This document shows, piece after piece, positions 1 through 64,000 of a DNA stretch of 64,000 nt. The stretch spans positions 620,001 to 684,000 of the forward strand of contig NZ_CP154262.1 in assembly GCF_039529835.1 (NCBI RefSeq), in the 5' to 3' direction. Numbering within the stretch: position 1 is the stretch's first letter; every line of letters begins with the position of its first letter. The position numbers were made by a program, and so were the translations under genes. The notes under the pieces were generated by a model. It had not been told where the DNA came from. It did no database searches and worked only from the letters and a program-made list of their open reading frames with translations. This DNA comes from Arthrobacter sp. TMP15. GTDB taxonomy: Bacteria > Actinomycetota > Actinomycetes > Actinomycetales > Micrococcaceae.

Positions 1-1292
1 CGGACGCCGGATTGGCAGTAGCTGACAATGGTGCCGGTCTCCGGTAACTGATCTGTATTCCAGAGCACCCGCCCAGCACTGAGCTGTTTGGAGCCGGGCA
101 CATGACCATCCTCGTGTTCATTTTTGTTGCGAACATCAAGCAACAGTGCGGAATCGAATGCGGCCAGCTCAGCGGGGGAAATAGTGCGCGCAGCAGATAC
201 CGGCAGGCCCGTCAAAGAGGTGATGAAGCCAGCAACCGCATCAATACCGACACGGATAAGGTGATCCCACATCTCCATGGCTGAATCTTGGTCAGATGCC
301 AGCAGCACAACTGGGCGCTTATCGGTTTCCGGATCCAACGCCCAAGCGCCGTAGCTGGCAGATTTGGAACCCGCAGGAATGTTCAGCGCCCCTGCTACAG
401 TGCCTTCATGAACTAGCGCGTGGTGCCGGGTATCCACAAGCCCAATTTCATCGGCGGCCAAGCGGGTGCCAAGCTCTTCCGTTGAAATTTCAGTCAGCGC
501 GTCCCTACTGCCCAGAACGGCCGGGCCCTGTCGGTTTTGCCGTTTCATCCGGCCAAAATACGCAGGTGCATCGGGCTGGCCAGTAAGGAGAGTTGCAATA
601 AATCCTGCCTCGTCATTGGCGGCCAAGTACGGACCCCACCAAGCAAAGTTGCGTTCGTAGCCAACAGTGGAGGAGGGGATGGCGCCCAGTGCTTTGCCAC
701 AAGCGCTACCAGATCCGTGGCCTGGATATACCTGAATATAGTCAGGGAGTGTTAGGAACTTTTCCTTCAGTGAGGCAAACAGCTGGTGTGCTCCCAAAAA
801 GCGGGTATCAGCACCTCCGGCGGTCTCATCCAGAAGATCCGGGCGGCCTAGATCGCCTGCGAAGACAAAGTCTCCGGAAAGCAAGAAACCCGGCTGGTCA
901 CTGAACGCACCATCGGTGATCAGGAAAGAGAGATGCTCCGGAGTGTGACCGGGTGTGTGCAGAGCCTGGATGGCGATGTTTCCCAGTGTGATGGTGTCCT
1001 GATCATAAAGTCGAACTCCGTCGAAGCCGTACTGCCAGTCTTCTCCGCCTTCTCCTGAGAGGTAGGTGGTGGCACCGGTTGCTGCCGCGAGTTCGCGGGT
1101 TCCGGAGAGGTAATCGGCGTGGATGTGGGTTTCCGTGACGGCCACGATCTTCATACCGTTGCTGGCTGCGAGTTGCTGGTAAATTGCAATGTCGCGCCGG
1201 GCGTCAACCACCAGTGCCTCACCTTTGACCTGACAGCCAATGAGGTAACTTGCCTGCGCAAGGTCTTCATCATAAATACGTTCGAGAAGCAT
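1..1292 (-). CDS. MBL-fold persulfide dioxygenase fused to rhodanese domains (3' end outside window)
   Basis: The N-terminal half is a metallo-beta-lactamase domain with the metal-binding pattern THIHAD near residue 55, HTPGHTPEH, a GDFVFAGDLGRPDL block and YPGHGSG. Two rhodanese-like segments follow. The first (LVDTRHHALVHEGTVAGALN) shows no obvious active-site Cys. The second reaches a CQSGVR active-site loop exactly at the window edge. This order matches CstB-type proteins, which oxidise low-molecular-weight persulfides to sulfite or thiosulfate and detoxify sulfide in the cytoplasm. The ATG follows TAGGAGAG at a good distance. CsoR/CstR-like palindromes lie 30 and 65 bp upstream. The reading frame is open to position 1, so the stop lies outside. 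Family assignment is firm; the exact reaction is inferred from the family. Confidence 0.88.
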   Translation of the reverse strand, partial: MLLERIYDEDLAQASYLIGCQVKGEALVVDARRDIAIYQQLAASNGMKIVAVTETHIHADYLSGTRELAAATGATTYLSGEGGEDWQYGFDGVRLYDQDTITLGNIAIQALHTPGHTPEHLSFLITDGAFSDQPGFLLSGDFVFAGDLGRPDLLDETAGGADTRFLGAHQLFASLKEKFLTLPDYIQVYPGHGSGSACGKALGAIPSSTVGYERNFAWWGPYLAANDEAGFIATLLTGQPDAPAYFGRMKRQNRQGPAVLGSRDALTEISTEELGTRLAADEIGLVDTRHHALVHEGTVAGALNIPAGSKSASYGAWALDPETDKRPVVLLASDQDSAMEMWDHLIRVGIDAVAGFITSLTGLPVSAARTISPAELAAFDSALLLDVRNKNEHEDGHVPGSKQLSAGRVLWNTDQLPETGTIVSYCQSGV

Positions 1293-1321
1293 ATCTCTCC
1301 TAGGTAAAATGAATGATCCCA

Positions 1322-1372
1322 ATACCCCATGGGGTATGTGGTTAGTTCTCATCATAATACGCCCTAGGGTAT
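1322..1372. promoter_or_regulatory. Two CsoR/CstR-like operator palindromes
   Basis: ATACCCCATGGGGTAT (1322-1337) is a perfect 16-bp palindrome. ATACGCCCTAGGGTAT (1357-1372) keeps the ATAC/GTAT ends and a GC-rich centre. Start-to-start distance is 35 bp. Such sites are typical of the CsoR/CstR/RcnR repressor family, and CstR controls persulfide-detoxifying genes. They sit directly upstream of the persulfide dioxygenase-rhodanese gene. No CsoR-family gene is visible in the window. Confidence 0.7.
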
Positions 1373-1435
1373 TGTGCAAAGAAGGTTGGTGGCAGGTTTG
1401 AGCGTTAGATTGCCCCCGTGTGCGTAGAGAAAGAA

Positions 1436-1477
1436 AATTGACCGGCACGGGCTCCTCAGAGCCCGTGCCGGTCAATT
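1436..1477 (-). terminator. Perfect 19-bp hairpin downstream of ppsA
   Basis: The arms AATTGACCGGCACGGGCTC and its exact complement are separated by a 4-nt loop (CTCA). The hairpin lies about 60 bp past the ppsA stop and upstream of the next gene on the same strand, so it probably ends the ppsR-ppsA transcript. Confidence 0.75.
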
Positions 1478-1539
1478 ATGCGTGTGTGCGACCTCAGCTA
1501 AAAGTGCTCGCCATTAACTGGCTCCGTTAGCTGGCTCCG

Positions 1540-3954
1540 TCAACTGGCGGTGTCAGCCGCAGTGCCGGCCGCAGTGCCGGCCGCAGTGCCCGCCAGACGC
1601 AGCCATGTATCCACCACTGTGTCAGGGTTCAAGGACACCGAATCGATGCCTTCACTGACAAGCCACTGGGCAAAGTCGGCGTGGTCGCTGGGACCTTGCC
1701 CGCAAATTCCCACATATTTCCCTCTGGCTTTGCACGCCGCAATGGCCATGCTGAGAAGCTTCTTGACCGCCGGATTGCGCTCATCGAAGCTGCCCGCCAC
1801 AATGGCGGAATCCCTGTCCAGCCCAAGCGTCAGCTGGGTCATGTCATTGGAACCGATGGAGAAGCCGTCGAAGAGATCTAAGAACTCATCGGCCAAAAGT
1901 GCATTGGCTGGCAGTTCACACATCATGATCACTTCCAGGCCGTTCTCACCTCGGCGCAGTCCATTCTCGGCAAGCAGCTCGATCACACCGCGACCCTCCT
2001 CGAGTGTGCGGACAAAAGGAATCATGAGCTTGACGTTGCTTAGACCCATCTCATTGCGGACAAAGGACAGTGCTTCGCATTCAAGGTCAAAACAATCCCT
2101 AAAGGAGGGTTCCAAATACCGCGCGGCGCCACGGAAGCCCAGCATGGGGTTCTCCTCATGCGGCTCGTACGCGGAACCACCCAGTAAGTTCGCGTACTCG
2201 TTGGACTTGAAATCTGACATGCGCACAATGACCGGATGCGGTGCGAAGGCGGCGGCGATAGTTGCCACCCCCTCGGCTAGACGCTTGATGTAGTAATCCC
2301 GAGGGCCGTGGTAGGCCGCGATCCGCTCCCTAATTTCGGCAGCCACCTCCACCGGCTGATCGTCCATATTCAGCAGCGCCTTGGGGTGGATTCCGATCTG
2401 GCGGTTGATGATGAACTCGAGCCGGGCCAAGCCCACACCATCATTGGGCAATTGCGCAAACGTGAACGCCTGCTCCGGTGTGCCAACGTTCATCATCATT
2501 TTCACCGGCGCTTCGGGGAGTTCGCCAATCTCGGTCTCCTCCAAGCTGAAATCAAGCAGCCCCTGGTAGATAAACCCGGTTTCCCCTTCCGCGCAACTGA
2601 CTGTCACTTCTATCCCTTCGGAGAGAATATCTGTTGCATCCGCTGTACCAACGACGGCGGGTATCCCCAGTTCGCGGGCGATGATTGCGGCGTGGCAAGT
2701 GCGTCCACCACGGTTGGTGACGATGGCCGAAGCCCGCTTCATAATCGGTTCCCAATCCGGGTCCGTCATGTCTGCAACGAGGACGTCACCGGTTTTGAAG
2801 CTGGCCATCTGGTCAATGGAGCTAAGGATCTGGACCCGGCCGGAACCTATCCGCTGACCAATTGCGCGGCCTTCTGCCAGCACGGCGCCGGTCTCATTCA
2901 AACGGAAGCGGCTCAGCCGTCCTGCTGCCCGGCGGGACTGGACAGTTTCCGGACGTGCCTGCAGGATGTACAGGCTGCCATCAATGCCATCCTTGCCCCA
3001 TTCGATATCCATGGGACGGCCGTAGTGGGCCTCGATGGCGACGGCATGGCGGGCGAGCTGCTCCACGTCGTCGTCCGTAATGCTAAAACGGTTTCGCAGC
3101 TGCGCCGCCACCGGAACAAAATCAATGGTGCGGCCAACCTCTTGATTCTCCGTGTACGTCATCTGCAGGGCCTTCTCGCCAAGCCCGCGCTTGAGAATGG
3201 CGGGACGGCCGGCCTGTAATGCCGGTTTGTAAACGTAGAACTCATCCGGATTAACGGCACCCTGAACCACGGCCTCGCCCAGTCCATAGGAGGAGGTCAC
3301 GAATACGGCGTCCTGGAACCCTGACTCGGTGTCCATGGTGAACATGACCCCCGAAGCTCCAACGTCGGAACGAACCATGCGCTGAATACCGGCCGAGAGG
3401 GCCACCTCGGCATGCTCGAACTGGTGGTGCACCCTGTAGGCGATGGCACGGTCATTGTAGAGAGAAGCAAAGACGTCCCTTACAGCCAACAAAATATTCT
3501 CAATCCCGCGAACATTCAAGAACGTTTCTTGTTGCCCGGCAAAGGAAGCCTCGGGAAGATCTTCCGCCGTTGCGCTGGAGCGCACAGCCCAGGAAAGCTC
3601 TGCTGAACCACCGTGCTTATCCACCAACTCTTGGTACGAGGAGCGGATCTGCGCTTCAAAGTCGGGGTGGAAGGATGTTTGGCGCATCCATCCCCGGATT
3701 TCCTGGCCAGCAGCAGCCAGTGCACTGACATCATCGGTATCCAAGCCGTGGAGCCGTTCAACAATTCGTGCATCCAAGCCCGAATCGGCCAGAAAACGGC
3801 GGTAAGAATCCGCCGTCGTGGCAAAACCGTCAGGTACTTGAACGCCAGCCGACGTCAGGTTTTGCACCATTTCCCCGAGCGAAGCATTTTTTCCGCCCAC
3901 CCGGTCCAGATCAGCGAGCCCCAGCTCTGAGAACCACAGAATGTCCGTCGTCAT
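1540..3954 (-). CDS. ppsA: Phosphoenolpyruvate synthase
   Basis: This 804-residue protein converts pyruvate, ATP and water to PEP, AMP and phosphate, a gluconeogenic step. The N-terminal nucleotide-binding domain carries the [20 protein letters not shown] block. The swivelling phosphohistidine domain has [14 protein letters not shown], with the catalytic His at residue 421, the same number as in E. coli PpsA from memory. The C-terminal PEP/pyruvate TIM barrel includes [15 protein letters not shown]. An ORF extends 15 codons further upstream, but the ATG at 3954 follows AAAGGAGC and gives the canonical MTTDILW start. The C-terminus carries an odd [16 protein letters not shown] tail made by a short DNA tandem repeat. 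It follows its regulator ppsR by 60 bp. Confidence 0.95.
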
Positions 3955-4014
3955 GATTATTGCTCCTTTGCAATGAATGGCGCGCGGGGCGAGTGCCACG
4001 CGAAGTATGTTTTT

Positions 4015-4857
4015 CTAACGCTTAAGTCTCATTTGGGCCAAGATGGTCGCAGCCATCTCCTCCACCGACACACTCGCCGAGTTCAAATACGGAATCCCAT
4101 GCGCCGAATACAGCCGCTCGGCACTGCGCAGCTCAAAACCACACTGTCCCAGTGAAGCATAAGGGGAGCCGCGGCGGCGTTCAGTGCGCACCTGACTGAG
4201 CCGAAGAGGGTTGGAGGTGAGCCCAAAGCACTTCTGTACAAAGGGGCGCAGCGGTGCGGGCAGCCCCTCCCTCTCGAAATCCTCATCAACCAGCGGAAAG
4301 TTCGCCGCAAAGATCCCGTGCTGAAGCGCCAAATACATGGTGGTGGGTGTTTTCCCGCACCGGGAAGGGGCCACCAAAATCACCTGAGCCTTCTCCAGCG
4401 CTCGCAAACTTTGCCCGTCGTCGTGCTCCATGGCGTATTCCACAGCGCTCATCCGTGACTGATAGCGGGCGGCGTTTCCCTGACCATGTGCACGTCCGGG
4501 TTCGCCACTGGCCACCACACCCAGAGCCTGCTCTAATTGGCCCACGTGAGTGCCGATCAAATCCACCATGGTGGCTTGACACGCCGAGAGTGCCTCGCGG
4601 ATATCAGCACCCACAACCGTGGAAAACACCAGCGGGGCACTACCCTCGGCGGTGAGCCGATTGATAGTTGCCACCACTGTTTTCGCCTGATTGACGCTGG
4701 TGATAAAAGGAATAGTGTTGCGCTCAAAGATGCTTGCCGGGAACTGTGTTAACAAGGTGTTCCCTAGCGTCTCCGCCGTGATGCCGGTGCTGTCCGAGAG
4801 GAAGAAAACCGGGTGGGGTACCTCAATGATGTTCTGTACGTTTTGGCTCTGATCCAT
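4015..4857 (-). CDS. ppsR: PEP synthase regulatory protein (bifunctional kinase/pyrophosphorylase, DUF299)
   Basis: The 280-residue protein has the family length and the P-loop APSRCGKTP with downstream LALQHGI and ANFPL blocks. The N-terminus FFLSDSTGITAETLG matches the family start. PpsR proteins inactivate PEP synthase by ADP-dependent phosphorylation and reactivate it by phosphate-dependent dephosphorylation. It lies directly upstream of ppsA on the same strand, which supports the function. The ATG follows AAGGAAG. Confidence 0.93.
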   Translation of the reverse strand: MDQSQNVQNIIEVPHPVFFLSDSTGITAETLGNTLLTQFPASIFERNTIPFITSVNQAKTVVATINRLTAEGSAPLVFSTVVGADIREALSACQATMVDLIGTHVGQLEQALGVVASGEPGRAHGQGNAARYQSRMSAVEYAMEHDDGQSLRALEKAQVILVAPSRCGKTPTTMYLALQHGIFAANFPLVDEDFEREGLPAPLRPFVQKCFGLTSNPLRLSQVRTERRRGSPYASLGQCGFELRSAERLYSAHGIPYLNSASVSVEEMAATILAQMRLKR

Positions 4858-4948
4858 CGTGGGTCTTCCTTGACTCGTGGGTCGTGCTCACAGGAAACAA
4901 GCTATCACCCCCGATTTTTTCTGACGCCACAATCGAGTGCCGTGTGCC

Positions 4949-4985
4949 CCTCCCGGCGGCGGTTTTGGCCAAAACTGCCGGGAGG
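4949..4985 (-). terminator. Hairpin downstream of nrdF
   Basis: CCTCCCGGC...TTTTGGCCAAAA...GCCGGGAGG forms a strong stem with a 3-nt bulge just past the nrdF stop, before ppsR. It probably ends the nrdIEF transcript. Confidence 0.6.
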
Positions 4986-5003
4986 AGCGCAAAGGGCCGG
5001 ACT

Positions 5004-6029
5004 TTAGAAGTCCCAGTCGCCGTCGTCCGTGTCCTGCGATATACCAATGACATACGAGGAACCAGACCCGGAGAAAAAGTCATGGTTTTCATTGGAACCA
5101 GGGGACAGTGCCGCCAAAATCTCCGGGTTAACCTGAGTCTGCTCAGCCGTGAAACGGGCCGGATAACCCAGATTCATCAGGGCCTTGTTGGCGTTGTAAC
5201 GAACAAAAACGGCCACATCCTCCATAAGACCCAACGGTTCATAGAGCTCACCGGAGTACTGAAGCTCCAGCTCATACAGCTCTTCCAGCAGCTCGTAGGT
5301 GAATTTGCGCATTTCCTCCTGCTCGCTCCGGCTGCGCTTTTCAAGCCCACGCTGGTACTTATAACCGGAGTAGTAGCCGTGCACTGCTTTATCTCGAAGA
5401 ATGAGGCGGACCATATCCGCTGTATTAGTCAGCGTGGCGTGCACGGAGAAGTGCAGTGGCAAGTAAAAGCCCGCATAAAGCAGCAGTGAAGACAGCAGGG
5501 TTGAAGAGACCTTGCGTTTAAGCGGATCATTTCCGTAGTAATGTTCCAAAACCTTCTTGGAACGTGTTTGCAGAAGATCGTTTGCCACGGCCCAGCGGTA
5601 TGAATCATCAATCTCGGGCGTGCTGGCGAGAGTGGAAAAGACGCTGGAGTAGGAGCGGGCATGCACCGATTGCATGAACGCGATGTTTGTATAAACCGCT
5701 TCTTCATGTTCGGTCTGGGCGTCCTGAATCTGGCAGACCTCCCCAACAGTTGCCTGCACGGTGTCCAGCATTGTCAACCCGGTGAAGACGCGCATGGTTA
5801 AGGTGCGCTCCTCATTGGTCATTGACTGCCACGCCGGGATGTCATTGGAGAGCGGGACTTTCTCAGGGAGCCAGAAATTTGTGGTGAGCCTGTTCCACAC
5901 TTCGGGGTCCTTTTCATCAACAATCCGGTTCCAGTTGATGGGACGCAGACGGGCTTGAGGATCATGCTGGTAGCCAGGAGGTGTCACTGAGAGCTGGGCA
6001 GTCGCCTGGGTTTTTTCAGAGGGTGTCAT
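5004..6029 (-). CDS. nrdF: Class Ib ribonucleotide reductase small subunit
   Basis: The protein is 341 residues. It carries the radical-bearing metal centre for dNTP synthesis, together with NrdE. Diagnostic segments are RPINWNRI, the helix with DTVQATVGEVCQIQDAQTEHEEAVYTNI, and the LRDKAVHGYYSGYKYQ block. The C-terminus ends in DTDDGDWDF, the NrdE-binding tail. It follows nrdE by 26 bp. The ATG has AAGGAAG about 10 bp upstream. Confidence 0.95.
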   Translation of the reverse strand: MTPSEKTQATAQLSVTPPGYQHDPQARLRPINWNRIVDEKDPEVWNRLTTNFWLPEKVPLSNDIPAWQSMTNEERTLTMRVFTGLTMLDTVQATVGEVCQIQDAQTEHEEAVYTNIAFMQSVHARSYSSVFSTLASTPEIDDSYRWAVANDLLQTRSKKVLEHYYGNDPLKRKVSSTLLSSLLLYAGFYLPLHFSVHATLTNTADMVRLILRDKAVHGYYSGYKYQRGLEKRSRSEQEEMRKFTYELLEELYELELQYSGELYEPLGLMEDVAVFVRYNANKALMNLGYPARFTAEQTQVNPEILAALSPGSNENHDFFSGSGSSYVIGISQDTDDGDWDF

Positions 6030-6055
6030 GAGAGTGCTTCCTTAGAGGGTTGGAG

Positions 6056-8218
6056 TCAGAGGGCGCAGGAGACGCAGTTTTCAATTTCCGTCCCGGCTAA
6101 AGCCAGTTGGCGCAAACGGATGTAATACAGGGTTTTGAGACCTTTTCGCCACGCATGGATCTGTGCCTTGTTGATGTCCCTTGTTGTTGCCGTGTCCTGG
6201 AAGAACAAGGTGCAGCTCAGGCCCTGGTCTACGTGCTGGGTGGCCGCCGCATAGGTGTCGATGATCTTCTCGTAGCCAATTTCGTAGGAGTCTTCAAAGA
6301 ATTCAAGGTTTGAATTATCCATGTGCGGCGCGGGGAAGTAGACACGGCCCAGTTTGCCTTCCTTGCGGATTTCAATTTTCGCGGCGATTGGGTGGATCGA
6401 TGCCGTGGCGTTGTTGATGTAGGAGATGGAGCCGGTGGGTGGCACCGCCTGCAGGTAGGCGTTGTAAATGCCATCCCTCTGGATGGCGGCCTTCAGCGCA
6501 CGCCAGTGCTCCTGAGTAGGAATCTCTATCCGGGCCTCTGCGAAAAGCTGACGCACACGGTGAGTGGAGGGTGCCCAGGCCTGATCGGTGTACTTGTTGA
6601 AGTAGCTGCCATCTGCATACGTGGAGGTGGCGAAGCCCTCAAATGTGACGCCGCGTTGGGCGGCGATCTGATGTGAGGCACGCAGAGCGTGATAGGCAAC
6701 AGTATAGAAATACATGTTGGTGAAATCCACTCCCTCGGCGCTGCCGTAGTGGATGCGCTGGGAGCCGAGGTAGCCGTGCAGGTTCATCTGCCCCAAACCA
6801 ATTGCGTGGCTGGCATCGTTGCCTGCTGCGGCAGAGGGGACAGCATCCAGAACCGATTGGTCAGAGACGCTGGTTAGTCCGCGCACTGCCGTTTCGATCG
6901 TTGCGCCGAAGTTTGGTGAGGCCATTGCTTGAGCTATGTTCAAGGAGCCCAGGTTGCAGGAGATATCTCGCCCCACCTCTGTGTAGCCAATCGCGGCGTC
7001 GTAGCTAGAGGGGGTGTTGACTTGCAGAATTTCGCTACACAGGTTGGACATGTTGATCCATCCGGAGATGGGATTGGCACGGTTGACAGTATCTTCAAAA
7101 AGTACGTAAGGGTAGCCGGATTCAAACTGCAATTCCGCCAGCGTTTTGAAGAAACCGCGGGCACTGATGGTGGTTTTTCGGATGCGGGGGTTGGCTACCA
7201 GTTCTTCATAGCGGGAACCAACGGAGATGTCAGATAAGGGCGTGCCATATTCGCGCTGAACATCGTAGGGACTGAATAGGTGCATGTCGCGATTGTCGCG
7301 AGCCAGCTCAAAAGTGATGTCAGGAATGACCACCCCAAGTGAGAGGGTTTTGATGCGGATCTTCTCATCAGCATTTTCCCGCTTGGTGTCAAGGAAGGCC
7401 ATAATATCGGGGTGGTGGGCATGGAGATAGACAGCTCCTGCTCCCTGCCGGGCTCCAAGCTGGTTGGCGTAGGAGAATGAATCCTCCAAGATCTTCATAA
7501 CCGGAACCACCCCTGAGGCCTGATTCTGAACCTGCTTGATAGGCGCGCCTGACTCGCGCAGGTTCGTCATCAGCAAGGCAACGCCGCCACCGCGTTTGGA
7601 GAGCTGCAGCGCGGAGTTTACGCTGCGACCGATGGATTCAAGGTTGTCCTCCATACGCAAGAGAAAACATGAGACCATTTCACCACGCTGCTTCTTTCCG
7701 GCATTCAGGAACGTGGGGGTTGCGGGCTGGAATCGGCCGGAGATGATCTCCTCAACTAATTTTGTAGCAAGCTTCTCATCCCCTGCGCCTAAGTAGAGTG
7801 CGGTGGCGACCACGCGATCGGCAAAGTTTTCCAAGTAGCTCTTGCCATCGAAGGTTTTTAGTGTGTAAGAGGAGTAGAACTTGAAAGCGCCCAAGAAGGA
7901 AGCGAAGCGGTGATCAGCCTGCTGAGCCTGGGCATAGACCCCCTTGACGAAGGACCAGTCATAAGCGTTGATGAACGCTTCCTCGTAGTAGTCATGCTTA
8001 AACAGGAAAGCAATTTTTTCCTCGAGGCTCTCAAAGTGGGCAGTGTTTGGGATGACGTCCTGGCGGAAGTATTCGCGCAGGGCCTGTTGATCCTTCTCAA
8101 GTTGGATTGAGCCATCCGGTGCGAAAAGGTTCAACTGCGCATTAAGTGCGTGGTGCTCCTTCCGGGTTCCAATGCCTTTGTGCAAGGGTTTTTCGGCTAT
8201 TACAACGGTGGAATTCAT
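6056..8218 (-). CDS. nrdE: Class Ib ribonucleotide reductase large subunit
   Basis: The 720-residue catalytic subunit lacks an N-terminal ATP cone, as expected for class Ib. Visible landmarks are [20 protein letters not shown] around the catalytic cysteine, and [17 protein letters not shown]. The C-terminal CVSCAL pair passes electrons from a redoxin. Its start overlaps the nrdI stop by 4 bp, indicating translational coupling. No nrdH glutaredoxin gene is next to it, so the electron donor must be encoded elsewhere. Confidence 0.96.
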
Positions 8219-8697
8219 AGTTGATCCTTTTCCTTGGTGGCGGCCTCTGCCCAGAACCGGGTGAGGCCCTCATTGACTCGTTCAACGTCATAGTCGGTGC
8301 CCAGCAGTTCGAACCGATACAGCTCAGGGATCTTGCATTTCCCGGCGATCACGGACCCTGCCAAGCAGTAGTCCTCGCCAAAGTTTGTGTTCCCAGCGGT
8401 GATAACCCCTCGCAGGAAACCCCGATTGACCGGGTCATTGAGGAAATTGATGACTTGTTTGGGTACCGCTCCCTCGCGTGCACCACCGCCATAGGTGGGG
8501 ACCACCATGACAAAAGGGCGGGTGAGTTGGATCTGGCCTTCCAGCTTGGGACGCAGCGGTATTCGTACGGAATGACGGTCCAAACGCTTCACAAAGCGCA
8601 GCGTATTTTCAGAGACGCTTGAGAACACCACAAGATCCGAAGATGCTCTGCGACTGGGGGGATTAAAAGCCGCCGACTTGGCTCTGTCCTGGCTCAC
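8215..8697 (-). CDS. nrdI: NrdI flavodoxin-like protein
   Basis: The 160-residue protein provides the oxidant that assembles the dimanganese-tyrosyl cofactor of NrdF. It contains [18 protein letters not shown] near the N-terminus, VPTYGGG, and [13 protein letters not shown]. The start is a GTG preceded by AGGAA at 7 bp. It is the first gene of the operon, and the two NrdR-like boxes lie 37-83 bp upstream. The first 20 residues before the flavodoxin core are a non-conserved extension. Confidence 0.92.
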
Positions 8698-8733
8698 TAG
8701 GGTTCCTATCTGTTTTAGCGATCCGCCTCAAGA

Positions 8734-8780
8734 CCACTACATCTAGTGGCTGTAACTCTAAAAGACGCTGCATCTAGTAG
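8734..8780. promoter_or_regulatory. Paired NrdR boxes upstream of nrdIEF
   Basis: Box 1 CCACTACATCTAGTGG (8734-8749) and box 2 ACGCTGCATCTAGTAG (8765-8780) are 31 bp apart start to start, three helical turns. They share CT.CATCTAGT. Tandem 16-bp boxes with a 15-bp spacer are the known arrangement for the NrdR repressor of ribonucleotide reductase operons. Box 2 is less symmetrical than box 1. Confidence 0.75.
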
Positions 8781-8916
8781 TATCATTAATCTGAACTTAA
8801 AAGTTAGGCGCACCGAAATTATTGTTCTCTCCGTCTGCCCCAGTGGCGTTTTGAGGTGTGTGAGAATTAGGCCGAGTGAGGCGTGCGTAAGGGCCCTGGC
8901 AACCGTGGTAGCTTGG

Positions 8917-9012
8917 GTTCTGGACACGACACGGGGTGCCGCATTGCGGCTGAGAGCTAGACCCGTTGAACCTGATTTCGATAATCCGAGCGAAGGGATG
9001 CCGGTCCAGAAC
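8917..9012 (+). promoter_or_regulatory. TPP riboswitch aptamer (THI box)
   Basis: All conserved elements are present in order: CGGGGTGCC, GCTGAGA, ACCCGTTGAACCTGAT, then TAATCCGAGCGAAGGGATG. The P1 stem is a perfect 9-bp pairing of GTTCTGGAC (8917-8925) with GTCCAGAAC (9004-9012). The aptamer faces the SDR and flavin monooxygenase genes downstream, so these should be repressed when thiamine pyrophosphate is plentiful. Confidence 0.95.
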
Positions 9013-9055
9013 AAAGGCCATAGCGCTCGCAGCAGCGTGGGAATCGTGCTTTTGG

Positions 9056-9082
9056 GCATCCTTTTACTCATATGAAAGGTGC
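9056..9082 (+). promoter_or_regulatory. Putative ribosome-binding-site sequestering hairpin of the TPP riboswitch
   Basis: GCA plus CCTTT (9056-9064, one bulged base) can pair with AAAGG plus TGC (9075-9082). AAAGG is the ribosome binding site of the ATG at 9087. This would be a translational expression platform. The alternative pairing with the aptamer was not worked out. Confidence 0.5.
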
Positions 9083-9086
9083 ACAC

Positions 9087-9851
9087 ATGCTGATCAAAGA
9101 CCAAGTTGTACTCATTACCGGCGCTGGGCGCGGACTCGGCACCGACGTGGCCCGTTCCTTTGCCCGTGAAGGCGCCCGCCTGGTGCTGAACTACCGCAAC
9201 AGTGAAGTCGCCGCGCAGGAACTAGCCCGTGAATTCGGTTCAGAAAAAGCGATTGCGTTACGCGCAGATGTCACCAATGCTGGCGAGGTGAATGCCATGG
9301 TCGCTGCGGCAACCGAACATTTTGCTACACCCATCACCACGGCGATCAACAACGCTTTGCCGGACTTTTCTTTCAACGGCGACGGCCGTTCTAAGGCCGA
9401 AGAGATTTGCTACGAGGAATTTCGGGCACAATTTGCCGGAGTTGTGGGAGGTGCCCTGAATACCATCCAGGCAGTAGTGCCGGGAATGAAGGAAGCTGGG
9501 TTTGGCGCCATCGTTAACGTTGGCACAAACCTGTTCCAAAACCCCGTGGTTCCATACCACGACTACACCGCGGCGAAGGCTGCCCTGCTGGCGTTGACCC
9601 GGACGTTCGCGGCCGATCTAGGACCATCAAATATCCGCGTCAACATGGTTTCAGGTGGGCTGCTGCGCACCACTGACGCCTCCGCAGCCACGCCAGAGCA
9701 GGTTTTTGACTTGATCGCCGGCGGAACGCCGCTGCGTAAAGTCACCACTCCAGCCGAATTTGCCGATGCCGCACTCTTCTTCGCCTCACCGTGGTCCCGA
9801 GCCGTGACGGGGCAAAATCTTGTGGTCGACGGCGGACTGGTCATGAACTAA
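9087..9851 (+). CDS. Short-chain dehydrogenase/reductase under TPP riboswitch control
   Basis: The 254-residue SDR has the NAD(P)-binding TGAGRGLG near residue 10, a DVTNAGEV acidic motif, INNALPD in place of NNAG, and YTAAK for the catalytic Tyr/Lys. At the usual Ser position the sequence reads IVNVGTN, a Thr or non-standard residue. The C-terminal GQNLVVDGGL is typical. An in-frame ATG at 9072 exists, but only 9087 has a ribosome binding site. The gene shares its riboswitch leader with the downstream monooxygenase 16 bp away. The substrate is unknown; riboswitch control implies a thiamine-related role, for example precursor salvage. Confidence 0.85.
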   Translation: MLIKDQVVLITGAGRGLGTDVARSFAREGARLVLNYRNSEVAAQELAREFGSEKAIALRADVTNAGEVNAMVAAATEHFATPITTAINNALPDFSFNGDGRSKAEEICYEEFRAQFAGVVGGALNTIQAVVPGMKEAGFGAIVNVGTNLFQNPVVPYHDYTAAKAALLALTRTFAADLGPSNIRVNMVSGGLLRTTDASAATPEQVFDLIAGGTPLRKVTTPAEFADAALFFASPWSRAVTGQNLVVDGGLVMN

Positions 9852-9867
9852 GGACGGGGGAGTTCTC

Positions 9868-11202
9868 ATGAACAGCACACGAGAATTACATATCAATGCT
9901 TTTCTTTTCGGGGCAGGGCATCACACAATGGGTTGGCGGCACCCGAATTCCAGTGCCGAGCGGGTAGGTGAGATTTCCTATTTCGAGGAACTGGCGCAAC
10001 TGGCCGAAAGTGGCTGCCTTGACGCCATTTTCTTCGCGGACGGGCACGCCATCAACCGGACCTACACCGCGGGAGTGCCGTGGCTTCTGGAGCCCATTAC
10101 GGCTCTGAGCGCCATAGCCAGGGCCACCAAAAACATTGGCTTGGTCACCACCGTTTCCTCAAGCTTTTATACACCCTTCCATGCTGCACGCATGCTTGCC
10201 TCATTGGATCACATCAGCGGTGGGCGAGTGGGGGCAAACATTGTCACCTCCATGTTTGATGCTGAAGCCCAAAATCATGGGTTGGCGGCACTGCCAAACC
10301 ATGCTGACCGCTATGAAAGGGCTGATGAGTTTGTCCAAGTAATCCAGACGTTGTGGGATTCATGGTCGGATGAGGCGCTTCCCGCTGACAGGGAGAGCGG
10401 GACCTTTATTGATGCGGAGCAGATTCAACCGATCAACCATGAGGGCAAATACTTTTCCGTGAAGGGCCCGCTCAACGTTCCGCGTCCTCCGCAGGGCAGG
10501 CCGGTGCTTTTCCAGGCCGGGTCCTCGGAAGTAGGGCGAGCATTCGCGGCTCGATTTGCCGAGGCTATCTATTCTGTTTCTTGGGATAAGGACTCGGCAC
10601 TAGAGTTCGCCACCGATATGCGAGAGCGCCTAGCTGTTGCCGATCGTTCTCAAACCGTGGTTCCAATCCTGCCTGGACTAGTCACCTATGTGGCACCAAC
10701 CCGGGAAGGGGCGCTGGAGAAGAAACGCGCACTTGACGCTTATCTGGATATTCCAGCGGCAATCGCCCAACTGAACGTGTTTACCGGCCAGGATTACCGA
10801 ACCCATGGGCTTGATGATGCGGTGGCTCCGCTGCCGCCAGCGGCGACGTTCACGGGCCCGCAGGGGCGGTACCTGACAGTGCAACGAATTATTGAAACCA
10901 AGGAGCCCACATTGCGGGAACTACTGGGCTTCCTGGCAGCCGGAGGTGGTCATGCCACCATGATTGGCACGCCCACCGAAGTTGCCGATGAAATTCAGGA
11001 GTGGTTTGAATCTGGTGCTTGTGACGGGTTCAACCTGATGTGTCCGGCCTACCCGGACTCCCTGAAGGATTTTGTTGACTTGGTAGTACCGATTTTGCAG
11101 GACCGTGGGATCTTCCGAACCGCATACCCGGGCAGTACTCTGCGAGATAATTTGGGCCTGTCCCGGCCTGAATTGAAATCTTTTGCCGGGCACACTACCT
11201 AG
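9868..11202 (+). CDS. Flavin-dependent monooxygenase, NtaA/SnaA/DszA family
   Basis: This 444-residue luciferase-like monooxygenase has the family length. It starts with LHINAFLFGAGHHTMGWRHP and carries LEPITALSAIA, LDHISGGRVGANIVTS and the HADRYERADEF block. Relatives use FMNH2 supplied by a partner reductase to cleave C-N or C-S bonds in compounds such as nitrilotriacetate or dibenzothiophene sulfone. GGGGGAG precedes the ATG. It is the second gene of the TPP-riboswitch unit, and no flavin reductase is nearby. Inference: it may open or trim a thiazole or pyrimidine compound for thiamine salvage. The substrate cannot be read from sequence. Confidence 0.85.
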   Translation: MNSTRELHINAFLFGAGHHTMGWRHPNSSAERVGEISYFEELAQLAESGCLDAIFFADGHAINRTYTAGVPWLLEPITALSAIARATKNIGLVTTVSSSFYTPFHAARMLASLDHISGGRVGANIVTSMFDAEAQNHGLAALPNHADRYERADEFVQVIQTLWDSWSDEALPADRESGTFIDAEQIQPINHEGKYFSVKGPLNVPRPPQGRPVLFQAGSSEVGRAFAARFAEAIYSVSWDKDSALEFATDMRERLAVADRSQTVVPILPGLVTYVAPTREGALEKKRALDAYLDIPAAIAQLNVFTGQDYRTHGLDDAVAPLPPAATFTGPQGRYLTVQRIIETKEPTLRELLGFLAAGGGHATMIGTPTEVADEIQEWFESGACDGFNLMCPAYPDSLKDFVDLVVPILQDRGIFRTAYPGSTLRDNLGLSRPELKSFAGHTT

Positions 11203-11211
11203 GGCGGTTTA

Positions 11212-11255
11212 GATTGACTCGGCTAGCCGGCTCAACCCGACTAGCCGAGTGAATC
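11212..11255 (+). terminator. Hairpin between convergent genes
   Basis: GATTGACTCGGCTAG pairs with CTAGCCGAGTGAATC (one mismatch) around a 14-nt loop. It lies just past the monooxygenase stop and 33 bp before the end of the opposing gene, so it may serve both. Confidence 0.65.
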
Positions 11256-11287
11256 TCAGGCGCCACGTGGCTAACTATTGGTGCTGG

Positions 11288-12265
11288 TTAGGGGTGCAGC
11301 ATGATCTTGCCGGTGCGGCCAGGAACAAAGTTTGCCCGGGCCGCATCCTGGGCATCCTCCAGTGAATAACTTGCCTCAACGGGAAGGGTTAGTGCTCCGG
11401 AGGCGAGCCGCTCAAGGAGTTCCTTCATGAGGGCACCGCGTTCTTGGGCCGGCATGGATGTGCTGACTTTGCTACCCCAAAAACCACGGATGGTGACCTG
11501 TTTGAAGATGACATCTGAGGAACTGATCTCCATGAGCGGGGAGTTCATGGCGCCAAACACCACAAGCGTGCCATTCTCCGCCAGCAGTGAAAGGACGTCC
11601 CCGCTGGCCCGTCCACCAACGGAGTCAACGCCAGAAGTAATCGGGGCACCATCGGCGATGGCACGAACGCGCTCAGCCCAATCGTCAGTATCCGTGGCAA
11701 CGACGTTGCCGATTCCCTGATCAGCGAGTTCCCTGACGCCTGCGCTTCGGCGCACTAACCCAATAACGTTGATGCCGCGGGCAGTTGCTAGCTGGGCTAG
11801 AAGTCGGCCAACAGTGCCGTTGGCAGCATTTTGTACCAGCCAATCACCCTTGTTGAGTTTCAGTGATTCAAGGAGACTGATGGCGCTGAACGGCATCGAC
11901 ACCAGTTGGGCCGCTGCCTCATCACTAATGCTGTCATCGACAGGGAATACAGCTGCAGCTTTTGCAATGAAGTACTCAGCCCACACGCCAAAAGTGCCGC
12001 CGGTGCTCACACGTTGGCCCGGAGTAAACCCGGTGACACCTGTGCCGAGAGCGTCAATGACCCCCATGGCCTCGGTTCCGGCACGGGCAGGCAGCTCGGG
12101 TTTGAAGCCGTAGCTGCCACGGATGGTGAGTAGATCGTGGTTGTGAATCGTTGCCAAAACCATGCGGACGCGGACCTCGCCGGCGCCGGGGTCTGGGATC
12201 GGGATATTTTCAACTGCAAGGACCTTGCTGGGGTCTCCGAACGTGGTGTGCATTAGGGCGCGCAT
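11288..12265 (-). CDS. Zinc-independent quinone oxidoreductase-like MDR dehydrogenase
   Basis: The 325-residue medium-chain dehydrogenase/reductase has an N-terminal GroES-like fold (IPDPGAGEVRVRM, ARAGTEAMGVI). Its Rossmann domain has NAANGTVGRLLAQLA. The cysteine cluster of zinc alcohol dehydrogenases is absent, which suits an NADPH:quinone reductase or enoyl reductase. It follows an OhrR-like regulator by 36 bp on the same strand, so a role in handling oxidised or electrophilic compounds is likely. Confidence 0.85.
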   Translation of the reverse strand: MRALMHTTFGDPSKVLAVENIPIPDPGAGEVRVRMVLATIHNHDLLTIRGSYGFKPELPARAGTEAMGVIDALGTGVTGFTPGQRVSTGGTFGVWAEYFIAKAAAVFPVDDSISDEAAAQLVSMPFSAISLLESLKLNKGDWLVQNAANGTVGRLLAQLATARGINVIGLVRRSAGVRELADQGIGNVVATDTDDWAERVRAIADGAPITSGVDSVGGRASGDVLSLLAENGTLVVFGAMNSPLMEISSSDVIFKQVTIRGFWGSKVSTSMPAQERGALMKELLERLASGALTLPVEASYSLEDAQDAARANFVPGRTGKIMLHP

Positions 12266-12301
12266 ATTGCTCTCAATCGTGTTTGACCCGGACGCTTTTC
12301 T

Positions 12302-12805
12302 TCAAGCGTGGGTGGGGGGAGTGGTTTTTGAAGAATCGTTATCCAGCATTGGCGTGGCAGAAAGGTTGCGAATAACTTTGTGCAAAATCGACAGTGCATT
12401 CTTGCCGTCACTTTGATCCAGCTGGGTTGCCGCCGCGATGCGCAGAGGAATGTGGGCGAGCTCAGTACGTAAGGCCAGTCCGGGGTCGGTCACGGAAACA
12501 ATCACTGTCCGTTCGTCAGCTGTTGATCGCTCCCGTCTAATGAAACCCCGTGTCTCAAGCCGTTTGATCAAGGGTGACGTTGTGCCCGAGTCCAGCATCA
12601 TATTCTCTGCAACCTCCTTCACGGTCAGGGACCGGCGAGACCATAAAAGAACCAAGGCTAGATATTGGGGGTAGGTCAAACTCCACGGTTCAAGCAGGGC
12701 GTTATAGCGGCGGTTCGTTGCCCTGGCCGCAGCATATAGCGCAAAGCAGAGCATCGGCTCAAGAGGGTCTGAATCGATTGGTGGCGAGTGCGGCTGGTCT
12801 TCCAT
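12302..12805 (-). CDS. OhrR-like MarR-family peroxide-sensing repressor
   Basis: This 167-residue winged-helix protein has the OhrR signature PMLCFALYAAAR, placing a candidate redox-sensing Cys at residue 20. LLEPWSLTYPQYLALVLLW, LDSGTTSPLIKRLE and the DERTV wing follow. A GTG-started form from 12838 would begin inside the likely operator, so the ATG at 12805 is preferred, although its ribosome binding site is weak. OhrR proteins release DNA when organic hydroperoxides oxidise the Cys. The gene heads a two-gene unit with the quinone oxidoreductase. The window contains a second OhrR-like gene at 46 kb with a matching operator. Confidence 0.87.
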   Translation of the reverse strand: MEDQPHSPPIDSDPLEPMLCFALYAAARATNRRYNALLEPWSLTYPQYLALVLLWSRRSLTVKEVAENMMLDSGTTSPLIKRLETRGFIRRERSTADERTVIVSVTDPGLALRTELAHIPLRIAAATQLDQSDGKNALSILHKVIRNLSATPMLDNDSSKTTPPTHA

Positions 12806-12815
12806 CCAGAAAGCT

Positions 12816-12840
12816 TTGCACACAAGATACTTGTGCACAA
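12816..12840. promoter_or_regulatory. Tandem OhrR operator
   Basis: TTGCACACAA (12816-12825) and TTGTGCACAA (12831-12840) are 15 bp apart centre to centre. The second is the core of the 14-bp palindrome ACTTGTGCACAAGT (12829-12842). The same decamer pair and spacing occur upstream of ohrR at 46540-46564, which supports autoregulation by the adjacent OhrR-like protein. Confidence 0.65.
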
Positions 12841-12866
12841 GTTAATTTCATTTCGTGCCAGGACTT

Positions 12867-13328
12867 TTACTCTTGCACCCTGGGCCAGGAGGTCTCTTCG
12901 AGACCCTCAACATCTTGATTGAAGTCCCGAAGCAGTTCCATGAACTGCGCCTGCTTGGTTTCGGGCCAATTGCCAACCACGCGATTGAGCCCTTCTTCAT
13001 AGACTTTGCGAGTGGCAATGAGCGCGTCAATGCCGGCAGTAGTGGGGGCAATGCGGCGGGCAACCTCGCCCGGGGTGCCCGCTACATAGCAAACATGGCC
13101 ATGGCGCAGCAGCATGCCAACCTGACGGTGGATGGTTGAGGTGTCGAGGCGAAGGGCCCTGGAGAGCTCCTTCAGTGTCATGGGCCCCACGGGCTCCAGA
13201 CGATTAAGGAGCACATAAGCGGACCGCTCCAACGCTGGATCGTCATGGTAAAACGGGCGCAGTTGATAGCGAGAAAAGAGCATGAGCTCGTACTGCATCG
13301 ACTTCAGCAAATCGCTGGATACTGTCAT
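12867..13328 (-). CDS. MarR-family regulator divergent from an MFS pump
   Basis: The 153-residue regulator has a winged-helix core with the recognition region LSRALRLDTSTIHRQVGMLLRHGHV. A longer ORF runs upstream into the divergent transporter gene. The ATG at 13328 is preferred because AGGGAG lies 5 bp before it. Divergent orientation to the MFS gene suggests that it represses its own and the pump's promoters in the 137-bp gap. Confidence 0.82.
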   Translation of the reverse strand: MTVSSDLLKSMQYELMLFSRYQLRPFYHDDPALERSAYVLLNRLEPVGPMTLKELSRALRLDTSTIHRQVGMLLRHGHVCYVAGTPGEVARRIAPTTAGIDALIATRKVYEEGLNRVVGNWPETKQAQFMELLRDFNQDVEGLEETSWPRVQE

Positions 13329-13414
13329 GGCGCTCCCTGTTTGCTCCGTTTCCATGACCCATTCTAGCGAAGCCTTGAATGAGACATATTTCATGTATGA
13401 TGCAAAGCTTGTGT

Positions 13415-13429
13415 ACTCTACAATAGAGT
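13415..13429. promoter_or_regulatory. Candidate operator between MarR gene and MFS gene
   Basis: ACTCTACAATAGAGT is a perfect 6-bp inverted repeat with a 3-nt spacer, 37 bp before the MFS start. Its size and place fit a MarR dimer site. Assignment is by position only. Confidence 0.5.
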
Positions 13430-13465
13430 TAGTTAATTCAATCTTTCCGTTCGTACAGGAGCCCC

Positions 13466-14917
13466 ATGACGCAAAGCCCCCCGGTAAAAGTTCCCAAATC
13501 ACCTTCTCCACGCTTGGCCATCGTTGTACTGGCCTTCGTGGGAATTGTGGTTTCGCTGATGCAGACCCTGGTAGTCCCACTCATTCCACAACTACCTTTG
13601 TTGTTGAACACCACATCGGCAGATGCTTCCTGGATTATCACAGCCACCCTTCTGGCCGGGGCAGTCATCACCCCGATTGCTGGCCGGCTGGGAGATATTT
13701 TCGGCAAACGACGCATGCTGATGTTCTCCCTGATCTCCTTAGTAGTGGGCTCCGTGCTTTGCGCGTTGACAGATTCCATGGGTTTGATGCTCGTGGGACG
13801 AGTACTGCAGGGGCTGGCGATGGGTGCCATTCCGTTGGGTATCAGCATCCTTCGTGATGAACTGCCGCGGGAAAAGATTGGTGGCGCAGTTGCGACGATG
13901 AGCGCCACCATGGGGGTGGGCGGAGCAATTGGGCTTCCCGTTGCTGCGGTCATAGCCCAAAGCGCAGATTGGCATGCCCTGTTCTGGGCCTCCGCCGGAC
14001 TTGGCATCATCGCTATAGTCATGGTCTTCGTAGTGTTGCCCGAGTCCACAATGCGCACACCTGCACGCTTTGACGGGGTCGGAGCAGCCGGCCTCGCTGC
14101 GGGTTTGATGGCCCTGCTTCTTCCCATTACCAAGGGTGCGGACTGGGGCTGGAGCAGCCTGCTGACGCTGGGCTTCTTTGGAGCTTCCGTTGTTATTCTG
14201 GTCCTATGGGGAGTTTTTGAGCTCCGTGTAAAGGAACCACTGGTGGACCTGCGCGTTTCGGCGCGTCCCCGCGTGCTGTTCACAAACCTCGCCTCAATTG
14301 CAGTGGGTTTCGCCATGTACGCCATGACGTTGTCCTTCCCGCAGTTGCTCATGGCGCCTTCCTCAACCGGATACGGGCTCGGCCTGTCTATGGTGCAGGC
14401 CGGCTTGGCACTGGCCCCCGGCGGCATTGTCATGATGGCGCTCTCGCCGGTATCCGCTCGCATAACAACCTGGCGAGGCCCAAAAACAACCCTGCTGATA
14501 GGTGGAGTGGTCATTGGGGCAGGTTACGTTCTGGCGTTCTTCCTCACCACAAATGTTTGGCAGGTAGTAACTGCGTCGATGGTGATCGGCGCCGGAATCG
14601 GACTCTCATACGCGGCTATGCCTGCGCTGATCATGAGTGCTGTGCCACAGACGGAAACTGGTGCGGCCAACGGGCTCAATTCCCTGATGCGTGCCGTAGG
14701 CACCTCCACCTCAGCCGCTGTTATGGGAGTCATTCTGGCGAACATGACAATGACTGTGGGAGATCTCGCGGTGCCCACCATGGAAGGGTTCCAGCTGACA
14801 TTCGTTGCTGCGGCCGGTGCCGCAGCGGCAGCCATCGTTTTGGCATCGCTGATCCCGCGCCACCGGAAGGCTGTACCGGTCAATGTTCACGTCAGTAGTG
14901 AGCCTGCCAGGGTTTAA
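13466..14917 (+). CDS. MFS multidrug transporter, DHA2 type
   Basis: The 483-residue protein has about 14 hydrophobic segments. Motif A-like GRLGDIFGKRRMLM follows the second segment, and VGRVLQGLAMGAIPLGISILRDELP is typical of DHA2 drug:proton antiporters. AGGAG precedes the ATG. It is divergent from a MarR-family gene, a common pump-repressor pair. Expected in the cytoplasmic membrane as a proton-driven exporter; the substrate is unknown. Confidence 0.88.
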   Translation: MTQSPPVKVPKSPSPRLAIVVLAFVGIVVSLMQTLVVPLIPQLPLLLNTTSADASWIITATLLAGAVITPIAGRLGDIFGKRRMLMFSLISLVVGSVLCALTDSMGLMLVGRVLQGLAMGAIPLGISILRDELPREKIGGAVATMSATMGVGGAIGLPVAAVIAQSADWHALFWASAGLGIIAIVMVFVVLPESTMRTPARFDGVGAAGLAAGLMALLLPITKGADWGWSSLLTLGFFGASVVILVLWGVFELRVKEPLVDLRVSARPRVLFTNLASIAVGFAMYAMTLSFPQLLMAPSSTGYGLGLSMVQAGLALAPGGIVMMALSPVSARITTWRGPKTTLLIGGVVIGAGYVLAFFLTTNVWQVVTASMVIGAGIGLSYAAMPALIMSAVPQTETGAANGLNSLMRAVGTSTSAAVMGVILANMTMTVGDLAVPTMEGFQLTFVAAAGAAAAAIVLASLIPRHRKAVPVNVHVSSEPARV

Positions 14918-14931
14918 ATTAATCTGAGCAC

Positions 14932-14972
14932 AAAGCAGGCTTCAGGGTGAGATCCCTGAAGCCTGCTTTTTT
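14932..14972. terminator. Strong hairpin with T-run between convergent genes
   Basis: AAAGCAGGCTTCAGGG pairs perfectly with CCCTGAAGCCTGCTTT around a 6-nt loop and is followed on the + strand by a T-run. It ends the MFS transcript and, since A residues precede it, may also end the urate operon copy 1 from the other side. Confidence 0.85.
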
Positions 14973-15010
14973 AGTGCCCGACGGCGGCGCCTTGTGTTTA
15001 GTTTTTTTAC

Positions 15011-16513
15011 TTAGGTCTGTTGGGGTGTGAGTGGTTGTTCCCCGGTGATGGGTATTTCTTGGTTGTTGGCGTCGAGGAGTTTGCCGTTGTCCCAGTGGTC
15101 TCCGTGTTGGAGGCAGTGGGCTATTTCGGCGGGGATGAGTCGGTCTGTTCCGGCGGCGAAGACGGAGGGGTTTTCTGGGTTGCCGAGGGTGAAGTGGTTG
15201 AAGAGGAGGTTTAGGAGGATGGCGACTACGGCGGCGGAGCTGATGCCGGAGTGGAAGATGGTGGCGAACCATTCGGGGAATTTGTCGTAGAAGGTGGGTG
15301 CGGCGATGGGGATGATGCCGGCGCCGATGGCGGTGGCGACGATGATCATGTTCATGTTGTTTTTGTAGCTGACGGTGGAGAGTGTGCGGATGCCGCTGGC
15401 TGCGACGGTGCCGAAGAGGACGATTCCTGCTCCGCCGAGGACGGGTAGTGGTACTGCTGCTACGACGCGGCCCATGACGGGTAGGATGCCCAGGATGACG
15501 AGGATGACCCCTCCTGCTGCGACGACGAAGCGGCTTTTGATGCCGGTGACGGCGACGAGGCCGACGTTTTGGGCGAAGGCGCTTTGGGTGAAGGAGCCGA
15601 AGACGGGGGCGATGACGCTGGCGGCCATGTCGGCGCGGAGGCCGTCGCCGAGGCGGCGGGAGTCGACTTTGGTTTCTACGATGTCTGCTACTGCCAGGAT
15701 GTCCGCGGAGGTTTCTACCATGATGACCAGGACCACGATGAACATGGAGATGATCGCGGCGAGGTGGAAGGTGGGCATGCCGAGGTGGAAGGGTGTGGGG
15801 AAGGCGATGAGGGGGCCGGTGGTGACTTTGGAGAAGTTGGCCATTCCTAGGGCGAGGGCGATGAGTGTGCCGATGACGATTGCTAGCAGGATGGAGAGTC
15901 GTGAGATGGTGCTGTTTCCTAGTTTGCTGAGTAGGAGCACGATCACGAGGGTTCCGGCGGCGAGGGCGATGTTGGTTACGTCGCCGTAGTTTTCTGCTTT
16001 TTTGTTTCCGCCCATGGCCCAGTTAGCTGCTACGGGCATGAGGGAGAGGCCGATGACGGTGATCACGGTGCCGGTGACTACGGGTGGGAAGAATTTGATG
16101 ATTTTGGAGAAGATGGGGGAGATGAGTAGGCCTAGTGCTGAGGAGACGATCACGGCGCCGAAGACGCTTTGGATTCCGCCGCCGCCGTTGACGATGGCGA
16201 CCATGGTGGCTACTCCGGCGAATGAGACGCCTTGTACTAGGGGTAGTTGAGAGCCGAAGAAGGGTAGGCCTAGGGTTTGGAGCAGGGTGGCTAGGCCGCC
16301 CATGAAGAGGCATGCTGCGATGAGTAGGCCGATGTCTGCTGGTTTTAGTCCTGCTGCTTGGCCCACGATTAGGGGTACGGCGATGATGCCGCCGTACATG
16401 GTGAGGACGTGTTGGAATCCGTACGCGAAGCTGGCGCCGATTCCTAGTTTTTCATCTTCTGGTCTGGCTGTTTTCGTGGTGGCTATGGTGGTGGTGCGTG
16501 TTTTCTTGGTCAT
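15011..16513 (-). CDS. NCS2-family urate/xanthine permease, copy 1
   Basis: The 500-residue nucleobase:cation symporter-2 protein has multiple membrane helices. Signature segments are GFQHVLTMYGGIIAVPLIVG, a QLPLVQGVSF motif and ETSADILAVADIVETKVDSRRLGDGLRAD. It is the last gene after uraD, hiuH and uox, so urate or xanthine uptake is the likely role. The ATG at 16513 follows AAGGAGGT; the longer ORF upstream is ignored. It differs from copy 2 at two residues in the shared part (L versus I, E versus D), and its last ten residues are unrelated because the duplicated block ends inside the gene. A 13-bp hairpin separates it from uox. Confidence 0.9.
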   Translation of the reverse strand: MTKKTRTTTIATTKTARPEDEKLGIGASFAYGFQHVLTMYGGIIAVPLIVGQAAGLKPADIGLLIAACLFMGGLATLLQTLGLPFFGSQLPLVQGVSFAGVATMVAIVNGGGGIQSVFGAVIVSSALGLLISPIFSKIIKFFPPVVTGTVITVIGLSLMPVAANWAMGGNKKAENYGDVTNIALAAGTLVIVLLLSKLGNSTISRLSILLAIVIGTLIALALGMANFSKVTTGPLIAFPTPFHLGMPTFHLAAIISMFIVVLVIMVETSADILAVADIVETKVDSRRLGDGLRADMAASVIAPVFGSFTQSAFAQNVGLVAVTGIKSRFVVAAGGVILVILGILPVMGRVVAAVPLPVLGGAGIVLFGTVAASGIRTLSTVSYKNNMNMIIVATAIGAGIIPIAAPTFYDKFPEWFATIFHSGISSAAVVAILLNLLFNHFTLGNPENPSVFAAGTDRLIPAEIAHCLQHGDHWDNGKLLDANNQEIPITGEQPLTPQQT

Positions 16514-16581
16514 AGCGGACCTCCTTGTCTGCTTACCTAACATCTTTGACGACAACGCGCTGTGGGGGTTGCCGTGTTGGT

Positions 16582-16609
16582 GAGGCGGGGGGCCGTGGCC
16601 CCCCGCCTC
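16582..16609 (-). terminator. Hairpin between uox and permease gene, copy 1
   Basis: GAGGCGGGGGGCC and its exact complement are separated by 2 nt. It sits in the 182-bp gap between uox and the permease gene. It may reduce read-through into the permease or stabilise the upstream mRNA. Confidence 0.6.
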
Positions 16610-16652
16610 ACTCTTTACTCAGTACAACTCACTCTTTACTCACTCTTTACTC
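16607..16652. repeat. Short tandem repeat, three units (two in copy 2)
   Basis: CTCACTCTTTACTC occurs at 16607, 16628 and 16639. The matching region of the second operon copy has only two units (41825 and 41846). The 11-bp difference is the only length difference between the two large repeats. Confidence 0.9.
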
Positions 16653-16695
16653 AGTACTGCTGGTTGGTGCTGGTTGGTGCTGGGTGGGGTGGTGT

Positions 16696-17607
16696 TTAGC
16701 AGAAGCCTGCGACGCCGTCCCAGATGTTGCCTGCATTGGAGGCGTTTTCGCGTAGGACGGTTCCTTCGATGAGGCCGTAGGGGCGGTCTGCTGCGAAGAA
16801 GACTTCGTTGGGGTTGTCTTGGCCGAAGGGGGTGAGGTCAACGACGAAGTGGTGTTTGTTGGGCATGGAGAATTTGATTTCATCGATTTCTGGGTGGGCG
16901 TTGAGTACTTTTTTGCCCATTTCGAACAGGGTGTTTTGGAGTGCGTGGGAGAAGCCTTCGGTGAAGCCTTCTAGCAGGAGTGCTTTGATGGATTCGTAGG
17001 AGGTGTTGAAGTCGAAGTTTTTATTGATGGCTTCGGGGTTGAAGCGCCAGCGGGCGGCGACGTCGGTGGCGAGGATCCGGTCGCTGGTCTGGGCTAGGGT
17101 GGTGTATTTATCCACGGGGAAGCCTGTGAAGCCGGATTGGGTGGTTTTGAGAACGGTGAGGTCTTTGAGGCCGGCGAGTACGTGGGTGGTGTCGCCGTTT
17201 TTAACGACGACGGAGGTGCGGATTTCTTGGTTGCTTTTCACGAAGGAGTGATCGTGGGCTGTGCCGTTGGCTTGGATGCGGTTCCAGGCGTATTGTTCAG
17301 CTGACCAGCGTCCGCCATTGATCCAGGCGAATTCTTTAGTGAAGTGTTCGCTTAGGCGTAGCAGGAAGGCTTCGGGGGAGCCGATGCCATCGCGGGCGAA
17401 GGAGTAGATGGTGTTCTTTTGTGTGTCGGTGGGGACGACGTGGGCGTTATCGCCATCGATGTGGGCTGCGTTGAAGTCGCCGCGTACTTCTGAGGTGACG
17501 TTGAGGTCTTCGATCTCGTGGCGGTCGGTATCGCGGGTGATTTTTACCACGCGTACTTCGGCTTTGCCGAATTGGTTGGCGCCGAGGATGATGTTGTTCT
17601 CAGTCAT
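16696..17607 (-). CDS. uox: Urate oxidase (uricase), copy 1
   Basis: The 303-residue cofactor-free enzyme oxidises urate to 5-hydroxyisourate. It contains the catalytic VVPTDTQKNTIYSFA region, YTTLAQTSDRILATDVAARW and the C-terminal KHHFVVDLTPFGQDNPNEVF block. The whole closely resembles Arthrobacter globiformis uricase as I remember it. The start lies 3 bp past hiuH, and its ribosome binding site is inside the hiuH stop region. The protein is identical to copy 2. Confidence 0.96.
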   Translation of the reverse strand: MTENNIILGANQFGKAEVRVVKITRDTDRHEIEDLNVTSEVRGDFNAAHIDGDNAHVVPTDTQKNTIYSFARDGIGSPEAFLLRLSEHFTKEFAWINGGRWSAEQYAWNRIQANGTAHDHSFVKSNQEIRTSVVVKNGDTTHVLAGLKDLTVLKTTQSGFTGFPVDKYTTLAQTSDRILATDVAARWRFNPEAINKNFDFNTSYESIKALLLEGFTEGFSHALQNTLFEMGKKVLNAHPEIDEIKFSMPNKHHFVVDLTPFGQDNPNEVFFAADRPYGLIEGTVLRENASNAGNIWDGVAGFC

Positions 17608-17610
17608 GGT

Positions 17611-17952
17611 CTAGTTTCCTCTGTATGTTGAATAGGCGAAGGGGCTTAGCAGCAGGGGTACGTGGTAGTGGTCCTGGCTGTGCTGGAGGGTGAAGGTCAG
17701 GGAGATTTCTGGGAAGAAAGTCTCGGTGTTGATGCTGGCGAAGTAGGCGCCGGTATTGAACCGTAGTTGGTAGGTGCCGGTGGGTAGTTTTTCCGGGCCG
17801 AGGTCTTTCACTCGCCCGTTTGTATCGGTGGTGGCGGTAGCGATTTGGGACCATGTGTGGCCCTCGCGGGTGTGGAGTTCAACGGCGACGGATGTGGCCG
17901 GTGTTCCTGTTGCGGTGTTCAGGATGTGGGTGGTTATGTGGGAAACGCTCAT
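17611..17952 (-). CDS. hiuH: 5-hydroxyisourate hydrolase, copy 1
   Basis: The 113-residue transthyretin-like protein has STHILNT-type N-terminal sequence (ITTHILNTATGTPA), GRVKDL in the middle and the C-terminal signature YSTYRGN, a slight variant of the usual YRGS. It hydrolyses the uricase product to OHCU. Its start overlaps the uraD stop by 4 bp. The protein is identical to copy 2. Confidence 0.95.
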   Translation of the reverse strand: MSVSHITTHILNTATGTPATSVAVELHTREGHTWSQIATATTDTNGRVKDLGPEKLPTGTYQLRFNTGAYFASINTETFFPEISLTFTLQHSQDHYHVPLLLSPFAYSTYRGN

Positions 17953-18446
17953 GCGTTGATCACTCCTTGGAGTCGTAACACTGCGATTTCTCGTAGTTGC
18001 CCAGCAACTATGAGGTTTTCCTCTTCGGGGGTGTTCTTGAGGCGTTGGTGGAGGGTGTTGATGATTTCCTGTGGGGACCGGCCAGCGGCCCGTATCAAAA
18101 AGACTTGGTTGAAACGGGCTTCGTAGGCCCGGTTTCCCTCGGTCAGGGCGGTGGTGATGGCCGGATCGGTGGGATCTACCCCTGCTTGCTCGGAACGAGA
18201 AAGCGTAGCTTCGGTACTGGTGCCGGGGGCGCGTTGACCGATTCGGGGATGATGAGCCATCGCTGAGGCTATTTCTTCGGTAGTGAAGGGATCACTAGCG
18301 TTACCAGCGCAGGAAAGAAGATCATTGATGGTAGCGAAGGGCCGGGCAGTGATGATCTCATCGATCCATCGCTGGATATCGATACAGGGACGCAAAACAG
18401 GTTCGAGTTCTGTTCGCGCGGCGTGATTGAAGTCCTCAAGCAGCAT
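17949..18446 (-). CDS. uraD: OHCU decarboxylase, copy 1
   Basis: The 165-residue enzyme converts OHCU to S-allantoin. It contains the AHHPRIGQ motif with the catalytic His and the SRSEQAGV segment typical of the family. The ATG at 18446 has AGAAGGAA upstream and gives MLLEDFNHA; an ATG 36 bp further upstream lacks a good site. It is the first gene of the urate operon. Two residues differ from copy 2 (D/N and V/M). Confidence 0.94.
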   Translation of the reverse strand: MLLEDFNHAARTELEPVLRPCIDIQRWIDEIITARPFATINDLLSCAGNASDPFTTEEIASAMAHHPRIGQRAPGTSTEATLSRSEQAGVDPTDPAITTALTEGNRAYEARFNQVFLIRAAGRSPQEIINTLHQRLKNTPEEENLIVAGQLREIAVLRLQGVINA

Positions 18447-18510
18447 TGCTTGTATTCCTTCTAGGTCATTGCTGGCATCCACGGTGTCGGCTATACGAAC
18501 AACACAAATA

Positions 18511-18527
18511 GTTTCGTATCGTGGAAC
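18511..18527. promoter_or_regulatory. Candidate IclR-type operator upstream of uraD copy 1
   Basis: GTTTCGTATCGTGGAAC is an imperfect inverted repeat (GTTTC/GGAAC, 7-nt spacer) 65 bp before the uraD start. Similar sequences occur at 29398, 35085, 39107 and 43718. A TTGACA-like hexamer on the minus strand lies at 18571-18576. Confidence 0.6.
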
Positions 18528-18585
18528 TGTTATTTCAGCATATGAATAGTGAACCGCATCACAGCCGAGATGTCAATCACAACAA

Positions 18586-18855
18586 CTGTGTGTAATGCTG
18601 GCGGCAAAGAAGCTCCTGTTTACTGGCGGGTGGCTGCGTACAATCATTGCTGCAACAAGGCGGGCAGGCAGGTGGGCGGGTCCGTGGCCGGTAGGGGCCA
18701 GGGCTGAGGCTGAAAGTCTTCACTGCCCGTGCCGGGCTCGTGCAGCGCAACCGAGGCCCAGGTTTTGAGGGCTGCTTTGAGGGTATGGGTTCAAGGCATG
18801 GCAAAGCAGCACACCGCGGCAGAATGCCGCTGGTGCGCTGCTCGAGGGTGTGGGC
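18586..18855. other. Intergenic region without recognisable gene
   Basis: It lies between the end of the large repeat and bcp. A 75-codon minus-strand ORF (18577-18804) is Pro/Cys-rich with no recognised motif and starts without a clear binding site, so I do not call it a gene. An imperfect hairpin (AGCAGCACACCGCGGCA with its partner, 18805-18842) just past bcp is a likely bcp terminator. Nothing else is seen. Confidence 0.5.
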
Positions 18856-19323
18856 TTAGAGTCCTAGTTCCGTGCGCAAGCGGGCTACGTGACCCTCCGC
18901 GTTGACGTTGTATTCTGCACTGCGCACCGTTCCATCGGCATTGACCACTACCGTGGAGCGCAAGGTGCCGATCATGGTGTTGCCGTTGATTACCTTTTCA
19001 CCCCATGCTCCCCAGGCTTCAGCCACCTCGTGATTGGCGTCAGAGAGGAGGGGGAAGTTCAAGCTGAACTCCTCGGCGAAAGTGGTTAACGCTTCCTGCG
19101 GGTCAGTTGAGATGCCCACAACGTCAACTCCGGCGCCCTGAAGTGCAGTGAGGCTGTCGCGGAAATCGCAAGCCTCGGTGGTGCAGCCGGGGGTGGCGGC
19201 TTTCGGGTAGAAGTAAACGATGACCTGGCGCCCGGCGTAGTCGGTTAGTGAAACGGTTTTACCGTTGGCATTCGGAAGGCTGAAGCCAGGGGCTGTTTGA
19301 GCGGCGCTGAGTTGCTTTGACAT
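18856..19323 (-). CDS. bcp: Bcp-type thioredoxin-dependent peroxiredoxin
   Basis: The 155-residue protein has the peroxiredoxin motif ATPGCTTEACDFRD with Cys47 and Cys52, the atypical 2-Cys pair of Bcp/PrxQ enzymes. It reduces peroxides in the cytoplasm using thioredoxin. WGAWGEKVING and STVVVNADGTV further along fit the family. It is divergent from the SDR-MarR-SDR unit. Urate oxidase makes hydrogen peroxide, so closeness to the urate operon may be meaningful, but this is inference. Confidence 0.93.
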   Translation of the reverse strand: MSKQLSAAQTAPGFSLPNANGKTVSLTDYAGRQVIVYFYPKAATPGCTTEACDFRDSLTALQGAGVDVVGISTDPQEALTTFAEEFSLNFPLLSDANHEVAEAWGAWGEKVINGNTMIGTLRSTVVVNADGTVRSAEYNVNAEGHVARLRTELGL

Positions 19324-19358
19324 TTTTGCTCCAATGTTTTCATTATGCGGAATAATTA

Positions 19359-19531
19359 TTTTGCTGTATGGAACAGCATAATGACACCGGCATGCAACGT
19401 CAACGTCGTGTCCGGCATGCGGGCGCTACCTTAGTGTCTCGCATTGCCGGATCGGAGCGCGTGGCGGCTGGCAATACTGCTATTTAGTGTCGCAACGACA
19501 GTAAAAGTGTTATGCTGTCTGTACGACATAA
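19359..19531. promoter_or_regulatory. Two related operator-like sites between bcp and the SDR unit
   Basis: Site A (19359-19381) read on the minus strand is TTATGCTGTTCCATACAGCA, with a perfect TGCTGT/ACAGCA repeat. Site B (19510-19531) on the + strand is TTATGCTGTCTGTACGACAT. Both begin TTATGCTGT and end in an A-rich run. Site B lies 34 bp before the SDR start. A natural candidate binder is the MarR protein encoded in this unit. Confidence 0.55.
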
Positions 19532-19564
19532 AATTTGCCGGGATACCAACCCCAAGGAGAAATC

Positions 19565-20308
19565 ATGCTCTTCGATCAGCAAACCGCACTCGTCACCGCC
19601 TCAGGAGCCGGAATTGGCCGCGCCATTGCCCAGCGGCTTGCCGCAGAAGGTGCGGCGGTGGTTGTTTCCGATGTCAATGACGCCGCCGGTGGCGAAACCG
19701 TGGCCCTGATCACTGCAGCTGGGGGACGGGCCGCCTACAAGCATGCCGATGTCAGCAAATCCAAAGACATTAGCGCACTGGTAACTTTCGCCGTTGAAAC
19801 CTTTGGTTCCTTGGACTTGGCGGTCAACAACGCGGGCTTGGGCGCCATGCCCAAGGATATCCAAGACGTCACCATCGATGACTGGGACCGCACCATCAAC
19901 GTCACCTTGCGCGGGACCTTCTTGTCCATGCAGGCTGAAGTTGCCCACTTCCGTGCAAACAATGGTGGTGCCATAGTTAATGTGGCTTCAATTGCGGGTA
20001 TCTCAGCAACGCCGAAACTAACTCCCTATGGCGCATCCAAGCATGGCGTTGTCAGCCTCACCCGCAGCGTGGCATTGGAGAACGCAGCGCATGGAATCCG
20101 TGTCAATGCGGTGGCCCCTGGAGCCATTGAAACCGCAGCATTGGCGGCCCTGCCAGCGGATGCCAAGGCCGGCTACGCTGCTGAAGTTCCAATGAACCGG
20201 CTGGGCCGTTCGGAAGAAATTGCCAATGCCGTGGCATGGCTGCTCTCCAAGGAAGCCAGCTTTGTTACCGGTGTCATACTGCCGGTTGACGGTGGCACCA
20301 ATGCCTAA
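19565..20308 (+). CDS. Short-chain dehydrogenase/reductase (first gene of SDR-MarR-SDR unit)
   Basis: The 247-residue classical SDR has TASGAGIGRAIA for NAD(P) binding, NNAGLGAMP, NVASIAGIS with the catalytic Ser, YGASKHG with Tyr/Lys, and VDGGTNA at the end. The ATG at 19565 follows AAGGAG; the ORF extends 10 codons upstream without one. The stop overlaps the MarR start by 8 bp. The substrate is unknown. Confidence 0.9.
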   Translation: MLFDQQTALVTASGAGIGRAIAQRLAAEGAAVVVSDVNDAAGGETVALITAAGGRAAYKHADVSKSKDISALVTFAVETFGSLDLAVNNAGLGAMPKDIQDVTIDDWDRTINVTLRGTFLSMQAEVAHFRANNGGAIVNVASIAGISATPKLTPYGASKHGVVSLTRSVALENAAHGIRVNAVAPGAIETAALAALPADAKAGYAAEVPMNRLGRSEEIANAVAWLLSKEASFVTGVILPVDGGTNA

Positions 20309-20867
20309 GCTCTCCGAAGCTCAAGAGCGCCAAACCGTGGGCGGTGGCGATGGCCAACGAGCCGCGCTGATTAGCTCCCTGACGCGGATCATCAGCGAAT
20401 GGTCGGCACCGGACTTCCTCACAGCGGTGGTCGCGCGGGAAGGAGTGGACCTTGATCCCGGGGCAATCACCATGATCACCATCCTCTCCGATCAGGGCCC
20501 GCAACGGCCATCGGTGCTGGCCAGGCATATGGTGACGGGAGCATCAAACATCTCCAAGATCGTTGCCCGGCTGACGGCGGCAAAATTGTCCGCGCGGATT
20601 GCAGATCCTCGTGACGCACGTGCTCACCTGGTAGCACTCACCGCGGATGGTCAACGTGTTGCAGACACGTTTGTGCGTGCCGGTGACGGGCTTGTGGAAG
20701 AACTATTACACGGCTGGAGCCCTCAAGAACGAGATGACCTACTCGTCTCGTTGGAAAAACTTGAATCTGCCACAGTGAAACTGGCCAAGAGCATTACAGC
20801 AAAAGTCCCCACCGAAGGACGCGATCCTTCACCTACCCCTCAAACACTTCAAGGAGACCCGCAATGA
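20301..20867 (+). CDS. MarR-family regulator
   Basis: The 188-residue protein has a winged-helix region: RPSVLARHMVTGASNISKIVARLTAAKLSARIADPRDARAHLVALT. The ATG at 20301 overlaps the upstream SDR stop, and its own stop overlaps the next SDR start by 4 bp (ATGA), so all three are translationally coupled. A regulator placed between two enzymes of one operon suggests self-regulation through the paired sites at 19359 and 19510. Confidence 0.87.
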   Translation: MPKLSEAQERQTVGGGDGQRAALISSLTRIISEWSAPDFLTAVVAREGVDLDPGAITMITILSDQGPQRPSVLARHMVTGASNISKIVARLTAAKLSARIADPRDARAHLVALTADGQRVADTFVRAGDGLVEELLHGWSPQERDDLLVSLEKLESATVKLAKSITAKVPTEGRDPSPTPQTLQGDPQ

Positions 20868-21694
20868 GTGCTTCATCCAACCCCACAGAGAACTCCAGCA
20901 ACAATCAGCAGCAACGTACCTACGTCATCACCGGTGCCGGCTCAGGCATTGGACTTGCAACAACCAATCTCCTGCGCGAACGTGGCGCCCGCGTAGTGGG
21001 AGTTGACCTCCGCGGTGCCGATGTTGAAGCAGATCTCAGCACAGCGGCCGGACGAAAAGAAGCCGCAGAGTTGGCCCTCACGGCAGCTGACGGGAAAATC
21101 GACGCCGTCATTGCCTGCGCCGGGATCTCCGCACCCATCCCGCTGACAGTAAGCGTCAATTTTTTCGGTGTCACGGAGTTTCTTCAGCACCTGGCACCTG
21201 CCCTGGCAAAAAGCGCAAGCCCGCGTGCCGTCGTCGTCAGTTCCATGGCTTCTTTGCAGCCCAACTCCCCGGAACTGGTGGAAGCACAGCTCGCCGGTGA
21301 TGAAGAAAAAGCGGTGGCTATTGGCGCCACGCTGGCTGCCTCGGGCCCGGAGGCCGGCTACCTGAACTATCCCTCGAGTAAGCGGGCACTGAGCCGCTGG
21401 GTGCGGCGGGAATCCATCACACCCACCTGGGCCGGGGCTGGTATTCCGTTGAACGCGGTAGCACCAGGGACTGTCATCTCGCCCATGACGGAACAGCTCC
21501 TCGCTACTGAAGAAGGCCGGACAATGGTGGACTCCCATGTTCCCATGCCGCTGAACTACCATTCAGAAGCCATTGTCATCTCCAAGCTGCTGGCCTGGCT
21601 GACAAGCGAAGAAAACACCCACACAACAGGACAAACCATCTACACCGATGGCGGAGCAGATGCTTCACTGCGCGGGGACAACATCTGGGACTAG
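20864..21694 (+). CDS. Short-chain dehydrogenase, 3-alpha-hydroxysteroid dehydrogenase-like
   Basis: The 276-residue SDR starts after a 17-residue polar leader with TYVITGAGSGIGLATTNLL. It has GADVEADLS and IDAVIACAGIS, then SSMASLQ and the separated Tyr-x-x-x-Lys motif YPSSK, with a long insertion between them. This layout resembles 3-alpha-HSD/carbonyl reductases. It is the last gene of the unit, followed by a strong terminator. The substrate is not known. Confidence 0.87.
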   Translation: MSASSNPTENSSNNQQQRTYVITGAGSGIGLATTNLLRERGARVVGVDLRGADVEADLSTAAGRKEAAELALTAADGKIDAVIACAGISAPIPLTVSVNFFGVTEFLQHLAPALAKSASPRAVVVSSMASLQPNSPELVEAQLAGDEEKAVAIGATLAASGPEAGYLNYPSSKRALSRWVRRESITPTWAGAGIPLNAVAPGTVISPMTEQLLATEEGRTMVDSHVPMPLNYHSEAIVISKLLAWLTSEENTHTTGQTIYTDGGADASLRGDNIWD

Positions 21695-21730
21695 CTCCCG
21701 GCACGTGCGAGGAAAACAAAATCTAAATAC

Positions 21731-21770
21731 AAACAGGGAGCCGCAGCTCAACGCTGCGGCTCCCTGGTTT
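21731..21770 (+). terminator. Terminator between convergent genes
   Basis: CAGGGAGCCGCAG pairs perfectly with CTGCGGCTCCCTG around a 7-nt loop, flanked by A residues before and TTT after. It can act in both directions, for the SDR unit and for the E2 gene ending at 21794. Confidence 0.85.
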
Positions 21771-21793
21771 ATCTCTGGATCATGGCGAATGTA

Positions 21794-23182
21794 TTACAAG
21801 CCCAGATCGTCCTGGAAAGCGGCCCCCTCAAGACGCATCCGGACCGTTTGAAGGAAGCGGCCCGCATCGGCCCCGTCCACGAGCCTGTGGTCGTAGGTCA
21901 GGCACAGGTACATCATGTGGCGGATAGCCAGAAGATCATCCCCGTCCGGGCCCGTGACCACCACGGCACGTTTAACAATGGCACCAACACCTAAGATTCC
22001 CACCTGCGGGGCGTTGATGATGGGGGTATCAAAGAGTGCACCCACCGAACCAATGTTCGTGATGGAGAACGTTCCACCGCTGAGCTCATCGGCCGTGATG
22101 GAACCATCGCGTGTACGGGCGGCAACATCGGCAATACCAGCTGCCAAACCGGCCAAATTCAACGTTCCAGCGTTGCGAACCACCGGTACCAGCAGACCCT
22201 TAGGCGCATCCACGGCGAAGGCGAGGTGCTCACCATCGTGGTAGGTGATGTTTCCAGCGGCCTCGTCAAAGGAAGCGTTGAGCATGGGATGAACCTTCAG
22301 CGCCTCCGCCACTGCCTGAGCAATGAACGGCAAATACGTCAGATTCACCCCATTGGCAGCAGCGAATGACTCCTTTGCCCGCGCCCGCAATCGCACAATG
22401 GCGCTGACATCCACCTCGTGCACCTGTGTGAGCTGCGTGGAGGTGTCCAGGGATTCGCGCATGCGCTTGGCGATCACAGAACGAATCCGTGGCGCCTTCA
22501 CTACCGTTCCACGCAGATTTGCGGACGCGGGAGCCCCAGCTACTGGTGCATTTTTAGGTACTTGTGTTGGCGCAGGAGGCACGACGGCGGCACTTGGCTC
22601 AGGCGGTGAAGCGGCAGCGGCAGCGGCTGTAACGTCACTGCGACGAATGCGAGAACCAACGCCGGTACCGCTCACCGTGGCAAGGTCAACTCCGTGCTGG
22701 CGTGCCAGCTTGCGCACCAGCGGAGTGACATAGGTGGCTGATCCGGCCAACGCCGGGGGAGCCTGGGTTTCCGCAGGCGGCGTCAGGGAGGCCGAGGCCG
22801 TCCGCGGCCGATTGGCCGGAAAGCCGCCGAGGGAATCCCGGTCCGCCGGGGGCCCCGCCGCCGGGGTTGCAACTGGCGCAGCCGCCGGGGTTGCAACTGG
22901 CTCAGCCGCCGGTGCTGTCCCGGAGTCGGTCGAAGGGGTTGAATCCGCGGAGCCGATGATGGCAAGGACGGATCCGACTTCGGCAACCTCGTCCTCGGCC
23001 ACCACGATGCTCTGCAGGATTCCTTCGAACGGTGAAGGAATTTCGGTATCCACTTTGTCGGTGGAGACTTCCACGAGCGGGTCATCAATGCTGACGGTGT
23101 CGCCCACGACTTTAAGCCAACGGGTAACAGTTCCTTCGGTGACGCTTTCGCCCAGAGCGGGCAGCAGCACTGACTCAGTCAT
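21794..23182 (-). CDS. 2-oxo acid dehydrogenase E2 (dihydrolipoamide acyltransferase)
   Basis: The 462-residue protein has one lipoyl domain with the modified Lys43 in VSTDKVDTE. An Ala/Pro-rich linker follows, then a peripheral-subunit-binding domain ([17 protein letters not shown]...GSRIRRSDV) and the catalytic domain with [17 protein letters not shown] (His/Asp acyltransferase motif). It could serve pyruvate, 2-oxoglutarate or branched-chain complexes. Its start overlaps the allB stop by 8 bp, so it is the last gene of the gcl-glycerate kinase-allB unit, an unusual place. With aceE only 13 kb away, supply of pyruvate dehydrogenase is a reasonable guess. Confidence 0.92.
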
Positions 23183-24566
23183 TTACCGTCCGTTCCACTG
23201 TGATTTCGCCGCGGCGCAGCAGCCGGCCGGTGGGGGTGATGCCGTCGAGTTCATGACCGCGCAGGAATGTGCGCCTGACAACACCGGAGAGCGCACGCCC
23301 GTCGTAAGGGGTGATGGGGTTTTTGTGCTTGAGCTTCTTCACATCGACCACAAACGCGTCATCGGCGGCGAAAATGGAGAAGTCGGCGTCGTATCCCGGT
23401 GCCAGTTTGCCCTTGCGGTGCAGTTGGACAAGCTCCGCCGGAGCGGTGGACATCCAATGGATGACCTGCTCCAACTCAATACCGCGTTGGCGGGCCTCGG
23501 TCCAGATCAGCGACAGACCCAACTGGAGGGAGGAGACTCCGCCCCAGGCCACGGCAAAGTCACCGTTTTCCAGGTCCTTAAGATCCAGGGTGCTGGGGGA
23601 GTGGTCTGAGACGATGCAATCGATGACGCCGTCACGCAGTCCCTGCCACAGCTTTTCCCGGTTAGAGGCTTCCCGGATGGGCGGGCAGCACTTATAAGCG
23701 GTGCCCCCGTCGGGGATTTCCTCTGCCATGAGTGTCAGGTAATGCGGGCACGTTTCCACGGTCAGCTTCACACCGTCGCGGCGGGCACTGGCAATCATGG
23801 GCAAGGCATCTGAGGAGCTCAAGTGCAAGATGTGCGCCTTGGCGCCCGTCCAGCGGGCACGTTCAATGACCTCGGCAATGGCCAGGTTCTCGGCGCCGCG
23901 CGGACGCGAAGCCAGGAACTTGGAGTATTGATCGCCCTGGGCTGTGGGTGCACGGTCAATGGTGCGTGAGTCTTCGGCATGGACAAGCATAAGGGCGTCG
24001 TACCCCGTTAGCTCCCGCATGTCCGCTTCCATCTCATCAGGATCCAGCGGCGGGAATTCATCCACCCCAGAGTGCAGTAGGAAGCACTTGAAACCAAACA
24101 CGCCGTCGTCGTGCAAACCGCGCAAGTCTGAGATATTGCCGGGGATGGCGCCACCCCAGAATCCAACGTCAACAAACGCCTGGTCTTGCGCTACGCTGCG
24201 TTTGAGTTCCAGGGCGTCCACGTTGGTGGTGGCCGGAATGGAGTTCAGGGGCATATCGATGATGGTTGTCACCCCGCCTGCCGCGGCGGCACGAGTGGCT
24301 GAGGCAAAGCCTTCCCAGTCGGTGCGTCCGGGTTCATTGACGTGCACATGGCTGTCGACCAAGCCGGGAATCAACGTTTCATCATCAGCTAGCTCAATGA
24401 CTTCCCTGCCCTGGAGGTTGTTCCCCAACGGCTCCAAAGCAATGACAACACCGTCACGGACGCCCACTTCACGCGGGGCAATGCCGGCGGTGGTCAGTAC
24501 CCGGTTGCCGCGAATAACGAGGTCATAGCCGCCGTCGTTCGTGTCGCTTCCTGCAATATTAGACAT
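23175..24566 (-). CDS. allB: Allantoinase
   Basis: The 463-residue amidohydrolase opens the hydantoin ring of allantoin to give allantoate. Metal ligands are in [28 protein letters not shown] and the SDHSP motif; the FKCFLLHSG segment contains the likely carbamylated Lys. A longer ORF begins at 24611, but the ATG at 24566 has AGAGGAG upstream and overlaps the glycerate kinase stop by 8 bp. It connects the urate operons to the glyoxylate branch. Confidence 0.95.
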
Positions 24567-25716
24567 ACGAGTTCTCCTCTTCCTTACCTGTTTGGGCAAG
24601 TCGGGTGCCAATCAAGGCACCAATTTCAGTCAGCAGGGCCCCTGCGTTTTTCATGCAAACGTCCGTGTCGGCTTCAATGTCCGTCAGCGCGTAGCTGTGG
24701 GCAAAGCCGGCATTGGCCAAAATCTCCGGCGACAAGGTGGTGCGCCCGCACACGGCAACAACGGGAACGCCCGCGGCGCGGGCCGCGGTTGCTACGCCCA
24801 TGGGCGCCTTGCCAAAGAGGCTTTGTTCATCAAGGCTACCCTCGCCTGTAATGACAAGATCGGCGCTGCCCATTTTTTCGGCTAATCCGGTCAAACCCAG
24901 AATCACCTCTATGCCAGGGCGGCGTTTGGCGCAGAGTACCGCAAGTGCGGCGTAGCCAGTGCCACCAGCTGCACCTGAGCCGGGTGCGTCGATGGCGTCT
25001 ACAGCCGCTGTGCCAAGGGCATTGGCCATGATACGGAAGTAGCGCTCTAAGGACTTTTCCAAATGTTCCACATGGGCGGTGGTGGCTCCCTTTTGCGGAC
25101 CAAAAATTGTTGCCGCACCGTCTGGTCCCAGCAGTGGGTTGTCCACGTCGCTGGCTAATGTGAAAGTAACGGCTCCCATGCGTGGGTCAAGTCCGGTGAG
25201 ATCAATGTTGGTGACCTGGGACAGGGCCCCGCCGCCGGGCGGCAAATGCTGCCCGGCGGCGTCCTTAAATGTTGCTCCCAGCGCCGCAAGCATCCCTGAG
25301 CCGCCGTCAGTTGACGCGCTTCCACCGACACCGAGCACAATCTCCGTACAGCCATGATCCATGGCGGAGGAGACCAACTGGCCGGTGCCATAGGTAGTTG
25401 CGGCCAACGGGGAGAGTTGGCCATTGTGCAAAACAGCGAGCCCGGAAGCTGCCGCCATTTCAATCACAGCCACTTTGCCGTCGACGGCGTAGTCGGCCGT
25501 GACCGGTTGGCCCGTGGGCCCTTGCACCAGAGCGCTGACCCGGGTAAAGCCGGAGGCAACCACGGCGTCGATGGTACCCTCGCCGCCGTCGGCTACGGGC
25601 ATGAGATCAATCTCCAGCCCGGCGTGCGCGCTGCGCAGGCCGGCCGCCAAATACTTGGCAACCTCCGGGGCTGAAAGGGAACCCTTGAACTTGTCGGGGG
25701 CGAGGATGATGCGCAT
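24559..25716 (-). CDS. glxK: Glycerate kinase
   Basis: The 385-residue protein starts MRIILAPDKFKGSLSA, the typical opening of GarK/GlxK-family glycerate kinases. It also has PVADGGEGT and LGVGGSASTDGG. It phosphorylates D-glycerate made by tartronate semialdehyde reductase, feeding phosphoglycerate into glycolysis. It lies 9 bp after gcl and overlaps allB, so the three are one transcription unit. Whether it makes 2- or 3-phosphoglycerate cannot be read by eye; this fold usually gives 2-phosphoglycerate. Confidence 0.93.
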   Translation of the reverse strand: MRIILAPDKFKGSLSAPEVAKYLAAGLRSAHAGLEIDLMPVADGGEGTIDAVVASGFTRVSALVQGPTGQPVTADYAVDGKVAVIEMAAASGLAVLHNGQLSPLAATTYGTGQLVSSAMDHGCTEIVLGVGGSASTDGGSGMLAALGATFKDAAGQHLPPGGGALSQVTNIDLTGLDPRMGAVTFTLASDVDNPLLGPDGAATIFGPQKGATTAHVEHLEKSLERYFRIMANALGTAAVDAIDAPGSGAAGGTGYAALAVLCAKRRPGIEVILGLTGLAEKMGSADLVITGEGSLDEQSLFGKAPMGVATAARAAGVPVVAVCGRTTLSPEILANAGFAHSYALTDIEADTDVCMKNAGALLTEIGALIGTRLAQTGKEEENSYV

Positions 25717-25725
25717 GGTTCGTCC

Positions 25726-27504
25726 CTAGTCCTGCAGGGCCAAGATGGCGGTGGGGGCGTCAGCTGCGTACTGGGCGATGTCTTCGATTTCATTGACATT
25801 GTCCAGTTCGGTGCCCATGGAAATGTTGGTGACACGCTCCAGGATGGCCTCAACAACCACAGGAACCTTGAACTCCTCCATGAGACGCTTTGCCTCGGCG
25901 AACGCGGCAGCCATATCCTCGGGGCGCTCTACACGGATGGCCTTGCAGCCCAAGCCTTCGGCAACCTTGAGGTGGTCAACACCGTAGCCGTTGGTCTCCG
26001 GTGAGTTGATGTTATCGAACGCCAGGGACACGTGGTAATCCATCTTGAAGCCGCGCTGGGACTGACGAATCAAGCCCAGGTAGGAGTTGTTCACAACCAC
26101 GTGGATGTAGGGGAGGTTGAACTGTGCGCCCACGGCCAGCTCTTCAATCATGAACTGGAAGTCGTAGTCGCCGGACAGGGCAACAACGGTCTGGCCCGGC
26201 TTGCCGCGGACAACGCCCAAGGCTGCCGGCAGGGTCCAGCCCAAGGGGCCGGCCTGTCCGGCATTGATCCACTGGCGGGGTCCAAAGACGTGCAGCATCT
26301 GGGCGCCGGCGATCTGCGAGAGACCAATGGTGGAGACGTAGGTGGTGTCGGGACCAAACGCGGCATTCATTTCTTCGTAGACGCGTTGTGGCTTCATGGG
26401 CACGTTATCGAAGTGAGTCTTGCGCTGCAGGGAACCCTTGCGAGCCTGGCAGTCCTTTGACCAGGTGCCGTAGTCCGGCACACCGAGATCGGCCTTGCGC
26501 TCACGAGCAACTTCCAGGAGTATTTCCAAGGCTGCTCCGGCGTCGGAAACGATGCCCAGATCCGGTGCGAATACGCGGCCGATCTGGGTGGGCTCAATGT
26601 CCACGTGCACAAACTTGCGGTTTCCGCGGTAGGTGTCAAGGCCGCCAGTGTGGCGGTTGGCCCAGCGGTTGCCGATGCCGATGACGGTATCTGATTCCAG
26701 GAACGTGGCGTTGCCGTAGCGGTGCGAAGTCTGCAGGCCAACCATGCCGGCGCTCAGTGGGTGATCATCGGCGATGGTGCCCCAGCCCATGAGTGTGGAG
26801 ATGACCGGGATGTTCAGAAGTTCGGCCAGCTCCACCAGCTGTGCTGAGGCGTTGGCGTTGATGATGCCGCCACCAGCAACGATGAGCGGCTTCTCGCCAG
26901 CGAGCAAGATATCTAGTGCCTTTTCAGCCTGCTTGCGTGTCGCGGCGGGCTTGTTCGGAACCAACGGCTCGTAAGCGTCGATGTCGAACTCGATCTCTGC
27001 CATCTGCACGTCGATGGGCAGGTCCAACAGAACCGGGCCGGGACGCCCTGAACGCATCAGGTAGAACGCCTTCTGGAAAGCGCCGGGAACCTGGCCAGGC
27101 TCCTTGACGGTCATGGAAAGTTTGGTCAAGGGAGCCGCGATGGACTCGATGTCCACAGCCTGGAAATCTTCCTTGTGCAACTTGGCAACGGGGGCCTGGC
27201 CGGTGATGCACAGCATCGGGATGGAATCAGCCTGGGCTGCGTACAATCCTGTGATCATGTCAGTACCTGCGGGGCCGGAGGTACCGGTGCAAACGCCAAT
27301 GTTGCCTTCGGCGGCACGTGAGTAACCGTCCGCCATGTGTGAGGCACCTTCCATGTGGCGGGCCAGGGTGTGGTTTAAGCCGCCATGCTCACGCATGGCT
27401 GAGTAGAACGGGTTGATGGCTGCTCCGGGGAGACCGAAGATCTCCGTGGCGCCTTCTTTTTCCAAAATCAAAACGGCTGCGTCAACGCTGCGCATCTTAG
27501 CCAT
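25726..27504 (-). CDS. gcl: Glyoxylate carboligase (tartronate-semialdehyde synthase)
   Basis: The 592-residue TPP enzyme condenses two glyoxylates to tartronate semialdehyde plus CO2. It reads [15 protein letters not shown], so the position of the usual TPP-activating Glu is Met51. E. coli Gcl has Val there, and a hydrophobic residue at this place is diagnostic. The C-terminal TPP motif is [14 protein letters not shown]...[10 protein letters not shown]. The ATG follows AAAGGAG. A terminator stands between upstream glxR and this gene, so gcl probably has its own promoter in the 80-bp gap. Confidence 0.96.
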
Positions 27505-27584
27505 GGTGTTGCTCCTTTAAAAATTTGTGGTTGCCCGGTATGGGCAAAGTAGAACGGTGCGGCGGTGGTGTTTCTAAGGTGGGA

Positions 27585-27626
27585 TTCCCGCCGTCGAACG
27601 TCTCGAAGATCATTCGACGGCGGGAA
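27585..27626 (-). terminator. Perfect 14-bp hairpin after glxR
   Basis: TTCCCGCCGTCGAA and its exact complement flank a 14-nt loop, 31 bp past the glxR stop. It separates hyi-glxR from the gcl unit. Confidence 0.75.
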
Positions 27627-27656
27627 GTTTGAGGGCGAACCCCGGAGTAGTTTTTT

Positions 27657-28535
27657 TTATTTGTTTCCGGAGGAAGCCAGGACCTGCTTGAACAGGGCCG
27701 AGTGGTCCAAGCCGCCGTCGCCCTGGGCAACGATGGCGGTGACCAGCTGGGCAACAGCGCCACCCAAGGGAACCGAGATGCCGGCTTCACGGGCTGCTGC
27801 TGTGACAATGCCGAGGTCCTTGTTGTGCAGGGCCAGACGGAAGCCGGGATCGAAGTTGCGATCAAGCATCTTCTGGCCCTTCTGCTCCAAGACCTTGGAG
27901 CCGGCCAGACCGCCGCCAAGAACCTTAAGGGCGGCGTCGGTGTCCACTCCGTAGGCCTCAAGGAAAGCAATAGCTTCGGCAAGTGCCTGGATGTTCACTG
28001 CCACGATCAGCTGGTTAGCTGCCTTGACTGTCTGGCCTGAGCCGGAGGGACCCACGTGGACTATGGTCTTGCCCACAGCGTTAAGAACATCAGCGGCATC
28101 GGCGAAGTCCTTGGCGTCACCGCCAACCATGATGGAAAGTACGCCGTCAATGGCACCCTGCTCGCCGCCGGAAACCGGTGCGTCCAAGGGACGAATGCCA
28201 GCTGATACGGCTGCTTCGGAGAGACGCTTGGAAACGTCCGGGCGGATGGAGCTGGCGTCTACCCAGATGGCACCCTTGCGGGCGTTGGCAAAGACGCCCT
28301 CTTCACCGTTGACTACTCCTTCTACATCCGGGGAGTCAGGAACCATGGTGACGATGACATCGGCGTCTTTGACGACATCGGCGATGGAAGTTCCGCCACG
28401 CCCCCCTGCGGTGACGAGCTTGTCAATGGCGCCTTGGCTGCGGTTGAAACCTGCAACTGTGTGGCCTGCTTTGATGAGGTTGACGGCCATGGGCAGGCCC
28501 ATGATGCCGAGTCCGATTACTGCAACGTTGCTCAT
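27657..28535 (-). CDS. glxR: Tartronate semialdehyde reductase (2-hydroxy-3-oxopropionate reductase)
   Basis: The 292-residue beta-hydroxyacid dehydrogenase has the N-terminal Rossmann GLGIMGLPMAVNLIKAGH, DAPVSGGEQGA, and the GSGQTVKAANQL segment with the catalytic Lys. It reduces the gcl product to D-glycerate. The ORF extends 77 codons upstream into the gap, but AAGGACA precedes the ATG at 28535. It follows hyi by 34 bp. Confidence 0.94.
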   Translation of the reverse strand: MSNVAVIGLGIMGLPMAVNLIKAGHTVAGFNRSQGAIDKLVTAGGRGGTSIADVVKDADVIVTMVPDSPDVEGVVNGEEGVFANARKGAIWVDASSIRPDVSKRLSEAAVSAGIRPLDAPVSGGEQGAIDGVLSIMVGGDAKDFADAADVLNAVGKTIVHVGPSGSGQTVKAANQLIVAVNIQALAEAIAFLEAYGVDTDAALKVLGGGLAGSKVLEQKGQKMLDRNFDPGFRLALHNKDLGIVTAAAREAGISVPLGGAVAQLVTAIVAQGDGGLDHSALFKQVLASSGNK

Positions 28536-28569
28536 AATGTGTCCTTTGCGTGAAATGTGAGGAGGAGTT

Positions 28570-29364
28570 TTAGTTGGCCGGCTGGCGGATGGCCCAGCTG
28601 AAGGCATCTGCTGCAGCGGCCTTGTATTCCAGGCCGATGGGGCCGTTGTAGCCAAGTTCGCGGCTGCGGGTGATCCATTCGCCCAAGGGAAGCGTGCCGG
28701 TGCCGGGGGCGCCGCGGCCGGGGTTGTCGGCGATCTGGATGTGGCCAAAGTCCTTGGCGTAGTTTTCAATCACGGCGGGGACGTCGTCACCGTTGACGGC
28801 GAGGTGGTAGAAATCTGCAAGTAGCTTGACGTTGTTTACCCCTGCTGCTTCGGTCCGGGCGATGATGCCCATGACATCCGCGGCGGTCTTCAACGGGTAA
28901 GCGGGTGTGCCTGAGACTGGTTCCAGAAGTACAGTGCCTCCAATGGCAGCAACCCCCTGCGCAGCTGCGACCAGGTTCTTCACACCAAGTTCATCTTGCT
29001 CCTGTGCAGTGAATTCTTCCTGGCGGTTGCCGTAGAGGGCGTTGAAGTGCTTGCAACCCAGACGTTCGCCAATACCTGCCACGACAGCAATATTGTCCTT
29101 GAACTCGGAGCAGCGACCCTTCCAGGAAACCAAGCCACGGTCTCCGCCAGGCATGTTCCCGGCGTTGAAGTTCAATCCAGTCAGCTGCACGCCAGCATCG
29201 GTGATGGCGCGCTCAAAAGCTGCAACGTCGGCGTCGGCCGGGACGGAGGAGTCAAAGGGCCACCAAAATTCCACTGCATCAAAACCGGCGGCCTTCGCTG
29301 CTGCGGGGCGTTCCAGCAGGGGAAGCTCCGTCAGGAGGATGGAGCAGTTCACTGTGTACGACAT
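28570..29364 (-). CDS. hyi: Hydroxypyruvate isomerase
   Basis: The 264-residue TIM-barrel protein starts MSYTVNCSILLTELPLLERPAAA and has the GFDAVEFWWPF and LLEPVSG segments of the Hyi family. It interconverts hydroxypyruvate and tartronate semialdehyde. The ATG at 29364 has GAAGGACC upstream. It is the first gene of the hyi-glxR unit, with an IclR-like operator motif 34 bp before the start. Confidence 0.92.
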   Translation of the reverse strand: MSYTVNCSILLTELPLLERPAAAKAAGFDAVEFWWPFDSSVPADADVAAFERAITDAGVQLTGLNFNAGNMPGGDRGLVSWKGRCSEFKDNIAVVAGIGERLGCKHFNALYGNRQEEFTAQEQDELGVKNLVAAAQGVAAIGGTVLLEPVSGTPAYPLKTAADVMGIIARTEAAGVNNVKLLADFYHLAVNGDDVPAVIENYAKDFGHIQIADNPGRGAPGTGTLPLGEWITRSRELGYNGPIGLEYKAAAADAFSWAIRQPAN

Positions 29365-29397
29365 TTTAGGTCCTTCCAAGGAATCGACGATTCCTGA

Positions 29398-29415
29398 GTT
29401 CTCATATTGTGGAAA
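29398..29415. promoter_or_regulatory. Candidate IclR-type operator upstream of hyi
   Basis: GTTCTCATATTGTGGAAA matches the uraD site GTTTCGTATCGTGGAA with one inserted base and two transitions. It lies between hyi and the small membrane protein gene on the other strand. Confidence 0.55.
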
Positions 29416-29525
29416 TTAGTTTCTGCCTAATGAAAAGTCTAGAGAAGGTCTCTCCCGTAGTCAAGGTGGCAGGAGGACTTAGTTGTGTTCCACGCCATAA
29501 TCGTTGCCGTGCTAGTCTGGCGCGC

Positions 29526-29837
29526 ATGAATTCTGCCGGTGAACAAGACAGTCAGGGGCGCTCATGGGGCTCACGGATGAGAGCTGCCGTAGTGCCGGTT
29601 CTGGCCCTGGCGGCGGTGATAACCGGAATCCTGTTGGCGATGGGGGCTAGTGGAAGCGCCGAAGTTGGCTGGTTTGCGTATGCGCCGCTATCGAATGAGA
29701 TGGTTTCATCGAACGCTCTTTTCTTCATCGGGCCACGGGCCAAAGTTGGACTGGCGAGCATGGCGCTGGGGTTGATGTTGCTGGCGTTCTGGTCCGGGTA
29801 CCGCACAGCCGTGCGGCGAAAGTCGGCGCATTTCTGA
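29526..29837 (+). CDS. Small membrane protein of unknown function
   Basis: I do not recognise this 103-residue protein. It has a polar N-terminus and two hydrophobic segments (AAVVPVLALAAVITGILLAMG and GLASMALGLMLLAFWSG), then a basic tail. The hydrophilic loop contains EVGWFAYAPLSNEM. The ORF is open from 29409, but 29526 gives the cleanest two-helix protein. No strong ribosome binding site is visible. A very long hairpin follows its stop, consistent with a real transcript. Confidence 0.55.
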   Translation: MNSAGEQDSQGRSWGSRMRAAVVPVLALAAVITGILLAMGASGSAEVGWFAYAPLSNEMVSSNALFFIGPRAKVGLASMALGLMLLAFWSGYRTAVRRKSAHF

Positions 29838-29852
29838 GCCGTGACATAAAAA

Positions 29853-29910
29853 GCCCCCGGTTGCGTGATAAGCCCCCCGTCAACGGGGGGCTTATCACGC
29901 AACCGGGGGC
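29853..29910. terminator. 28-bp perfect hairpin between convergent genes
   Basis: Arms 29853-29880 and 29883-29910 are exact complements of 28 bp, with only two bases between them. The hairpin starts 16 bp after the + gene and ends 20 bp before the allE stop. It is A-rich on the left and likely works in both directions. Confidence 0.85.
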
Positions 29911-29929
29911 CGAAGCCACGCTGTGGTGC

Positions 29930-30742
29930 TTATGTCAGTTTGATCTGACGGTTCATGTCCTTGTACAGCAGGTAACGGAACTCGCCCGGGCCACCGGCGT
30001 AGCAAGCCTGCGGGCAGAAGGCGCGCAGCCACATGAAGTCTCCTGCTTCCACCTCAACCCAGTCGTTGTTGAGCAGGTACATGGCTTTGCCCTCCAACAC
30101 GTAAATGCCGTGTTCCATGACGTGGGTTTCCGGGAACGGAATAACCCCGCCTGGCTGAAACGTAACAATATTCACTTGCATGTCATGCGCCAAGTCGGAA
30201 GAATCCGTAAACCGGCTGGTCTTCCACGCGCCGTCGGTGTCCGGCATGGCCGTGGGCTCAACTTCGCTGTCACTGGTAACAAACGACTTTGCCTCATAGC
30301 CTTCGAGGCGCTCGTAGGCCTTGCGGATCCACTGGAAAGTCACGACGTCGTTGGAGACATTCTCCAGACCCCAGGCGTCACCGGCGGCGAGATAAGCGTA
30401 GCCACCCTCTTCGAGCTGGTGGAGCTCACCTTCCAACGTCAGGTTGACCTTGCCTTTGGTGACGAAGATGACGCCTTCCACGCCGGACTCGAACTCAGCG
30501 CGCGGGGCACCGCCGCCGGCGCCGATCTCAACGATCAACTGAGAGAAAGTGGTGGCGAAACCGGAGATCGGGCGGGCCAGGATCCAAGAGCGGGTGTTGG
30601 AGAAGCCCGGCAGGGTGCTGGTGACAATGTCTGTCATGACGCCCTTGGGGATGACCGTGTAGGCCTCCTTGACAATGGCACGCTCGGTGGTCAGATGTGT
30701 TTGCGGCGGTAGGCCGCCTTCGGGGGAGTAATACTTGCCCAT
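29930..30742 (-). CDS. allE: (S)-ureidoglycine aminohydrolase
   Basis: The 270-residue bicupin matches the YlbA/AllE family: YYSPEGGLPPQTHLTTERA at the start, then FVTKGKVNLTLEG, and a second cupin with ETHVMEHGIYVLEGKAMYLL. The metal-binding Glu/His set EtHvmEH is in the second cupin. It releases ammonia from ureidoglycine to give ureidoglycolate. Allantoate amidohydrolase, which makes its substrate, is absent from the window. It is the last gene of the malic enzyme-aceB-aldolase-like unit. Confidence 0.94.
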   Translation of the reverse strand: MGKYYSPEGGLPPQTHLTTERAIVKEAYTVIPKGVMTDIVTSTLPGFSNTRSWILARPISGFATTFSQLIVEIGAGGGAPRAEFESGVEGVIFVTKGKVNLTLEGELHQLEEGGYAYLAAGDAWGLENVSNDVVTFQWIRKAYERLEGYEAKSFVTSDSEVEPTAMPDTDGAWKTSRFTDSSDLAHDMQVNIVTFQPGGVIPFPETHVMEHGIYVLEGKAMYLLNNDWVEVEAGDFMWLRAFCPQACYAGGPGEFRYLLYKDMNRQIKLT

Positions 30743-30753
30743 AGGGGAGTCCT

Positions 30754-32022
30754 TTAGCTAGAAACTGTGGCGAGCCGGGGGTGAGCCAGCGCCGTGAGTT
30801 GTGATTGGTCAAGAGTTGTCAGCGAGAGCACTTCACCGGCGCTGGAGGCACCGCACACCAAACCGCGCAAAATGAAGTTCGCCAGGGCGCGGGCCGTTGC
30901 CGGCTCATCCATGACAGCGCCTGGTGTCTGCAGGACGTAGTTGCGCAACCGCACGGCCGCGCCGGGCAGCCCTTGGCGGTAGAAGGCATACGTTGCACTG
31001 AAACGGCTCGGCAGCTGGGCCGGATGCAAATCCCAGCCCTGGTAATAGCCGCGTTCCAAAGAGCGGCGCACCAAGCGTCCGTGCAAAGCCCAAGCCGACT
31101 CGGCGCCGTCGCCCACTGGCATGATGTTGGTTGAGCCGTCGGAGAGGCGGATACCTGTTCCGGCAACTGCCAACTGCATGATTTCTTTGGCCAGGTCGGC
31201 AACGGGGTGTTCCATGGACTGGTACTCGGCGGAAATTTCCAGCGAGGCACTGTAGTCGTAGGTGCCGTAGTGCAGACCGCTGATGCGGCCGGGGACAGCA
31301 TGGGCCAGTTGGGCCACTGGAGAATTTCCGGCAGGACCCAAAATGAGCTGTGGGGTTTCCACCTGCACCTCAAAGCGCAGGCGTCCGGGGGTCAAACCGT
31401 GGATTTCCTCTAGGCGGCTCACCGCGAAGTCCATGGCCTTGACCTGATCCACTGTGGTGACTTTAGGGAGCGTCAGTACCAGGCCCTCTGGCAGTTCGCC
31501 GGCCGAGGCCAGTGTTGAGACGAACAAATCCAGGGTCCGTACGCCGCGGGCACGGGTGGGGGCTTCGAAGCATTTGAAGCGGATACCAATGAACGGAGGT
31601 GCCGTGCCGGCGTCCACTGCGGCACTAACAGCCTTACCGGCTGCCACTGCTGCAGCATCCTCTGCCTCGTCACCACGATCACCAAAGCCGTCTTCGAAAT
31701 CAAGACGCAGGTCTTCAATGGGCTCGCTGGCTAACTTGTTAGCTACGCGAGTTGCAATGGCTGTTGCCAACTCCGCGTCCTGGCCCAGAAGTGCGCCGAG
31801 CTTTTCCAGTCCACCGTAAGCGTCAATGGCGGCTAAACCTTGTGCGCCCCAATCTGCGGCAAACGTGGGAGTGAACTTATCTGCCGGTACGTAGACCGTG
31901 TGGACCGGCTGGCGGGTGCCGTCATCTCCTGGGTAGTTCTTTTCAAGAAGCTGATCCGTTGCGGCACACTCTGATTCAATATGCGCCAAATCTGCCGCAT
32001 TCAGTGAGGGTTTCGCAGCCAT
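30754..32022 (-). CDS. HpcH/HpaI aldolase/citrate lyase-like TIM-barrel protein
   Basis: The 422-residue protein has the metal-binding DLRLDFEDGFGDRGDEAEDAA and LRFEVQVETPQLILG segments of the citrate lyase beta/malate synthase-like superfamily. ISGLHYGTYDYSASLEI follows. From memory, similar actinobacterial proteins are annotated as DUF6986 near malate synthase; the reaction is not known to me. The start overlaps nothing and is 2 bp past the aceB stop. It could act on a malate- or ureidoglycolate-related acid; ureidoglycolate lyase activity would fill a pathway gap, but there is no direct evidence for this. Confidence 0.75.
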   Translation of the reverse strand: MAAKPSLNAADLAHIESECAATDQLLEKNYPGDDGTRQPVHTVYVPADKFTPTFAADWGAQGLAAIDAYGGLEKLGALLGQDAELATAIATRVANKLASEPIEDLRLDFEDGFGDRGDEAEDAAAVAAGKAVSAAVDAGTAPPFIGIRFKCFEAPTRARGVRTLDLFVSTLASAGELPEGLVLTLPKVTTVDQVKAMDFAVSRLEEIHGLTPGRLRFEVQVETPQLILGPAGNSPVAQLAHAVPGRISGLHYGTYDYSASLEISAEYQSMEHPVADLAKEIMQLAVAGTGIRLSDGSTNIMPVGDGAESAWALHGRLVRRSLERGYYQGWDLHPAQLPSRFSATYAFYRQGLPGAAVRLRNYVLQTPGAVMDEPATARALANFILRGLVCGASSAGEVLSLTTLDQSQLTALAHPRLATVSS

Positions 32023-32024
32023 TC

Positions 32025-33632
32025 TTAGCCCACCAGTTCGTAGGCGGGAATGGTCAGGAAGTCGGTGTAATCCTCGGAGAGGCAAATATCACTGATTAGT
32101 GCGCTGGCGTCCTTGTAGTACTTCTGGAACGTTTCCTCGCCCACTTCACCGCGCAGCTTTTCCGTCTCTTCGGCAAGGATGCCGGTGACGAGCTCACGGG
32201 TGACAACGTTGCCGGAGTCCGCAAGCTTGGTTTTGTTGCGGATCTGCTGCCAAACCTGTGAACGGGAGATTTCGGCAGTGGCGGCATCTTCCATAAGGTT
32301 GTGGATGGCTACTGCACCGTTACCTGAAATCCAGACTGCTGTGTAGGCAACAGCCACATAAAGGTTAAGCCTTAGGCCTGCTTCAGTTGCCTCGCCCTGG
32401 GCAGAAGAGATGTCCAAGAGCTGGTCTGCCGTGACATTGACCTCGGGACGGAGCTTGTCCAACTGGTTCGGGCGGTCACCAAGAACCGCGTCAAAGACTT
32501 CCTGGCAAACAGGAACCAGATCCGGGTGGGCCACCCATGAACCATCAAAGCCGTCATTGGCTTCGCGGGTTTTGTCATTGCGAACCTTTTCAAACGCTGC
32601 TGCCGTCACTTCCGGCTCGCGGCGATTGGGGATCACAGCGGCCATGCCGCCCATGGCAAACGCGCCGCGAGCGTGGCAGGTTTTTACCAGCAGTTCGGTG
32701 TAGGCGCGCATGAACGGAGCCGTCATTGCGACCTGAGCGCGGTCCGGCAAGGTGAAGGCTTCACCGGCGTCACGGAAGTACTTGATGATGGAGAACAAGT
32801 AGTCCCAGCGCCCGGCGTTCAAGCCCGAGGCGTGATTGCGCAATTCGTAAAGGATTTCATCCATTTCAAAGGCGGCCGGGATGGTTTCAATCAGCACAGT
32901 GGCGCGGATGGTGCCCTGGGGGATGGCCAGGTAATCCTGGGCAAACACGAAGACGTCATTCCAAAGCCGTGCTTCACGGTACGTTTCCAGTTTTGGCAGG
33001 TAGTAGTAAGGCCCCTGCCCGTTGGCAATAAGTGTTTTAGCCGTGTGGAAGAACAGGAGACCAAAGTCTGCCAACGCACCTGATGACTGCTCGCCGTCGA
33101 CCAGAATGTGGCTTTCGCTCAGGTGCAAGCCGCGGGGGCGGGCAACAACCACTGCCAGCGGAGCATCGGTGCGCAAACTGTACTCTTTGCCTTCGGGCGA
33201 GGTGTAAGCAAGGGCGCCTTCAGCGGCGTCCTTGAGGTTCAATACGGCGTCAACCACATTGGACCAGAGCGGGGTGGAGGCATCTTCAAGATCTGCCAGC
33301 CATACTTTGGCGCCGGAGTTCAGCGCATTGATGGCCATCTTTGCCGGTGAAGCGGGGCCGGTCATTTCTACGCGACGGTCCTCCAAGGCGGCAGGTGCGG
33401 GGGCAACCTTCCAGTCGCCTTCGCGGATTGATTTGGTCTCCGGCAAAAAATCCAACTTGCCGGTTTCGGCAACAGCTTCGCGCTTGGTGCCGCGGGCAGC
33501 CAGCAGTTCCTGACGAACAGGGTTGAAACGGCGGTTGAGCTCGGCCACAAAAGCCAAGGCCTCAGGGGTGAGGATCTCTTCGGCGCGCGGGATCGGTGTT
33601 GGATCGGTGACTGTTACTGACTGGTTGCTCAT
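32025..33632 (-). CDS. aceB: Malate synthase A
   Basis: The 535-residue enzyme condenses glyoxylate with acetyl-CoA to malate. VVVARPRGLHLSESHILVDG matches the malate synthase A signature, and DLEDASTPLWSN, LIETIPAAFEMDEILYEL and GRWDYLFSIIKYFRD are typical. It overlaps the malic enzyme stop by 4 bp. With no isocitrate lyase nearby, its glyoxylate here most likely comes from purine breakdown. Confidence 0.96.
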   Translation of the reverse strand: MSNQSVTVTDPTPIPRAEEILTPEALAFVAELNRRFNPVRQELLAARGTKREAVAETGKLDFLPETKSIREGDWKVAPAPAALEDRRVEMTGPASPAKMAINALNSGAKVWLADLEDASTPLWSNVVDAVLNLKDAAEGALAYTSPEGKEYSLRTDAPLAVVVARPRGLHLSESHILVDGEQSSGALADFGLLFFHTAKTLIANGQGPYYYLPKLETYREARLWNDVFVFAQDYLAIPQGTIRATVLIETIPAAFEMDEILYELRNHASGLNAGRWDYLFSIIKYFRDAGEAFTLPDRAQVAMTAPFMRAYTELLVKTCHARGAFAMGGMAAVIPNRREPEVTAAAFEKVRNDKTREANDGFDGSWVAHPDLVPVCQEVFDAVLGDRPNQLDKLRPEVNVTADQLLDISSAQGEATEAGLRLNLYVAVAYTAVWISGNGAVAIHNLMEDAATAEISRSQVWQQIRNKTKLADSGNVVTRELVTGILAEETEKLRGEVGEETFQKYYKDASALISDICLSEDYTDFLTIPAYELVG

Positions 33633-35035
33633 GCGTTGGTCCTTTCGGAAAGTGTTGAAGCTGCTGCGGAAGCCACGGCTGCTGCAACGTCGCCGGCCAC
33701 ATGCGGGTCGAAGACACTGGGAATGATAAAGCTTGCATTGAGTTCGGATTCATCGACGCGCTCAGCGATGGCGGTAGCAGCTGCTACCAGCATCTCATCT
33801 GTGATATCGGAAACGCCCGCATCCAGCAACCCGCGGAAGAAGCCCGGGAAAGCCAAAACGTTGTTGATCTGGTTTGGGAAGTCGCTGCGTCCGGTGGCCA
33901 CCACTGCGGCGTACTTGGAGGCAATGACCGGGTCAACTTCTGGAGTGGGGTTTGCCATGGCGAAGACGATTGCCTTCGGTGCCATGGCGGCAACCTGTTC
34001 CTCGCCCAGGACATTGGGCCCGCTGACTCCGATGAAGACATCAGCTCCGACCACGGCGTCGTGGAGTGTGCCGGTGAAGTTCTCCGGGTTGGTGTTGTTG
34101 GCCAGCCAGGTGCGGTGGGCATCCGTGTAGGTCTCGTCGCGGTTGACTGCGCCATTGCGGCCGCAGGCCACAATGTTGTTGGCGCCCTGTGCCAGAAGCA
34201 ACTGGATGATGGCGTTGCCAGCAGCGCCAACACCCGCCACCACAATCTTGACGTCTTCGATTTTCTTTTCAACAACCTTCAAGGCGTTGGTTAGGGCTGC
34301 GAGGGTAACAATGGCTGTTCCGTGCTGATCGTCGTGGAAGACCGGAATGTCCAGTTCTTCCTTGAGGCGACGCTCAATTTCAAAGCAGCGAGGAGCGGCG
34401 ATGTCTTCAAGGTTGATGCCCCCGTATACCGGAGCCATGGCCTTGACGATCATAATGATCTCTTCTGTGTCCTTGGTGTCAAGGCAAACCGGCCAGGCAT
34501 CGACGTTGGCGAACTGCTTGAACAGTGCTGCTTTACCCTCCATGACGGGGAGTGCGGCAGCCGGACCAATGTCGCCCAGGCCCAGAACGGCGGTGCCGTC
34601 GGTGACAACTGCGATGGTGTTGCGCTTGATGGTGAGGTTGCGGGCCGCGGCAGGATCCTCGTGGATAGCCATGCAGACACGGGCGACGCCGGGAGTGTAG
34701 GCCCGTGATAGGTCATCGCGGTTGCGAATGACGAATTTGGAGTTGACCTCGAGCTTGCCGCCCAGGTGCATCAGGAACGTGCGGTCTGAAACGTGCATCA
34801 CGTGAACGCCGTCAAGTGCCTCGAGGGCGTCCTTGATACGGTCTGCGTGGGCGTCGTCTGTGGTGTTTGCGGTGATGTCTACAACGACGCTCTCGTGCTG
34901 GGATTCAACAATGTCCAACGCTGTGACGGCGGCACCGGCCGAAGCGGCGGCAGCAGCGAGTTCGCTGGTGACGGTGAAATTTGAAGGAGCGGTCACGCGA
35001 AGGGTGATGGAGTTGCCGGGGCTAGGATTCGCCAT
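33629..35035 (-). CDS. NAD(P)-dependent malic enzyme with N-terminal ACT domain
   Basis: The 468-residue protein decarboxylates malate to pyruvate. The first 80 residues (ITLRVTAPSNFTVTSELAAAAASAG...) form an ACT-like regulatory domain. The catalytic part follows with SRAYTPGVARVC, DGTAVLGLGDIGP and FHDDQHGTAIVTLAAL. The ORF begins at 35200, but AAGGAAT precedes the ATG at 35035. It heads the unit with aceB and is divergent from the IclR gene. Confidence 0.93.
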   Translation of the reverse strand: MANPSPGNSITLRVTAPSNFTVTSELAAAAASAGAAVTALDIVESQHESVVVDITANTTDDAHADRIKDALEALDGVHVMHVSDRTFLMHLGGKLEVNSKFVIRNRDDLSRAYTPGVARVCMAIHEDPAAARNLTIKRNTIAVVTDGTAVLGLGDIGPAAALPVMEGKAALFKQFANVDAWPVCLDTKDTEEIIMIVKAMAPVYGGINLEDIAAPRCFEIERRLKEELDIPVFHDDQHGTAIVTLAALTNALKVVEKKIEDVKIVVAGVGAAGNAIIQLLLAQGANNIVACGRNGAVNRDETYTDAHRTWLANNTNPENFTGTLHDAVVGADVFIGVSGPNVLGEEQVAAMAPKAIVFAMANPTPEVDPVIASKYAAVVATGRSDFPNQINNVLAFPGFFRGLLDAGVSDITDEMLVAAATAIAERVDESELNASFIIPSVFDPHVAGDVAAAVASAAASTLSERTNA

Positions 35036-35084
35036 TGAGATTCCTTGAGATTGGGCCCGTATGGGCGAGTCGACACTTACGATT

Positions 35085-35101
35085 GTTTTCGTATAATGGA
35101 T
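35085..35101. promoter_or_regulatory. Candidate IclR-type operator between malic enzyme and iclR
   Basis: GTTTTCGTATAATGGAT shares TTTCGTAT..TGGA with the uraD sites and contains TATAAT, a likely -10 element on the + strand. It lies 50 bp before the malic enzyme start and 141 bp before the IclR start, suited to control of both. Confidence 0.55.
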
Positions 35102-35241
35102 ATTATTATCTATCTGGTGGAATTTCAAGCTCTGTAGGATATTTCTACGACGGGATGCAGAGTGAGGTATGTTGGGTATTTGGAATATACATGCCACCAT
35201 GTGGATTTATTGGTGTCGTAGGACTACGTAGGAGACAGACC

Positions 35242-35997
35242 ATGGCAGCAAAAGCAAGCGGTGGAGTGCAGTCCGTAGAGCGTATTTTCGAACTGCTCGA
35301 ACTCATCACCGATGCCGGTGGCAACGTCACGCTCAGCGAACTATCCGCATCCACTGAGCTGCCCTTGCCCACTATTCACAGGCTGCTACGCACATTGGTT
35401 GCCCTTGGCTACATTCGCCAGCTCCCCAGCCGCCGCTACGCGTTGGGGCCCAGACTGATCCGCTTGGGAGACGGTGCCACCAAGCAGCTTGGCGCCATGG
35501 CTATGCCTCAGCTGGATACGCTGGTGCGTGAGCTAGGGGAAACGGCCAATATGGCGGTACTTGACACCGACATGGTGATTTACATAGCCCAGGTCCCATC
35601 CCCGCACTCCATGCGCATGTTCACGGAAGTTGGACGTAGGGCGCACACTCATGACACCGGAGTGGGCAAGGCGTTGTTGGCCCAGCTGGACAATGAGACT
35701 GTGCGCAGCATTGTTGATCGCAAGGGAATGCCCACGCCAACGATCAAGAGTCACGGGACTATAGAGACCCTGCTGGCAGACTTGGAAGTTATCAGGGAAC
35801 GCGGCTATGCCATCGATGAGGAAGAGCAAGAGATCGGTGTTCGTTGCTTTGCCATGGCTGTCCCCGATGCTCCCACCCCGACGGCGATTTCCGTTTCCGG
35901 ACCGGTGCAGCGCGTCGATGAACTCTTTGCCAATCGTGCAATCCCGATGCTGCAGCAAGCAGCGTTGGTCATCTCCAAGGAACTCAACCGCAACTAG
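35242..35997 (+). CDS. IclR-family transcription regulator
   Basis: The 251-residue protein has an N-terminal winged helix (GGVQSVERIFELLELI...NVTLSELSASTELPLPTIHRLLRTLVALGYIRQ) and a C-terminal effector domain with GETANMAVLDTDMVIYIAQV, HDTGVGKALLAQL, and EEEQEIGVRCFAMAV. AllR-type members of this family respond to glyoxylate or allantoin. GGAGACAGACC precedes the ATG at 35242. Its place inside the island and the shared motif at five promoters make it the best candidate regulator. Whether it represses or activates is unknown. Confidence 0.92.
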   Translation: MAAKASGGVQSVERIFELLELITDAGGNVTLSELSASTELPLPTIHRLLRTLVALGYIRQLPSRRYALGPRLIRLGDGATKQLGAMAMPQLDTLVRELGETANMAVLDTDMVIYIAQVPSPHSMRMFTEVGRRAHTHDTGVGKALLAQLDNETVRSIVDRKGMPTPTIKSHGTIETLLADLEVIRERGYAIDEEEQEIGVRCFAMAVPDAPTPTAISVSGPVQRVDELFANRAIPMLQQAALVISKELNRN

Positions 35998-36039
35998 CGC
36001 ACTTAGCCGGATGGGCGGGTTCGAGGATGCCGTTCGCAC

Positions 36040-36109
36040 CCCGTTGAGGTTGGAGCTAATGACACCGCGGAGGGGATGAAGGGGCGTCATTAGCTCCAAC
36101 CTCAACGGG
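36040..36109. repeat. Perfect 24-bp inverted repeat
   Basis: Arms 36040-36063 and 36086-36109 are exact complements with a 22-nt purine-rich loop, 42 bp past the IclR stop. There is no T-run. It may be a terminator or mRNA 3' structure. Confidence 0.7.
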
Positions 36110-36178
36110 AGAGCTGAGCCTCGGGGGTCGCCACGCCCTCCGGGGCTGCGCTGGTACAACGGCCAAGAACACGAAATA

Positions 36179-36223
36179 GCTAAGGGACGTCATCTTCTGA
36201 TGGCGTCCCTTAGCAATTTTTTT
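36179..36223 (+). terminator. Terminator between convergent iclR and aceE
   Basis: GCTAAGGGACGTCAT pairs with ATGGCGTCCCTTAGC (one G-T pair) and is followed on the + strand by a run of seven T. It lies 12 bp before the aceE stop and may act on both strands. Confidence 0.82.
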
Positions 36224-36234
36224 ACTCTTGTTGG

Positions 36235-38976
36235 TTAGCTGTCGCCGCCGGTGTTGCCGGTGGTTCCTGCGTTGATGTTGAGGAGGTCGTATTTTTGGGC
36301 TGCTTGTTGTGGTGTGTTGATGTCGATGTCACCGTTTTTAGCGAGCATTTGCAGGGTGCGTACCACTATGGAGTGAGAGTCGATTTTGAAGTAGCGTCGT
36401 GCTGCTGCGCGGGTATCGGAGAAACCGAAGCCGTCTGCGCCGAGGGTCGCGAAGTCATTAGGCAGGAATTGACGGATTTGATCCGGGACTGCTTTCATGA
36501 AGTCACTCACGGCGATGATGGGTCCGTGCGCGTCAGCCATTTTCGCTGTGATGTACGGGGTGCGTGGCTCTTTTTCCGGGTGTAGGAACGCGTCTTCTTC
36601 AGCCGCGAGGCCATCGCGACGGAGCTCGGTCCAGGATGTTACTGACCAGACATCGGCTGCGACCCCCCATTCATCGGCAAGGATTTGCTGTGCTTCTAGG
36701 GCCCAGGGCACGGAGACTCCTGAAGCCAGGAGCTGGGTACGGGGCCCGTCATGCTCGCTTTTCTTGAGCAGATAGATCCCGCGGGTGATCCCTTCAACAT
36801 CGATATCTTCGGGTGCTTTAGGTTGAATGATCGGCTCGTTATAAACAGTGATGTAGTACATCACGTTAGGATCCGTGGAGTCTTTACCGTACATCCGCTC
36901 TAGACCGGTGCGGATAATCACCCCGATCTCATACCCGTAGGCGGGATCGTAGGTGATCACTGCCGTATTGGTAGAGGCCAGGAGGGGGGAGTGCCCATCA
37001 GCGTGTTGGAGGCCTTCACCGGTGAGGGTAGTCCGCCCGGCGGTGGCACCAATAATGAACCCGCGCGTCATTTGATCCCCGGCAGCCCAGAACTGATCCC
37101 CGGTGCGTTGGAAACCAAACATGGAGTAAAACACGTAGACCGGGATCAATGGTTCCCCGTGGGTGGCGTACGCGGTACCGGCAGCGGTAAACGCCGCGAC
37201 GGAGCCTGCTTCGTTAATACCGGCATGAACGATCTGCCCGGAAATGGACTCTTTATACGCTAAGACCAGATCACGGTCCACGGAGAGGTAGTTCTGCCCG
37301 TTGGGGTTGTAGATCTTCGCGGTCGGGAAGAACGCATCGATACCGAAGGTCCGTGCTTCATCCGGGATGATCGGGACAATACGCTGACCAATACCCTTAT
37401 CGCGCATGAGGTCTTTAAGTAAACGCACGAACGCCATCGTGGTCGCGGCATGTTGCTTACCCGAGCCACGATTAGCGACTTCGTAGGTTTTATCCCCGGG
37501 GAGTTCTAACGCGGTGTGTTCAGAGCGGCGCTCGGGCACGAACCCGCCCAGGACCCGGCGGCGTTCCATCATGTACTGAATTTCCGGGGTATCCATCCCG
37601 GGATGGTAATACGGGGGACGGTACGGGTCCGCTTCAAGGACTTCATCAGAGATCGGCAGACGCAGGTGAGTACGGAAATCTTTCAAGTCCGAGAGCGTAA
37701 GCTTCTTCATCTGGTGCGTGGAGTTACGTGCCTCGAAGTGTGTCCCGAGTCCGTAACCCTTCACGGTGTGGGCCAGGATCACGGTGGGCTTACCCTTGAA
37801 CTCGCTTGCAGCTTTATACGCGGCGTAGACCTTGTGGTAATCATGGCCGCCACGCTTGAGGTTCCAAACCTCGTCATCAGAAAGATGTGCGGCGAGTTCT
37901 TTAGTCTGGGGTGTTTGCCCGAAGAAATGCTCCCGAACGAACCCACCAGATTCTGCCTTGTACGTTTGGTAGTCACCATCAACAGTGTCATTCATGACCT
38001 TGACCAAGGAACCATCTTCATCGCGGGCAAGGAGGTCATCCCACTCACGACCCCACAAAACCTTGATCACGTTCCAGCCAGCACCACGGAAGAACGCTTC
38101 GAGTTCTTGAACGATCTTCCCGTTTCCACGAACCGGACCGTCCAAGCGCTGTAAGTTGCAGTTAATAACAAACGTTAAGTTATCCAACTTGTCATTAGCG
38201 GCCAGTTGCAGCAGCCCACGCGATTCAGGCTCGTCCATTTCACCATCACCTAAAAACGCCCAGACCTGCTGCTCAGAGGTGTCTTTAATGCCACGGTTAT
38301 GTAAATACCGGTTCGATTGCGCCTGATAAATAGCGTGCATCGGCCCGATACCCATCGAGACCGTAGGGAATTCCCAGAACTCCGGCATTAACCGTGGGTG
38401 GGGGTAAGACGACAGTGCGTGGCCTTCCTTGGATTTCTCCTGACGGAAACCATCCATGTCTTCCTCACTCAAACGCCCCTCAAGGAAAGCACGAGCGTAC
38501 ATACCAGGCGAGGCATGACCCTGGAAGAAAATCTGGTCTCCACCACCCGCGTGATCCTTGCCACGGAAGAAGTGATTGAAACCCACCTCGTACAACGTCG
38601 CAGCACCAGCATAAGTAGAAATATGCCCGCCCACACCAATCTCAGGAGCCTGCGCACGATGCACCATCACAGCAGCATTCCACCGCAACCACGCACGATA
38701 CTTACGCTCGATCTCCTCATTACCAGGAAAAACAGGCTCCTGATCAGCAGGAATCGTATTAACATAATCAGTCGTAGTCACCATCGGCACACCAACACTC
38801 TGCGCACCAGCACGCTGGAGCAAACTACGCATAATGTACTGGGCACGCTCAGTGCCACGCTCCTGAATCAACGAATCCAAAGACTCAAGCCATTCAGCAG
38901 TCTCTTCCGGATCACGATCAGGGAGCTGATTAGTCAACCCGCTAAGGATATGGGAGTTGTTCTCGGGATGGAGCAT
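36235..38976 (-). CDS. aceE: Pyruvate dehydrogenase E1, homodimeric type
   Basis: The 913-residue TPP enzyme decarboxylates pyruvate and passes the acetyl group to an E2 lipoyl domain. [32 protein letters not shown] is the TPP-binding motif. [24 protein letters not shown] and the C-terminal [15 protein letters not shown] also fit AceE. The ATG follows AAGAGG. Codon choice is strongly biased, as expected for a highly expressed gene. E3 is not in the window; an E2 gene lies at 21.8-23.2 kb. Confidence 0.97.
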
Positions 38977-39106
38977 TGGTACCTCTTTCCACGTTGTGTT
39001 CGTACACCCCCGCGATGGAGAGGCGCCGGAGTCTGGCCCGCCATTCGTTCTTCGTCGAACGTGGCAGGGATGTGGGGCGGACTGGTCAAGTGCCCCATCA
39101 TGTAAT

Positions 39107-39123
39107 TATCACTATATGAAAAC
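39107..39123. promoter_or_regulatory. Candidate IclR-type operator/promoter upstream of aceE
   Basis: TATCACTATATGAAAAC matches the malic enzyme site, read on the opposite strand, at 14 of 17 bases over the aligned stretch. It is about 130 bp before the aceE start. TATAGT and GATAAT on the minus strand are possible -10 elements. Confidence 0.45.
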
Positions 39124-39268
39124 AAAATCTTGTATGTTGAGATTACTGCGCTCAGATCAGAGATGCAAGACGCATCCATTTCGGGACGTCTTTGTGGCCT
39201 GAGGTTTGACGGGTAGTGAGGTGAATCCTATAATTCTCTCCAATATCAGGCCCCAGTAAGGAGCAGGC

Positions 39269-40111
39269 ATGAACAGCGAAGACGAACTACCGGTACCAGC
39301 CAGCGATACCCAGAATGAAAGCACCCAGAACGCCAGCACTCACTATGCAGGTGCCTGGAACGGAAGTGATGCCAAGGTGCTGGTGGTCACCGGCGCAGGC
39401 TCCGGTATTGGCCGAGCAGTTGCCCAAGCAGGTCTTGCTGCCGGCTTTCGTGTGGTCTTGGCCGGCCGGCGTGAACCCGAACTGGCATCCGCTGCGGGTA
39501 GCCATCCACAAGCGCTGGTTGTTCAAACAGATGTGTGCGACCCAGATCAGGTGGAGGCCTTGTTCGCCCAGACAGTGGAACGATTCCGGCGGGTTGACGT
39601 ATTGTTCAACAATGCTGGCATTTTTGGTCCCGCCGGGTCTGTGGATGAAATCTCCCTCAGCGACTGGAACGCCACTATGGCGGTGAACCTTACCGGTGCC
39701 ATGCTCTGCGCCGCGGCAGCCATCCGGACGATGAAAACCCAGCAACCGCAAGGTGGGCGGATCATCAACAACGGCTCAATCTCCGCCCATTCACCGCGCC
39801 CGCGCTCGGTTGCCTACACCGTGAGCAAACACGCCATCAGCGGCTTGACTAAGTCGATCGAGTTGGACGGACGAGCTTTCGGTATTAGCGCCGGACAAAT
39901 AGATATTGGGAATACCGCCACTGACATCATGGCCACCCTGGACGTAGCAACCGGTGCCCTGCAAGCCAACGGCACACTGATGGTGGAACCGATGTTCCCA
40001 GTTCAGGAAGCCGCCCGCACCGTGCTGTTCATGGCGAGCCTGCCCGCCAGCACCAATATTGGCCACTTGGTAGTTACAGCCGCAGGTATGCCTTTTATTG
40101 GTCGAGGCTGA
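39269..40111 (+). CDS. Short-chain dehydrogenase/reductase
   Basis: The 280-residue SDR has a 35-residue polar leader before VVTGAGSGIGRAVAQAG, then NNAGIFGPAG, NNGSISAHSPRP with the catalytic Ser and YTVSKHA with Tyr/Lys. AAGGAG precedes the ATG. It is divergent from aceE and converges on urate operon copy 2. Substrate unknown; no operon partner. Confidence 0.87.
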   Translation: MNSEDELPVPASDTQNESTQNASTHYAGAWNGSDAKVLVVTGAGSGIGRAVAQAGLAAGFRVVLAGRREPELASAAGSHPQALVVQTDVCDPDQVEALFAQTVERFRRVDVLFNNAGIFGPAGSVDEISLSDWNATMAVNLTGAMLCAAAAIRTMKTQQPQGGRIINNGSISAHSPRPRSVAYTVSKHAISGLTKSIELDGRAFGISAGQIDIGNTATDIMATLDVATGALQANGTLMVEPMFPVQEAARTVLFMASLPASTNIGHLVVTAAGMPFIGRG

Positions 40112-40112
40112 G

Positions 40113-40152
40113 CATAGGTGGTGAGGAGCTGTTGAGCTCCTCACCACCTATG
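40113..40152 (+). terminator. 18-bp perfect hairpin after SDR
   Basis: CATAGGTGGTGAGGAGCT and its exact complement flank a 4-nt loop (GTTG), starting right after the SDR stop. Confidence 0.8.
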
Positions 40153-40178
40153 AGCACGTTACACAGATCGCCGACGGC

Positions 40179-40204
40179 GGCCACCCGGTTTTTGTGGGGT
40201 GGCC
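40179..40204 (-). terminator. Hairpin after permease gene copy 2
   Basis: GGCCACCC pairs with GGGTGGCC around a 10-nt loop, 25 bp past the permease stop on the minus strand. It lies outside the duplicated block. Confidence 0.5.
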
Positions 40205-40228
40205 ACTGTTGGTTTTTTGTTGGAGGTG

Positions 40229-41731
40229 TCAGGGGGTGGTGGGGGTGATGGGAATGCTGGCGGTGATGGGTATTTCTTGGTTGTTGGCGTCGAGGAGTTT
40301 GCCGTTGTCCCAGTGGTCTCCGTGTTGGAGGCAGTGGGCTATTTCGGCGGGGATGAGTCGGTCTGTTCCGGCGGCGAAGACGGAGGGGTTGTCTGGGTTG
40401 CCGAGGGTGAAGTGGTTGAAGAGGAGGTTTAGGAGGATGGCGACTACGGCGGCGGAGCTGATGCCGGAGTGGAAGATGGTGGCGAACCATTCGGGGAATT
40501 TGTCGTAGAAGGTGGGTGCGGCGATGGGGATGATGCCGGCGCCGATGGCGGTGGCGACGATGATCATGTTCATGTTGTTTTTGTAGCTGACGGTGGAGAG
40601 TGTGCGGATGCCGCTGGCTGCGACGGTGCCGAAGAGGACGATTCCTGCTCCGCCGAGGACGGGTAGTGGTACTGCTGCTACGACGCGGCCCATGACGGGT
40701 AGGATGCCCAGGATGACGAGGATGACCCCTCCTGCTGCGACGACGAAGCGGCTTTTGATGCCGGTGACGGCGACGAGGCCGACGTTTTGGGCGAAGGCGC
40801 TTTGGGTGAAGGAGCCGAAGACGGGGGCGATGACGCTGGCGGCCATGTCGGCGCGGAGGCCGTCGCCGAGGCGGCGGGAGTCGACTTTGGTTTCGACGAT
40901 GTCTGCTACTGCCAGGATGTCCGCGGAGGTTTCTACCATGATGACCAGGACCACGATGAACATGGAGATGATCGCGGCGAGGTGGAAGGTGGGCATGCCG
41001 AGGTGGAAGGGTGTGGGGAAGGCGATGATGGGGCCGGTGGTGACTTTGGAGAAGTTGGCCATTCCTAGGGCGAGGGCGATGAGTGTGCCGATGACGATTG
41101 CTAGCAGGATGGAGAGTCGTGAGATGGTGCTGTTTCCTAGTTTGCTGAGTAGGAGCACGATCACGAGGGTTCCGGCGGCGAGGGCGATGTTGGTTACGTC
41201 GCCGTAGTTTTCTGCTTTTTTGTTTCCGCCCATGGCCCAGTTAGCTGCTACGGGCATGAGGGAGAGGCCGATGACGGTGATCACGGTGCCGGTGACTACG
41301 GGTGGGAAGAATTTGATGATTTTGGAGAAGATGGGGGAGATGAGTAGGCCTAGTGCTGAGGAGACGATCACGGCGCCGAAGACGCTTTGGATGCCGCCGC
41401 CGCCGTTGACGATGGCGACCATGGTGGCTACTCCGGCGAATGAGACGCCTTGTACTAGGGGTAGTTGAGAGCCGAAGAAGGGTAGGCCTAGGGTTTGGAG
41501 CAGGGTGGCTAGGCCGCCCATGAAGAGGCATGCTGCGATGAGTAGGCCGATGTCTGCTGGTTTTAGTCCTGCTGCTTGGCCCACGATTAGGGGTACGGCG
41601 ATGATGCCGCCGTACATGGTGAGGACGTGTTGGAATCCGTACGCGAAGCTGGCGCCGATTCCTAGTTTTTCATCTTCTGGTCTGGCTGTTTTCGTGGTGG
41701 CTATGGTGGTGGTGCGTGTTTTCTTGGTCAT
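40229..41731 (-). CDS. NCS2-family urate/xanthine permease, copy 2
   Basis: The 500-residue protein is the same as copy 1 except for I instead of L in GPIIAF, D instead of E in GNPDNPS, and a different C-terminal tail (ASIPITPTTP instead of GEQPLTPQQT). The duplicated block stops 32 bp before this stop codon. The ATG has the same AAGGAGGT. Function as for copy 1: proton- or sodium-coupled uptake of urate or xanthine. Confidence 0.9.
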   Translation of the reverse strand: MTKKTRTTTIATTKTARPEDEKLGIGASFAYGFQHVLTMYGGIIAVPLIVGQAAGLKPADIGLLIAACLFMGGLATLLQTLGLPFFGSQLPLVQGVSFAGVATMVAIVNGGGGIQSVFGAVIVSSALGLLISPIFSKIIKFFPPVVTGTVITVIGLSLMPVAANWAMGGNKKAENYGDVTNIALAAGTLVIVLLLSKLGNSTISRLSILLAIVIGTLIALALGMANFSKVTTGPIIAFPTPFHLGMPTFHLAAIISMFIVVLVIMVETSADILAVADIVETKVDSRRLGDGLRADMAASVIAPVFGSFTQSAFAQNVGLVAVTGIKSRFVVAAGGVILVILGILPVMGRVVAAVPLPVLGGAGIVLFGTVAASGIRTLSTVSYKNNMNMIIVATAIGAGIIPIAAPTFYDKFPEWFATIFHSGISSAAVVAILLNLLFNHFTLGNPDNPSVFAAGTDRLIPAEIAHCLQHGDHWDNGKLLDANNQEIPITASIPITPTTP

Positions 41732-41799
41732 AGCGGACCTCCTTGTCTGCTTACCTAACATCTTTGACGACAACGCGCTGTGGGGGTTGCCGTGTTGGT

Positions 41800-41827
41800 G
41801 AGGCGGGGGGCCGTGGCCCCCCGCCTC
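41800..41827 (-). terminator. Hairpin between uox and permease gene, copy 2
   Basis: Identical to the copy 1 element at 16582-16609: 13-bp perfect GC-rich stem with a 2-nt loop. Confidence 0.6.
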
Positions 41828-41902
41828 ACTCTTTACTCAGTACAACTCACTCTTTACTCAGTACTGCTGGTTGGTGCTGGTTGGTGTTGGGTGGGGTGGT
41901 GT

Positions 41903-42814
41903 TTAGCAGAAGCCTGCGACGCCGTCCCAGATGTTGCCTGCATTGGAGGCGTTTTCGCGTAGGACGGTTCCTTCGATGAGGCCGTAGGGGCGGTCTGCTG
42001 CGAAGAAGACTTCGTTGGGGTTGTCTTGGCCGAAGGGGGTGAGGTCAACGACGAAGTGGTGTTTGTTGGGCATGGAGAATTTGATTTCATCGATTTCTGG
42101 GTGGGCGTTGAGTACTTTTTTGCCCATTTCGAACAGGGTGTTTTGGAGTGCGTGGGAGAAGCCTTCGGTGAAGCCTTCTAGCAGGAGGGCTTTGATGGAT
42201 TCGTAGGAGGTGTTGAAGTCGAAGTTTTTATTGATGGCTTCGGGGTTGAAGCGCCAGCGGGCGGCGACGTCGGTGGCGAGGATCCGGTCGCTGGTCTGGG
42301 CTAGGGTGGTGTATTTATCCACGGGGAAGCCTGTGAAGCCGGATTGGGTGGTTTTGAGAACGGTGAGGTCTTTGAGGCCGGCGAGTACGTGGGTGGTGTC
42401 GCCGTTTTTAACGACGACGGAGGTGCGGATTTCTTGGTTGCTTTTCACGAAGGAGTGATCGTGGGCTGTGCCGTTGGCTTGGATGCGGTTCCAGGCGTAT
42501 TGTTCAGCTGACCAGCGTCCGCCATTGATCCAGGCGAATTCTTTAGTGAAGTGTTCGCTTAGGCGTAGCAGGAAGGCTTCGGGGGAGCCGATGCCATCGC
42601 GGGCGAAGGAGTAGATGGTGTTCTTTTGTGTGTCGGTGGGGACGACGTGGGCGTTATCGCCATCGATGTGGGCTGCGTTGAAGTCGCCGCGTACTTCTGA
42701 GGTGACGTTGAGGTCTTCGATCTCGTGGCGGTCGGTATCGCGGGTGATTTTTACCACGCGTACTTCGGCTTTGCCGAATTGGTTGGCGCCGAGGATGATG
42801 TTGTTCTCAGTCAT
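41903..42814 (-). CDS. uox: Urate oxidase (uricase), copy 2
   Basis: The 303-residue protein is identical in sequence to copy 1, with one silent base change in the gene. It lies 3 bp after hiuH copy 2, and the base just before its start codon differs between copies (CCATGA versus CAATGA). Two intact uricase genes would double gene dosage for the peroxide-forming step. Confidence 0.96.
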   Translation of the reverse strand: MTENNIILGANQFGKAEVRVVKITRDTDRHEIEDLNVTSEVRGDFNAAHIDGDNAHVVPTDTQKNTIYSFARDGIGSPEAFLLRLSEHFTKEFAWINGGRWSAEQYAWNRIQANGTAHDHSFVKSNQEIRTSVVVKNGDTTHVLAGLKDLTVLKTTQSGFTGFPVDKYTTLAQTSDRILATDVAARWRFNPEAINKNFDFNTSYESIKALLLEGFTEGFSHALQNTLFEMGKKVLNAHPEIDEIKFSMPNKHHFVVDLTPFGQDNPNEVFFAADRPYGLIEGTVLRENASNAGNIWDGVAGFC

Positions 42815-42817
42815 TGT

Positions 42818-43159
42818 CTAGTTTCCTCTGTATGTTGAATAGGCGAAGGGGCTTAGCAGCAGGGGTACGTGGTAGTGGTCCTGGCTGTGCTGGAGGGTGA
42901 AGGTCAGGGAGATTTCTGGGAAGAAAGTCTCGGTGTTGATGCTGGCGAAGTAGGCGCCGGTATTGAACCGTAGTTGGTAGGTGCCGGTGGGTAGTTTTTC
43001 CGGGCCGAGGTCTTTCACCCGCCCGTTTGTATCGGTGGTGGCGGTAGCGATTTGGGACCATGTGTGGCCCTCGCGGGTGTGGAGTTCAACGGCGACGGAT
43101 GTGGCCGGTGTTCCTGTTGCGGTGTTCAGGATGTGGGTGGTTATGTGGGAAACGCTCAT
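42818..43159 (-). CDS. hiuH: 5-hydroxyisourate hydrolase, copy 2
   Basis: The 113-residue protein is identical to copy 1; one silent base differs. It has the same ITTHILNT start and YSTYRGN end, and overlaps uraD by 4 bp. Confidence 0.95.
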   Translation of the reverse strand: MSVSHITTHILNTATGTPATSVAVELHTREGHTWSQIATATTDTNGRVKDLGPEKLPTGTYQLRFNTGAYFASINTETFFPEISLTFTLQHSQDHYHVPLLLSPFAYSTYRGN

Positions 43160-43653
43160 GCGTTGATCACTCCTTGGAGTCGTAACATTGCGATTTCTCG
43201 TAGTTGCCCAGCAACTATGAGGTTTTCCTCTTCGGGGGTGTTCTTGAGGCGTTGGTGGAGGGTGTTGATGATTTCCTGTGGGGACCGGCCAGCGGCCCGT
43301 ATTAAAAAGACTTGGTTGAAACGGGCTTCGTAGGCCCGGTTTCCCTCGGTCAGGGCGGTGGTGATGGCCGGATCGGTGGGATCTACCCCTGCTTGCTCGG
43401 AACGAGAAAGCGTAGCTTCGGTACTGGTGCCGGGGGCGCGTTGACCGATTCGGGGATGATGAGCCATCGCTGAGGCTATTTCTTCGGTAGTGAAGGGATT
43501 ACTAGCGTTACCAGCGCAGGAAAGAAGATCATTGATGGTAGCGAAGGGCCGGGCAGTGATGATCTCATCGATCCATCGCTGGATATCGATACAGGGACGC
43601 AAAACAGGTTCGAGTTCTGTTCGCGCGGCGTGATTGAAGTCCTCAAGCAGCAT
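43156..43653 (-). CDS. uraD: OHCU decarboxylase, copy 2
   Basis: The 165-residue protein differs from copy 1 at two residues: N instead of D in GNASNPF and M instead of V in EIAMLRL. The catalytic AHHPRIGQ motif is intact. The ATG at 43653 follows AGAAGGAA. Confidence 0.94.
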   Translation of the reverse strand: MLLEDFNHAARTELEPVLRPCIDIQRWIDEIITARPFATINDLLSCAGNASNPFTTEEIASAMAHHPRIGQRAPGTSTEATLSRSEQAGVDPTDPAITTALTEGNRAYEARFNQVFLIRAAGRSPQEIINTLHQRLKNTPEEENLIVAGQLREIAMLRLQGVINA

Positions 43654-43717
43654 TGCTTGTATTCCTTCTAGGTCATTGCTGGCATCCACGGTGTCGGCTA
43701 TACGAACAACACAAATA

Positions 43718-43734
43718 GTTTCGTATCGTGGAAC
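43718..43734. promoter_or_regulatory. Candidate IclR-type operator upstream of uraD copy 2
   Basis: GTTTCGTATCGTGGAAC is identical to the copy 1 site. The duplicated block includes 58 bp beyond it, so both operons should respond to the same regulator. Confidence 0.6.
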
Positions 43735-43909
43735 TGTTATTTCAGCATATGAATAGTGAACCGCATCACAGCCGAGATGTCAATCACAACAATCCCTGTT
43801 CGGTGGCTTAAGTTTTCGATCAATTGGGCTCTAGGTACTGATGGCCTAAGGGAGTAGCGAGCTGACGGGGTGCCCGAGGTACAAGGCACGCTACAAGTCA
43901 CTTTGCGTG

Positions 43910-44680
43910 TTACGGGAAGATCAATAATTTCGTCAAAGCAACCAGGCCCACCAAAACAATCGTTGCGCGTAAGGCCATGGGCGGGAGTTTGCGCCCAAAT
44001 CTGGCTCCCATCATGCCGCCCAGCAGGGAGCCTGCGGCAATGAGGGCGGTGATCTGCCAATTGATGAGTTGCCAAGCAACAACCATGAAGATGATCGCCG
44101 CAATCCCATTGACTGCCGTTGTGAGCACGTTCTTAACGGCATTGATCTGTTGAAGGGCCACAGTGGTGAGAATGCCCATGAGCCCAACAATGAGGATCCC
44201 CTGGGCCGCACCGAAATAGCCGCCGTACATGCCCAGAACAAAGACACCCACAATCAGCACAATAGGTTTTCTGCCAGGTTGGTCGTTGGTGGCGACTCTT
44301 TGGCGTTGAGCAACACGACGCTGTAAAGACGGGCCAAAGGCAACCATCAGAATTCCGGCGATGATCAACGTGGGAACAACAGTATTAAAGGCTGAAGGCG
44401 GCAGTATGAACAACAATAAAGCCCCCGCAAGCCCACCCACGGCTGAGGCTGGCAGCAGCAGAGTTATCAGTTCTTTGTTGGGGGCTAGTTCTTTGCGGTA
44501 ACCCCAGACTCCCGAGAGTCCGCCGGCGACAAGACCAATATTGTTTGAAATATTGGCCACGATGGGCGGGTATCCGAAAAGCAGCAAGACAGGGAACGTC
44601 ACAAGCGTCCCGGAGCCCACTACAACGTTGATCATGCCAGCCCAGAAGCCCGCCAGGAATATTGCTGACATCTCAAACAT
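43910..44680 (-). CDS. TSUP-family (TauE/SafE) membrane permease
   Basis: The 256-residue protein has about eight hydrophobic segments. It starts FLAGFWAGMINVVVGSGTLVTFPVLLLFGYPP, a classic TauE/SafE opening, and repeats the motif as GMYGGYFGAAQGILIVGLMGI. These proteins move sulfite, sulfonates or other organic anions across the membrane. AGAGG precedes the ATG. It stands alone between the urate operon and dps; the substrate is unknown. Confidence 0.88.
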   Translation of the reverse strand: MFEMSAIFLAGFWAGMINVVVGSGTLVTFPVLLLFGYPPIVANISNNIGLVAGGLSGVWGYRKELAPNKELITLLLPASAVGGLAGALLLFILPPSAFNTVVPTLIIAGILMVAFGPSLQRRVAQRQRVATNDQPGRKPIVLIVGVFVLGMYGGYFGAAQGILIVGLMGILTTVALQQINAVKNVLTTAVNGIAAIIFMVVAWQLINWQITALIAAGSLLGGMMGARFGRKLPPMALRATIVLVGLVALTKLLIFP

Positions 44681-44769
44681 GGGAGCCTCTCGGTGAATAC
44701 ATTGCCCGGCAGGGGTAACCTTTGCGAGGGTATCGACAGTTTGCTGCTATTTACCCTAGTGCAACAGCT

Positions 44770-44809
44770 AAGGGGTGTGCCCCGGCCAGAAGGCCGGGGC
44801 ACACCCCTT
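44770..44809 (-). terminator. 18-bp perfect hairpin after dps
   Basis: AAGGGGTGTGCCCCGGCC and its exact complement flank a 4-nt loop (AGAA). It lies 74 bp after the dps stop and before the next minus-strand gene. Confidence 0.8.
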
Positions 44810-44882
44810 GAGTTTGGCAAAGTTTCCGCAAGATCAATCCTGCACGGTGCGATCCTGCGTATCTACGCCCGATTGCCGCATA

Positions 44883-45446
44883 TTAATTTTTAGCCGACTT
44901 TGCGGCGTCTTTTTCGCTTTCGGCGTTTCCGTGGATCAGCGATCCGGTGTCATTTTCCAGATGGGCACGCATGAACCATTGGAAAAGTTCCAACTTGGCA
45001 CTTTGCCCAATGAGCATGTCTTCGGTGATGGGGTCTAGCTCTCCCACGGCCGCGATAGCTTCACGGTGGCTAGAAACGACGCCGTCGTAGACAATATCCA
45101 AGGCAGCCAGGTGCTCAGTTGTTGTAGCCCTGCCAATCGCGTAGTCATCCCAACCGCGGTCTTGGACTAGGGCCCCGGGCAGACCGTTGGGGGAGACTCC
45201 CAATGTTGCGATGCGTTCTGCTGTTTCATCGACCATGGCCCGAACGAGCTCAATTTGAGGGTCAAGCATTTCATGGACACCGATGAAGTCGCGTCCAACG
45301 ACGTTCCAATGGGCATGCTTAAGAGTGAGCTGGAGATCATTCAAGGAATGAAGGCGAGCCTGCAGGATTGTGGCAACTGCGTGCCCGTCCTTAAGTGTTA
45401 AGCCTGGAACCGTGTATTTCCCGGTTGAAGTCTTCTTGGAAACCAT
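44883..45446 (-). CDS. dps: Dps-family DNA-binding ferritin
   Basis: The 187-residue protein has the inter-subunit ferroxidase motif KHAHWNVVGRDFIGVHEMLDPQIELVRAMVDETAERI. Both ends carry Lys-rich extensions (MVSKKTSTGKY and KDAAKSAKN) that may bind DNA. Dps oxidises iron with peroxide and shields DNA. A longer ORF exists, but GAGAGGAG supports the ATG at 45446. It lies next to ohr/ohrR, forming an oxidative stress block. Confidence 0.94.
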   Translation of the reverse strand: MVSKKTSTGKYTVPGLTLKDGHAVATILQARLHSLNDLQLTLKHAHWNVVGRDFIGVHEMLDPQIELVRAMVDETAERIATLGVSPNGLPGALVQDRGWDDYAIGRATTTEHLAALDIVYDGVVSSHREAIAAVGELDPITEDMLIGQSAKLELFQWFMRAHLENDTGSLIHGNAESEKDAAKSAKN

Positions 45447-45597
45447 TAGAACTCCTCTCGAAATCGGCTGATCTTTGCCAGCCGCTATATTTCTACCGTA
45501 GTGCGATTGTAAACAACTTTCCAGTTGTGTTTGGTGTCTGCCTCCGGTTTTGTTGATGGTGAACCCGAGGTGGGTTTCCACCGATTAGCTGCGTAAA

Positions 45598-46020
45598 TCA
45601 GTCATCCGCAACAGTGATGGTGACATCAATGTTGCCTCGGGTTGCATTGGAGTAAGGGCAGACCTGGTGCGCTGCGTCCGCTAATGCTTGTGCTGTGTCC
45701 CGATCGAGTCCGGGAATGATGACTTCCAGCATCACTGCAAGTTCAAATCCACCGTTCCCGTTGGAACCCAAGTGAACGCGCCCTCCCACCGAGGAGTCGG
45801 CAATGCTTACTTTTTGGGCGCGGGCAACAATCTGTAGGGCCGAGTGGAAGCATGCCGCATAGCCTGCGGCGAACAGCTGCTCAGGGTTTGCGCCATTCCC
45901 GGAGCCTCCCATAGACGTGGGAATAGCCAGGTCTAAGTCAATGCCGCCATCTGAAGAGCGGACATGTCCGTCGCGACCAGCTCCGGTGGCGATGGCTTCG
46001 GCTGTGTAGAGAGGATTCAT
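45598..46020 (-). CDS. ohr: Organic hydroperoxide reductase (OsmC/Ohr family)
   Basis: The 140-residue enzyme has the two catalytic cysteines Cys57 (GYAACFHSAL) and Cys121 (QVCPYSNATRGN). Ohr reduces organic hydroperoxides with lipoyl-dependent electron donors. Its start overlaps the ohrR stop by 4 bp, so regulator and enzyme are co-translated. Confidence 0.96.
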   Translation of the reverse strand: MNPLYTAEAIATGAGRDGHVRSSDGGIDLDLAIPTSMGGSGNGANPEQLFAAGYAACFHSALQIVARAQKVSIADSSVGGRVHLGSNGNGGFELAVMLEVIIPGLDRDTAQALADAAHQVCPYSNATRGNIDVTITVADD

Positions 46021-46532
46021 GATGAGCCTTTCGGGGACGTGTTGGTGGAAGAACCATTGGTTACTGGCGTGCTCGATGAACGCACCGGGGCGCTGAGTGC
46101 GCGCATACCTTCGGTGATGCGGTGCAGCTCTTGGACAAGCGCCTGAGCCTGCTCTGGTGATTGAAAGCCGTAGGCGCCACTCAAGTTGTCCAGCGCCACT
46201 ATGACATCTTTTAGTACCGCAGCCCCGGTTGCTGTGAGCTTGACGGTAACGACTCGCTCATCGGCTGAGGTGCGGTCACGGGAGAGAAGGCCACGTTGGT
46301 TCAATCGGCGTAACAGGGGGGATAACGTGCCGGAATCCAGGCTCATTCTGGCGCCCAGTTTACTGACGGTAAGCCCCTCCGGTGCACGGCGGGTTTCCAG
46401 TAATGCAATGTACTGCGTGTATGTCAGCTCCCACGGCTCCAATGCAAGCCTGTGGGCCTTGGCCACGGCGTTTGATGCCGAGTAAATGGCAAAGCAGACC
46501 ATTGAATCTAGGTGGTAATCATTGTCTGGCAT
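46017..46532 (-). CDS. ohrR: OhrR, organic peroxide-sensing repressor
   Basis: The 171-residue MarR-family protein has its redox-sensing cysteine at residue 13 in MVCFAIYSASNA, then LALEPWELTYTQYIALL, LDSGTLSPLLRRLNQRGLL and the DERVV wing. It appears to have no other Cys, fitting the one-Cys OhrR class. It lies directly upstream of ohr. It is clearly paralogous to the gene at 12302-12805. Confidence 0.94.
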   Translation of the reverse strand: MPDNDYHLDSMVCFAIYSASNAVAKAHRLALEPWELTYTQYIALLETRRAPEGLTVSKLGARMSLDSGTLSPLLRRLNQRGLLSRDRTSADERVVTVKLTATGAAVLKDVIVALDNLSGAYGFQSPEQAQALVQELHRITEGMRALSAPVRSSSTPVTNGSSTNTSPKGSS

Positions 46533-46538
46533 GTATTG

Positions 46539-46565
46539 ATTGTACGCAATTTAATTGTGCACAAT
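46539..46565. promoter_or_regulatory. Tandem OhrR operator upstream of ohrR
   Basis: ATTGTACGCAAT (46539-46550) and ATTGTGCACAAT (46554-46565) lie 7-33 bp before the ohrR start, 15 bp apart centre to centre. The second is a perfect palindrome and shares TTGTGCACAA with the 12.8 kb site. Confidence 0.75.
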
Positions 46566-46623
46566 CAAACTCAATTGTTTACTCACTACTGCCGGAGGCG
46601 CCGGAGAGACCTGAGAGGCAGGA

Positions 46624-48516
46624 CTACACGAGCGAGTCCTGCCACGCTCCATGCAGGTCGGCAAAACGCCCGCCGCTTGAGATTAACTGCGCTGGCGAGC
46701 CATCTTCAACGATGCGGCCCTCATGCACCACAAGAACCCGCTCGGCAATGGCCACCGTGGAAAGCCTGTGGGCAATGATGAGCGCGGTTCGGCTTCCCGT
46801 TGTGCCATCGGAGGAGCTTAGGAGCTTGTGCAATCCGTCTTGAACAAGCCGTTCTGAGGGGATATCCAGAGAGGATGTGGCCTCATCCAAAATCAGAACG
46901 GCTGGATCTGCCAAAAACGCCCGTGCAAAGGAAATCAATTGACGCTGCCCGGCAGAGACGCGGCCGCCACGTTTGTTGACATCCGTGTCGTAACCATCCG
47001 GAAGCGCCCGAATGAACTCGTCGGCCCCGACATCGCGCGCCGCTGCCTCAATCTGTGCGCGGCTTGCGGCAGGGTTGCCCAAGGCGATGTTCTCCGCGAC
47101 AGTGCCGCTGAACAGAAATGCTTCCTGCGTCACCATGACAACAGCCCGGCGCAAGTCAGCGCTAGAAAGATCCCGCAACTCCACGCCGTCGAGCATTAAC
47201 GAACCAGCGCTGACATCGTAGAAACGGGACATGAGCTTGGCCAACGTGGACTTACCAGCACCCGTGGCACCCACTACTGCCACCGTTTGGCCCGCGGGAA
47301 TATGTAAATCAAGACTCGGCAGCACCAGAGGCCCGCTGCCATAGCGGAACTCTACTGCGCTAAATTGGATGTCGCCCGTGGCGGTAGGCAGCGGGACTGG
47401 ATGGCGCGGGGGACGTACGCTGGGGACCTCCTCGAGCAACCCCGAGACTTTCTCCAGCGCGGCCTGGGCAGACTGAAATGAATTATAAAACATGGCCATC
47501 TGGCTCACAGGTTGGAAGAAACGTTTAGTGGCCAACAGCAACGCAAGCAGTGCGCCCACTTCCAAGGCGCCTCCCAGCACGCGGAAACCGCCGACTAATA
47601 AAACAACCGCAACAGCCACATTGCCAATGAGGACAAGCCCGGGCTGGAAGATCCCGTTGAGATTGATGGAGCGCACAGTTACGCGCCGGTAATCCTCGGC
47701 AAGCTCCTCGTAGCGGGTGGCATTCTCCTCTTCACGACGGAAAGCCTTAACCGCACGAATGCCCGTCATGGTCTCGATGAAATGCACAATGAGCCGCGCG
47801 GAGACCACCCGAGAGGAGCGGTAGGCCGCCTGCGAACGCTTTTGATACCAGCGCGAGAACCAGAACATGGGTAGGGCCGAAGCCATCACCAGCAGCCCCG
47901 TGATCCAATCCAGGGAAAAGATGGAAACGACTGTCAGGACCATGAAAACCAGCCCTGAAGCAAGCGATGAAATACCCGAATCAAGTAGCTCGCGCAGGGC
48001 CTCTAAATCCGAAGTCTGGCGTGAAATGATGCGTCCTGAGGTGTAGGACTCATGAAACTCCATGCTCAAGCGCTGGGTATGTCTAAAAACTTGAATGCGC
48101 AGATCCAGCAGCATCGCCTGGCTGAGCCGTGCCGTGGCAGTGAGATACGCCGCAGTAAGCCAAGAAGCAATCAGCGCCGCAAAGATATACCCTCCACCGG
48201 TGACGATCAGCGGCAGGACATAGGCATCCGGCTTAGTGCTCAGTGCTGGCAGTGCCGTATCAATTCCGTAGGCAATCAGCAGGGGACCGGCCACCTTAGC
48301 GGCCTGTGAGAGCACCACGAGGGCCACGGTGACGGCGAAACGTAGCCGGACCGGGCGCAACAGGGTCCGTAAAAGTCGCACGGATCGGCGCCGCACAGCG
48401 CGGCTCGCCTCACTGCTGAGATTTACACTGTCCTCACCAGTGGTCCCCTGTTGTCCTATCTGTTGAGGGGCAATAAAGGACGCCGACTCCGAACTACGCT
48501 TTTTTCCGTCCCTCAT
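46624..48516 (-). CDS. ABC exporter subunit with canonical Walker B (heterodimer partner)
   Basis: The 630-residue half-transporter has a 55-residue polar leader, a six-helix membrane domain and a nucleotide-binding domain. The latter has Walker A GATGAGKS, signature VSAGQ (non-standard for LSGGQ) and Walker [13 protein letters not shown] with the catalytic Glu. The ATG overlaps the upstream ABC gene by 4 bp. A non-standard signature here and an Asp in the partner's Walker B are what asymmetric heterodimeric exporters show. Confidence 0.9.
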
Positions 48517-50402
48517 GTTGTGGGTCCCTTCTGTGTACCCGAGTTTACGGGGCTGGGTGAACTTCCCGTGAGGCACTGTGCGCCGAGATCATCGGGGAGC
48601 TCCTCATCCACACCACTATCCAGATCACGAGGCTCCTCGGTGAGGCTGGCCAGAACATATCTATAGTGACTATTCTTGGCGAGCAGCTCGGTGTGAGTGC
48701 CCACAGCTGCAATGCGTCCATCTTGAAGAAGTGCTACCCGATCGGCCGTGGCCACCGTGGATGGGCGGTGAGCAACAATCAAAGTGGTGGTCCCCTTGAG
48801 TTCCGAACGTAGCCGGGTGCTGACTCGCTGCTCCGTGTTGACATCCAACGCTGAAAGGGGGTCATCAAGGACCAGCACGGCCGGGCGGGCAGCGATGGCC
48901 CGAGCCAGAGCGATGCGCTGACGTTGACCGCCGGACAAACTCAACCCTTCCTCGCCAATCAGGGTGTCAACCCCGTCGGAGAGGTTATAGACGAAGTCAG
49001 CTTGTGCCACCTCCAAAGCGCGTTTAAGTTCTTCCTCGGGTGAGCGCCCGGGGTAGTCACCCGCTCCTAATAAAACATTCCCACGGACCGAATGGGAAAA
49101 CAGCGTGGTGTCCTCGAAAGCCACAGAGACATGCCGGCGCAACTGTGCCAACGGCAGGTGGCGGACGTCAGTGCCGTCCAATAAAACCGCTCCGGCGCTG
49201 ACATCAAAAAGGCGTGGTACTAGATTCAGCAAGGCACTTTTGCCGCTCCCGGTCACACCTACCAGCGCCATGGTTTCCCCGGCGTGCAGTCTTAGGTTGA
49301 CGCCGTTGAGTAAGTCAGGTGCTCCCTCCGGTGTGTCCGGAAACCTGAAATGGACGTCGCGGAACTCCAGCTCTCCGCGTACATCCTCCAGAAGTAGCGG
49401 ATTGAGCGGATCGGTGGTGGTGTTCACTGCATCCATGACCTCAAAGTGCCGGTCCAAGGCTGTTTTGGCGGCAAAGGTCATGGCTAGCAACGGTCCCATG
49501 GACTCCACGGGGCCAGCCACGACGGCAGCTGTGGCAAAAAACGCAACCAAAGCCCCGACGTCGAGCTTGCCAGTGGAAACCAACAGGATCCCCACTACCA
49601 GCGCCGCACCGAGGGCGAGCTCGGGTATGAGCGTGACCACCAGGGAGAAAACAGCAAGAGACTTGGCCTTGTGAATCTCGGTTGCCTGGAGCTCTTGCGC
49701 CTGTCCGGCAAACGAATCCAGGGCCTCCTGGCCACGGCCGAACGCTTTGAGTACGCGGATGCCGTGGACCGATTCCTCCACTGTGGTGGCAAGATCCCCA
49801 GCCTGGTCCTGACTCCTGCGACTGACCCGTCCGTAAGAGCGCCGGAAACGGAATCCAAAAATGACGATGGGTACGGTTGCCGCCAAGAAAATCAGGCCCA
49901 GTTCCCAGCTCATGGAGAACATCAATCCCACACCGATAGCCACCGTCAGTGCCGTCACTACCAGCATGATGGCACCAAAAGCCATCCACCGACGCATAAA
50001 GTTCAGATCGCTCATGGCCCGGCTGAGTAGTTGCCCGGAGCCCCAACGGTCATGGAATTCGATGGCAAGCTGCTGCAAATGCCGGTAGAAAGAGGCGCGC
50101 ATCTGTGTTTCCACGGTGGTGACCGGAACCATGACGAATTGGCGCCGGAGGGCAATTAATCCGGCCTCGAGTAGACCCAGGACCAGCACGATCCCGGCTC
50201 CAGCCCACAACGCCTGGACGCCGTGTCCGGGCAGCAGTGCCGTGTTTACAAGTTATCGGTACACCTGCGGGATCGCCAAAGCCACGGCGCTGGCTGCTAG
50301 TGCAGACAGGAATCCCCATATCAGGGGCCACATCATCGGCCGCAGTTGAGGTGCCAGCCGGACCAGCGACTGCCAAAGTGTGCTTTGCTTCTTGGATGCC
50401 AT
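48513..50402 (-). pseudogene. ABC exporter subunit interrupted by an in-frame stop (degenerate-site partner)
   Basis: Reading from the ATG at 50402 gives MASKKQSTLWQSLVRLAPQL and the first membrane helix, then TAA at codon 50 (50255-50253). The same frame continues without a break for 579 more residues (LVNTALLPGHGVQALWAGAG...). The nucleotide-binding domain is intact: GVTGSGKS, LSLSGGQRQ, and Walker B LVLDDPLSALD with Asp in place of the catalytic Glu. Protein starting at the TTG at 50210 would lack helix 1 and has no clear ribosome binding site. A nonsense mutation or a sequencing error would explain it. Confidence 0.82.
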
Positions 50403-50838
50403 AGGTTTAATTGACTGCCCTCATGCCGGAAATACTGATGGTTTTTCCACCTTACGCCAATGACGATGTGGCTATTTGAAAGCCTCCCACAGGCCACCGA
50501 CATTCTGCAGAACCCTGCGAACGAGCCTCTATGAGGGCAGCCTGAGCTATCCAAACTCTCGTTTGGTTCTAGCGTCAGCGCACTACAGCCCCTTTTTTCC
50601 TGCAGGTCCAGGCAGTGGAAGCACCAGGAATGTGCGCAGTTGTATTCCGCCGCCGTGCATCCTCAATGCCGCATATACGCGCTGCCTGCCAGAATTGCGT
50701 GCTTGATCCGGGAGCGCACGGCCGCTGAGCACGCGCTGACGGCAGCTGAGCACGCGCGCACGGCCGCGAGTATGATCACTTCAAACCCGTTGGATCAGCG
50801 CACCTCACCTTGCAACGCCAGCTACTAAGGATCAATTC
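50403..50838. other. Intergenic region, no gene recognised
   Basis: This 436-bp gap separates divergent genes and must hold both promoters. GCTGAGCACGCGC occurs twice (about 50721 and 50747) within a short GC-rich repeat. No RNA gene or credible ORF is seen. Confidence 0.5.
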
Positions 50839-51981
50839 ATGACTGAGCCCGCATTGATGACCAGCGCCGTACTGCGCACCGCCCACACGGCACGGCCGTA
50901 TGCGCTCAGTGAGCCACTGACGCTGGAACGAGTGCCCGTGCCTGAGCCGAGAGCCGGGGAGGTGCTGGTCAAAATCGAATTTTCCAGCCTGTGCCACTCT
51001 GATCTCTCCGTTATCAATGGTTCGCGTATTCGCCCCCTTCCCATGGCTCTGGGACATGAGGCAAGCGGAATCGTCGTGGCTGTCGGAGACGCCGTGGAGG
51101 GCGTTGGAGTTGGTGCGCATGTTGTGCTGGTGTTTGTGCCAAGTTGCGGGCAATGCCGTGCCTGTGCCAGTGGGCGTCCGGCGCTCTGCCATCGCGGTGC
51201 CGCGGCAAATGGTAGTGGTGACCTCCTGCATGGGGAAGCTGTTCTGCGTTCGCAGTCGGGCGAGCGGATCAACCACCATTTGGGTGTCTCGGCTTTCTCG
51301 CAGTATGCCGTGGTTGCTCGTGAATCCTTGGTGGTGATTGACAAAGATGTCCCACTGGATATTGCCGCCATGTTTGGCTGCGCGGCCCTGACAGGGATTG
51401 GCGCTGTTATCCACTCCGCACGTCTTAGTGCAGACCAATCAGTCATTGTGTTTGGTTTGGGTGCTGTGGGTCTCGCGGCCGTCATGGCCGCCGCGCAGAT
51501 CCCTGGCAGCACAGTCATCGCCATCGACCCACTGGCTCAGAAGCAGGAGTTGGCATTGCAATGTGGTGCACATTTCGCCGGCGCACCGGAGCAGGCGCCC
51601 GCGCTGGTGGCTGCACACGCGGGCGACGGCGTTGACGTGGCCGTGGAGGCTGTGGGCAGCGCATCGGTGATGGAAGCGTGCCTTGGTTTGCTCACTCGAG
51701 GGGGCGCCCTGGTCGCGGTGGGGTTGCCACACCCGGACCAGATGCTTGAAGTGCCTGCTCTGCTGTTCGCCGGAACGGGCAAGCGGCTCATTGGTTCCTA
51801 CATGGGGGACGCTGACCCGGCTCGGGACATCCCTGCCTATATTCAGCTGTGGCGGGACGGGCGACTGCCCATTGAACTACTTCACACAGATACCAAGGAT
51901 CTGAGCGAGATCAACGAGAGTCTTGACGCGCTCGCTGACGGTCAAGTGGTACGGCGCCTATTTACTTTTTCGGCGAAATGA
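50839..51981 (+). CDS. Zinc-dependent alcohol dehydrogenase, MDR family
   Basis: The 380-residue enzyme has catalytic zinc ligands in LCHSD and GHEASG, and the structural zinc lobe CGQCRACASGRPALC with four Cys. The Rossmann motif is GLGAVGLAAVMAA. The length suits the class III-like or aryl-alcohol group. AAGGATC precedes the ATG. The SRPBCC gene follows 9 bp later, so they form one unit. Substrate not identifiable. Confidence 0.9.
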   Translation: MTEPALMTSAVLRTAHTARPYALSEPLTLERVPVPEPRAGEVLVKIEFSSLCHSDLSVINGSRIRPLPMALGHEASGIVVAVGDAVEGVGVGAHVVLVFVPSCGQCRACASGRPALCHRGAAANGSGDLLHGEAVLRSQSGERINHHLGVSAFSQYAVVARESLVVIDKDVPLDIAAMFGCAALTGIGAVIHSARLSADQSVIVFGLGAVGLAAVMAAAQIPGSTVIAIDPLAQKQELALQCGAHFAGAPEQAPALVAAHAGDGVDVAVEAVGSASVMEACLGLLTRGGALVAVGLPHPDQMLEVPALLFAGTGKRLIGSYMGDADPARDIPAYIQLWRDGRLPIELLHTDTKDLSEINESLDALADGQVVRRLFTFSAK

Positions 51982-51990
51982 GGAGAGAAG

Positions 51991-52752
51991 ATGACTAAGA
52001 AATTTTAGATTGTGCATGAATCCGAGATCGAGGGCACCCCGGCGCAGGTGTTCCAAGCTGTTACAACCGGGACCTCGGGCTGGATGTGGCCCATGGAGAT
52101 TGAGCCCAAACTCGGCGGTGAGGGCCCCTTTGGCAGCACCATCACAGCGTGGGATCCTGCGCATCGCTTCGCCAATCGGTTGGAAGGTGAGGGTGGGTTT
52201 TTCAACGAACTTGGCTATGACATACGCGAACTTGCCAACGGCACAACGTGGCTAAAATACACGCACAAGGGCGTGTTCTTTGCGGACTGGGACAACCAGT
52301 ACAACGCCGCCACGCAGCACACCGCCTTCTACCTGCACACACTGGGCCAATATGTGCAGTATTTCTCCGGCAGGCAGGCCGCCTTTGCGCAGCTGGAAGG
52401 CCCCGAGGCTTCTGGTGCCCCTGACGCTTTTGAAACTGTGAAAAAGGCGTTGGGGATAGCCGACGGCGGTGCCGGAGGACACCTCAGCCTCACCATTGCC
52501 GGGCTGGGGAAAGTGGAGGCCACAGTGGATTATCTGGATCCAAACTTTATTGGCTTACGCACCAGTGACACCATGATTCGTTTCTTTGGTCGTAATGCCT
52601 TTGGTGCCCTTGTCGGGATAAGTGTGCACCTCTTTGCCGATGATGACGATTCCAATGGTGGAGCTGCAGATGGTGGAGATGCAGTTGGTGGAGATGCAGA
52701 TGCCGCGGGTGCAGCGTGGGAAGAGTGGCTCAAGAGACAGTTCCCCCAGTAG
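51991..52752 (+). pseudogene. SRPBCC/AHSA1-type protein with in-frame stop at codon 6
   Basis: GGAGAGAAG and ATG at 51991 give MTKKF, then TAG (52006-52008), then IVHESEIEGTPAQVFQAVTTGTSGWMWPM in the same frame to 52752. The natural residue at the stop was probably Glu (GAG). Restart at the GTG at 52012 could still yield a nearly complete 246-residue protein. The fold is a START-like ligand-binding domain (FFNELGYDIREL, TVDYLDPNFIGLRT). A Gly/Asp-rich stretch from a short DNA repeat (GATGGTGGAGATGCAG) precedes the C-terminus EEWLKRQFPQ. Confidence 0.8.
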
Positions 52753-52937
52753 CCGTCAGTGGTCGTTGGGTGTGCATTTATGCGCACCAACTCTGCGGTA
52801 TTGGTCATTGATGTTCCTTTGCAGATGCTGCGATACTCAGGCAGACGAGCAAAAGTGGCGTGGATCACAACCCGTATCCCCGTGGACTGGCTCATTTGTC
52901 AATGTCGGCAAGCGCACTCCGGTGCGAAGGAGTAAAA

Positions 52938-54329
52938 ATGAGTTCACAGGCTGGATCGACCCCCACAACCAAAGAGTCGGGACTGCGGAAAGTAGTTGCC
53001 GCCTCCATGGCTGGCACGGTGGTGGAATGGTATGAGTTCTTCTTGTACGCCACGGCCGTTACGTTGGTGTTTGGCAAAATGTTCTTCCCCAACTCCGGCT
53101 CGGAGCTCGACGCGATCATGGCAGGGTTTCTGACCTACGCCGTTGGTTTCGTTGCCCGGCCCATCGGCGGGATCGTCTTTGGCCACTTCGGCGACAAATT
53201 TGGCCGCAAGAAGCTTCTTCAGCTGAGCATTATCTTGGTAGGTGTTTCCACGTTCTTGATGGGCTGCCTGCCCAGCTTTGCCCAAGTGGGGTATTTGGCG
53301 CCAACACTTCTGGTGGCCTTACGCTTTATCCAGGGCTTCGCCGTCGGCGGGGAATGGGGCGGGGCGGTACTGCTGGTGGCAGAACATAGCCCAAATAAGT
53401 CCCGCGGCTTCTGGGCCTCGTGGCCGCAATCGGCTGTGCCGCTGGGTAACCTCCTTGCTACCGGAGTACTGCTGACCCTGGCTTCCGTGCTTAGTGAAGC
53501 GGCGTTCCTGGGGTGGGGTTGGCGCGTGGCCTTCTGGCTGTCAGCTGTGATCGTCCTGATTGGCTACTACATCCGCACCAAGGTCAGTGACGCCCCGATT
53601 TTCTTGGAAGCCCAGGAGCACATCGAGGACAACCCCGAGGCCGGTTACGGTGTGTTGGAAGTACTCCGCCGCTACCCTCGTGGGGTTTTCACGGCCATGG
53701 GACTGCGCTTTGCCGAGAACATTTTGTACTACCTAGTAGTCACGTTCTCCATCACCTACCTCAAGATCATCGTTGACATCGATACCTCCCGCATCCTGTT
53801 GCTTCTTCTGGTGGCACACGGGATCCACTTCATTGTGGTTCCGCTGGTTGGTAAGCTCTCCGATGCAATAGGACGCCGCCCCACCTACATGCTTGGTGCG
53901 CTCACGGGCGCCACGTGGGGCTTCTTTGCCTTCCCCATGATGGATACCAAGGACAACTTCATGATCTTGGCTGCCGTCACGATCGGCCTGCTCTTCCACG
54001 CGCTCATGTATGCCGGGCAGCCCGCCATCATGGCCGAAATGTTCCCCACCCGTATGCGGTACTCGGGTGTCTCACTGGGCTATCAGGTGACCTCCATCGT
54101 GGCAGGATCCATGGCCCCGTTCATTGCCACTGGTCTGGTGGAACACTACAATTCATCGGTTCCGGTAGCCCTGTACTTACTCGGGGCCTGCATGGTGACG
54201 GCGCTTGCAGTGTTCTTCCTGAAGGAAACAAAGGGTGTCTCCCTGCATGACATTGATCAGGCCGACGCGGCAGGAACACTGGCGCTAGCTCGCACCGCAG
54301 CAGCCAAAGCAGCCAACACCTCCAGCTGA
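52938..54329 (+). CDS. MFS transporter, metabolite:proton symporter (MHS/ShiA-like) type
   Basis: The 463-residue protein has 12 predicted helices. It starts with VVAASMAGTVVEWYEFFLYATAVTLVF, the hallmark of the MHS group (ProP, ShiA, KgtP). GHFGDKFGRKKLL and RFIQGFAVGGEWGGAVLLVAEH are also diagnostic. GAAGGAG precedes the ATG at 52938. These carriers take up carboxylates or related solutes. It lies near the LysR-controlled catabolic operon and may import its substrate. Confidence 0.9.
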   Translation: MSSQAGSTPTTKESGLRKVVAASMAGTVVEWYEFFLYATAVTLVFGKMFFPNSGSELDAIMAGFLTYAVGFVARPIGGIVFGHFGDKFGRKKLLQLSIILVGVSTFLMGCLPSFAQVGYLAPTLLVALRFIQGFAVGGEWGGAVLLVAEHSPNKSRGFWASWPQSAVPLGNLLATGVLLTLASVLSEAAFLGWGWRVAFWLSAVIVLIGYYIRTKVSDAPIFLEAQEHIEDNPEAGYGVLEVLRRYPRGVFTAMGLRFAENILYYLVVTFSITYLKIIVDIDTSRILLLLLVAHGIHFIVVPLVGKLSDAIGRRPTYMLGALTGATWGFFAFPMMDTKDNFMILAAVTIGLLFHALMYAGQPAIMAEMFPTRMRYSGVSLGYQVTSIVAGSMAPFIATGLVEHYNSSVPVALYLLGACMVTALAVFFLKETKGVSLHDIDQADAAGTLALARTAAAKAANTSS

Positions 54330-54369
54330 GTCCGTTATTAAGAAACGCAGGGCCGGCACTACCGCAGCG

Positions 54370-55296
54370 CTAGGAAGATTGGCGTTGACCTGATGGTAGT
54401 AACTGGCCCTGCAGGCGGTGCGTCTCCTGCAAAAAAGCTGTCACCACGGCTTGGACGGCGGGGGAGCGCAGGGATTCTGTGCGCGCCGCTGCCCAAAACT
54501 GCACCACCTGTTCCACGTCGTCGGGCAAAACACGAATGAAGCCCTCCTGCCCATGGACCATGAATGCCGGTAGCATTCCGATTCCGCCATTGGCCCGGAC
54601 CGCTTCGATCTGGGCAAACACGCTGGTGGACTGAAATTGTGCGGGATCTGTTGTCAGCGAACCTCGTTGCAGAGCCAGCTCGGCAACCTGCAGGGTTGAT
54701 TCCACGTAGGAGATGAACCGGTGGTTTGCGAGTTCGGCCACGGTTTCCGGTAGGCCATATTCGTTCACATACTCGGTGCCGGCGTACAGGCGCAGCGCGT
54801 AATCGGACAGGAGCATGGTTTCGGATTTACCAGCTTCTACGCTCCCGGCCACTACCTCGATGTCCACGCCGGAGCGGTTTTGGCTGAGTCTGCGGGTGGC
54901 ACTGAGCAGTTCCACCCGCAAGGAGGGATGCTTCTTTTGCAGACGTGCCAGCGCAGGCGCGGCAATCAGTGCCCCGAAACCATCAGAGGTACTCACCCGC
55001 ACCACTCCGGAGATAACGTCAACGCCTTCACGTAGGCCTGCCGTGAGGGAATGCAGGCTCTTTTCAATTCCCTCGGCAGCAGCCACCGCTGCCCGGCCCA
55101 ACTCCGTCAGTTCCCAACCTTGCGGGGTTCTCTCCAAGGTGCGCCCACCCATTTGTTTATCCAGCGCCAAAATTCTTCGCGAGACTGTGGTGTGGGTGGT
55201 CTCCAGCGCATCTGCAACCGCAGTGAAGCGGCCAAGTCTGGCTACTGTCAAAAGGATGAGTAGATCGTCGGGACTGGGAAAACGTTTGAAATCCAC
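54370..55296 (-). CDS. LysR-family regulator
   Basis: The protein is about 308 residues, with an N-terminal helix-turn-helix (LLILLTVARLGRFTAVADALETTHTTVSRRILALDKQMGGRTLERTPQGWELT) and a substrate-binding domain. The start is uncertain: a GTG at 55296 and a TTG at 55299 both lie behind AAGGAG. The extended ORF to 55359 lacks a site. It is divergent from the four-gene catabolic operon and is probably its activator. Confidence 0.88.
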   Translation of the reverse strand: MDFKRFPSPDDLLILLTVARLGRFTAVADALETTHTTVSRRILALDKQMGGRTLERTPQGWELTELGRAAVAAAEGIEKSLHSLTAGLREGVDVISGVVRVSTSDGFGALIAAPALARLQKKHPSLRVELLSATRRLSQNRSGVDIEVVAGSVEAGKSETMLLSDYALRLYAGTEYVNEYGLPETVAELANHRFISYVESTLQVAELALQRGSLTTDPAQFQSTSVFAQIEAVRANGGIGMLPAFMVHGQEGFIRVLPDDVEQVVQFWAAARTESLRSPAVQAVVTAFLQETHRLQGQLLPSGQRQSS

Positions 55297-55342
55297 CAAG
55301 TACCTACTCCTTATATATGCGGCTTCCGCACCGAGGGCGGTC

Positions 55343-55358
55343 TGTGCAAGTATGCACA
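55343..55358. promoter_or_regulatory. Candidate LysR box
   Basis: TGTGCAAGTATGCACA is a perfect 6-bp inverted repeat with a 4-nt spacer, and T-N11-A can be read within it. It lies between the divergent LysR gene and the operon. Confidence 0.5.
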
Positions 55359-55474
55359 TGGGCTCTGCTTATTTCGGCCTTGTTTGCACTCTAACAGGGT
55401 GTGATGCTGGTCATATCGTCCCTTCATTGGGGCCCTGAGACATAATGGGAAACGTAAGCAAGGGAGCTTTCATC

Positions 55475-56389
55475 ATGGCGGTAGTGGCATGGATTGGTTT
55501 GGGCAACATGGGCGGACCCATGACGGCCAACATGGTTACGGCAGGGCATACTGTCCGCGGCTTTGATTTAAGCGCGGCAGCTCTTGATGCGGCAGTTGCT
55601 GCCGGAGTCAGCCCGGCCACATCAATAGCTGATGCGGTTCGCGGCGCAGACGTGGTCTTTAGCATGCTGCCCAAAGGAGACCATGTCCGCAGCGTGTATT
55701 TTGGCGACCACGGCATCTTGGCCAACGCTGCGCAGACGAGTCTGCTCATTGATTCCTCAACGATTGATGTAGAAACTGCCAAGGACGTGCACGACGCCGC
55801 TGCTGCCGCCGGCTTCCGCTTTGTAGACGCCCCCGTCTCAGGCGGCATGAGCGGAGCGGTCGCCGGAACCCTTACGTTCATGATTGGCGGTGAAAGCGGT
55901 GCCGTGACTGACGCCTCCGCGTATATAGACCCAATGGCGGCAAACATCATTCCCACGGGCGGTGCCACCACGGGACAAGCCGCCAAAATCTGCAATAACC
56001 TCATGTTGTTCATCAACTTGGCCTCCACCGCCGAAGGTGCGGTCCTGGCGGAACGCCTGGGCTTGGACAAGCAGGTATTTTGGGACATCGCCTCGGTCTC
56101 ATCGGGGGATAGTTGGGCATTGCGCACGTGGTACCCGCGGCCAGGGGTTGTTCCCACCTCGCCTGCCAATAACGACTTTGCTCCATCGTTCACCGCCGAG
56201 CTGGCCAACAAGGACATCGGTTTGGCTATTGCGGCCGCACACAGCACGGGTACTCCACTGGAAATCGGAGAACACGTACAGCAACTCTTCCAACGTCTCA
56301 TTGATGAGGGTGAAGGCGGCAAAGACTGCAGCAGGATTGTCTCCCTGGTGGATGGCACCCTGAGCACATCTGCCACAACAAACGGATAA
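55475..56389 (+). CDS. NAD(P)-dependent beta-hydroxyacid dehydrogenase (3-hydroxyisobutyrate dehydrogenase-like)
   Basis: The 304-residue enzyme has the Rossmann GLGNMGGPMTANMVTAGH at the start, the substrate-binding DAPVSGGMSGA and GQAAKICNNLM with the catalytic Lys. AAGGGAG precedes the ATG at 55475. It is first in an operon with an aldehyde dehydrogenase, CoA transferase and enoyl-CoA hydratase, so it probably oxidises a hydroxyacid or hydroxymethyl intermediate to a semialdehyde. Confidence 0.9.
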   Translation: MAVVAWIGLGNMGGPMTANMVTAGHTVRGFDLSAAALDAAVAAGVSPATSIADAVRGADVVFSMLPKGDHVRSVYFGDHGILANAAQTSLLIDSSTIDVETAKDVHDAAAAAGFRFVDAPVSGGMSGAVAGTLTFMIGGESGAVTDASAYIDPMAANIIPTGGATTGQAAKICNNLMLFINLASTAEGAVLAERLGLDKQVFWDIASVSSGDSWALRTWYPRPGVVPTSPANNDFAPSFTAELANKDIGLAIAAAHSTGTPLEIGEHVQQLFQRLIDEGEGGKDCSRIVSLVDGTLSTSATTNG

Positions 56390-56399
56390 GGAAATTCTA

Positions 56400-57893
56400 A
56401 TGACGCAAGTTCAAGGCGCTCCAGCCGTGCGCGACTGGCCCATGTGGATCAACGGTGAGGAAGTGGGCTCGGCCAGTGCGCAGTGGCGCAATGTTGAGAA
56501 CCCGGCACGCCGTGAGGCCGTCATTGCCCGGGTCCCTGCCGGCAATGAGGCTGACGTGGACCGTGCGGTGGCCGCTGCCCGCGCGTCGTTCCCTGCTTGG
56601 CGTGCGCAGCATTTCAGCGGTCGGGCCAAAGCTTTGCTGGCTATCGCCGACGAGCTTGAAGCACGTACTGAAGAGTTTGCGGAGCTGACAGCTCTTGACA
56701 CAGGAAATGCCCTGCGCACTCAGGCCCGGCCCGAAGCCACCACCATGGTTTCGATGTTCCGCTACTTTGCCGGGGTAGCCGGTGAGGTCAAGGGCACCAC
56801 CTTACCGGCAGGAGAGAATCAGCTGCAATACACCCGTTTGGAACCATTGGGTGTGGTGGCCGCGATCTTGCCCTGGAACTCTCCGCTAATGATCGCCGCG
56901 TTTAAAATTCCGGCAGCATTGGCTGCAGGCAACACTGTCATCATGAAGGCGGCCGACGACGCCCCGCTCACCATTTTGCTGCTTGCACAAGTATGCAATC
57001 GGCACCTTCCCGCCGGCGTCGTCAATGCATTGACCGGGCGCGGTTCAGTTATTGGTGAGGCCCTGGCTCACCATCCCGGCGTTGACAAGGTTTCCTTCAC
57101 CGGCTCCACCGAAGTGGGCCGTGGGGTGGCTGCAACGGCGGCCGGCCGGCTGGCGCACATGTCATTGGAATTGGGCGGCAAAAACCCTTCTATCGTTTTT
57201 CCTGACGCGGTCGACGACGAGCTCATCGACGGTCTGCTCCTGGCCTCGCGCTTCACTCGGCAGGGCCAAAGCTGCACCGCCGGCTCGCGATTGTTCCTCC
57301 ACGAAGATATTTACGATGAGGTACTGGCCCGGCTCACAACAAAGCTCGGCGCGCTCAAAGTGGGTGACCCTATGGATGAGGCCAGCGATATGGGGGCCAT
57401 CATCAATGCCAAGCAGCACGCCTCCATCACCGGCTACCTTGACGAGGGCCGGGGAACTCCGGGAATGAAGGCGGTACTTGGCGGCAACGCACCCACTGAA
57501 GGGGCCTTAATGGAAGGTTACTACCACCTGCCCACAGTCTTCAGCGGTGCGCAGAATGATTTCCGGGTGGCCCAAGAAGAAATCTTCGGCCCCGTTCTGG
57601 TGGCTATCCCGTGGAAGAACACTGCCGATGTTATTGCCATGGCCAATGACACCAACTACGGGCTGGCGGCCTACGTCTGGAGCCACAACCTTGACGACGC
57701 TTTGAACACAGCCCACCAAGTTCAGGCGGGTTGGGTGCAGGTCAACCAGGGTGGCGGTCAAGTGATGGGGCAGTCCTACGGTGGCTACAAACAAAGTGGC
57801 ATGGGGCGGGAAGTCTCACTTGAGGGCATGCTCGCCGGGTTCACCCAAACCAAGCAGATCAACGTCCGGCTGCGCGGGGTATCCAATGGGTAA
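56400..57893 (+). CDS. Aldehyde dehydrogenase (NAD(P)+)
   Basis: The 497-residue enzyme has PWNSPLMIAAFKIPAALAAGN, FTGSTEVG, the general-base Glu257 in LELGGKNP and the nucleophile Cys292 in GQSCTAG. The C-terminal EEIFGPVL and YGGYKQSGMGRE are standard. It lacks features of CoA-acylating MmsA, so the product is likely a free acid. It starts 10 bp after the dehydrogenase and overlaps the CoA transferase by 8 bp. Confidence 0.92.
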   Translation: MTQVQGAPAVRDWPMWINGEEVGSASAQWRNVENPARREAVIARVPAGNEADVDRAVAAARASFPAWRAQHFSGRAKALLAIADELEARTEEFAELTALDTGNALRTQARPEATTMVSMFRYFAGVAGEVKGTTLPAGENQLQYTRLEPLGVVAAILPWNSPLMIAAFKIPAALAAGNTVIMKAADDAPLTILLLAQVCNRHLPAGVVNALTGRGSVIGEALAHHPGVDKVSFTGSTEVGRGVAATAAGRLAHMSLELGGKNPSIVFPDAVDDELIDGLLLASRFTRQGQSCTAGSRLFLHEDIYDEVLARLTTKLGALKVGDPMDEASDMGAIINAKQHASITGYLDEGRGTPGMKAVLGGNAPTEGALMEGYYHLPTVFSGAQNDFRVAQEEIFGPVLVAIPWKNTADVIAMANDTNYGLAAYVWSHNLDDALNTAHQVQAGWVQVNQGGGQVMGQSYGGYKQSGMGREVSLEGMLAGFTQTKQINVRLRGVSNG

Positions 57894-59121
57894 CCCATCG
57901 GAGCTTCCACTTAACGGCATCCGCATCCTTGATCTAAGCCGCGCACTTGCCGGGCCTTACGCCACGGCCCTGCTCTCAGACCTTGGTGCAACGATCATCA
58001 AAACCGAGAGTATCCGTGGTGGGGACTCCAGCCGGTCCTGGCCGCCCTTCGAGGATGATCACAGCCTGTACTTTGACTCGGCCAACCGAGGCAAAGAATC
58101 CATCGCCATCGATTTCTACTCTCCAACGGGCCGGGACTTGTTGTGGCAGCTGGCCATGAGTGCCGACGTCGTGGTGGAGAACTTCCGCCCCGGCGTGCTG
58201 AGCACAATGGGCCTTGACCCGCAAGAGCTTCGCGCTGCGAAACCCGAGCTGATCATTGCCTCAGTTAGCGGTTTTGGTGCCACCGGGCCACTGGCCCAGG
58301 CTCCGGGTCTGGACCAGGTGGCGCAGGGAATGAGTGGGTTGATGTCCGTGACGGGCGCCGATGCTCAGAACATGTTCCGGGTGGGCGTACCCATCATTGA
58401 CATGGTTTCAGGTATCAACACAGCCTTGGGTATCGCCGCGGCGCTCGTAGGCCGAGCCCGTACCGGGGCGGGGATGGAAGTGGCCACCTCACTCTTGGAA
58501 ACAGGGCTTGCGCTTGGCGCCTTTCAGGGCCAGAAATACCTCAGCACCGGAGAGGTGCCGGTGCCGCTGGGCAATACGCACCCGGCACTGACGCCGTACG
58601 GCGTGTTTGCTACAGCTGATATACCCATCATTATTGCTGTTGGGAATGAAAAGCAATGGCAGCAATTGTGTACTTTGCTTGGTGCACCCGAACTGGTTCA
58701 GCGTCCGGAATACGGTACAGGGAAGCTGCGTCACGCCAATGTTTGTGCCCTTGAGGGGGAATTGGAGGCGCTACTGGCTGTCCGCACCGCCGGTGAATGG
58801 CTGCCGATACTACGCGCAGCAGCCATTCCCGCCGGGCCCATTTACAACTATGAACAGGCGTTCGCTGACGAGCAGGTCAAAGCGCTTAACATGGTGCAGA
58901 TCATCCACCGTGCAGACGGCACGCCGTTGCCGCTTGTGCGCGGACCGATTTCGCTGAACCGTTTGGCGCCCCGGATCCGCAAAGCGCCGCCAACGTTGGG
59001 CGAAGACACAATTGCCGTTTTAGCAGATCTTGACCTGACGCCGGAGCAAATTGCCGGACTGGTTGACGCCGGAATTGTGCTGGCTCCGCCTGCCACTTTG
59101 GGCCAAGAGCAGCCAGCATGA
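57886..59121 (+). CDS. Family III CoA transferase (CaiB/BaiF)
   Basis: The 411-residue protein opens LPLNGIRILDLSRALAGPYATALLSDLGATIIKTES and has NRGKESIAIDF, VENFRPGVL, and LIIASVSGFGATGP, all typical of the family. It would activate the acid made upstream to its CoA thioester. The ATG at 57886 overlaps the aldehyde dehydrogenase stop; the ORF track upstream of this is in the wrong context. It overlaps the hydratase by 4 bp. Confidence 0.91.
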   Translation: MGNPSELPLNGIRILDLSRALAGPYATALLSDLGATIIKTESIRGGDSSRSWPPFEDDHSLYFDSANRGKESIAIDFYSPTGRDLLWQLAMSADVVVENFRPGVLSTMGLDPQELRAAKPELIIASVSGFGATGPLAQAPGLDQVAQGMSGLMSVTGADAQNMFRVGVPIIDMVSGINTALGIAAALVGRARTGAGMEVATSLLETGLALGAFQGQKYLSTGEVPVPLGNTHPALTPYGVFATADIPIIIAVGNEKQWQQLCTLLGAPELVQRPEYGTGKLRHANVCALEGELEALLAVRTAGEWLPILRAAAIPAGPIYNYEQAFADEQVKALNMVQIIHRADGTPLPLVRGPISLNRLAPRIRKAPPTLGEDTIAVLADLDLTPEQIAGLVDAGIVLAPPATLGQEQPA

Positions 59122-59936
59122 GTGCCGAGCCTGCTCCGACGGGCCAGTTGCGGATTGAGCGCTCCGGAACCGTAGCCACTGTGATTATGGACAATCCGGA
59201 GATGCGTAACGCCATTACACAAGGCATGTGGCAACAATTTACCAACGTGCTGGCAGAACTGGATGCAGATGATGGTGTGAAAGTTGTGGTGCTCAGAGGC
59301 GCCGGAAAGCACTTTTCCGCAGGTGCGGATATAGCTTCTGTGCAAAAGATCCTGCACGACCCCGCCACCGGTCACAGCGACGGCGGCGACATCACAGTGG
59401 CTGAGGACGCTCTGGCCAAATTTCGCAAACCAACAATAGCTGCGATCGATGGCTACTGTGTTGGCGGAGGGTGGCAAATCGCAGGAGCCTGTGACATCCG
59501 GCTGGCCTCCGAGCGTGCCATATACGGTGTCACGCCGGCCAAGATTGGCATTGTTTATCCATTGTCCGGGATCAAACGTCTGGTGCAGTTAGCTGGTCCG
59601 GCCACGGCCAAGTACCTATTGCTCACGGGTGACTTTGTCAACGCCGCGCAGGCACTGGAGCTGGGACTGGCCACCAAAGTCATTGCCACCGATGCCTTCT
59701 GGCCGGAAGTGCACTCATTCGCGCTCCGCTTGGCTGGGCGCTCGCAGTTCTCTGCGCAGGGCCACAAAGCACTTGTCAATGCCATCGGCGCAGCCGCTAG
59801 TGAGGCGCAGATAGCTGAACTAAGCAACTATTGGCAAGGACAGATGGCTGTTAGTGGGGATGCGGCCATTGGCGTTGCGGCGTTTTTGGCGAAGGAAACA
59901 CCGCATTTCACCTGGTTGCGGCCTCAGGACAGCTGA
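59118..59936 (+). CDS. Enoyl-CoA hydratase/isomerase
   Basis: The 272-residue crotonase-fold protein has the oxyanion-hole segments GKHFSAGADIASV and YCVGGGWQIAGACDIRLAS, then YGVTPAKIGIVYPLSG. A Glu typical of hydratases in the second block is not obvious, so isomerase or hydrolase activity is possible. It is the last gene of the operon, overlapping the CoA transferase by 4 bp and followed by a 26-bp hairpin. Confidence 0.9.
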   Translation: MSAEPAPTGQLRIERSGTVATVIMDNPEMRNAITQGMWQQFTNVLAELDADDGVKVVVLRGAGKHFSAGADIASVQKILHDPATGHSDGGDITVAEDALAKFRKPTIAAIDGYCVGGGWQIAGACDIRLASERAIYGVTPAKIGIVYPLSGIKRLVQLAGPATAKYLLLTGDFVNAAQALELGLATKVIATDAFWPEVHSFALRLAGRSQFSAQGHKALVNAIGAAASEAQIAELSNYWQGQMAVSGDAAIGVAAFLAKETPHFTWLRPQDS

Positions 59937-59955
59937 CTAACCCGTTCGCCAAGCG

Positions 59956-60023
59956 CGACGGCGTGCCATGCTGGCGAGGGCGTCTGAAACTTCAGGGGCC
60001 CTCGCCAGCATGGCACGCCGTCG
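59956..60023 (+). terminator. 26-bp perfect inverted repeat after the catabolic operon
   Basis: Arms 59956-59981 and 59998-60023 are exact complements with a 16-nt loop, 19 bp past the hydratase stop. There is no T-run. It is a likely transcript end or 3' stabiliser. Confidence 0.7.
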
Positions 60024-60059
60024 TCGTTAAGAGCAGCGGTGGCCATGTGATTGCAAACT

Positions 60060-60073
60060 TTGCACTTGTGCAA
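60060..60073. promoter_or_regulatory. Candidate TetR operator
   Basis: TTGCACTTGTGCAA is a perfect 6-bp inverted repeat with a 2-nt spacer, 29 bp before the TetR start. It probably mediates autoregulation of the TetR-MFS unit. Confidence 0.5.
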
Positions 60074-60101
60074 TTTGTGCGTGAGTGCATAAACTGTGAT
60101 T

Positions 60102-60731
60102 ATGCATAAACCTCCTGTTAGCTTGCGCGAACGCAACCGCCTCGAGACATGGGCGCTGATTCATGATGAGGCGTCAAAGCTTGCCTGTGAGCAAGGCCTG
60201 GCAAATACAACCGTGGAAGCCATCGCTGACGCGGCAGGAGTTTCCAAGCGCACGTTCTTCAATTATTTCCCTGCCAAGGAAGACGCCATCCTTGGTATTC
60301 AGGGGCCCACCCTCTCAGAGGAGACCATTGCCTGTTTCCGCGCCGGCGGGGCCGGGGATCTTTTTGGCCGGACTGTCCACCTCATGGTCACAGTCATCCG
60401 CTCCATGTTTCCCGAGGCCTCCCGCACAGATCGGCGCAGGATCCTGAAGGAGCGGCATCCGGAACTGGCGAGAAATCTTGTCTCACACTTGCGGGCCTGT
60501 GAGGAATTGGTGGAAGCCGTGCTGCTTGAGCGCTATCCCAGTGGTCCCCAGGAAGAATCCTGGTCAGGACTACCTCCCGGCAGGGACTCCGCACTGGCAC
60601 TTTTGATGCTGGCAGGAACCGTCATGCGGTTCGCCTTCGCCAAGGATCCTAGTGCCACCACCAACGAATCAAGTCCGGCCGTGCAAGAGGCCATTGAAAT
60701 TTTTAGAGACACTATTAAGGCAGCCCTATGA
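60102..60731 (+). CDS. TetR-family regulator
   Basis: The 209-residue protein has the N-terminal helix-turn-helix NTTVEAIADAAGVSKRTFFNYFPAKEDAILG. GTG at 60096 is an alternative start; neither has a clear ribosome binding site, so leaderless or weak translation is possible. Its stop overlaps the next gene's start by 4 bp, pairing it with the MFS exporter as its likely repressor. Confidence 0.9.
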   Translation: MHKPPVSLRERNRLETWALIHDEASKLACEQGLANTTVEAIADAAGVSKRTFFNYFPAKEDAILGIQGPTLSEETIACFRAGGAGDLFGRTVHLMVTVIRSMFPEASRTDRRRILKERHPELARNLVSHLRACEELVEAVLLERYPSGPQEESWSGLPPGRDSALALLMLAGTVMRFAFAKDPSATTNESSPAVQEAIEIFRDTIKAAL

Positions 60732-62317
60732 GTTCCACCAAAATAAAAGCCGCAGTCCCAGATGCCCCTGCAGCCCACGGGCACCCTGATCACAGCGAAA
60801 AACGCAACATCATCCTCCTGTTCGCCGGTCTGATGGTGACCATGCTGCTGGCATCGCTGAACCAAACGGTGCTCTCCAGTGCTCTTCCCACGATCGTCGG
60901 TGAGCTCTCCGGCGTCGAACACATGGCGTGGGTCATTACGGCCTTCATCCTTGCCTCCACCATCATGATGCCGGTCTACGGCAAGCTCGGGGACCTGCTG
61001 GGCCGCAAGCCCATGCTCTTGTTCGCGATTTCAATATTCCTTGTTGGCTCCGTCATTGGTGCCTTGGCGAATGATATGAACGTGCTCATCATTGCTCGCG
61101 TGGTCCAGGGCCTTGGCGGTGGCGGTTTGATGATCCTCTCGCAAGCCACCATCGCCGACGTGGTGCCGGCCCGCGAACGCGGCAAGTACATGGGTATTAT
61201 GGGCGGCGTCTTCGCATTCTCCTCCGTTGCCGGCCCGCTCATCGGTGGCGGCTTGACCGAGGGACCGGGATGGCGCTGGGCGTTCTGGATGAACGTGCCG
61301 CTGGCGCTTCTGGCAATTGCGGCCACCATCTTCTTGCTGCATGTTCCCCGAAAGGTCCATGCCACGCGTCCGAAGATCGACTACGTGGGCATGATGCTCA
61401 TTGCCCTGGCCACCACGGCCCTGGTCCTGGTCGGTACGTGGGGCGGGTCGCAATATGACTGGAATTCTCCGCAAATCATCGGTCTTGCCATCGCAGCCGT
61501 AGTGACCGGAACCCTCTTTGTCATTGTGGAAAACCGCGTATCTGAGCCGGTTATGCCCATGCTGTTGTTCAAGAACCGCAACTTTGTTCTGACCACCATC
61601 GCCGGGCTGCTGACGGGCATCGCCATGTTCGGCGCCATCGGCTACATGCCCACCTACCTGCAGATGGCCACGGGTTTCTCAGCCGCTGAAGCCGGCCTGC
61701 TGATGATTCCCATGATGTCCTGCATGCTAATTGTCTCGGTTGTGGTGGGCCGCCGCGTCTCCACCACGGGCCGCTACAAGGTTGCTCCCATTGTGGGCAG
61801 CGCGATCCTCGCCTTGGCACTACTGCTGCTCTCCACGATCTCCACCGACACCCCGATCTACTTCATCTGCATCTACTTGGGTGTCATGGGTATAGGCCTG
61901 GGCGCCAGCATGCAAATCCTCACGCTTGTGGCACAAAACTCCTTCCCGCTGAAGTTTGTTGGAACGGCCACGGCGGGGCAGAACTACTTCCGCCAGGTCG
62001 GCGCCACGCTGGGCTCGGCCGTTGTTGGCGCCATGTTCGCCACGCGCTTGTACGATCTCATTGCGGAAAAGATCCCCGGTGGCACTGGAGGCGGTGGCGC
62101 CAGCTCCTTCACCCCGCACCTGGTGAACAGCATGCCCGAACCCGTCAAGTCCCTCATCATCGAGTCATATAATGAAGCCTTGATTCCGCTGTTTCTGTTC
62201 ATGGTCCCGCTGGCTGTCCTTGCCGCGATAGTGCTGTGCTTCGTGAAGGAAATTGCGCTGGAAACAAAAGCCGACAGGGAGAATATTGTCGATGTTTCTA
62301 CACGGGAACTGTCGTAG
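60728..62317 (+). CDS. MFS drug exporter, DHA2 (EmrB/QacA) type
   Basis: The 529-residue protein has 14 predicted helices. LASLNQTVLSSALPTIVGELSG, YGKLGDLLGRKPMLL and RVVQGLGGGGLMILSQATIADVVPARERGKYMG are the standard DHA2 motifs. A Gly-rich loop (GGTGGGGASS) lies before the last helix. Coupled to the TetR gene. Proton-driven export of drugs or other hydrophobic compounds is expected. Confidence 0.93.
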   Translation: MSSTKIKAAVPDAPAAHGHPDHSEKRNIILLFAGLMVTMLLASLNQTVLSSALPTIVGELSGVEHMAWVITAFILASTIMMPVYGKLGDLLGRKPMLLFAISIFLVGSVIGALANDMNVLIIARVVQGLGGGGLMILSQATIADVVPARERGKYMGIMGGVFAFSSVAGPLIGGGLTEGPGWRWAFWMNVPLALLAIAATIFLLHVPRKVHATRPKIDYVGMMLIALATTALVLVGTWGGSQYDWNSPQIIGLAIAAVVTGTLFVIVENRVSEPVMPMLLFKNRNFVLTTIAGLLTGIAMFGAIGYMPTYLQMATGFSAAEAGLLMIPMMSCMLIVSVVVGRRVSTTGRYKVAPIVGSAILALALLLLSTISTDTPIYFICIYLGVMGIGLGASMQILTLVAQNSFPLKFVGTATAGQNYFRQVGATLGSAVVGAMFATRLYDLIAEKIPGGTGGGGASSFTPHLVNSMPEPVKSLIIESYNEALIPLFLFMVPLAVLAAIVLCFVKEIALETKADRENIVDVSTRELS

Positions 62318-62445
62318 ACGTCCAACGTGTGGCCGTAAGTCGCTGATAAGTAGCGTGTGCAGAGAGTGTGCTGGCGAGTGTGCGGGGGTATTGATGGCCG
62401 GTAGAGTAGACGAAGCGAATACATGCCAACGTAATTGAGGGTCTC

Positions 62446-63519
62446 TTGCCAGAATTTACTGCCCGCTTTGCCACAGCCGCCGAGATTGAACAATGGGACA
62501 CACTCGTCACTGCCAATCCCAACGGCGGTAACCTGCTCCAGTCTGAGGCTTTTGCGGCCGTTAAAAAGAACTACGGCTGGGACACGCAATTCTTGGCTTT
62601 TGAAGGACCGCATTACACCAGCTACAACTTGGTCCTGGAAAAGTCTTTTCCGGTGCTGGGTAAGCTGTGGTATCTCATCAAGGGCCCCGATGTTGCTGAT
62701 GTTTTTGAGGTCCCAGCCGTGCTCGAGGCTTTGCGAGTCTTCGTCAAACACGCCAAACTTCACGTTTTTGCGGTAAAGATAGAACCGGACATCGTGGCTT
62801 CCGAAGAAGCCCATTCAGTTCTTCGGGGGGCGGGCCTGGTTGAGGTTCCAGACCTGCAGCCCAACGACAGCACAGCTTTGCTTGATATTTCCCCGGAATC
62901 CAGTGAATTACTCCGCAAGCTGCATTCTCGCGGCCGCAACGCAGTGCGTCGAGCTATCCGCGAAAACGTCGAAGTTGTTCGCATGGATCCGACAGAATCA
63001 ACTATGCGCACAATGTACTCCTTGATGGTAGGCACCATCGCTGCCAAAGCCACCACACAGGCCCGCGACTTTGAGTACTACCGGCAGTTCTGGACAGAGT
63101 TCACCCAACGCGAACAGGGACATTTCTATTTTGTCTTTGAAGACGGCGTCGCCTCCGTGGGTGCGTTTGTCATTAACTACGGTGCCAAAGCCACCTACAA
63201 GGATGGTGGCTCGCTGCAGAAGCGCAGCCAGTATGGAGATTCCCACCTAGTGCAGTGGGCCGCCATCAATGACATGAAGGAACTTGGCGCTCTCGAGTAC
63301 GACTTCTGTGGCACGCCGCCAGCGGACCGGCTCAAGGATCCCACTCACCCACACCACGGCCTAGGTTTGTTTAAAACGAGCTTCTCTAAAACAGTCACCG
63401 ATTTTGTAGGTTGCTATGACTTAGTGCTCAGCCCCGTGCGGTATAAATTATGGTCTAGGGCCGGTGAGCGCGTGTTCAGGCAGCTTTACACTCGCCGCAC
63501 CGGAAAGCAGTTTTACTAA
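62446..63519 (+). CDS. FemAB-like aminoacyltransferase (peptidoglycan interpeptide bridge)
   Basis: The 357-residue protein has paired GNAT-like domains. LQSEAFAAVKKNYGWDTQFLAF, LHSRGRNAVRRAIRENVEV, and YDFCGTPPADRLKDPTHPHHGLGLFKTSFS are typical of FemX/FemA enzymes. These transfer amino acids from aminoacyl-tRNA to lipid-linked muropeptides. The start is a TTG with GAGGG upstream. Arthrobacter relatives have bridged peptidoglycan, so the role is plausible. Confidence 0.9.
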   Translation: MPEFTARFATAAEIEQWDTLVTANPNGGNLLQSEAFAAVKKNYGWDTQFLAFEGPHYTSYNLVLEKSFPVLGKLWYLIKGPDVADVFEVPAVLEALRVFVKHAKLHVFAVKIEPDIVASEEAHSVLRGAGLVEVPDLQPNDSTALLDISPESSELLRKLHSRGRNAVRRAIRENVEVVRMDPTESTMRTMYSLMVGTIAAKATTQARDFEYYRQFWTEFTQREQGHFYFVFEDGVASVGAFVINYGAKATYKDGGSLQKRSQYGDSHLVQWAAINDMKELGALEYDFCGTPPADRLKDPTHPHHGLGLFKTSFSKTVTDFVGCYDLVLSPVRYKLWSRAGERVFRQLYTRRTGKQFY

Positions 63520-63589
63520 TTATTTTTTGTGGTGCAGGCGTCATTGGATCAGAACGCCAGCACCGGTAACGAGGGCTCAGGGAGCATGA

Positions 63590-64000
63590 ATGACAAGCAC
63601 ACCCAGTAGCCGGGACCAAGACGTTGCAGGCAACTCCCACAGTGATGGCGCCTCCAAGGATGCGGCCCAGGGCGATAACGGTCAGGGCGATAACGGCCAG
63701 GGCCGCAAAGTCCAGCGCAGTAAGGTCCCAAGCACCAAGGTGCCGAACGCCAGCGTGCCAGGCATCAAAGTACCAGAGCGCAGTACCAAAGACCGCATTG
63801 CCAAAGAGCGCAGTACCAAAGGCCGCAGTGCCAAAGGCGGGAGTGTGCAAGACGGAACCGTGCACGCCGGAAGTGCGCACGGCCGTTCGGTAAAGAAAGT
63901 CAAAGTGGCCAAGGGCGAGAACACTACGGCACCTGTCGCCGGGCTGATTCCTGTGGTGGCTCCTGCCCGTCCCAACAAGGCTGCACGGACCGTGCTGCGT
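63590..64000 (+). CDS. Protein with long basic low-complexity N-terminus (3' end outside window)
   Basis: The frame is open from the ATG at 63590, behind AGGGAG, to the window edge (137 codons). The visible part is rich in Lys, Ser, Gly and Gln. It has degenerate repeats such as RSTKDRIAKE, RSTKGRSAKG and KVPSTKVPNAS made by short DNA repeats, then VAGLIPVVAPARPNKAARTVLR. No domain is recognisable yet. An adjacent ATG at 63586 leads to an early stop. It may share a transcript with the FemAB-like gene. Confidence 0.6.
   Translation, partial: MTSTPSSRDQDVAGNSHSDGASKDAAQGDNGQGDNGQGRKVQRSKVPSTKVPNASVPGIKVPERSTKDRIAKERSTKGRSAKGGSVQDGTVHAGSAHGRSVKKVKVAKGENTTAPVAGLIPVVAPARPNKAARTVLR

What the first reader, a model, noticed from the sequence alone, without database searches (positions are those of the whole stretch)
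8917..11202. TPP riboswitch controlling an SDR and an NtaA-family flavin monooxygenase
A complete TPP aptamer with a 9-bp P1 stem and a plausible ribosome-site hairpin precedes two enzymes that are not standard thiamine biosynthesis genes. NtaA/DszA-like enzymes cleave C-N or C-S bonds, so a thiamine, thiazole or pyrimidine salvage step that works when TPP is low is a testable idea. This could be an undescribed thiamine-linked pathway.
Basis: partly seen in the sequence, partly recalled or inferred. Interest (0 to 1): 0.78.

Follow-up and report, generated by a model that had tools for sequence, protein, structure and literature searches.

The report
Vitamin-B1-switched two-enzyme pyrimidine salvage module
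A vitamin-B1-sensing RNA switch sits in front of two enzymes of unknown job, and the same trio recurs in many soil and marine bacteria, where it most likely recovers the pyrimidine half of vitamin B1 when the vitamin runs short.

Summary
A TPP riboswitch (Rfam RF00059, 65.9 bits, 8922-9015) precedes an SDR (likely 9087-9851) and an NtaA-family flavin monooxygenase (LLM, 9868-11202). It is no local accident. In 197 genomes of the window's family, 62 carry the SDR at 64 places; 62 of 64 have a TPP riboswitch before the gene or its operon, and 59 of 64 have the LLM (4 in pieces, 1 cut by a contig end) directly behind. The trio also occurs in Rhodococcus and in gamma- and betaproteobacteria, some with thiM-thiE-thiD, YkoED-like or sodium-symporter genes nearby. 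Phyletic logic points to the pyrimidine (HMP) half: all 62 SDR genomes have a thiazole source (ThiG or ThiM), against 109 of 135 others, while 42 of 62 lack the HMP synthase ThiC; the ThiC contrast alone is not significant. In the window's clade the leader has a conserved sequester/anti-sequester pairing. Best reading: an HMP salvage module in which the LLM oxidatively releases a pyrimidine aldehyde that the SDR reduces to HMP. Module and thiamine link are well supported; substrates and reactions are inferred. No description turned up in the searchable papers; I recall, unverified, a 2002 'oarX' report of a TPP-regulated SDR.

The parts
8922..9015 (+). TPP riboswitch aptamer (THI element)
   Evidence: Rfam RF00059, 65.9 bits, E 1e-10, model positions 1-105
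8917..9012 (+). outer stem: 8917-8925 paired with 9004-9012 (9 bp)
   Evidence: minimum-energy fold
8996..9002 (+). switching strand GGATGCC, part of the 3' side of the aptamer, exact complement of 9055-9061
   Evidence: identical in the window and 7 relatives aligned with it
9055..9083 (+). Shine-Dalgarno hairpin: GGCATCC (9055-9061) can pair with 8996-9002 (site free) or, with the adjoining T run, with AAAGGTGC (9075-9082; site hidden)
   Evidence: fold, alignment and constrained energies; no intrinsic terminator found
9087..9851 (+). SDR oxidoreductase, NF006393/PRK08642 family (ORF open from ATG 9072; likely start 9087)
9868..11202 (+). flavin-dependent LLM monooxygenase, NtaA/DmoA family (TIGR03860)
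11203..11264 (.). inverted repeat between the convergent LLM and alcohol-dehydrogenase-like genes, possibly the end of the two-gene unit
   Evidence: 28-nt arms, 82% complementary; no T-run terminator matched

Best explanation
This is a TPP-repressed salvage module for the pyrimidine half of thiamine. When TPP is scarce the aptamer's 3' strand pairs with GGCATCC and frees the ribosome site; when TPP binds, that strand is held in the aptamer and GGCATCC hides the ribosome site, so the genes are off. The LLM uses reduced flavin and oxygen to oxidise the methylene carbon of a pyrimidine-CH2-N or pyrimidine-CH2-S compound (thiamine, a thiamine breakdown product, or a thiaminase exchange product), releasing 4-amino-2-methyl-5-formylpyrimidine. 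The SDR reduces that aldehyde to HMP, which ThiD and ThiE join to thiazole phosphate. Shown by sequence: the riboswitch, both enzyme families, their conserved linkage to TPP riboswitches and in part to thiamine genes, and the dependence on a thiazole source. Inferred: direction of control, substrate, both reactions. Separate confidences: thiamine salvage module 0.85; HMP half rather than thiazole half 0.7; LLM-to-aldehyde, SDR-to-HMP scheme 0.45.
For: Riboswitch. Family: TPP riboswitch at 62 of 64 SDR places (60 directly in front, 52 by motif and 8 by Rfam only; 2 at the head of the operon) and the LLM directly behind 59 of 64; Rfam on the first 20 LLM loci: 19 of 20. All 54 family genomes with a whole LLM orthologue (E at most 1e-146) are among the 62 SDR genomes. 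Named genomes, partly the same species as the family set: 57 of 80 loci are SDR-LLM pairs, 55 of 57 with TPP in front. Operons: TPP-SDR-LLM-thiD-MFS-thiM-thiE (L046), TPP-thiM-thiE-thiD-SDR-LLM (L091, L092), separate TPP-LLM and TPP-SDR-thiM-thiE-thiD units in one genome (L052). A second TPP riboswitch on the other strand in 20 of 22 proteobacterial pairs; the symporter behind it is PF00474 in 5 of 5 tested loci, directly divergent in three (L152, L169, L180), one gene away in L177 and downstream of the pair in L203. The SSF symporter ThiV is the likely HMP transporter of SAR11 (PMC11452348, passages). Phyletic: ThiG or ThiM in 62 of 62 SDR genomes versus 109 of 135 others (Fisher 4.7e-5; within-genus shuffle P 0.0004; without five genomes under 90% complete 107 of 130, 7.9e-5). 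ThiC missing in 42 of 62. The window's genome has ThiE, ThiS, a ThiO-like oxidase, ThiG, a ThiD-TenA fusion and a YkoE/YkoD-like pair, but no ThiC or ThiM match. Chemistry: nearest solved structures are CmoJ/YtnJ (Z 45.7, 426 residues, 3.9 A), NtaA-like 3sdo, BdsA and riboflavin lyase RcaE (Z 43.6). That these break C-S or C-N bonds beside an oxidised carbon is recalled knowledge.
Against: No enzyme was assayed and no structure holds a thiamine-like ligand. ThiC is present in 20 of 62 SDR genomes (18 whole), and the ThiC contrast is not significant within genera (P 0.10) nor in the R. ruber genus (4 of 12 SDR genomes versus 4 of 6 others; Fisher 0.32). In the window's genus ThiC is absent from 9 of 9 SDR genomes, but of the two without the SDR only one has a whole ThiC and the other a short fragment. 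Four family genomes (G079, G144, G171, G182) and four named loci (L161, L165, L184, L187) have a TPP-linked SDR with no intact LLM, so the two steps are separable. Nineteen of 80 named SDR loci (Xanthomonadales and others) show neither TPP nor LLM, so the SDR may do something else there. The exact sequester/anti-sequester pairing is clear only in the window's clade: over 87 leaders the mean longest complement is 5.26 against 4.63 expected, and 11 are individually unusual. Absence of thiamine genes from draft genomes can be incompleteness.
Confidence: 0.55

Rival explanations
1. Thiazole-half salvage: LLM and SDR turn a damaged or oxidised thiazole into hydroxyethylthiazole for ThiM.
For: ThiM is encoded in the same operon or next door in seven family genomes (G001, G021, G035, G079, G110, G144, G171), and ThiM is somewhat more frequent with the SDR (32 of 62 versus 47 of 135; within-genus P 0.013).
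Against: 30 of 62 SDR genomes have no whole ThiM, including all 9 in the window's genus, so free thiazole alcohol could not be phosphorylated by ThiM there; 54 of 62 make thiazole with ThiG.
Confidence: 0.12
2. A ThiC-independent, oxygen-dependent new synthesis of HMP from another metabolite, replacing ThiC.
For: 42 of 62 SDR genomes lack ThiC while all have a thiazole source; in the window's genus no genome has both the SDR and ThiC (11 genomes).
Against: 20 of 62 in the family have both. Rhodococcus ruber ZM07 is a thiamine auxotroph (PMC10269752, passages), and the R. ruber genome here has the pair and no ThiC match; whether ZM07 itself has the pair was not checked. Two oxidoreductases are few for making a new ring.
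Confidence: 0.06
3. Thiamine antimetabolite repair: the pair detoxifies pyrimidine or thiamine analogues such as bacimethrin.
For: LLM enzymes attack diverse small molecules (recalled); OFF-control by TPP would also fit analogue stress. No direct evidence here.
Against: Operon sharing with thiD, thiM and thiE in some genomes and the dependence on a thiazole source fit supply better than defence.
Confidence: 0.09
4. The enzymes serve unrelated redox metabolism and the riboswitch is incidental.
For: Both are members of very broad families; the window's neighbours that were tested (nrdI, nrdE, nrdF, an alcohol-dehydrogenase-like gene, a MarR regulator) are not thiamine genes.
Against: TPP linkage at 62 of 64 family places and 55 of 57 named pairs, across two phyla.
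Confidence: 0.05

Closest known systems
[quoted passage not shown]
   Same: TPP-controlled recovery of HMP from thiamine breakdown products (PMC5627462, passages)
   Different: TenA is a hydrolase of another family; here a flavin monooxygenase and an SDR would do it oxidatively. The window's genome has a ThiD-TenA fusion as well.
CmoJ/YtnJ of Bacillus subtilis (6ASK)
   Same: nearest solved sequence and structure to the LLM (about 40% identity, Z 45.7; tied within 1 with 3sdo, YtnJ and BdsA)
   Different: no TPP link known to me; the TPP-linked LLMs share GHH and GGGH[AC]T motifs where CmoJ reads GVGGTT and lacks GGGH
Riboflavin lyase RcaE (5W4Y)
   Same: same family; splits a vitamin at a carbon attached to a ring nitrogen (reaction recalled)
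   Different: 30-33% identity; substrate riboflavin, not thiamine
Thiaminase I operons with thiM, thiD, thiE (Paenibacillus, PMC5627462, passages)
   Same: putative TPP riboswitch over a thiamine-cleaving enzyme with thiM, thiD and thiE
   Different: thiaminase I is a transferase (recalled), not an oxidoreductase
SAR11 ThiV HMP symporter (PMC11452348, passages)
   Same: TPP-linked SSF symporter, as found near the SDR-LLM pair in proteobacteria
   Different: only membership in PF00474 was shown for these symporters, not orthology to ThiV
'oarX' of Rodionov et al. 2002 (recalled; paper not held)
   Same: a 3-oxoacyl-ACP-reductase-like gene under THI elements, as I remember it
   Different: could not be checked; I recall no LLM partner and no function

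Membership tests
TPP riboswitch (RF00059) | covariance-model score at or above gathering cut-off | tested here: met
   65.9 versus 54.3 bits, full length
TPP riboswitch (RF00059) | conserved core bases and helices | tested here: met
   alignment to the family consensus, with four non-standard pairs marked, and to 19 other TPP hits
TPP riboswitch (RF00059) | ligand-dependent expression platform | tested here: inconclusive
   mutually exclusive pairings conserved in 8 of 8 aligned leaders (one hairpin pair lost in L145 and one in L011), not general across 87 leaders; no binding data
NtaA/DmoA FMN-dependent monooxygenases (TIGR03860) | curated model score | tested here: met
   512.6 versus 279.7 bits
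NtaA/DmoA FMN-dependent monooxygenases (TIGR03860) | family fold | tested here: met
   predicted model mean pLDDT 86.6; nearest are CmoJ, NtaA-like, BdsA, RcaE
NtaA/DmoA FMN-dependent monooxygenases (TIGR03860) | use of reduced flavin from a separate reductase | not testable with these tools
   needs an assay; no search for a partner reductase gene was made
PRK08642 SDR (NF006393) | curated equivalog score | tested here: met
   418.3 versus 292 bits; the family's product name, 3-oxoacyl-ACP reductase, is not evidence of that activity
ThiC-replacing HMP supply | absence of ThiC wherever the module occurs | tested here: not met
   ThiC matched in 20 of 62 SDR genomes, 18 of them whole
HMP salvage module | thiazole phosphate obtainable in every genome that has it | tested here: met
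   whole ThiG or ThiM in 62 of 62; ThiG in 12 of 12 SDR genomes of the R. ruber genus
HMP salvage module | enzymes yield HMP from a pyrimidine compound | not testable with these tools
   needs enzymology

The most novel reading that the evidence does not exclude
The LLM is an oxygen- and flavin-dependent 'oxidative thiaminase': it cleaves thiamine or pyrimidine-CH2-X conjugates at the bridging methylene, and the SDR reduces the resulting aldehyde to HMP. That would be a third enzymatic way, beside thiaminases I and II, to take the vitamin apart for re-use, spread over Actinomycetota and Pseudomonadota and switched by TPP.
Probability: 0.3. Interest if true: 0.85.

Novelty: new variant of a known kind. 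Interest (0 to 1): 0.62.

Why it matters
HMP auxotrophy is described as the most common form of thiamine auxotrophy, affecting many marine microbes (PMC11452348, passages), and which environmental compounds feed it is not settled. A conserved, TPP-linked oxidative pair, often in ThiC-less relatives of Arthrobacter, Rhodococcus and Marinobacter, gives a concrete enzyme pair and a short list of substrates to test, and could change how thiamine auxotrophy and cross-feeding are predicted from genomes.

Tried and rejected
Terminator control of the riboswitch: no terminator-like site between aptamer and gene. A universal anti-sequester pairing: tested on 87 leaders found by motif, clear only in the window's clade. 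A strict ThiC complementarity: not supported family-wide (within-genus P 0.10). Thiamine pyrophosphokinase as an explanation: Pfam TPK_catalytic in 0 of 197 family genomes, but 25 SDR-free genomes without whole ThiC, ThiG or ThiM must get TPP somehow, so another kinase probably exists and the absence proves little. The distant SDRs of another class (f18; 6 genomes) also lie behind TPP riboswitches but branch far away (4 placed) and were left out of the argument. 'Sporosarcina' L149 was not taken as a Bacillota case: its neighbours look actinobacterial and its SDR groups with Arthrobacter; it is still one of the 57 pairs. RNA model R1 had only 10 base pairs and was not used. Counting choices: whole ThiG means E below 1e-80; 63 genomes had only weak ThiG matches (E 1e-4 to 1e-8, over the Pfam cut-off, tally 196 of 197) and were counted as lacking it, because the weak matches that were listed are partial; ThiM means E below 1e-50 (79 genomes; the tool's tallies are 93 at E 0.001 and 80 over cut-off); ThiC fragments (G048, G083, G096) were counted as present. 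Literature: searches found no paper; 42 (25 of 46 papers listed), (25 of 71; 10 of 96; 15 of 213) listed none about this pair. Passages were read of PMC3766115, PMC12452182, PMC5627462, PMC10269752, PMC7758286 and PMC11452348; the supplementary gene lists of PMC3766115 could not be opened and might name the SDR.
Full report
Observation. The window holds one Rfam match above its gathering score, a full-length TPP riboswitch at 8922-9015 (+), 65.9 bits against a cut-off of 54.3. Two genes follow: an SDR, open from 9072 and most likely starting at 9087, and a flavin-dependent LLM monooxygenase at 9868-11202. The SDR scores 418.3 bits with NF006393 (PRK08642) and the LLM 512.6 with TIGR03860. A 28-nt inverted repeat follows the LLM and faces a convergent alcohol-dehydrogenase-like gene, so the unit is probably just these two genes. 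The neighbours that were tested are not thiamine genes: nrdI, nrdE and nrdF on one side, the alcohol-dehydrogenase-like gene and a MarR regulator on the other.

The switch. In the window and seven near relatives the leader has two conserved elements separated by a variable linker: the 3' side of the aptamer (GGATGCC, 8996-9002) and GGCATCC (9055-9061), its exact complement, followed by the Shine-Dalgarno hairpin. The hairpin form is the minimum-energy fold (-59.5 kcal/mol; the anti-sequester form -54.7). Since GGATGCC belongs to the closing part of the aptamer, the two pairings exclude each other, which predicts OFF control of translation by TPP. No terminator-like site was found. Over 87 distinct leaders from all lineages the effect is weak (mean longest complement 5.26 against 4.63 in shuffles; 11 with p at most 0.05), so other lineages may use other platforms.

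Conservation in the family. Of 197 genomes of the window's family, 62 carry the SDR at E 1e-55 or better, at 64 places. A TPP riboswitch lies directly in front of 60 of these (52 by motif, 8 by Rfam only) and at the head of a thiM-thiE-thiD-SDR-LLM operon in 2; the two copies without one are both in genome G185, one of them at a contig edge. The LLM follows directly at 59 of 64 places: 54 whole, 4 in two pieces, 1 cut by a contig end. G079, G144 and G171 have none there, G182 has a fragment, and in G001 the LLM is a separate TPP-headed unit. All 54 genomes with a whole LLM orthologue (E at most 1e-146) are SDR genomes. Three more distant LLM loci (43-46% identity; L050, L051, L053) had no TPP motif.

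Conservation beyond the family. Fifty-seven are SDR-LLM pairs, 22 of them proteobacterial, and 55 of 57 have the riboswitch directly in front (motif, Rfam). The exceptions are L176, with only a TPP riboswitch on the other strand, and L214, at a contig edge. They include Arthrobacter, Paeniglutamicibacter, Kocuria, Rhodococcus, Cryobacterium, Nocardiopsis, Marinobacter, Halomonas, Oceanimonas, Pseudomonas saliphila, Alcaligenes and Pusillimonas. Of the 23 loci without the LLM (one, L200, ends soon after the SDR), 4 have the riboswitch (L161, L165, L184, L187) and 19 do not; of those 19, Rfam was run on 14 with no TPP hit and the motif search alone on 5. In a sample of 296 genomes across the phylum the SDR model passed in 9 at E 1e-70: the window's own, two of the same class, and six of another class. 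Of the two, one has the riboswitch and one shows none above cut-off in its 1500-base flank; four of the six were placed on the tree and branch far away.

Linked genes. L046 is TPP-SDR-LLM-thiD-MFS-thiM-thiE. L043 and L120 have ykoE- and ykoD-like genes behind their own TPP riboswitch, divergent from TPP-SDR-LLM. Twenty of the 22 proteobacterial pairs have a second TPP riboswitch on the other strand nearby. In five loci the gene behind it was tested and is a PF00474 sodium:solute symporter: directly divergent in L152, L169 and L180, one gene away in L177, downstream of the pair in L203. In SAR11 the TPP-linked SSF symporter ThiV is the likely HMP transporter (PMC11452348, passages); orthology to it was not tested.

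Which half of thiamine. The window's genome has no ThiC match and no ThiM match, but has ThiE (TIGR00693, 189.8 bits), ThiS, a ThiO-like oxidase, ThiG, a ThiD-TenA fusion and a YkoD-like ATPase with a YkoE-like permease: it can make thiazole but must get HMP from elsewhere. Across the 197 genomes, every one of the 62 SDR genomes has a whole ThiG or ThiM, against 109 of 135 without the SDR (Fisher 4.7e-5; shuffling within the 16 genera that have the SDR, P 0.0004). Dropping five SDR-free genomes under 90% complete leaves 107 of 130 (7.9e-5). How weak ThiG, ThiM and ThiC matches were treated is told under Tried and rejected. Forty-two of 62 lack ThiC. The ThiC contrast itself is weak: 20 of 62 against 61 of 135, P 0.10 within genera. 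In the window's own genus it is 0 of 9 against 2 of 2, one of those two being a short fragment. In the 18 genomes of the R. ruber genus, ThiC is in 4 of 12 with the SDR and 4 of 6 without (Fisher 0.32), and ThiG in 18 of 18. Among 41 named genomes with the pair that were tested, 19 have no ThiC match. A product found only where thiazole can be supplied, often where HMP cannot be made, is most simply the HMP half. A thiazole product is hard to square with 30 of 62 genomes lacking ThiM.

Mechanism. The LLM model (pLDDT 86.6) is closest to CmoJ/YtnJ, NtaA-like 3sdo, BdsA and riboflavin lyase RcaE. From general knowledge of these enzymes, they oxidise a carbon beside N or S, and the bond falls apart to a carbonyl. 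Applied to pyrimidine-CH2-X this gives the 5-formylpyrimidine; an SDR would reduce it to HMP. That order fits the SDR occurring alone (aldehyde from elsewhere), while no family genome has a whole LLM orthologue without the SDR. The 15 TPP-linked LLMs aligned are 54-84% identical to the window's (mean column identity 71%) and share motifs absent from CmoJ. Substrate and reactions are inference.

Novelty. Six searches returned no paper, and the capped listings of four more showed none on this pair (see Tried and rejected). I recall, without being able to check, that a 2002 comparative study named a TPP-regulated 3-oxoacyl-ACP-reductase-like gene 'oarX' of unknown function; if so, the regulated SDR is old news, while the LLM partner, the link to thiazole supply and the oxidative salvage proposal would be new.

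Noticed in passing
window 5004-8697: nrdI, nrdE and nrdF of a class Ib ribonucleotide reductase run divergently from the riboswitch unit.
   Followed up: partly
window 15011-24611: A purine breakdown cluster: xanthine/uracil-type permease, urate oxidase, OHCU decarboxylase and allantoinase.
   Followed up: partly
L126:4973-5626 (own genome): A pterin-4a-carbinolamine dehydratase fused to a glyoxalase-like domain directly follows the thiO-like gene, thiS and thiG.
   Followed up: no
L004:1501-1627: Between thiE and the thiO-like gene the own genome has a TPP match of 43 bits, below the Rfam cut-off.
   Followed up: no
L135-L140: In another class a distant SDR, just over the NF006393 cut-off, also follows TPP riboswitches, with thiM nearby in L138 and L143: perhaps an independent recruitment.
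   Followed up: partly
L205 and other Xanthomonadales loci: The SDR family occurs without TPP riboswitch or LLM, in L205 next to dapB and carA; what it does there is unknown.
   Followed up: no
L149: The contig labelled Sporosarcina beigongshangi carries an actinobacterial-looking neighbourhood and may be contamination.
   Followed up: no
L087, L088, L091, L092, L215: The LLM gene aligns in two pieces behind the SDR, perhaps decaying.
   Followed up: no
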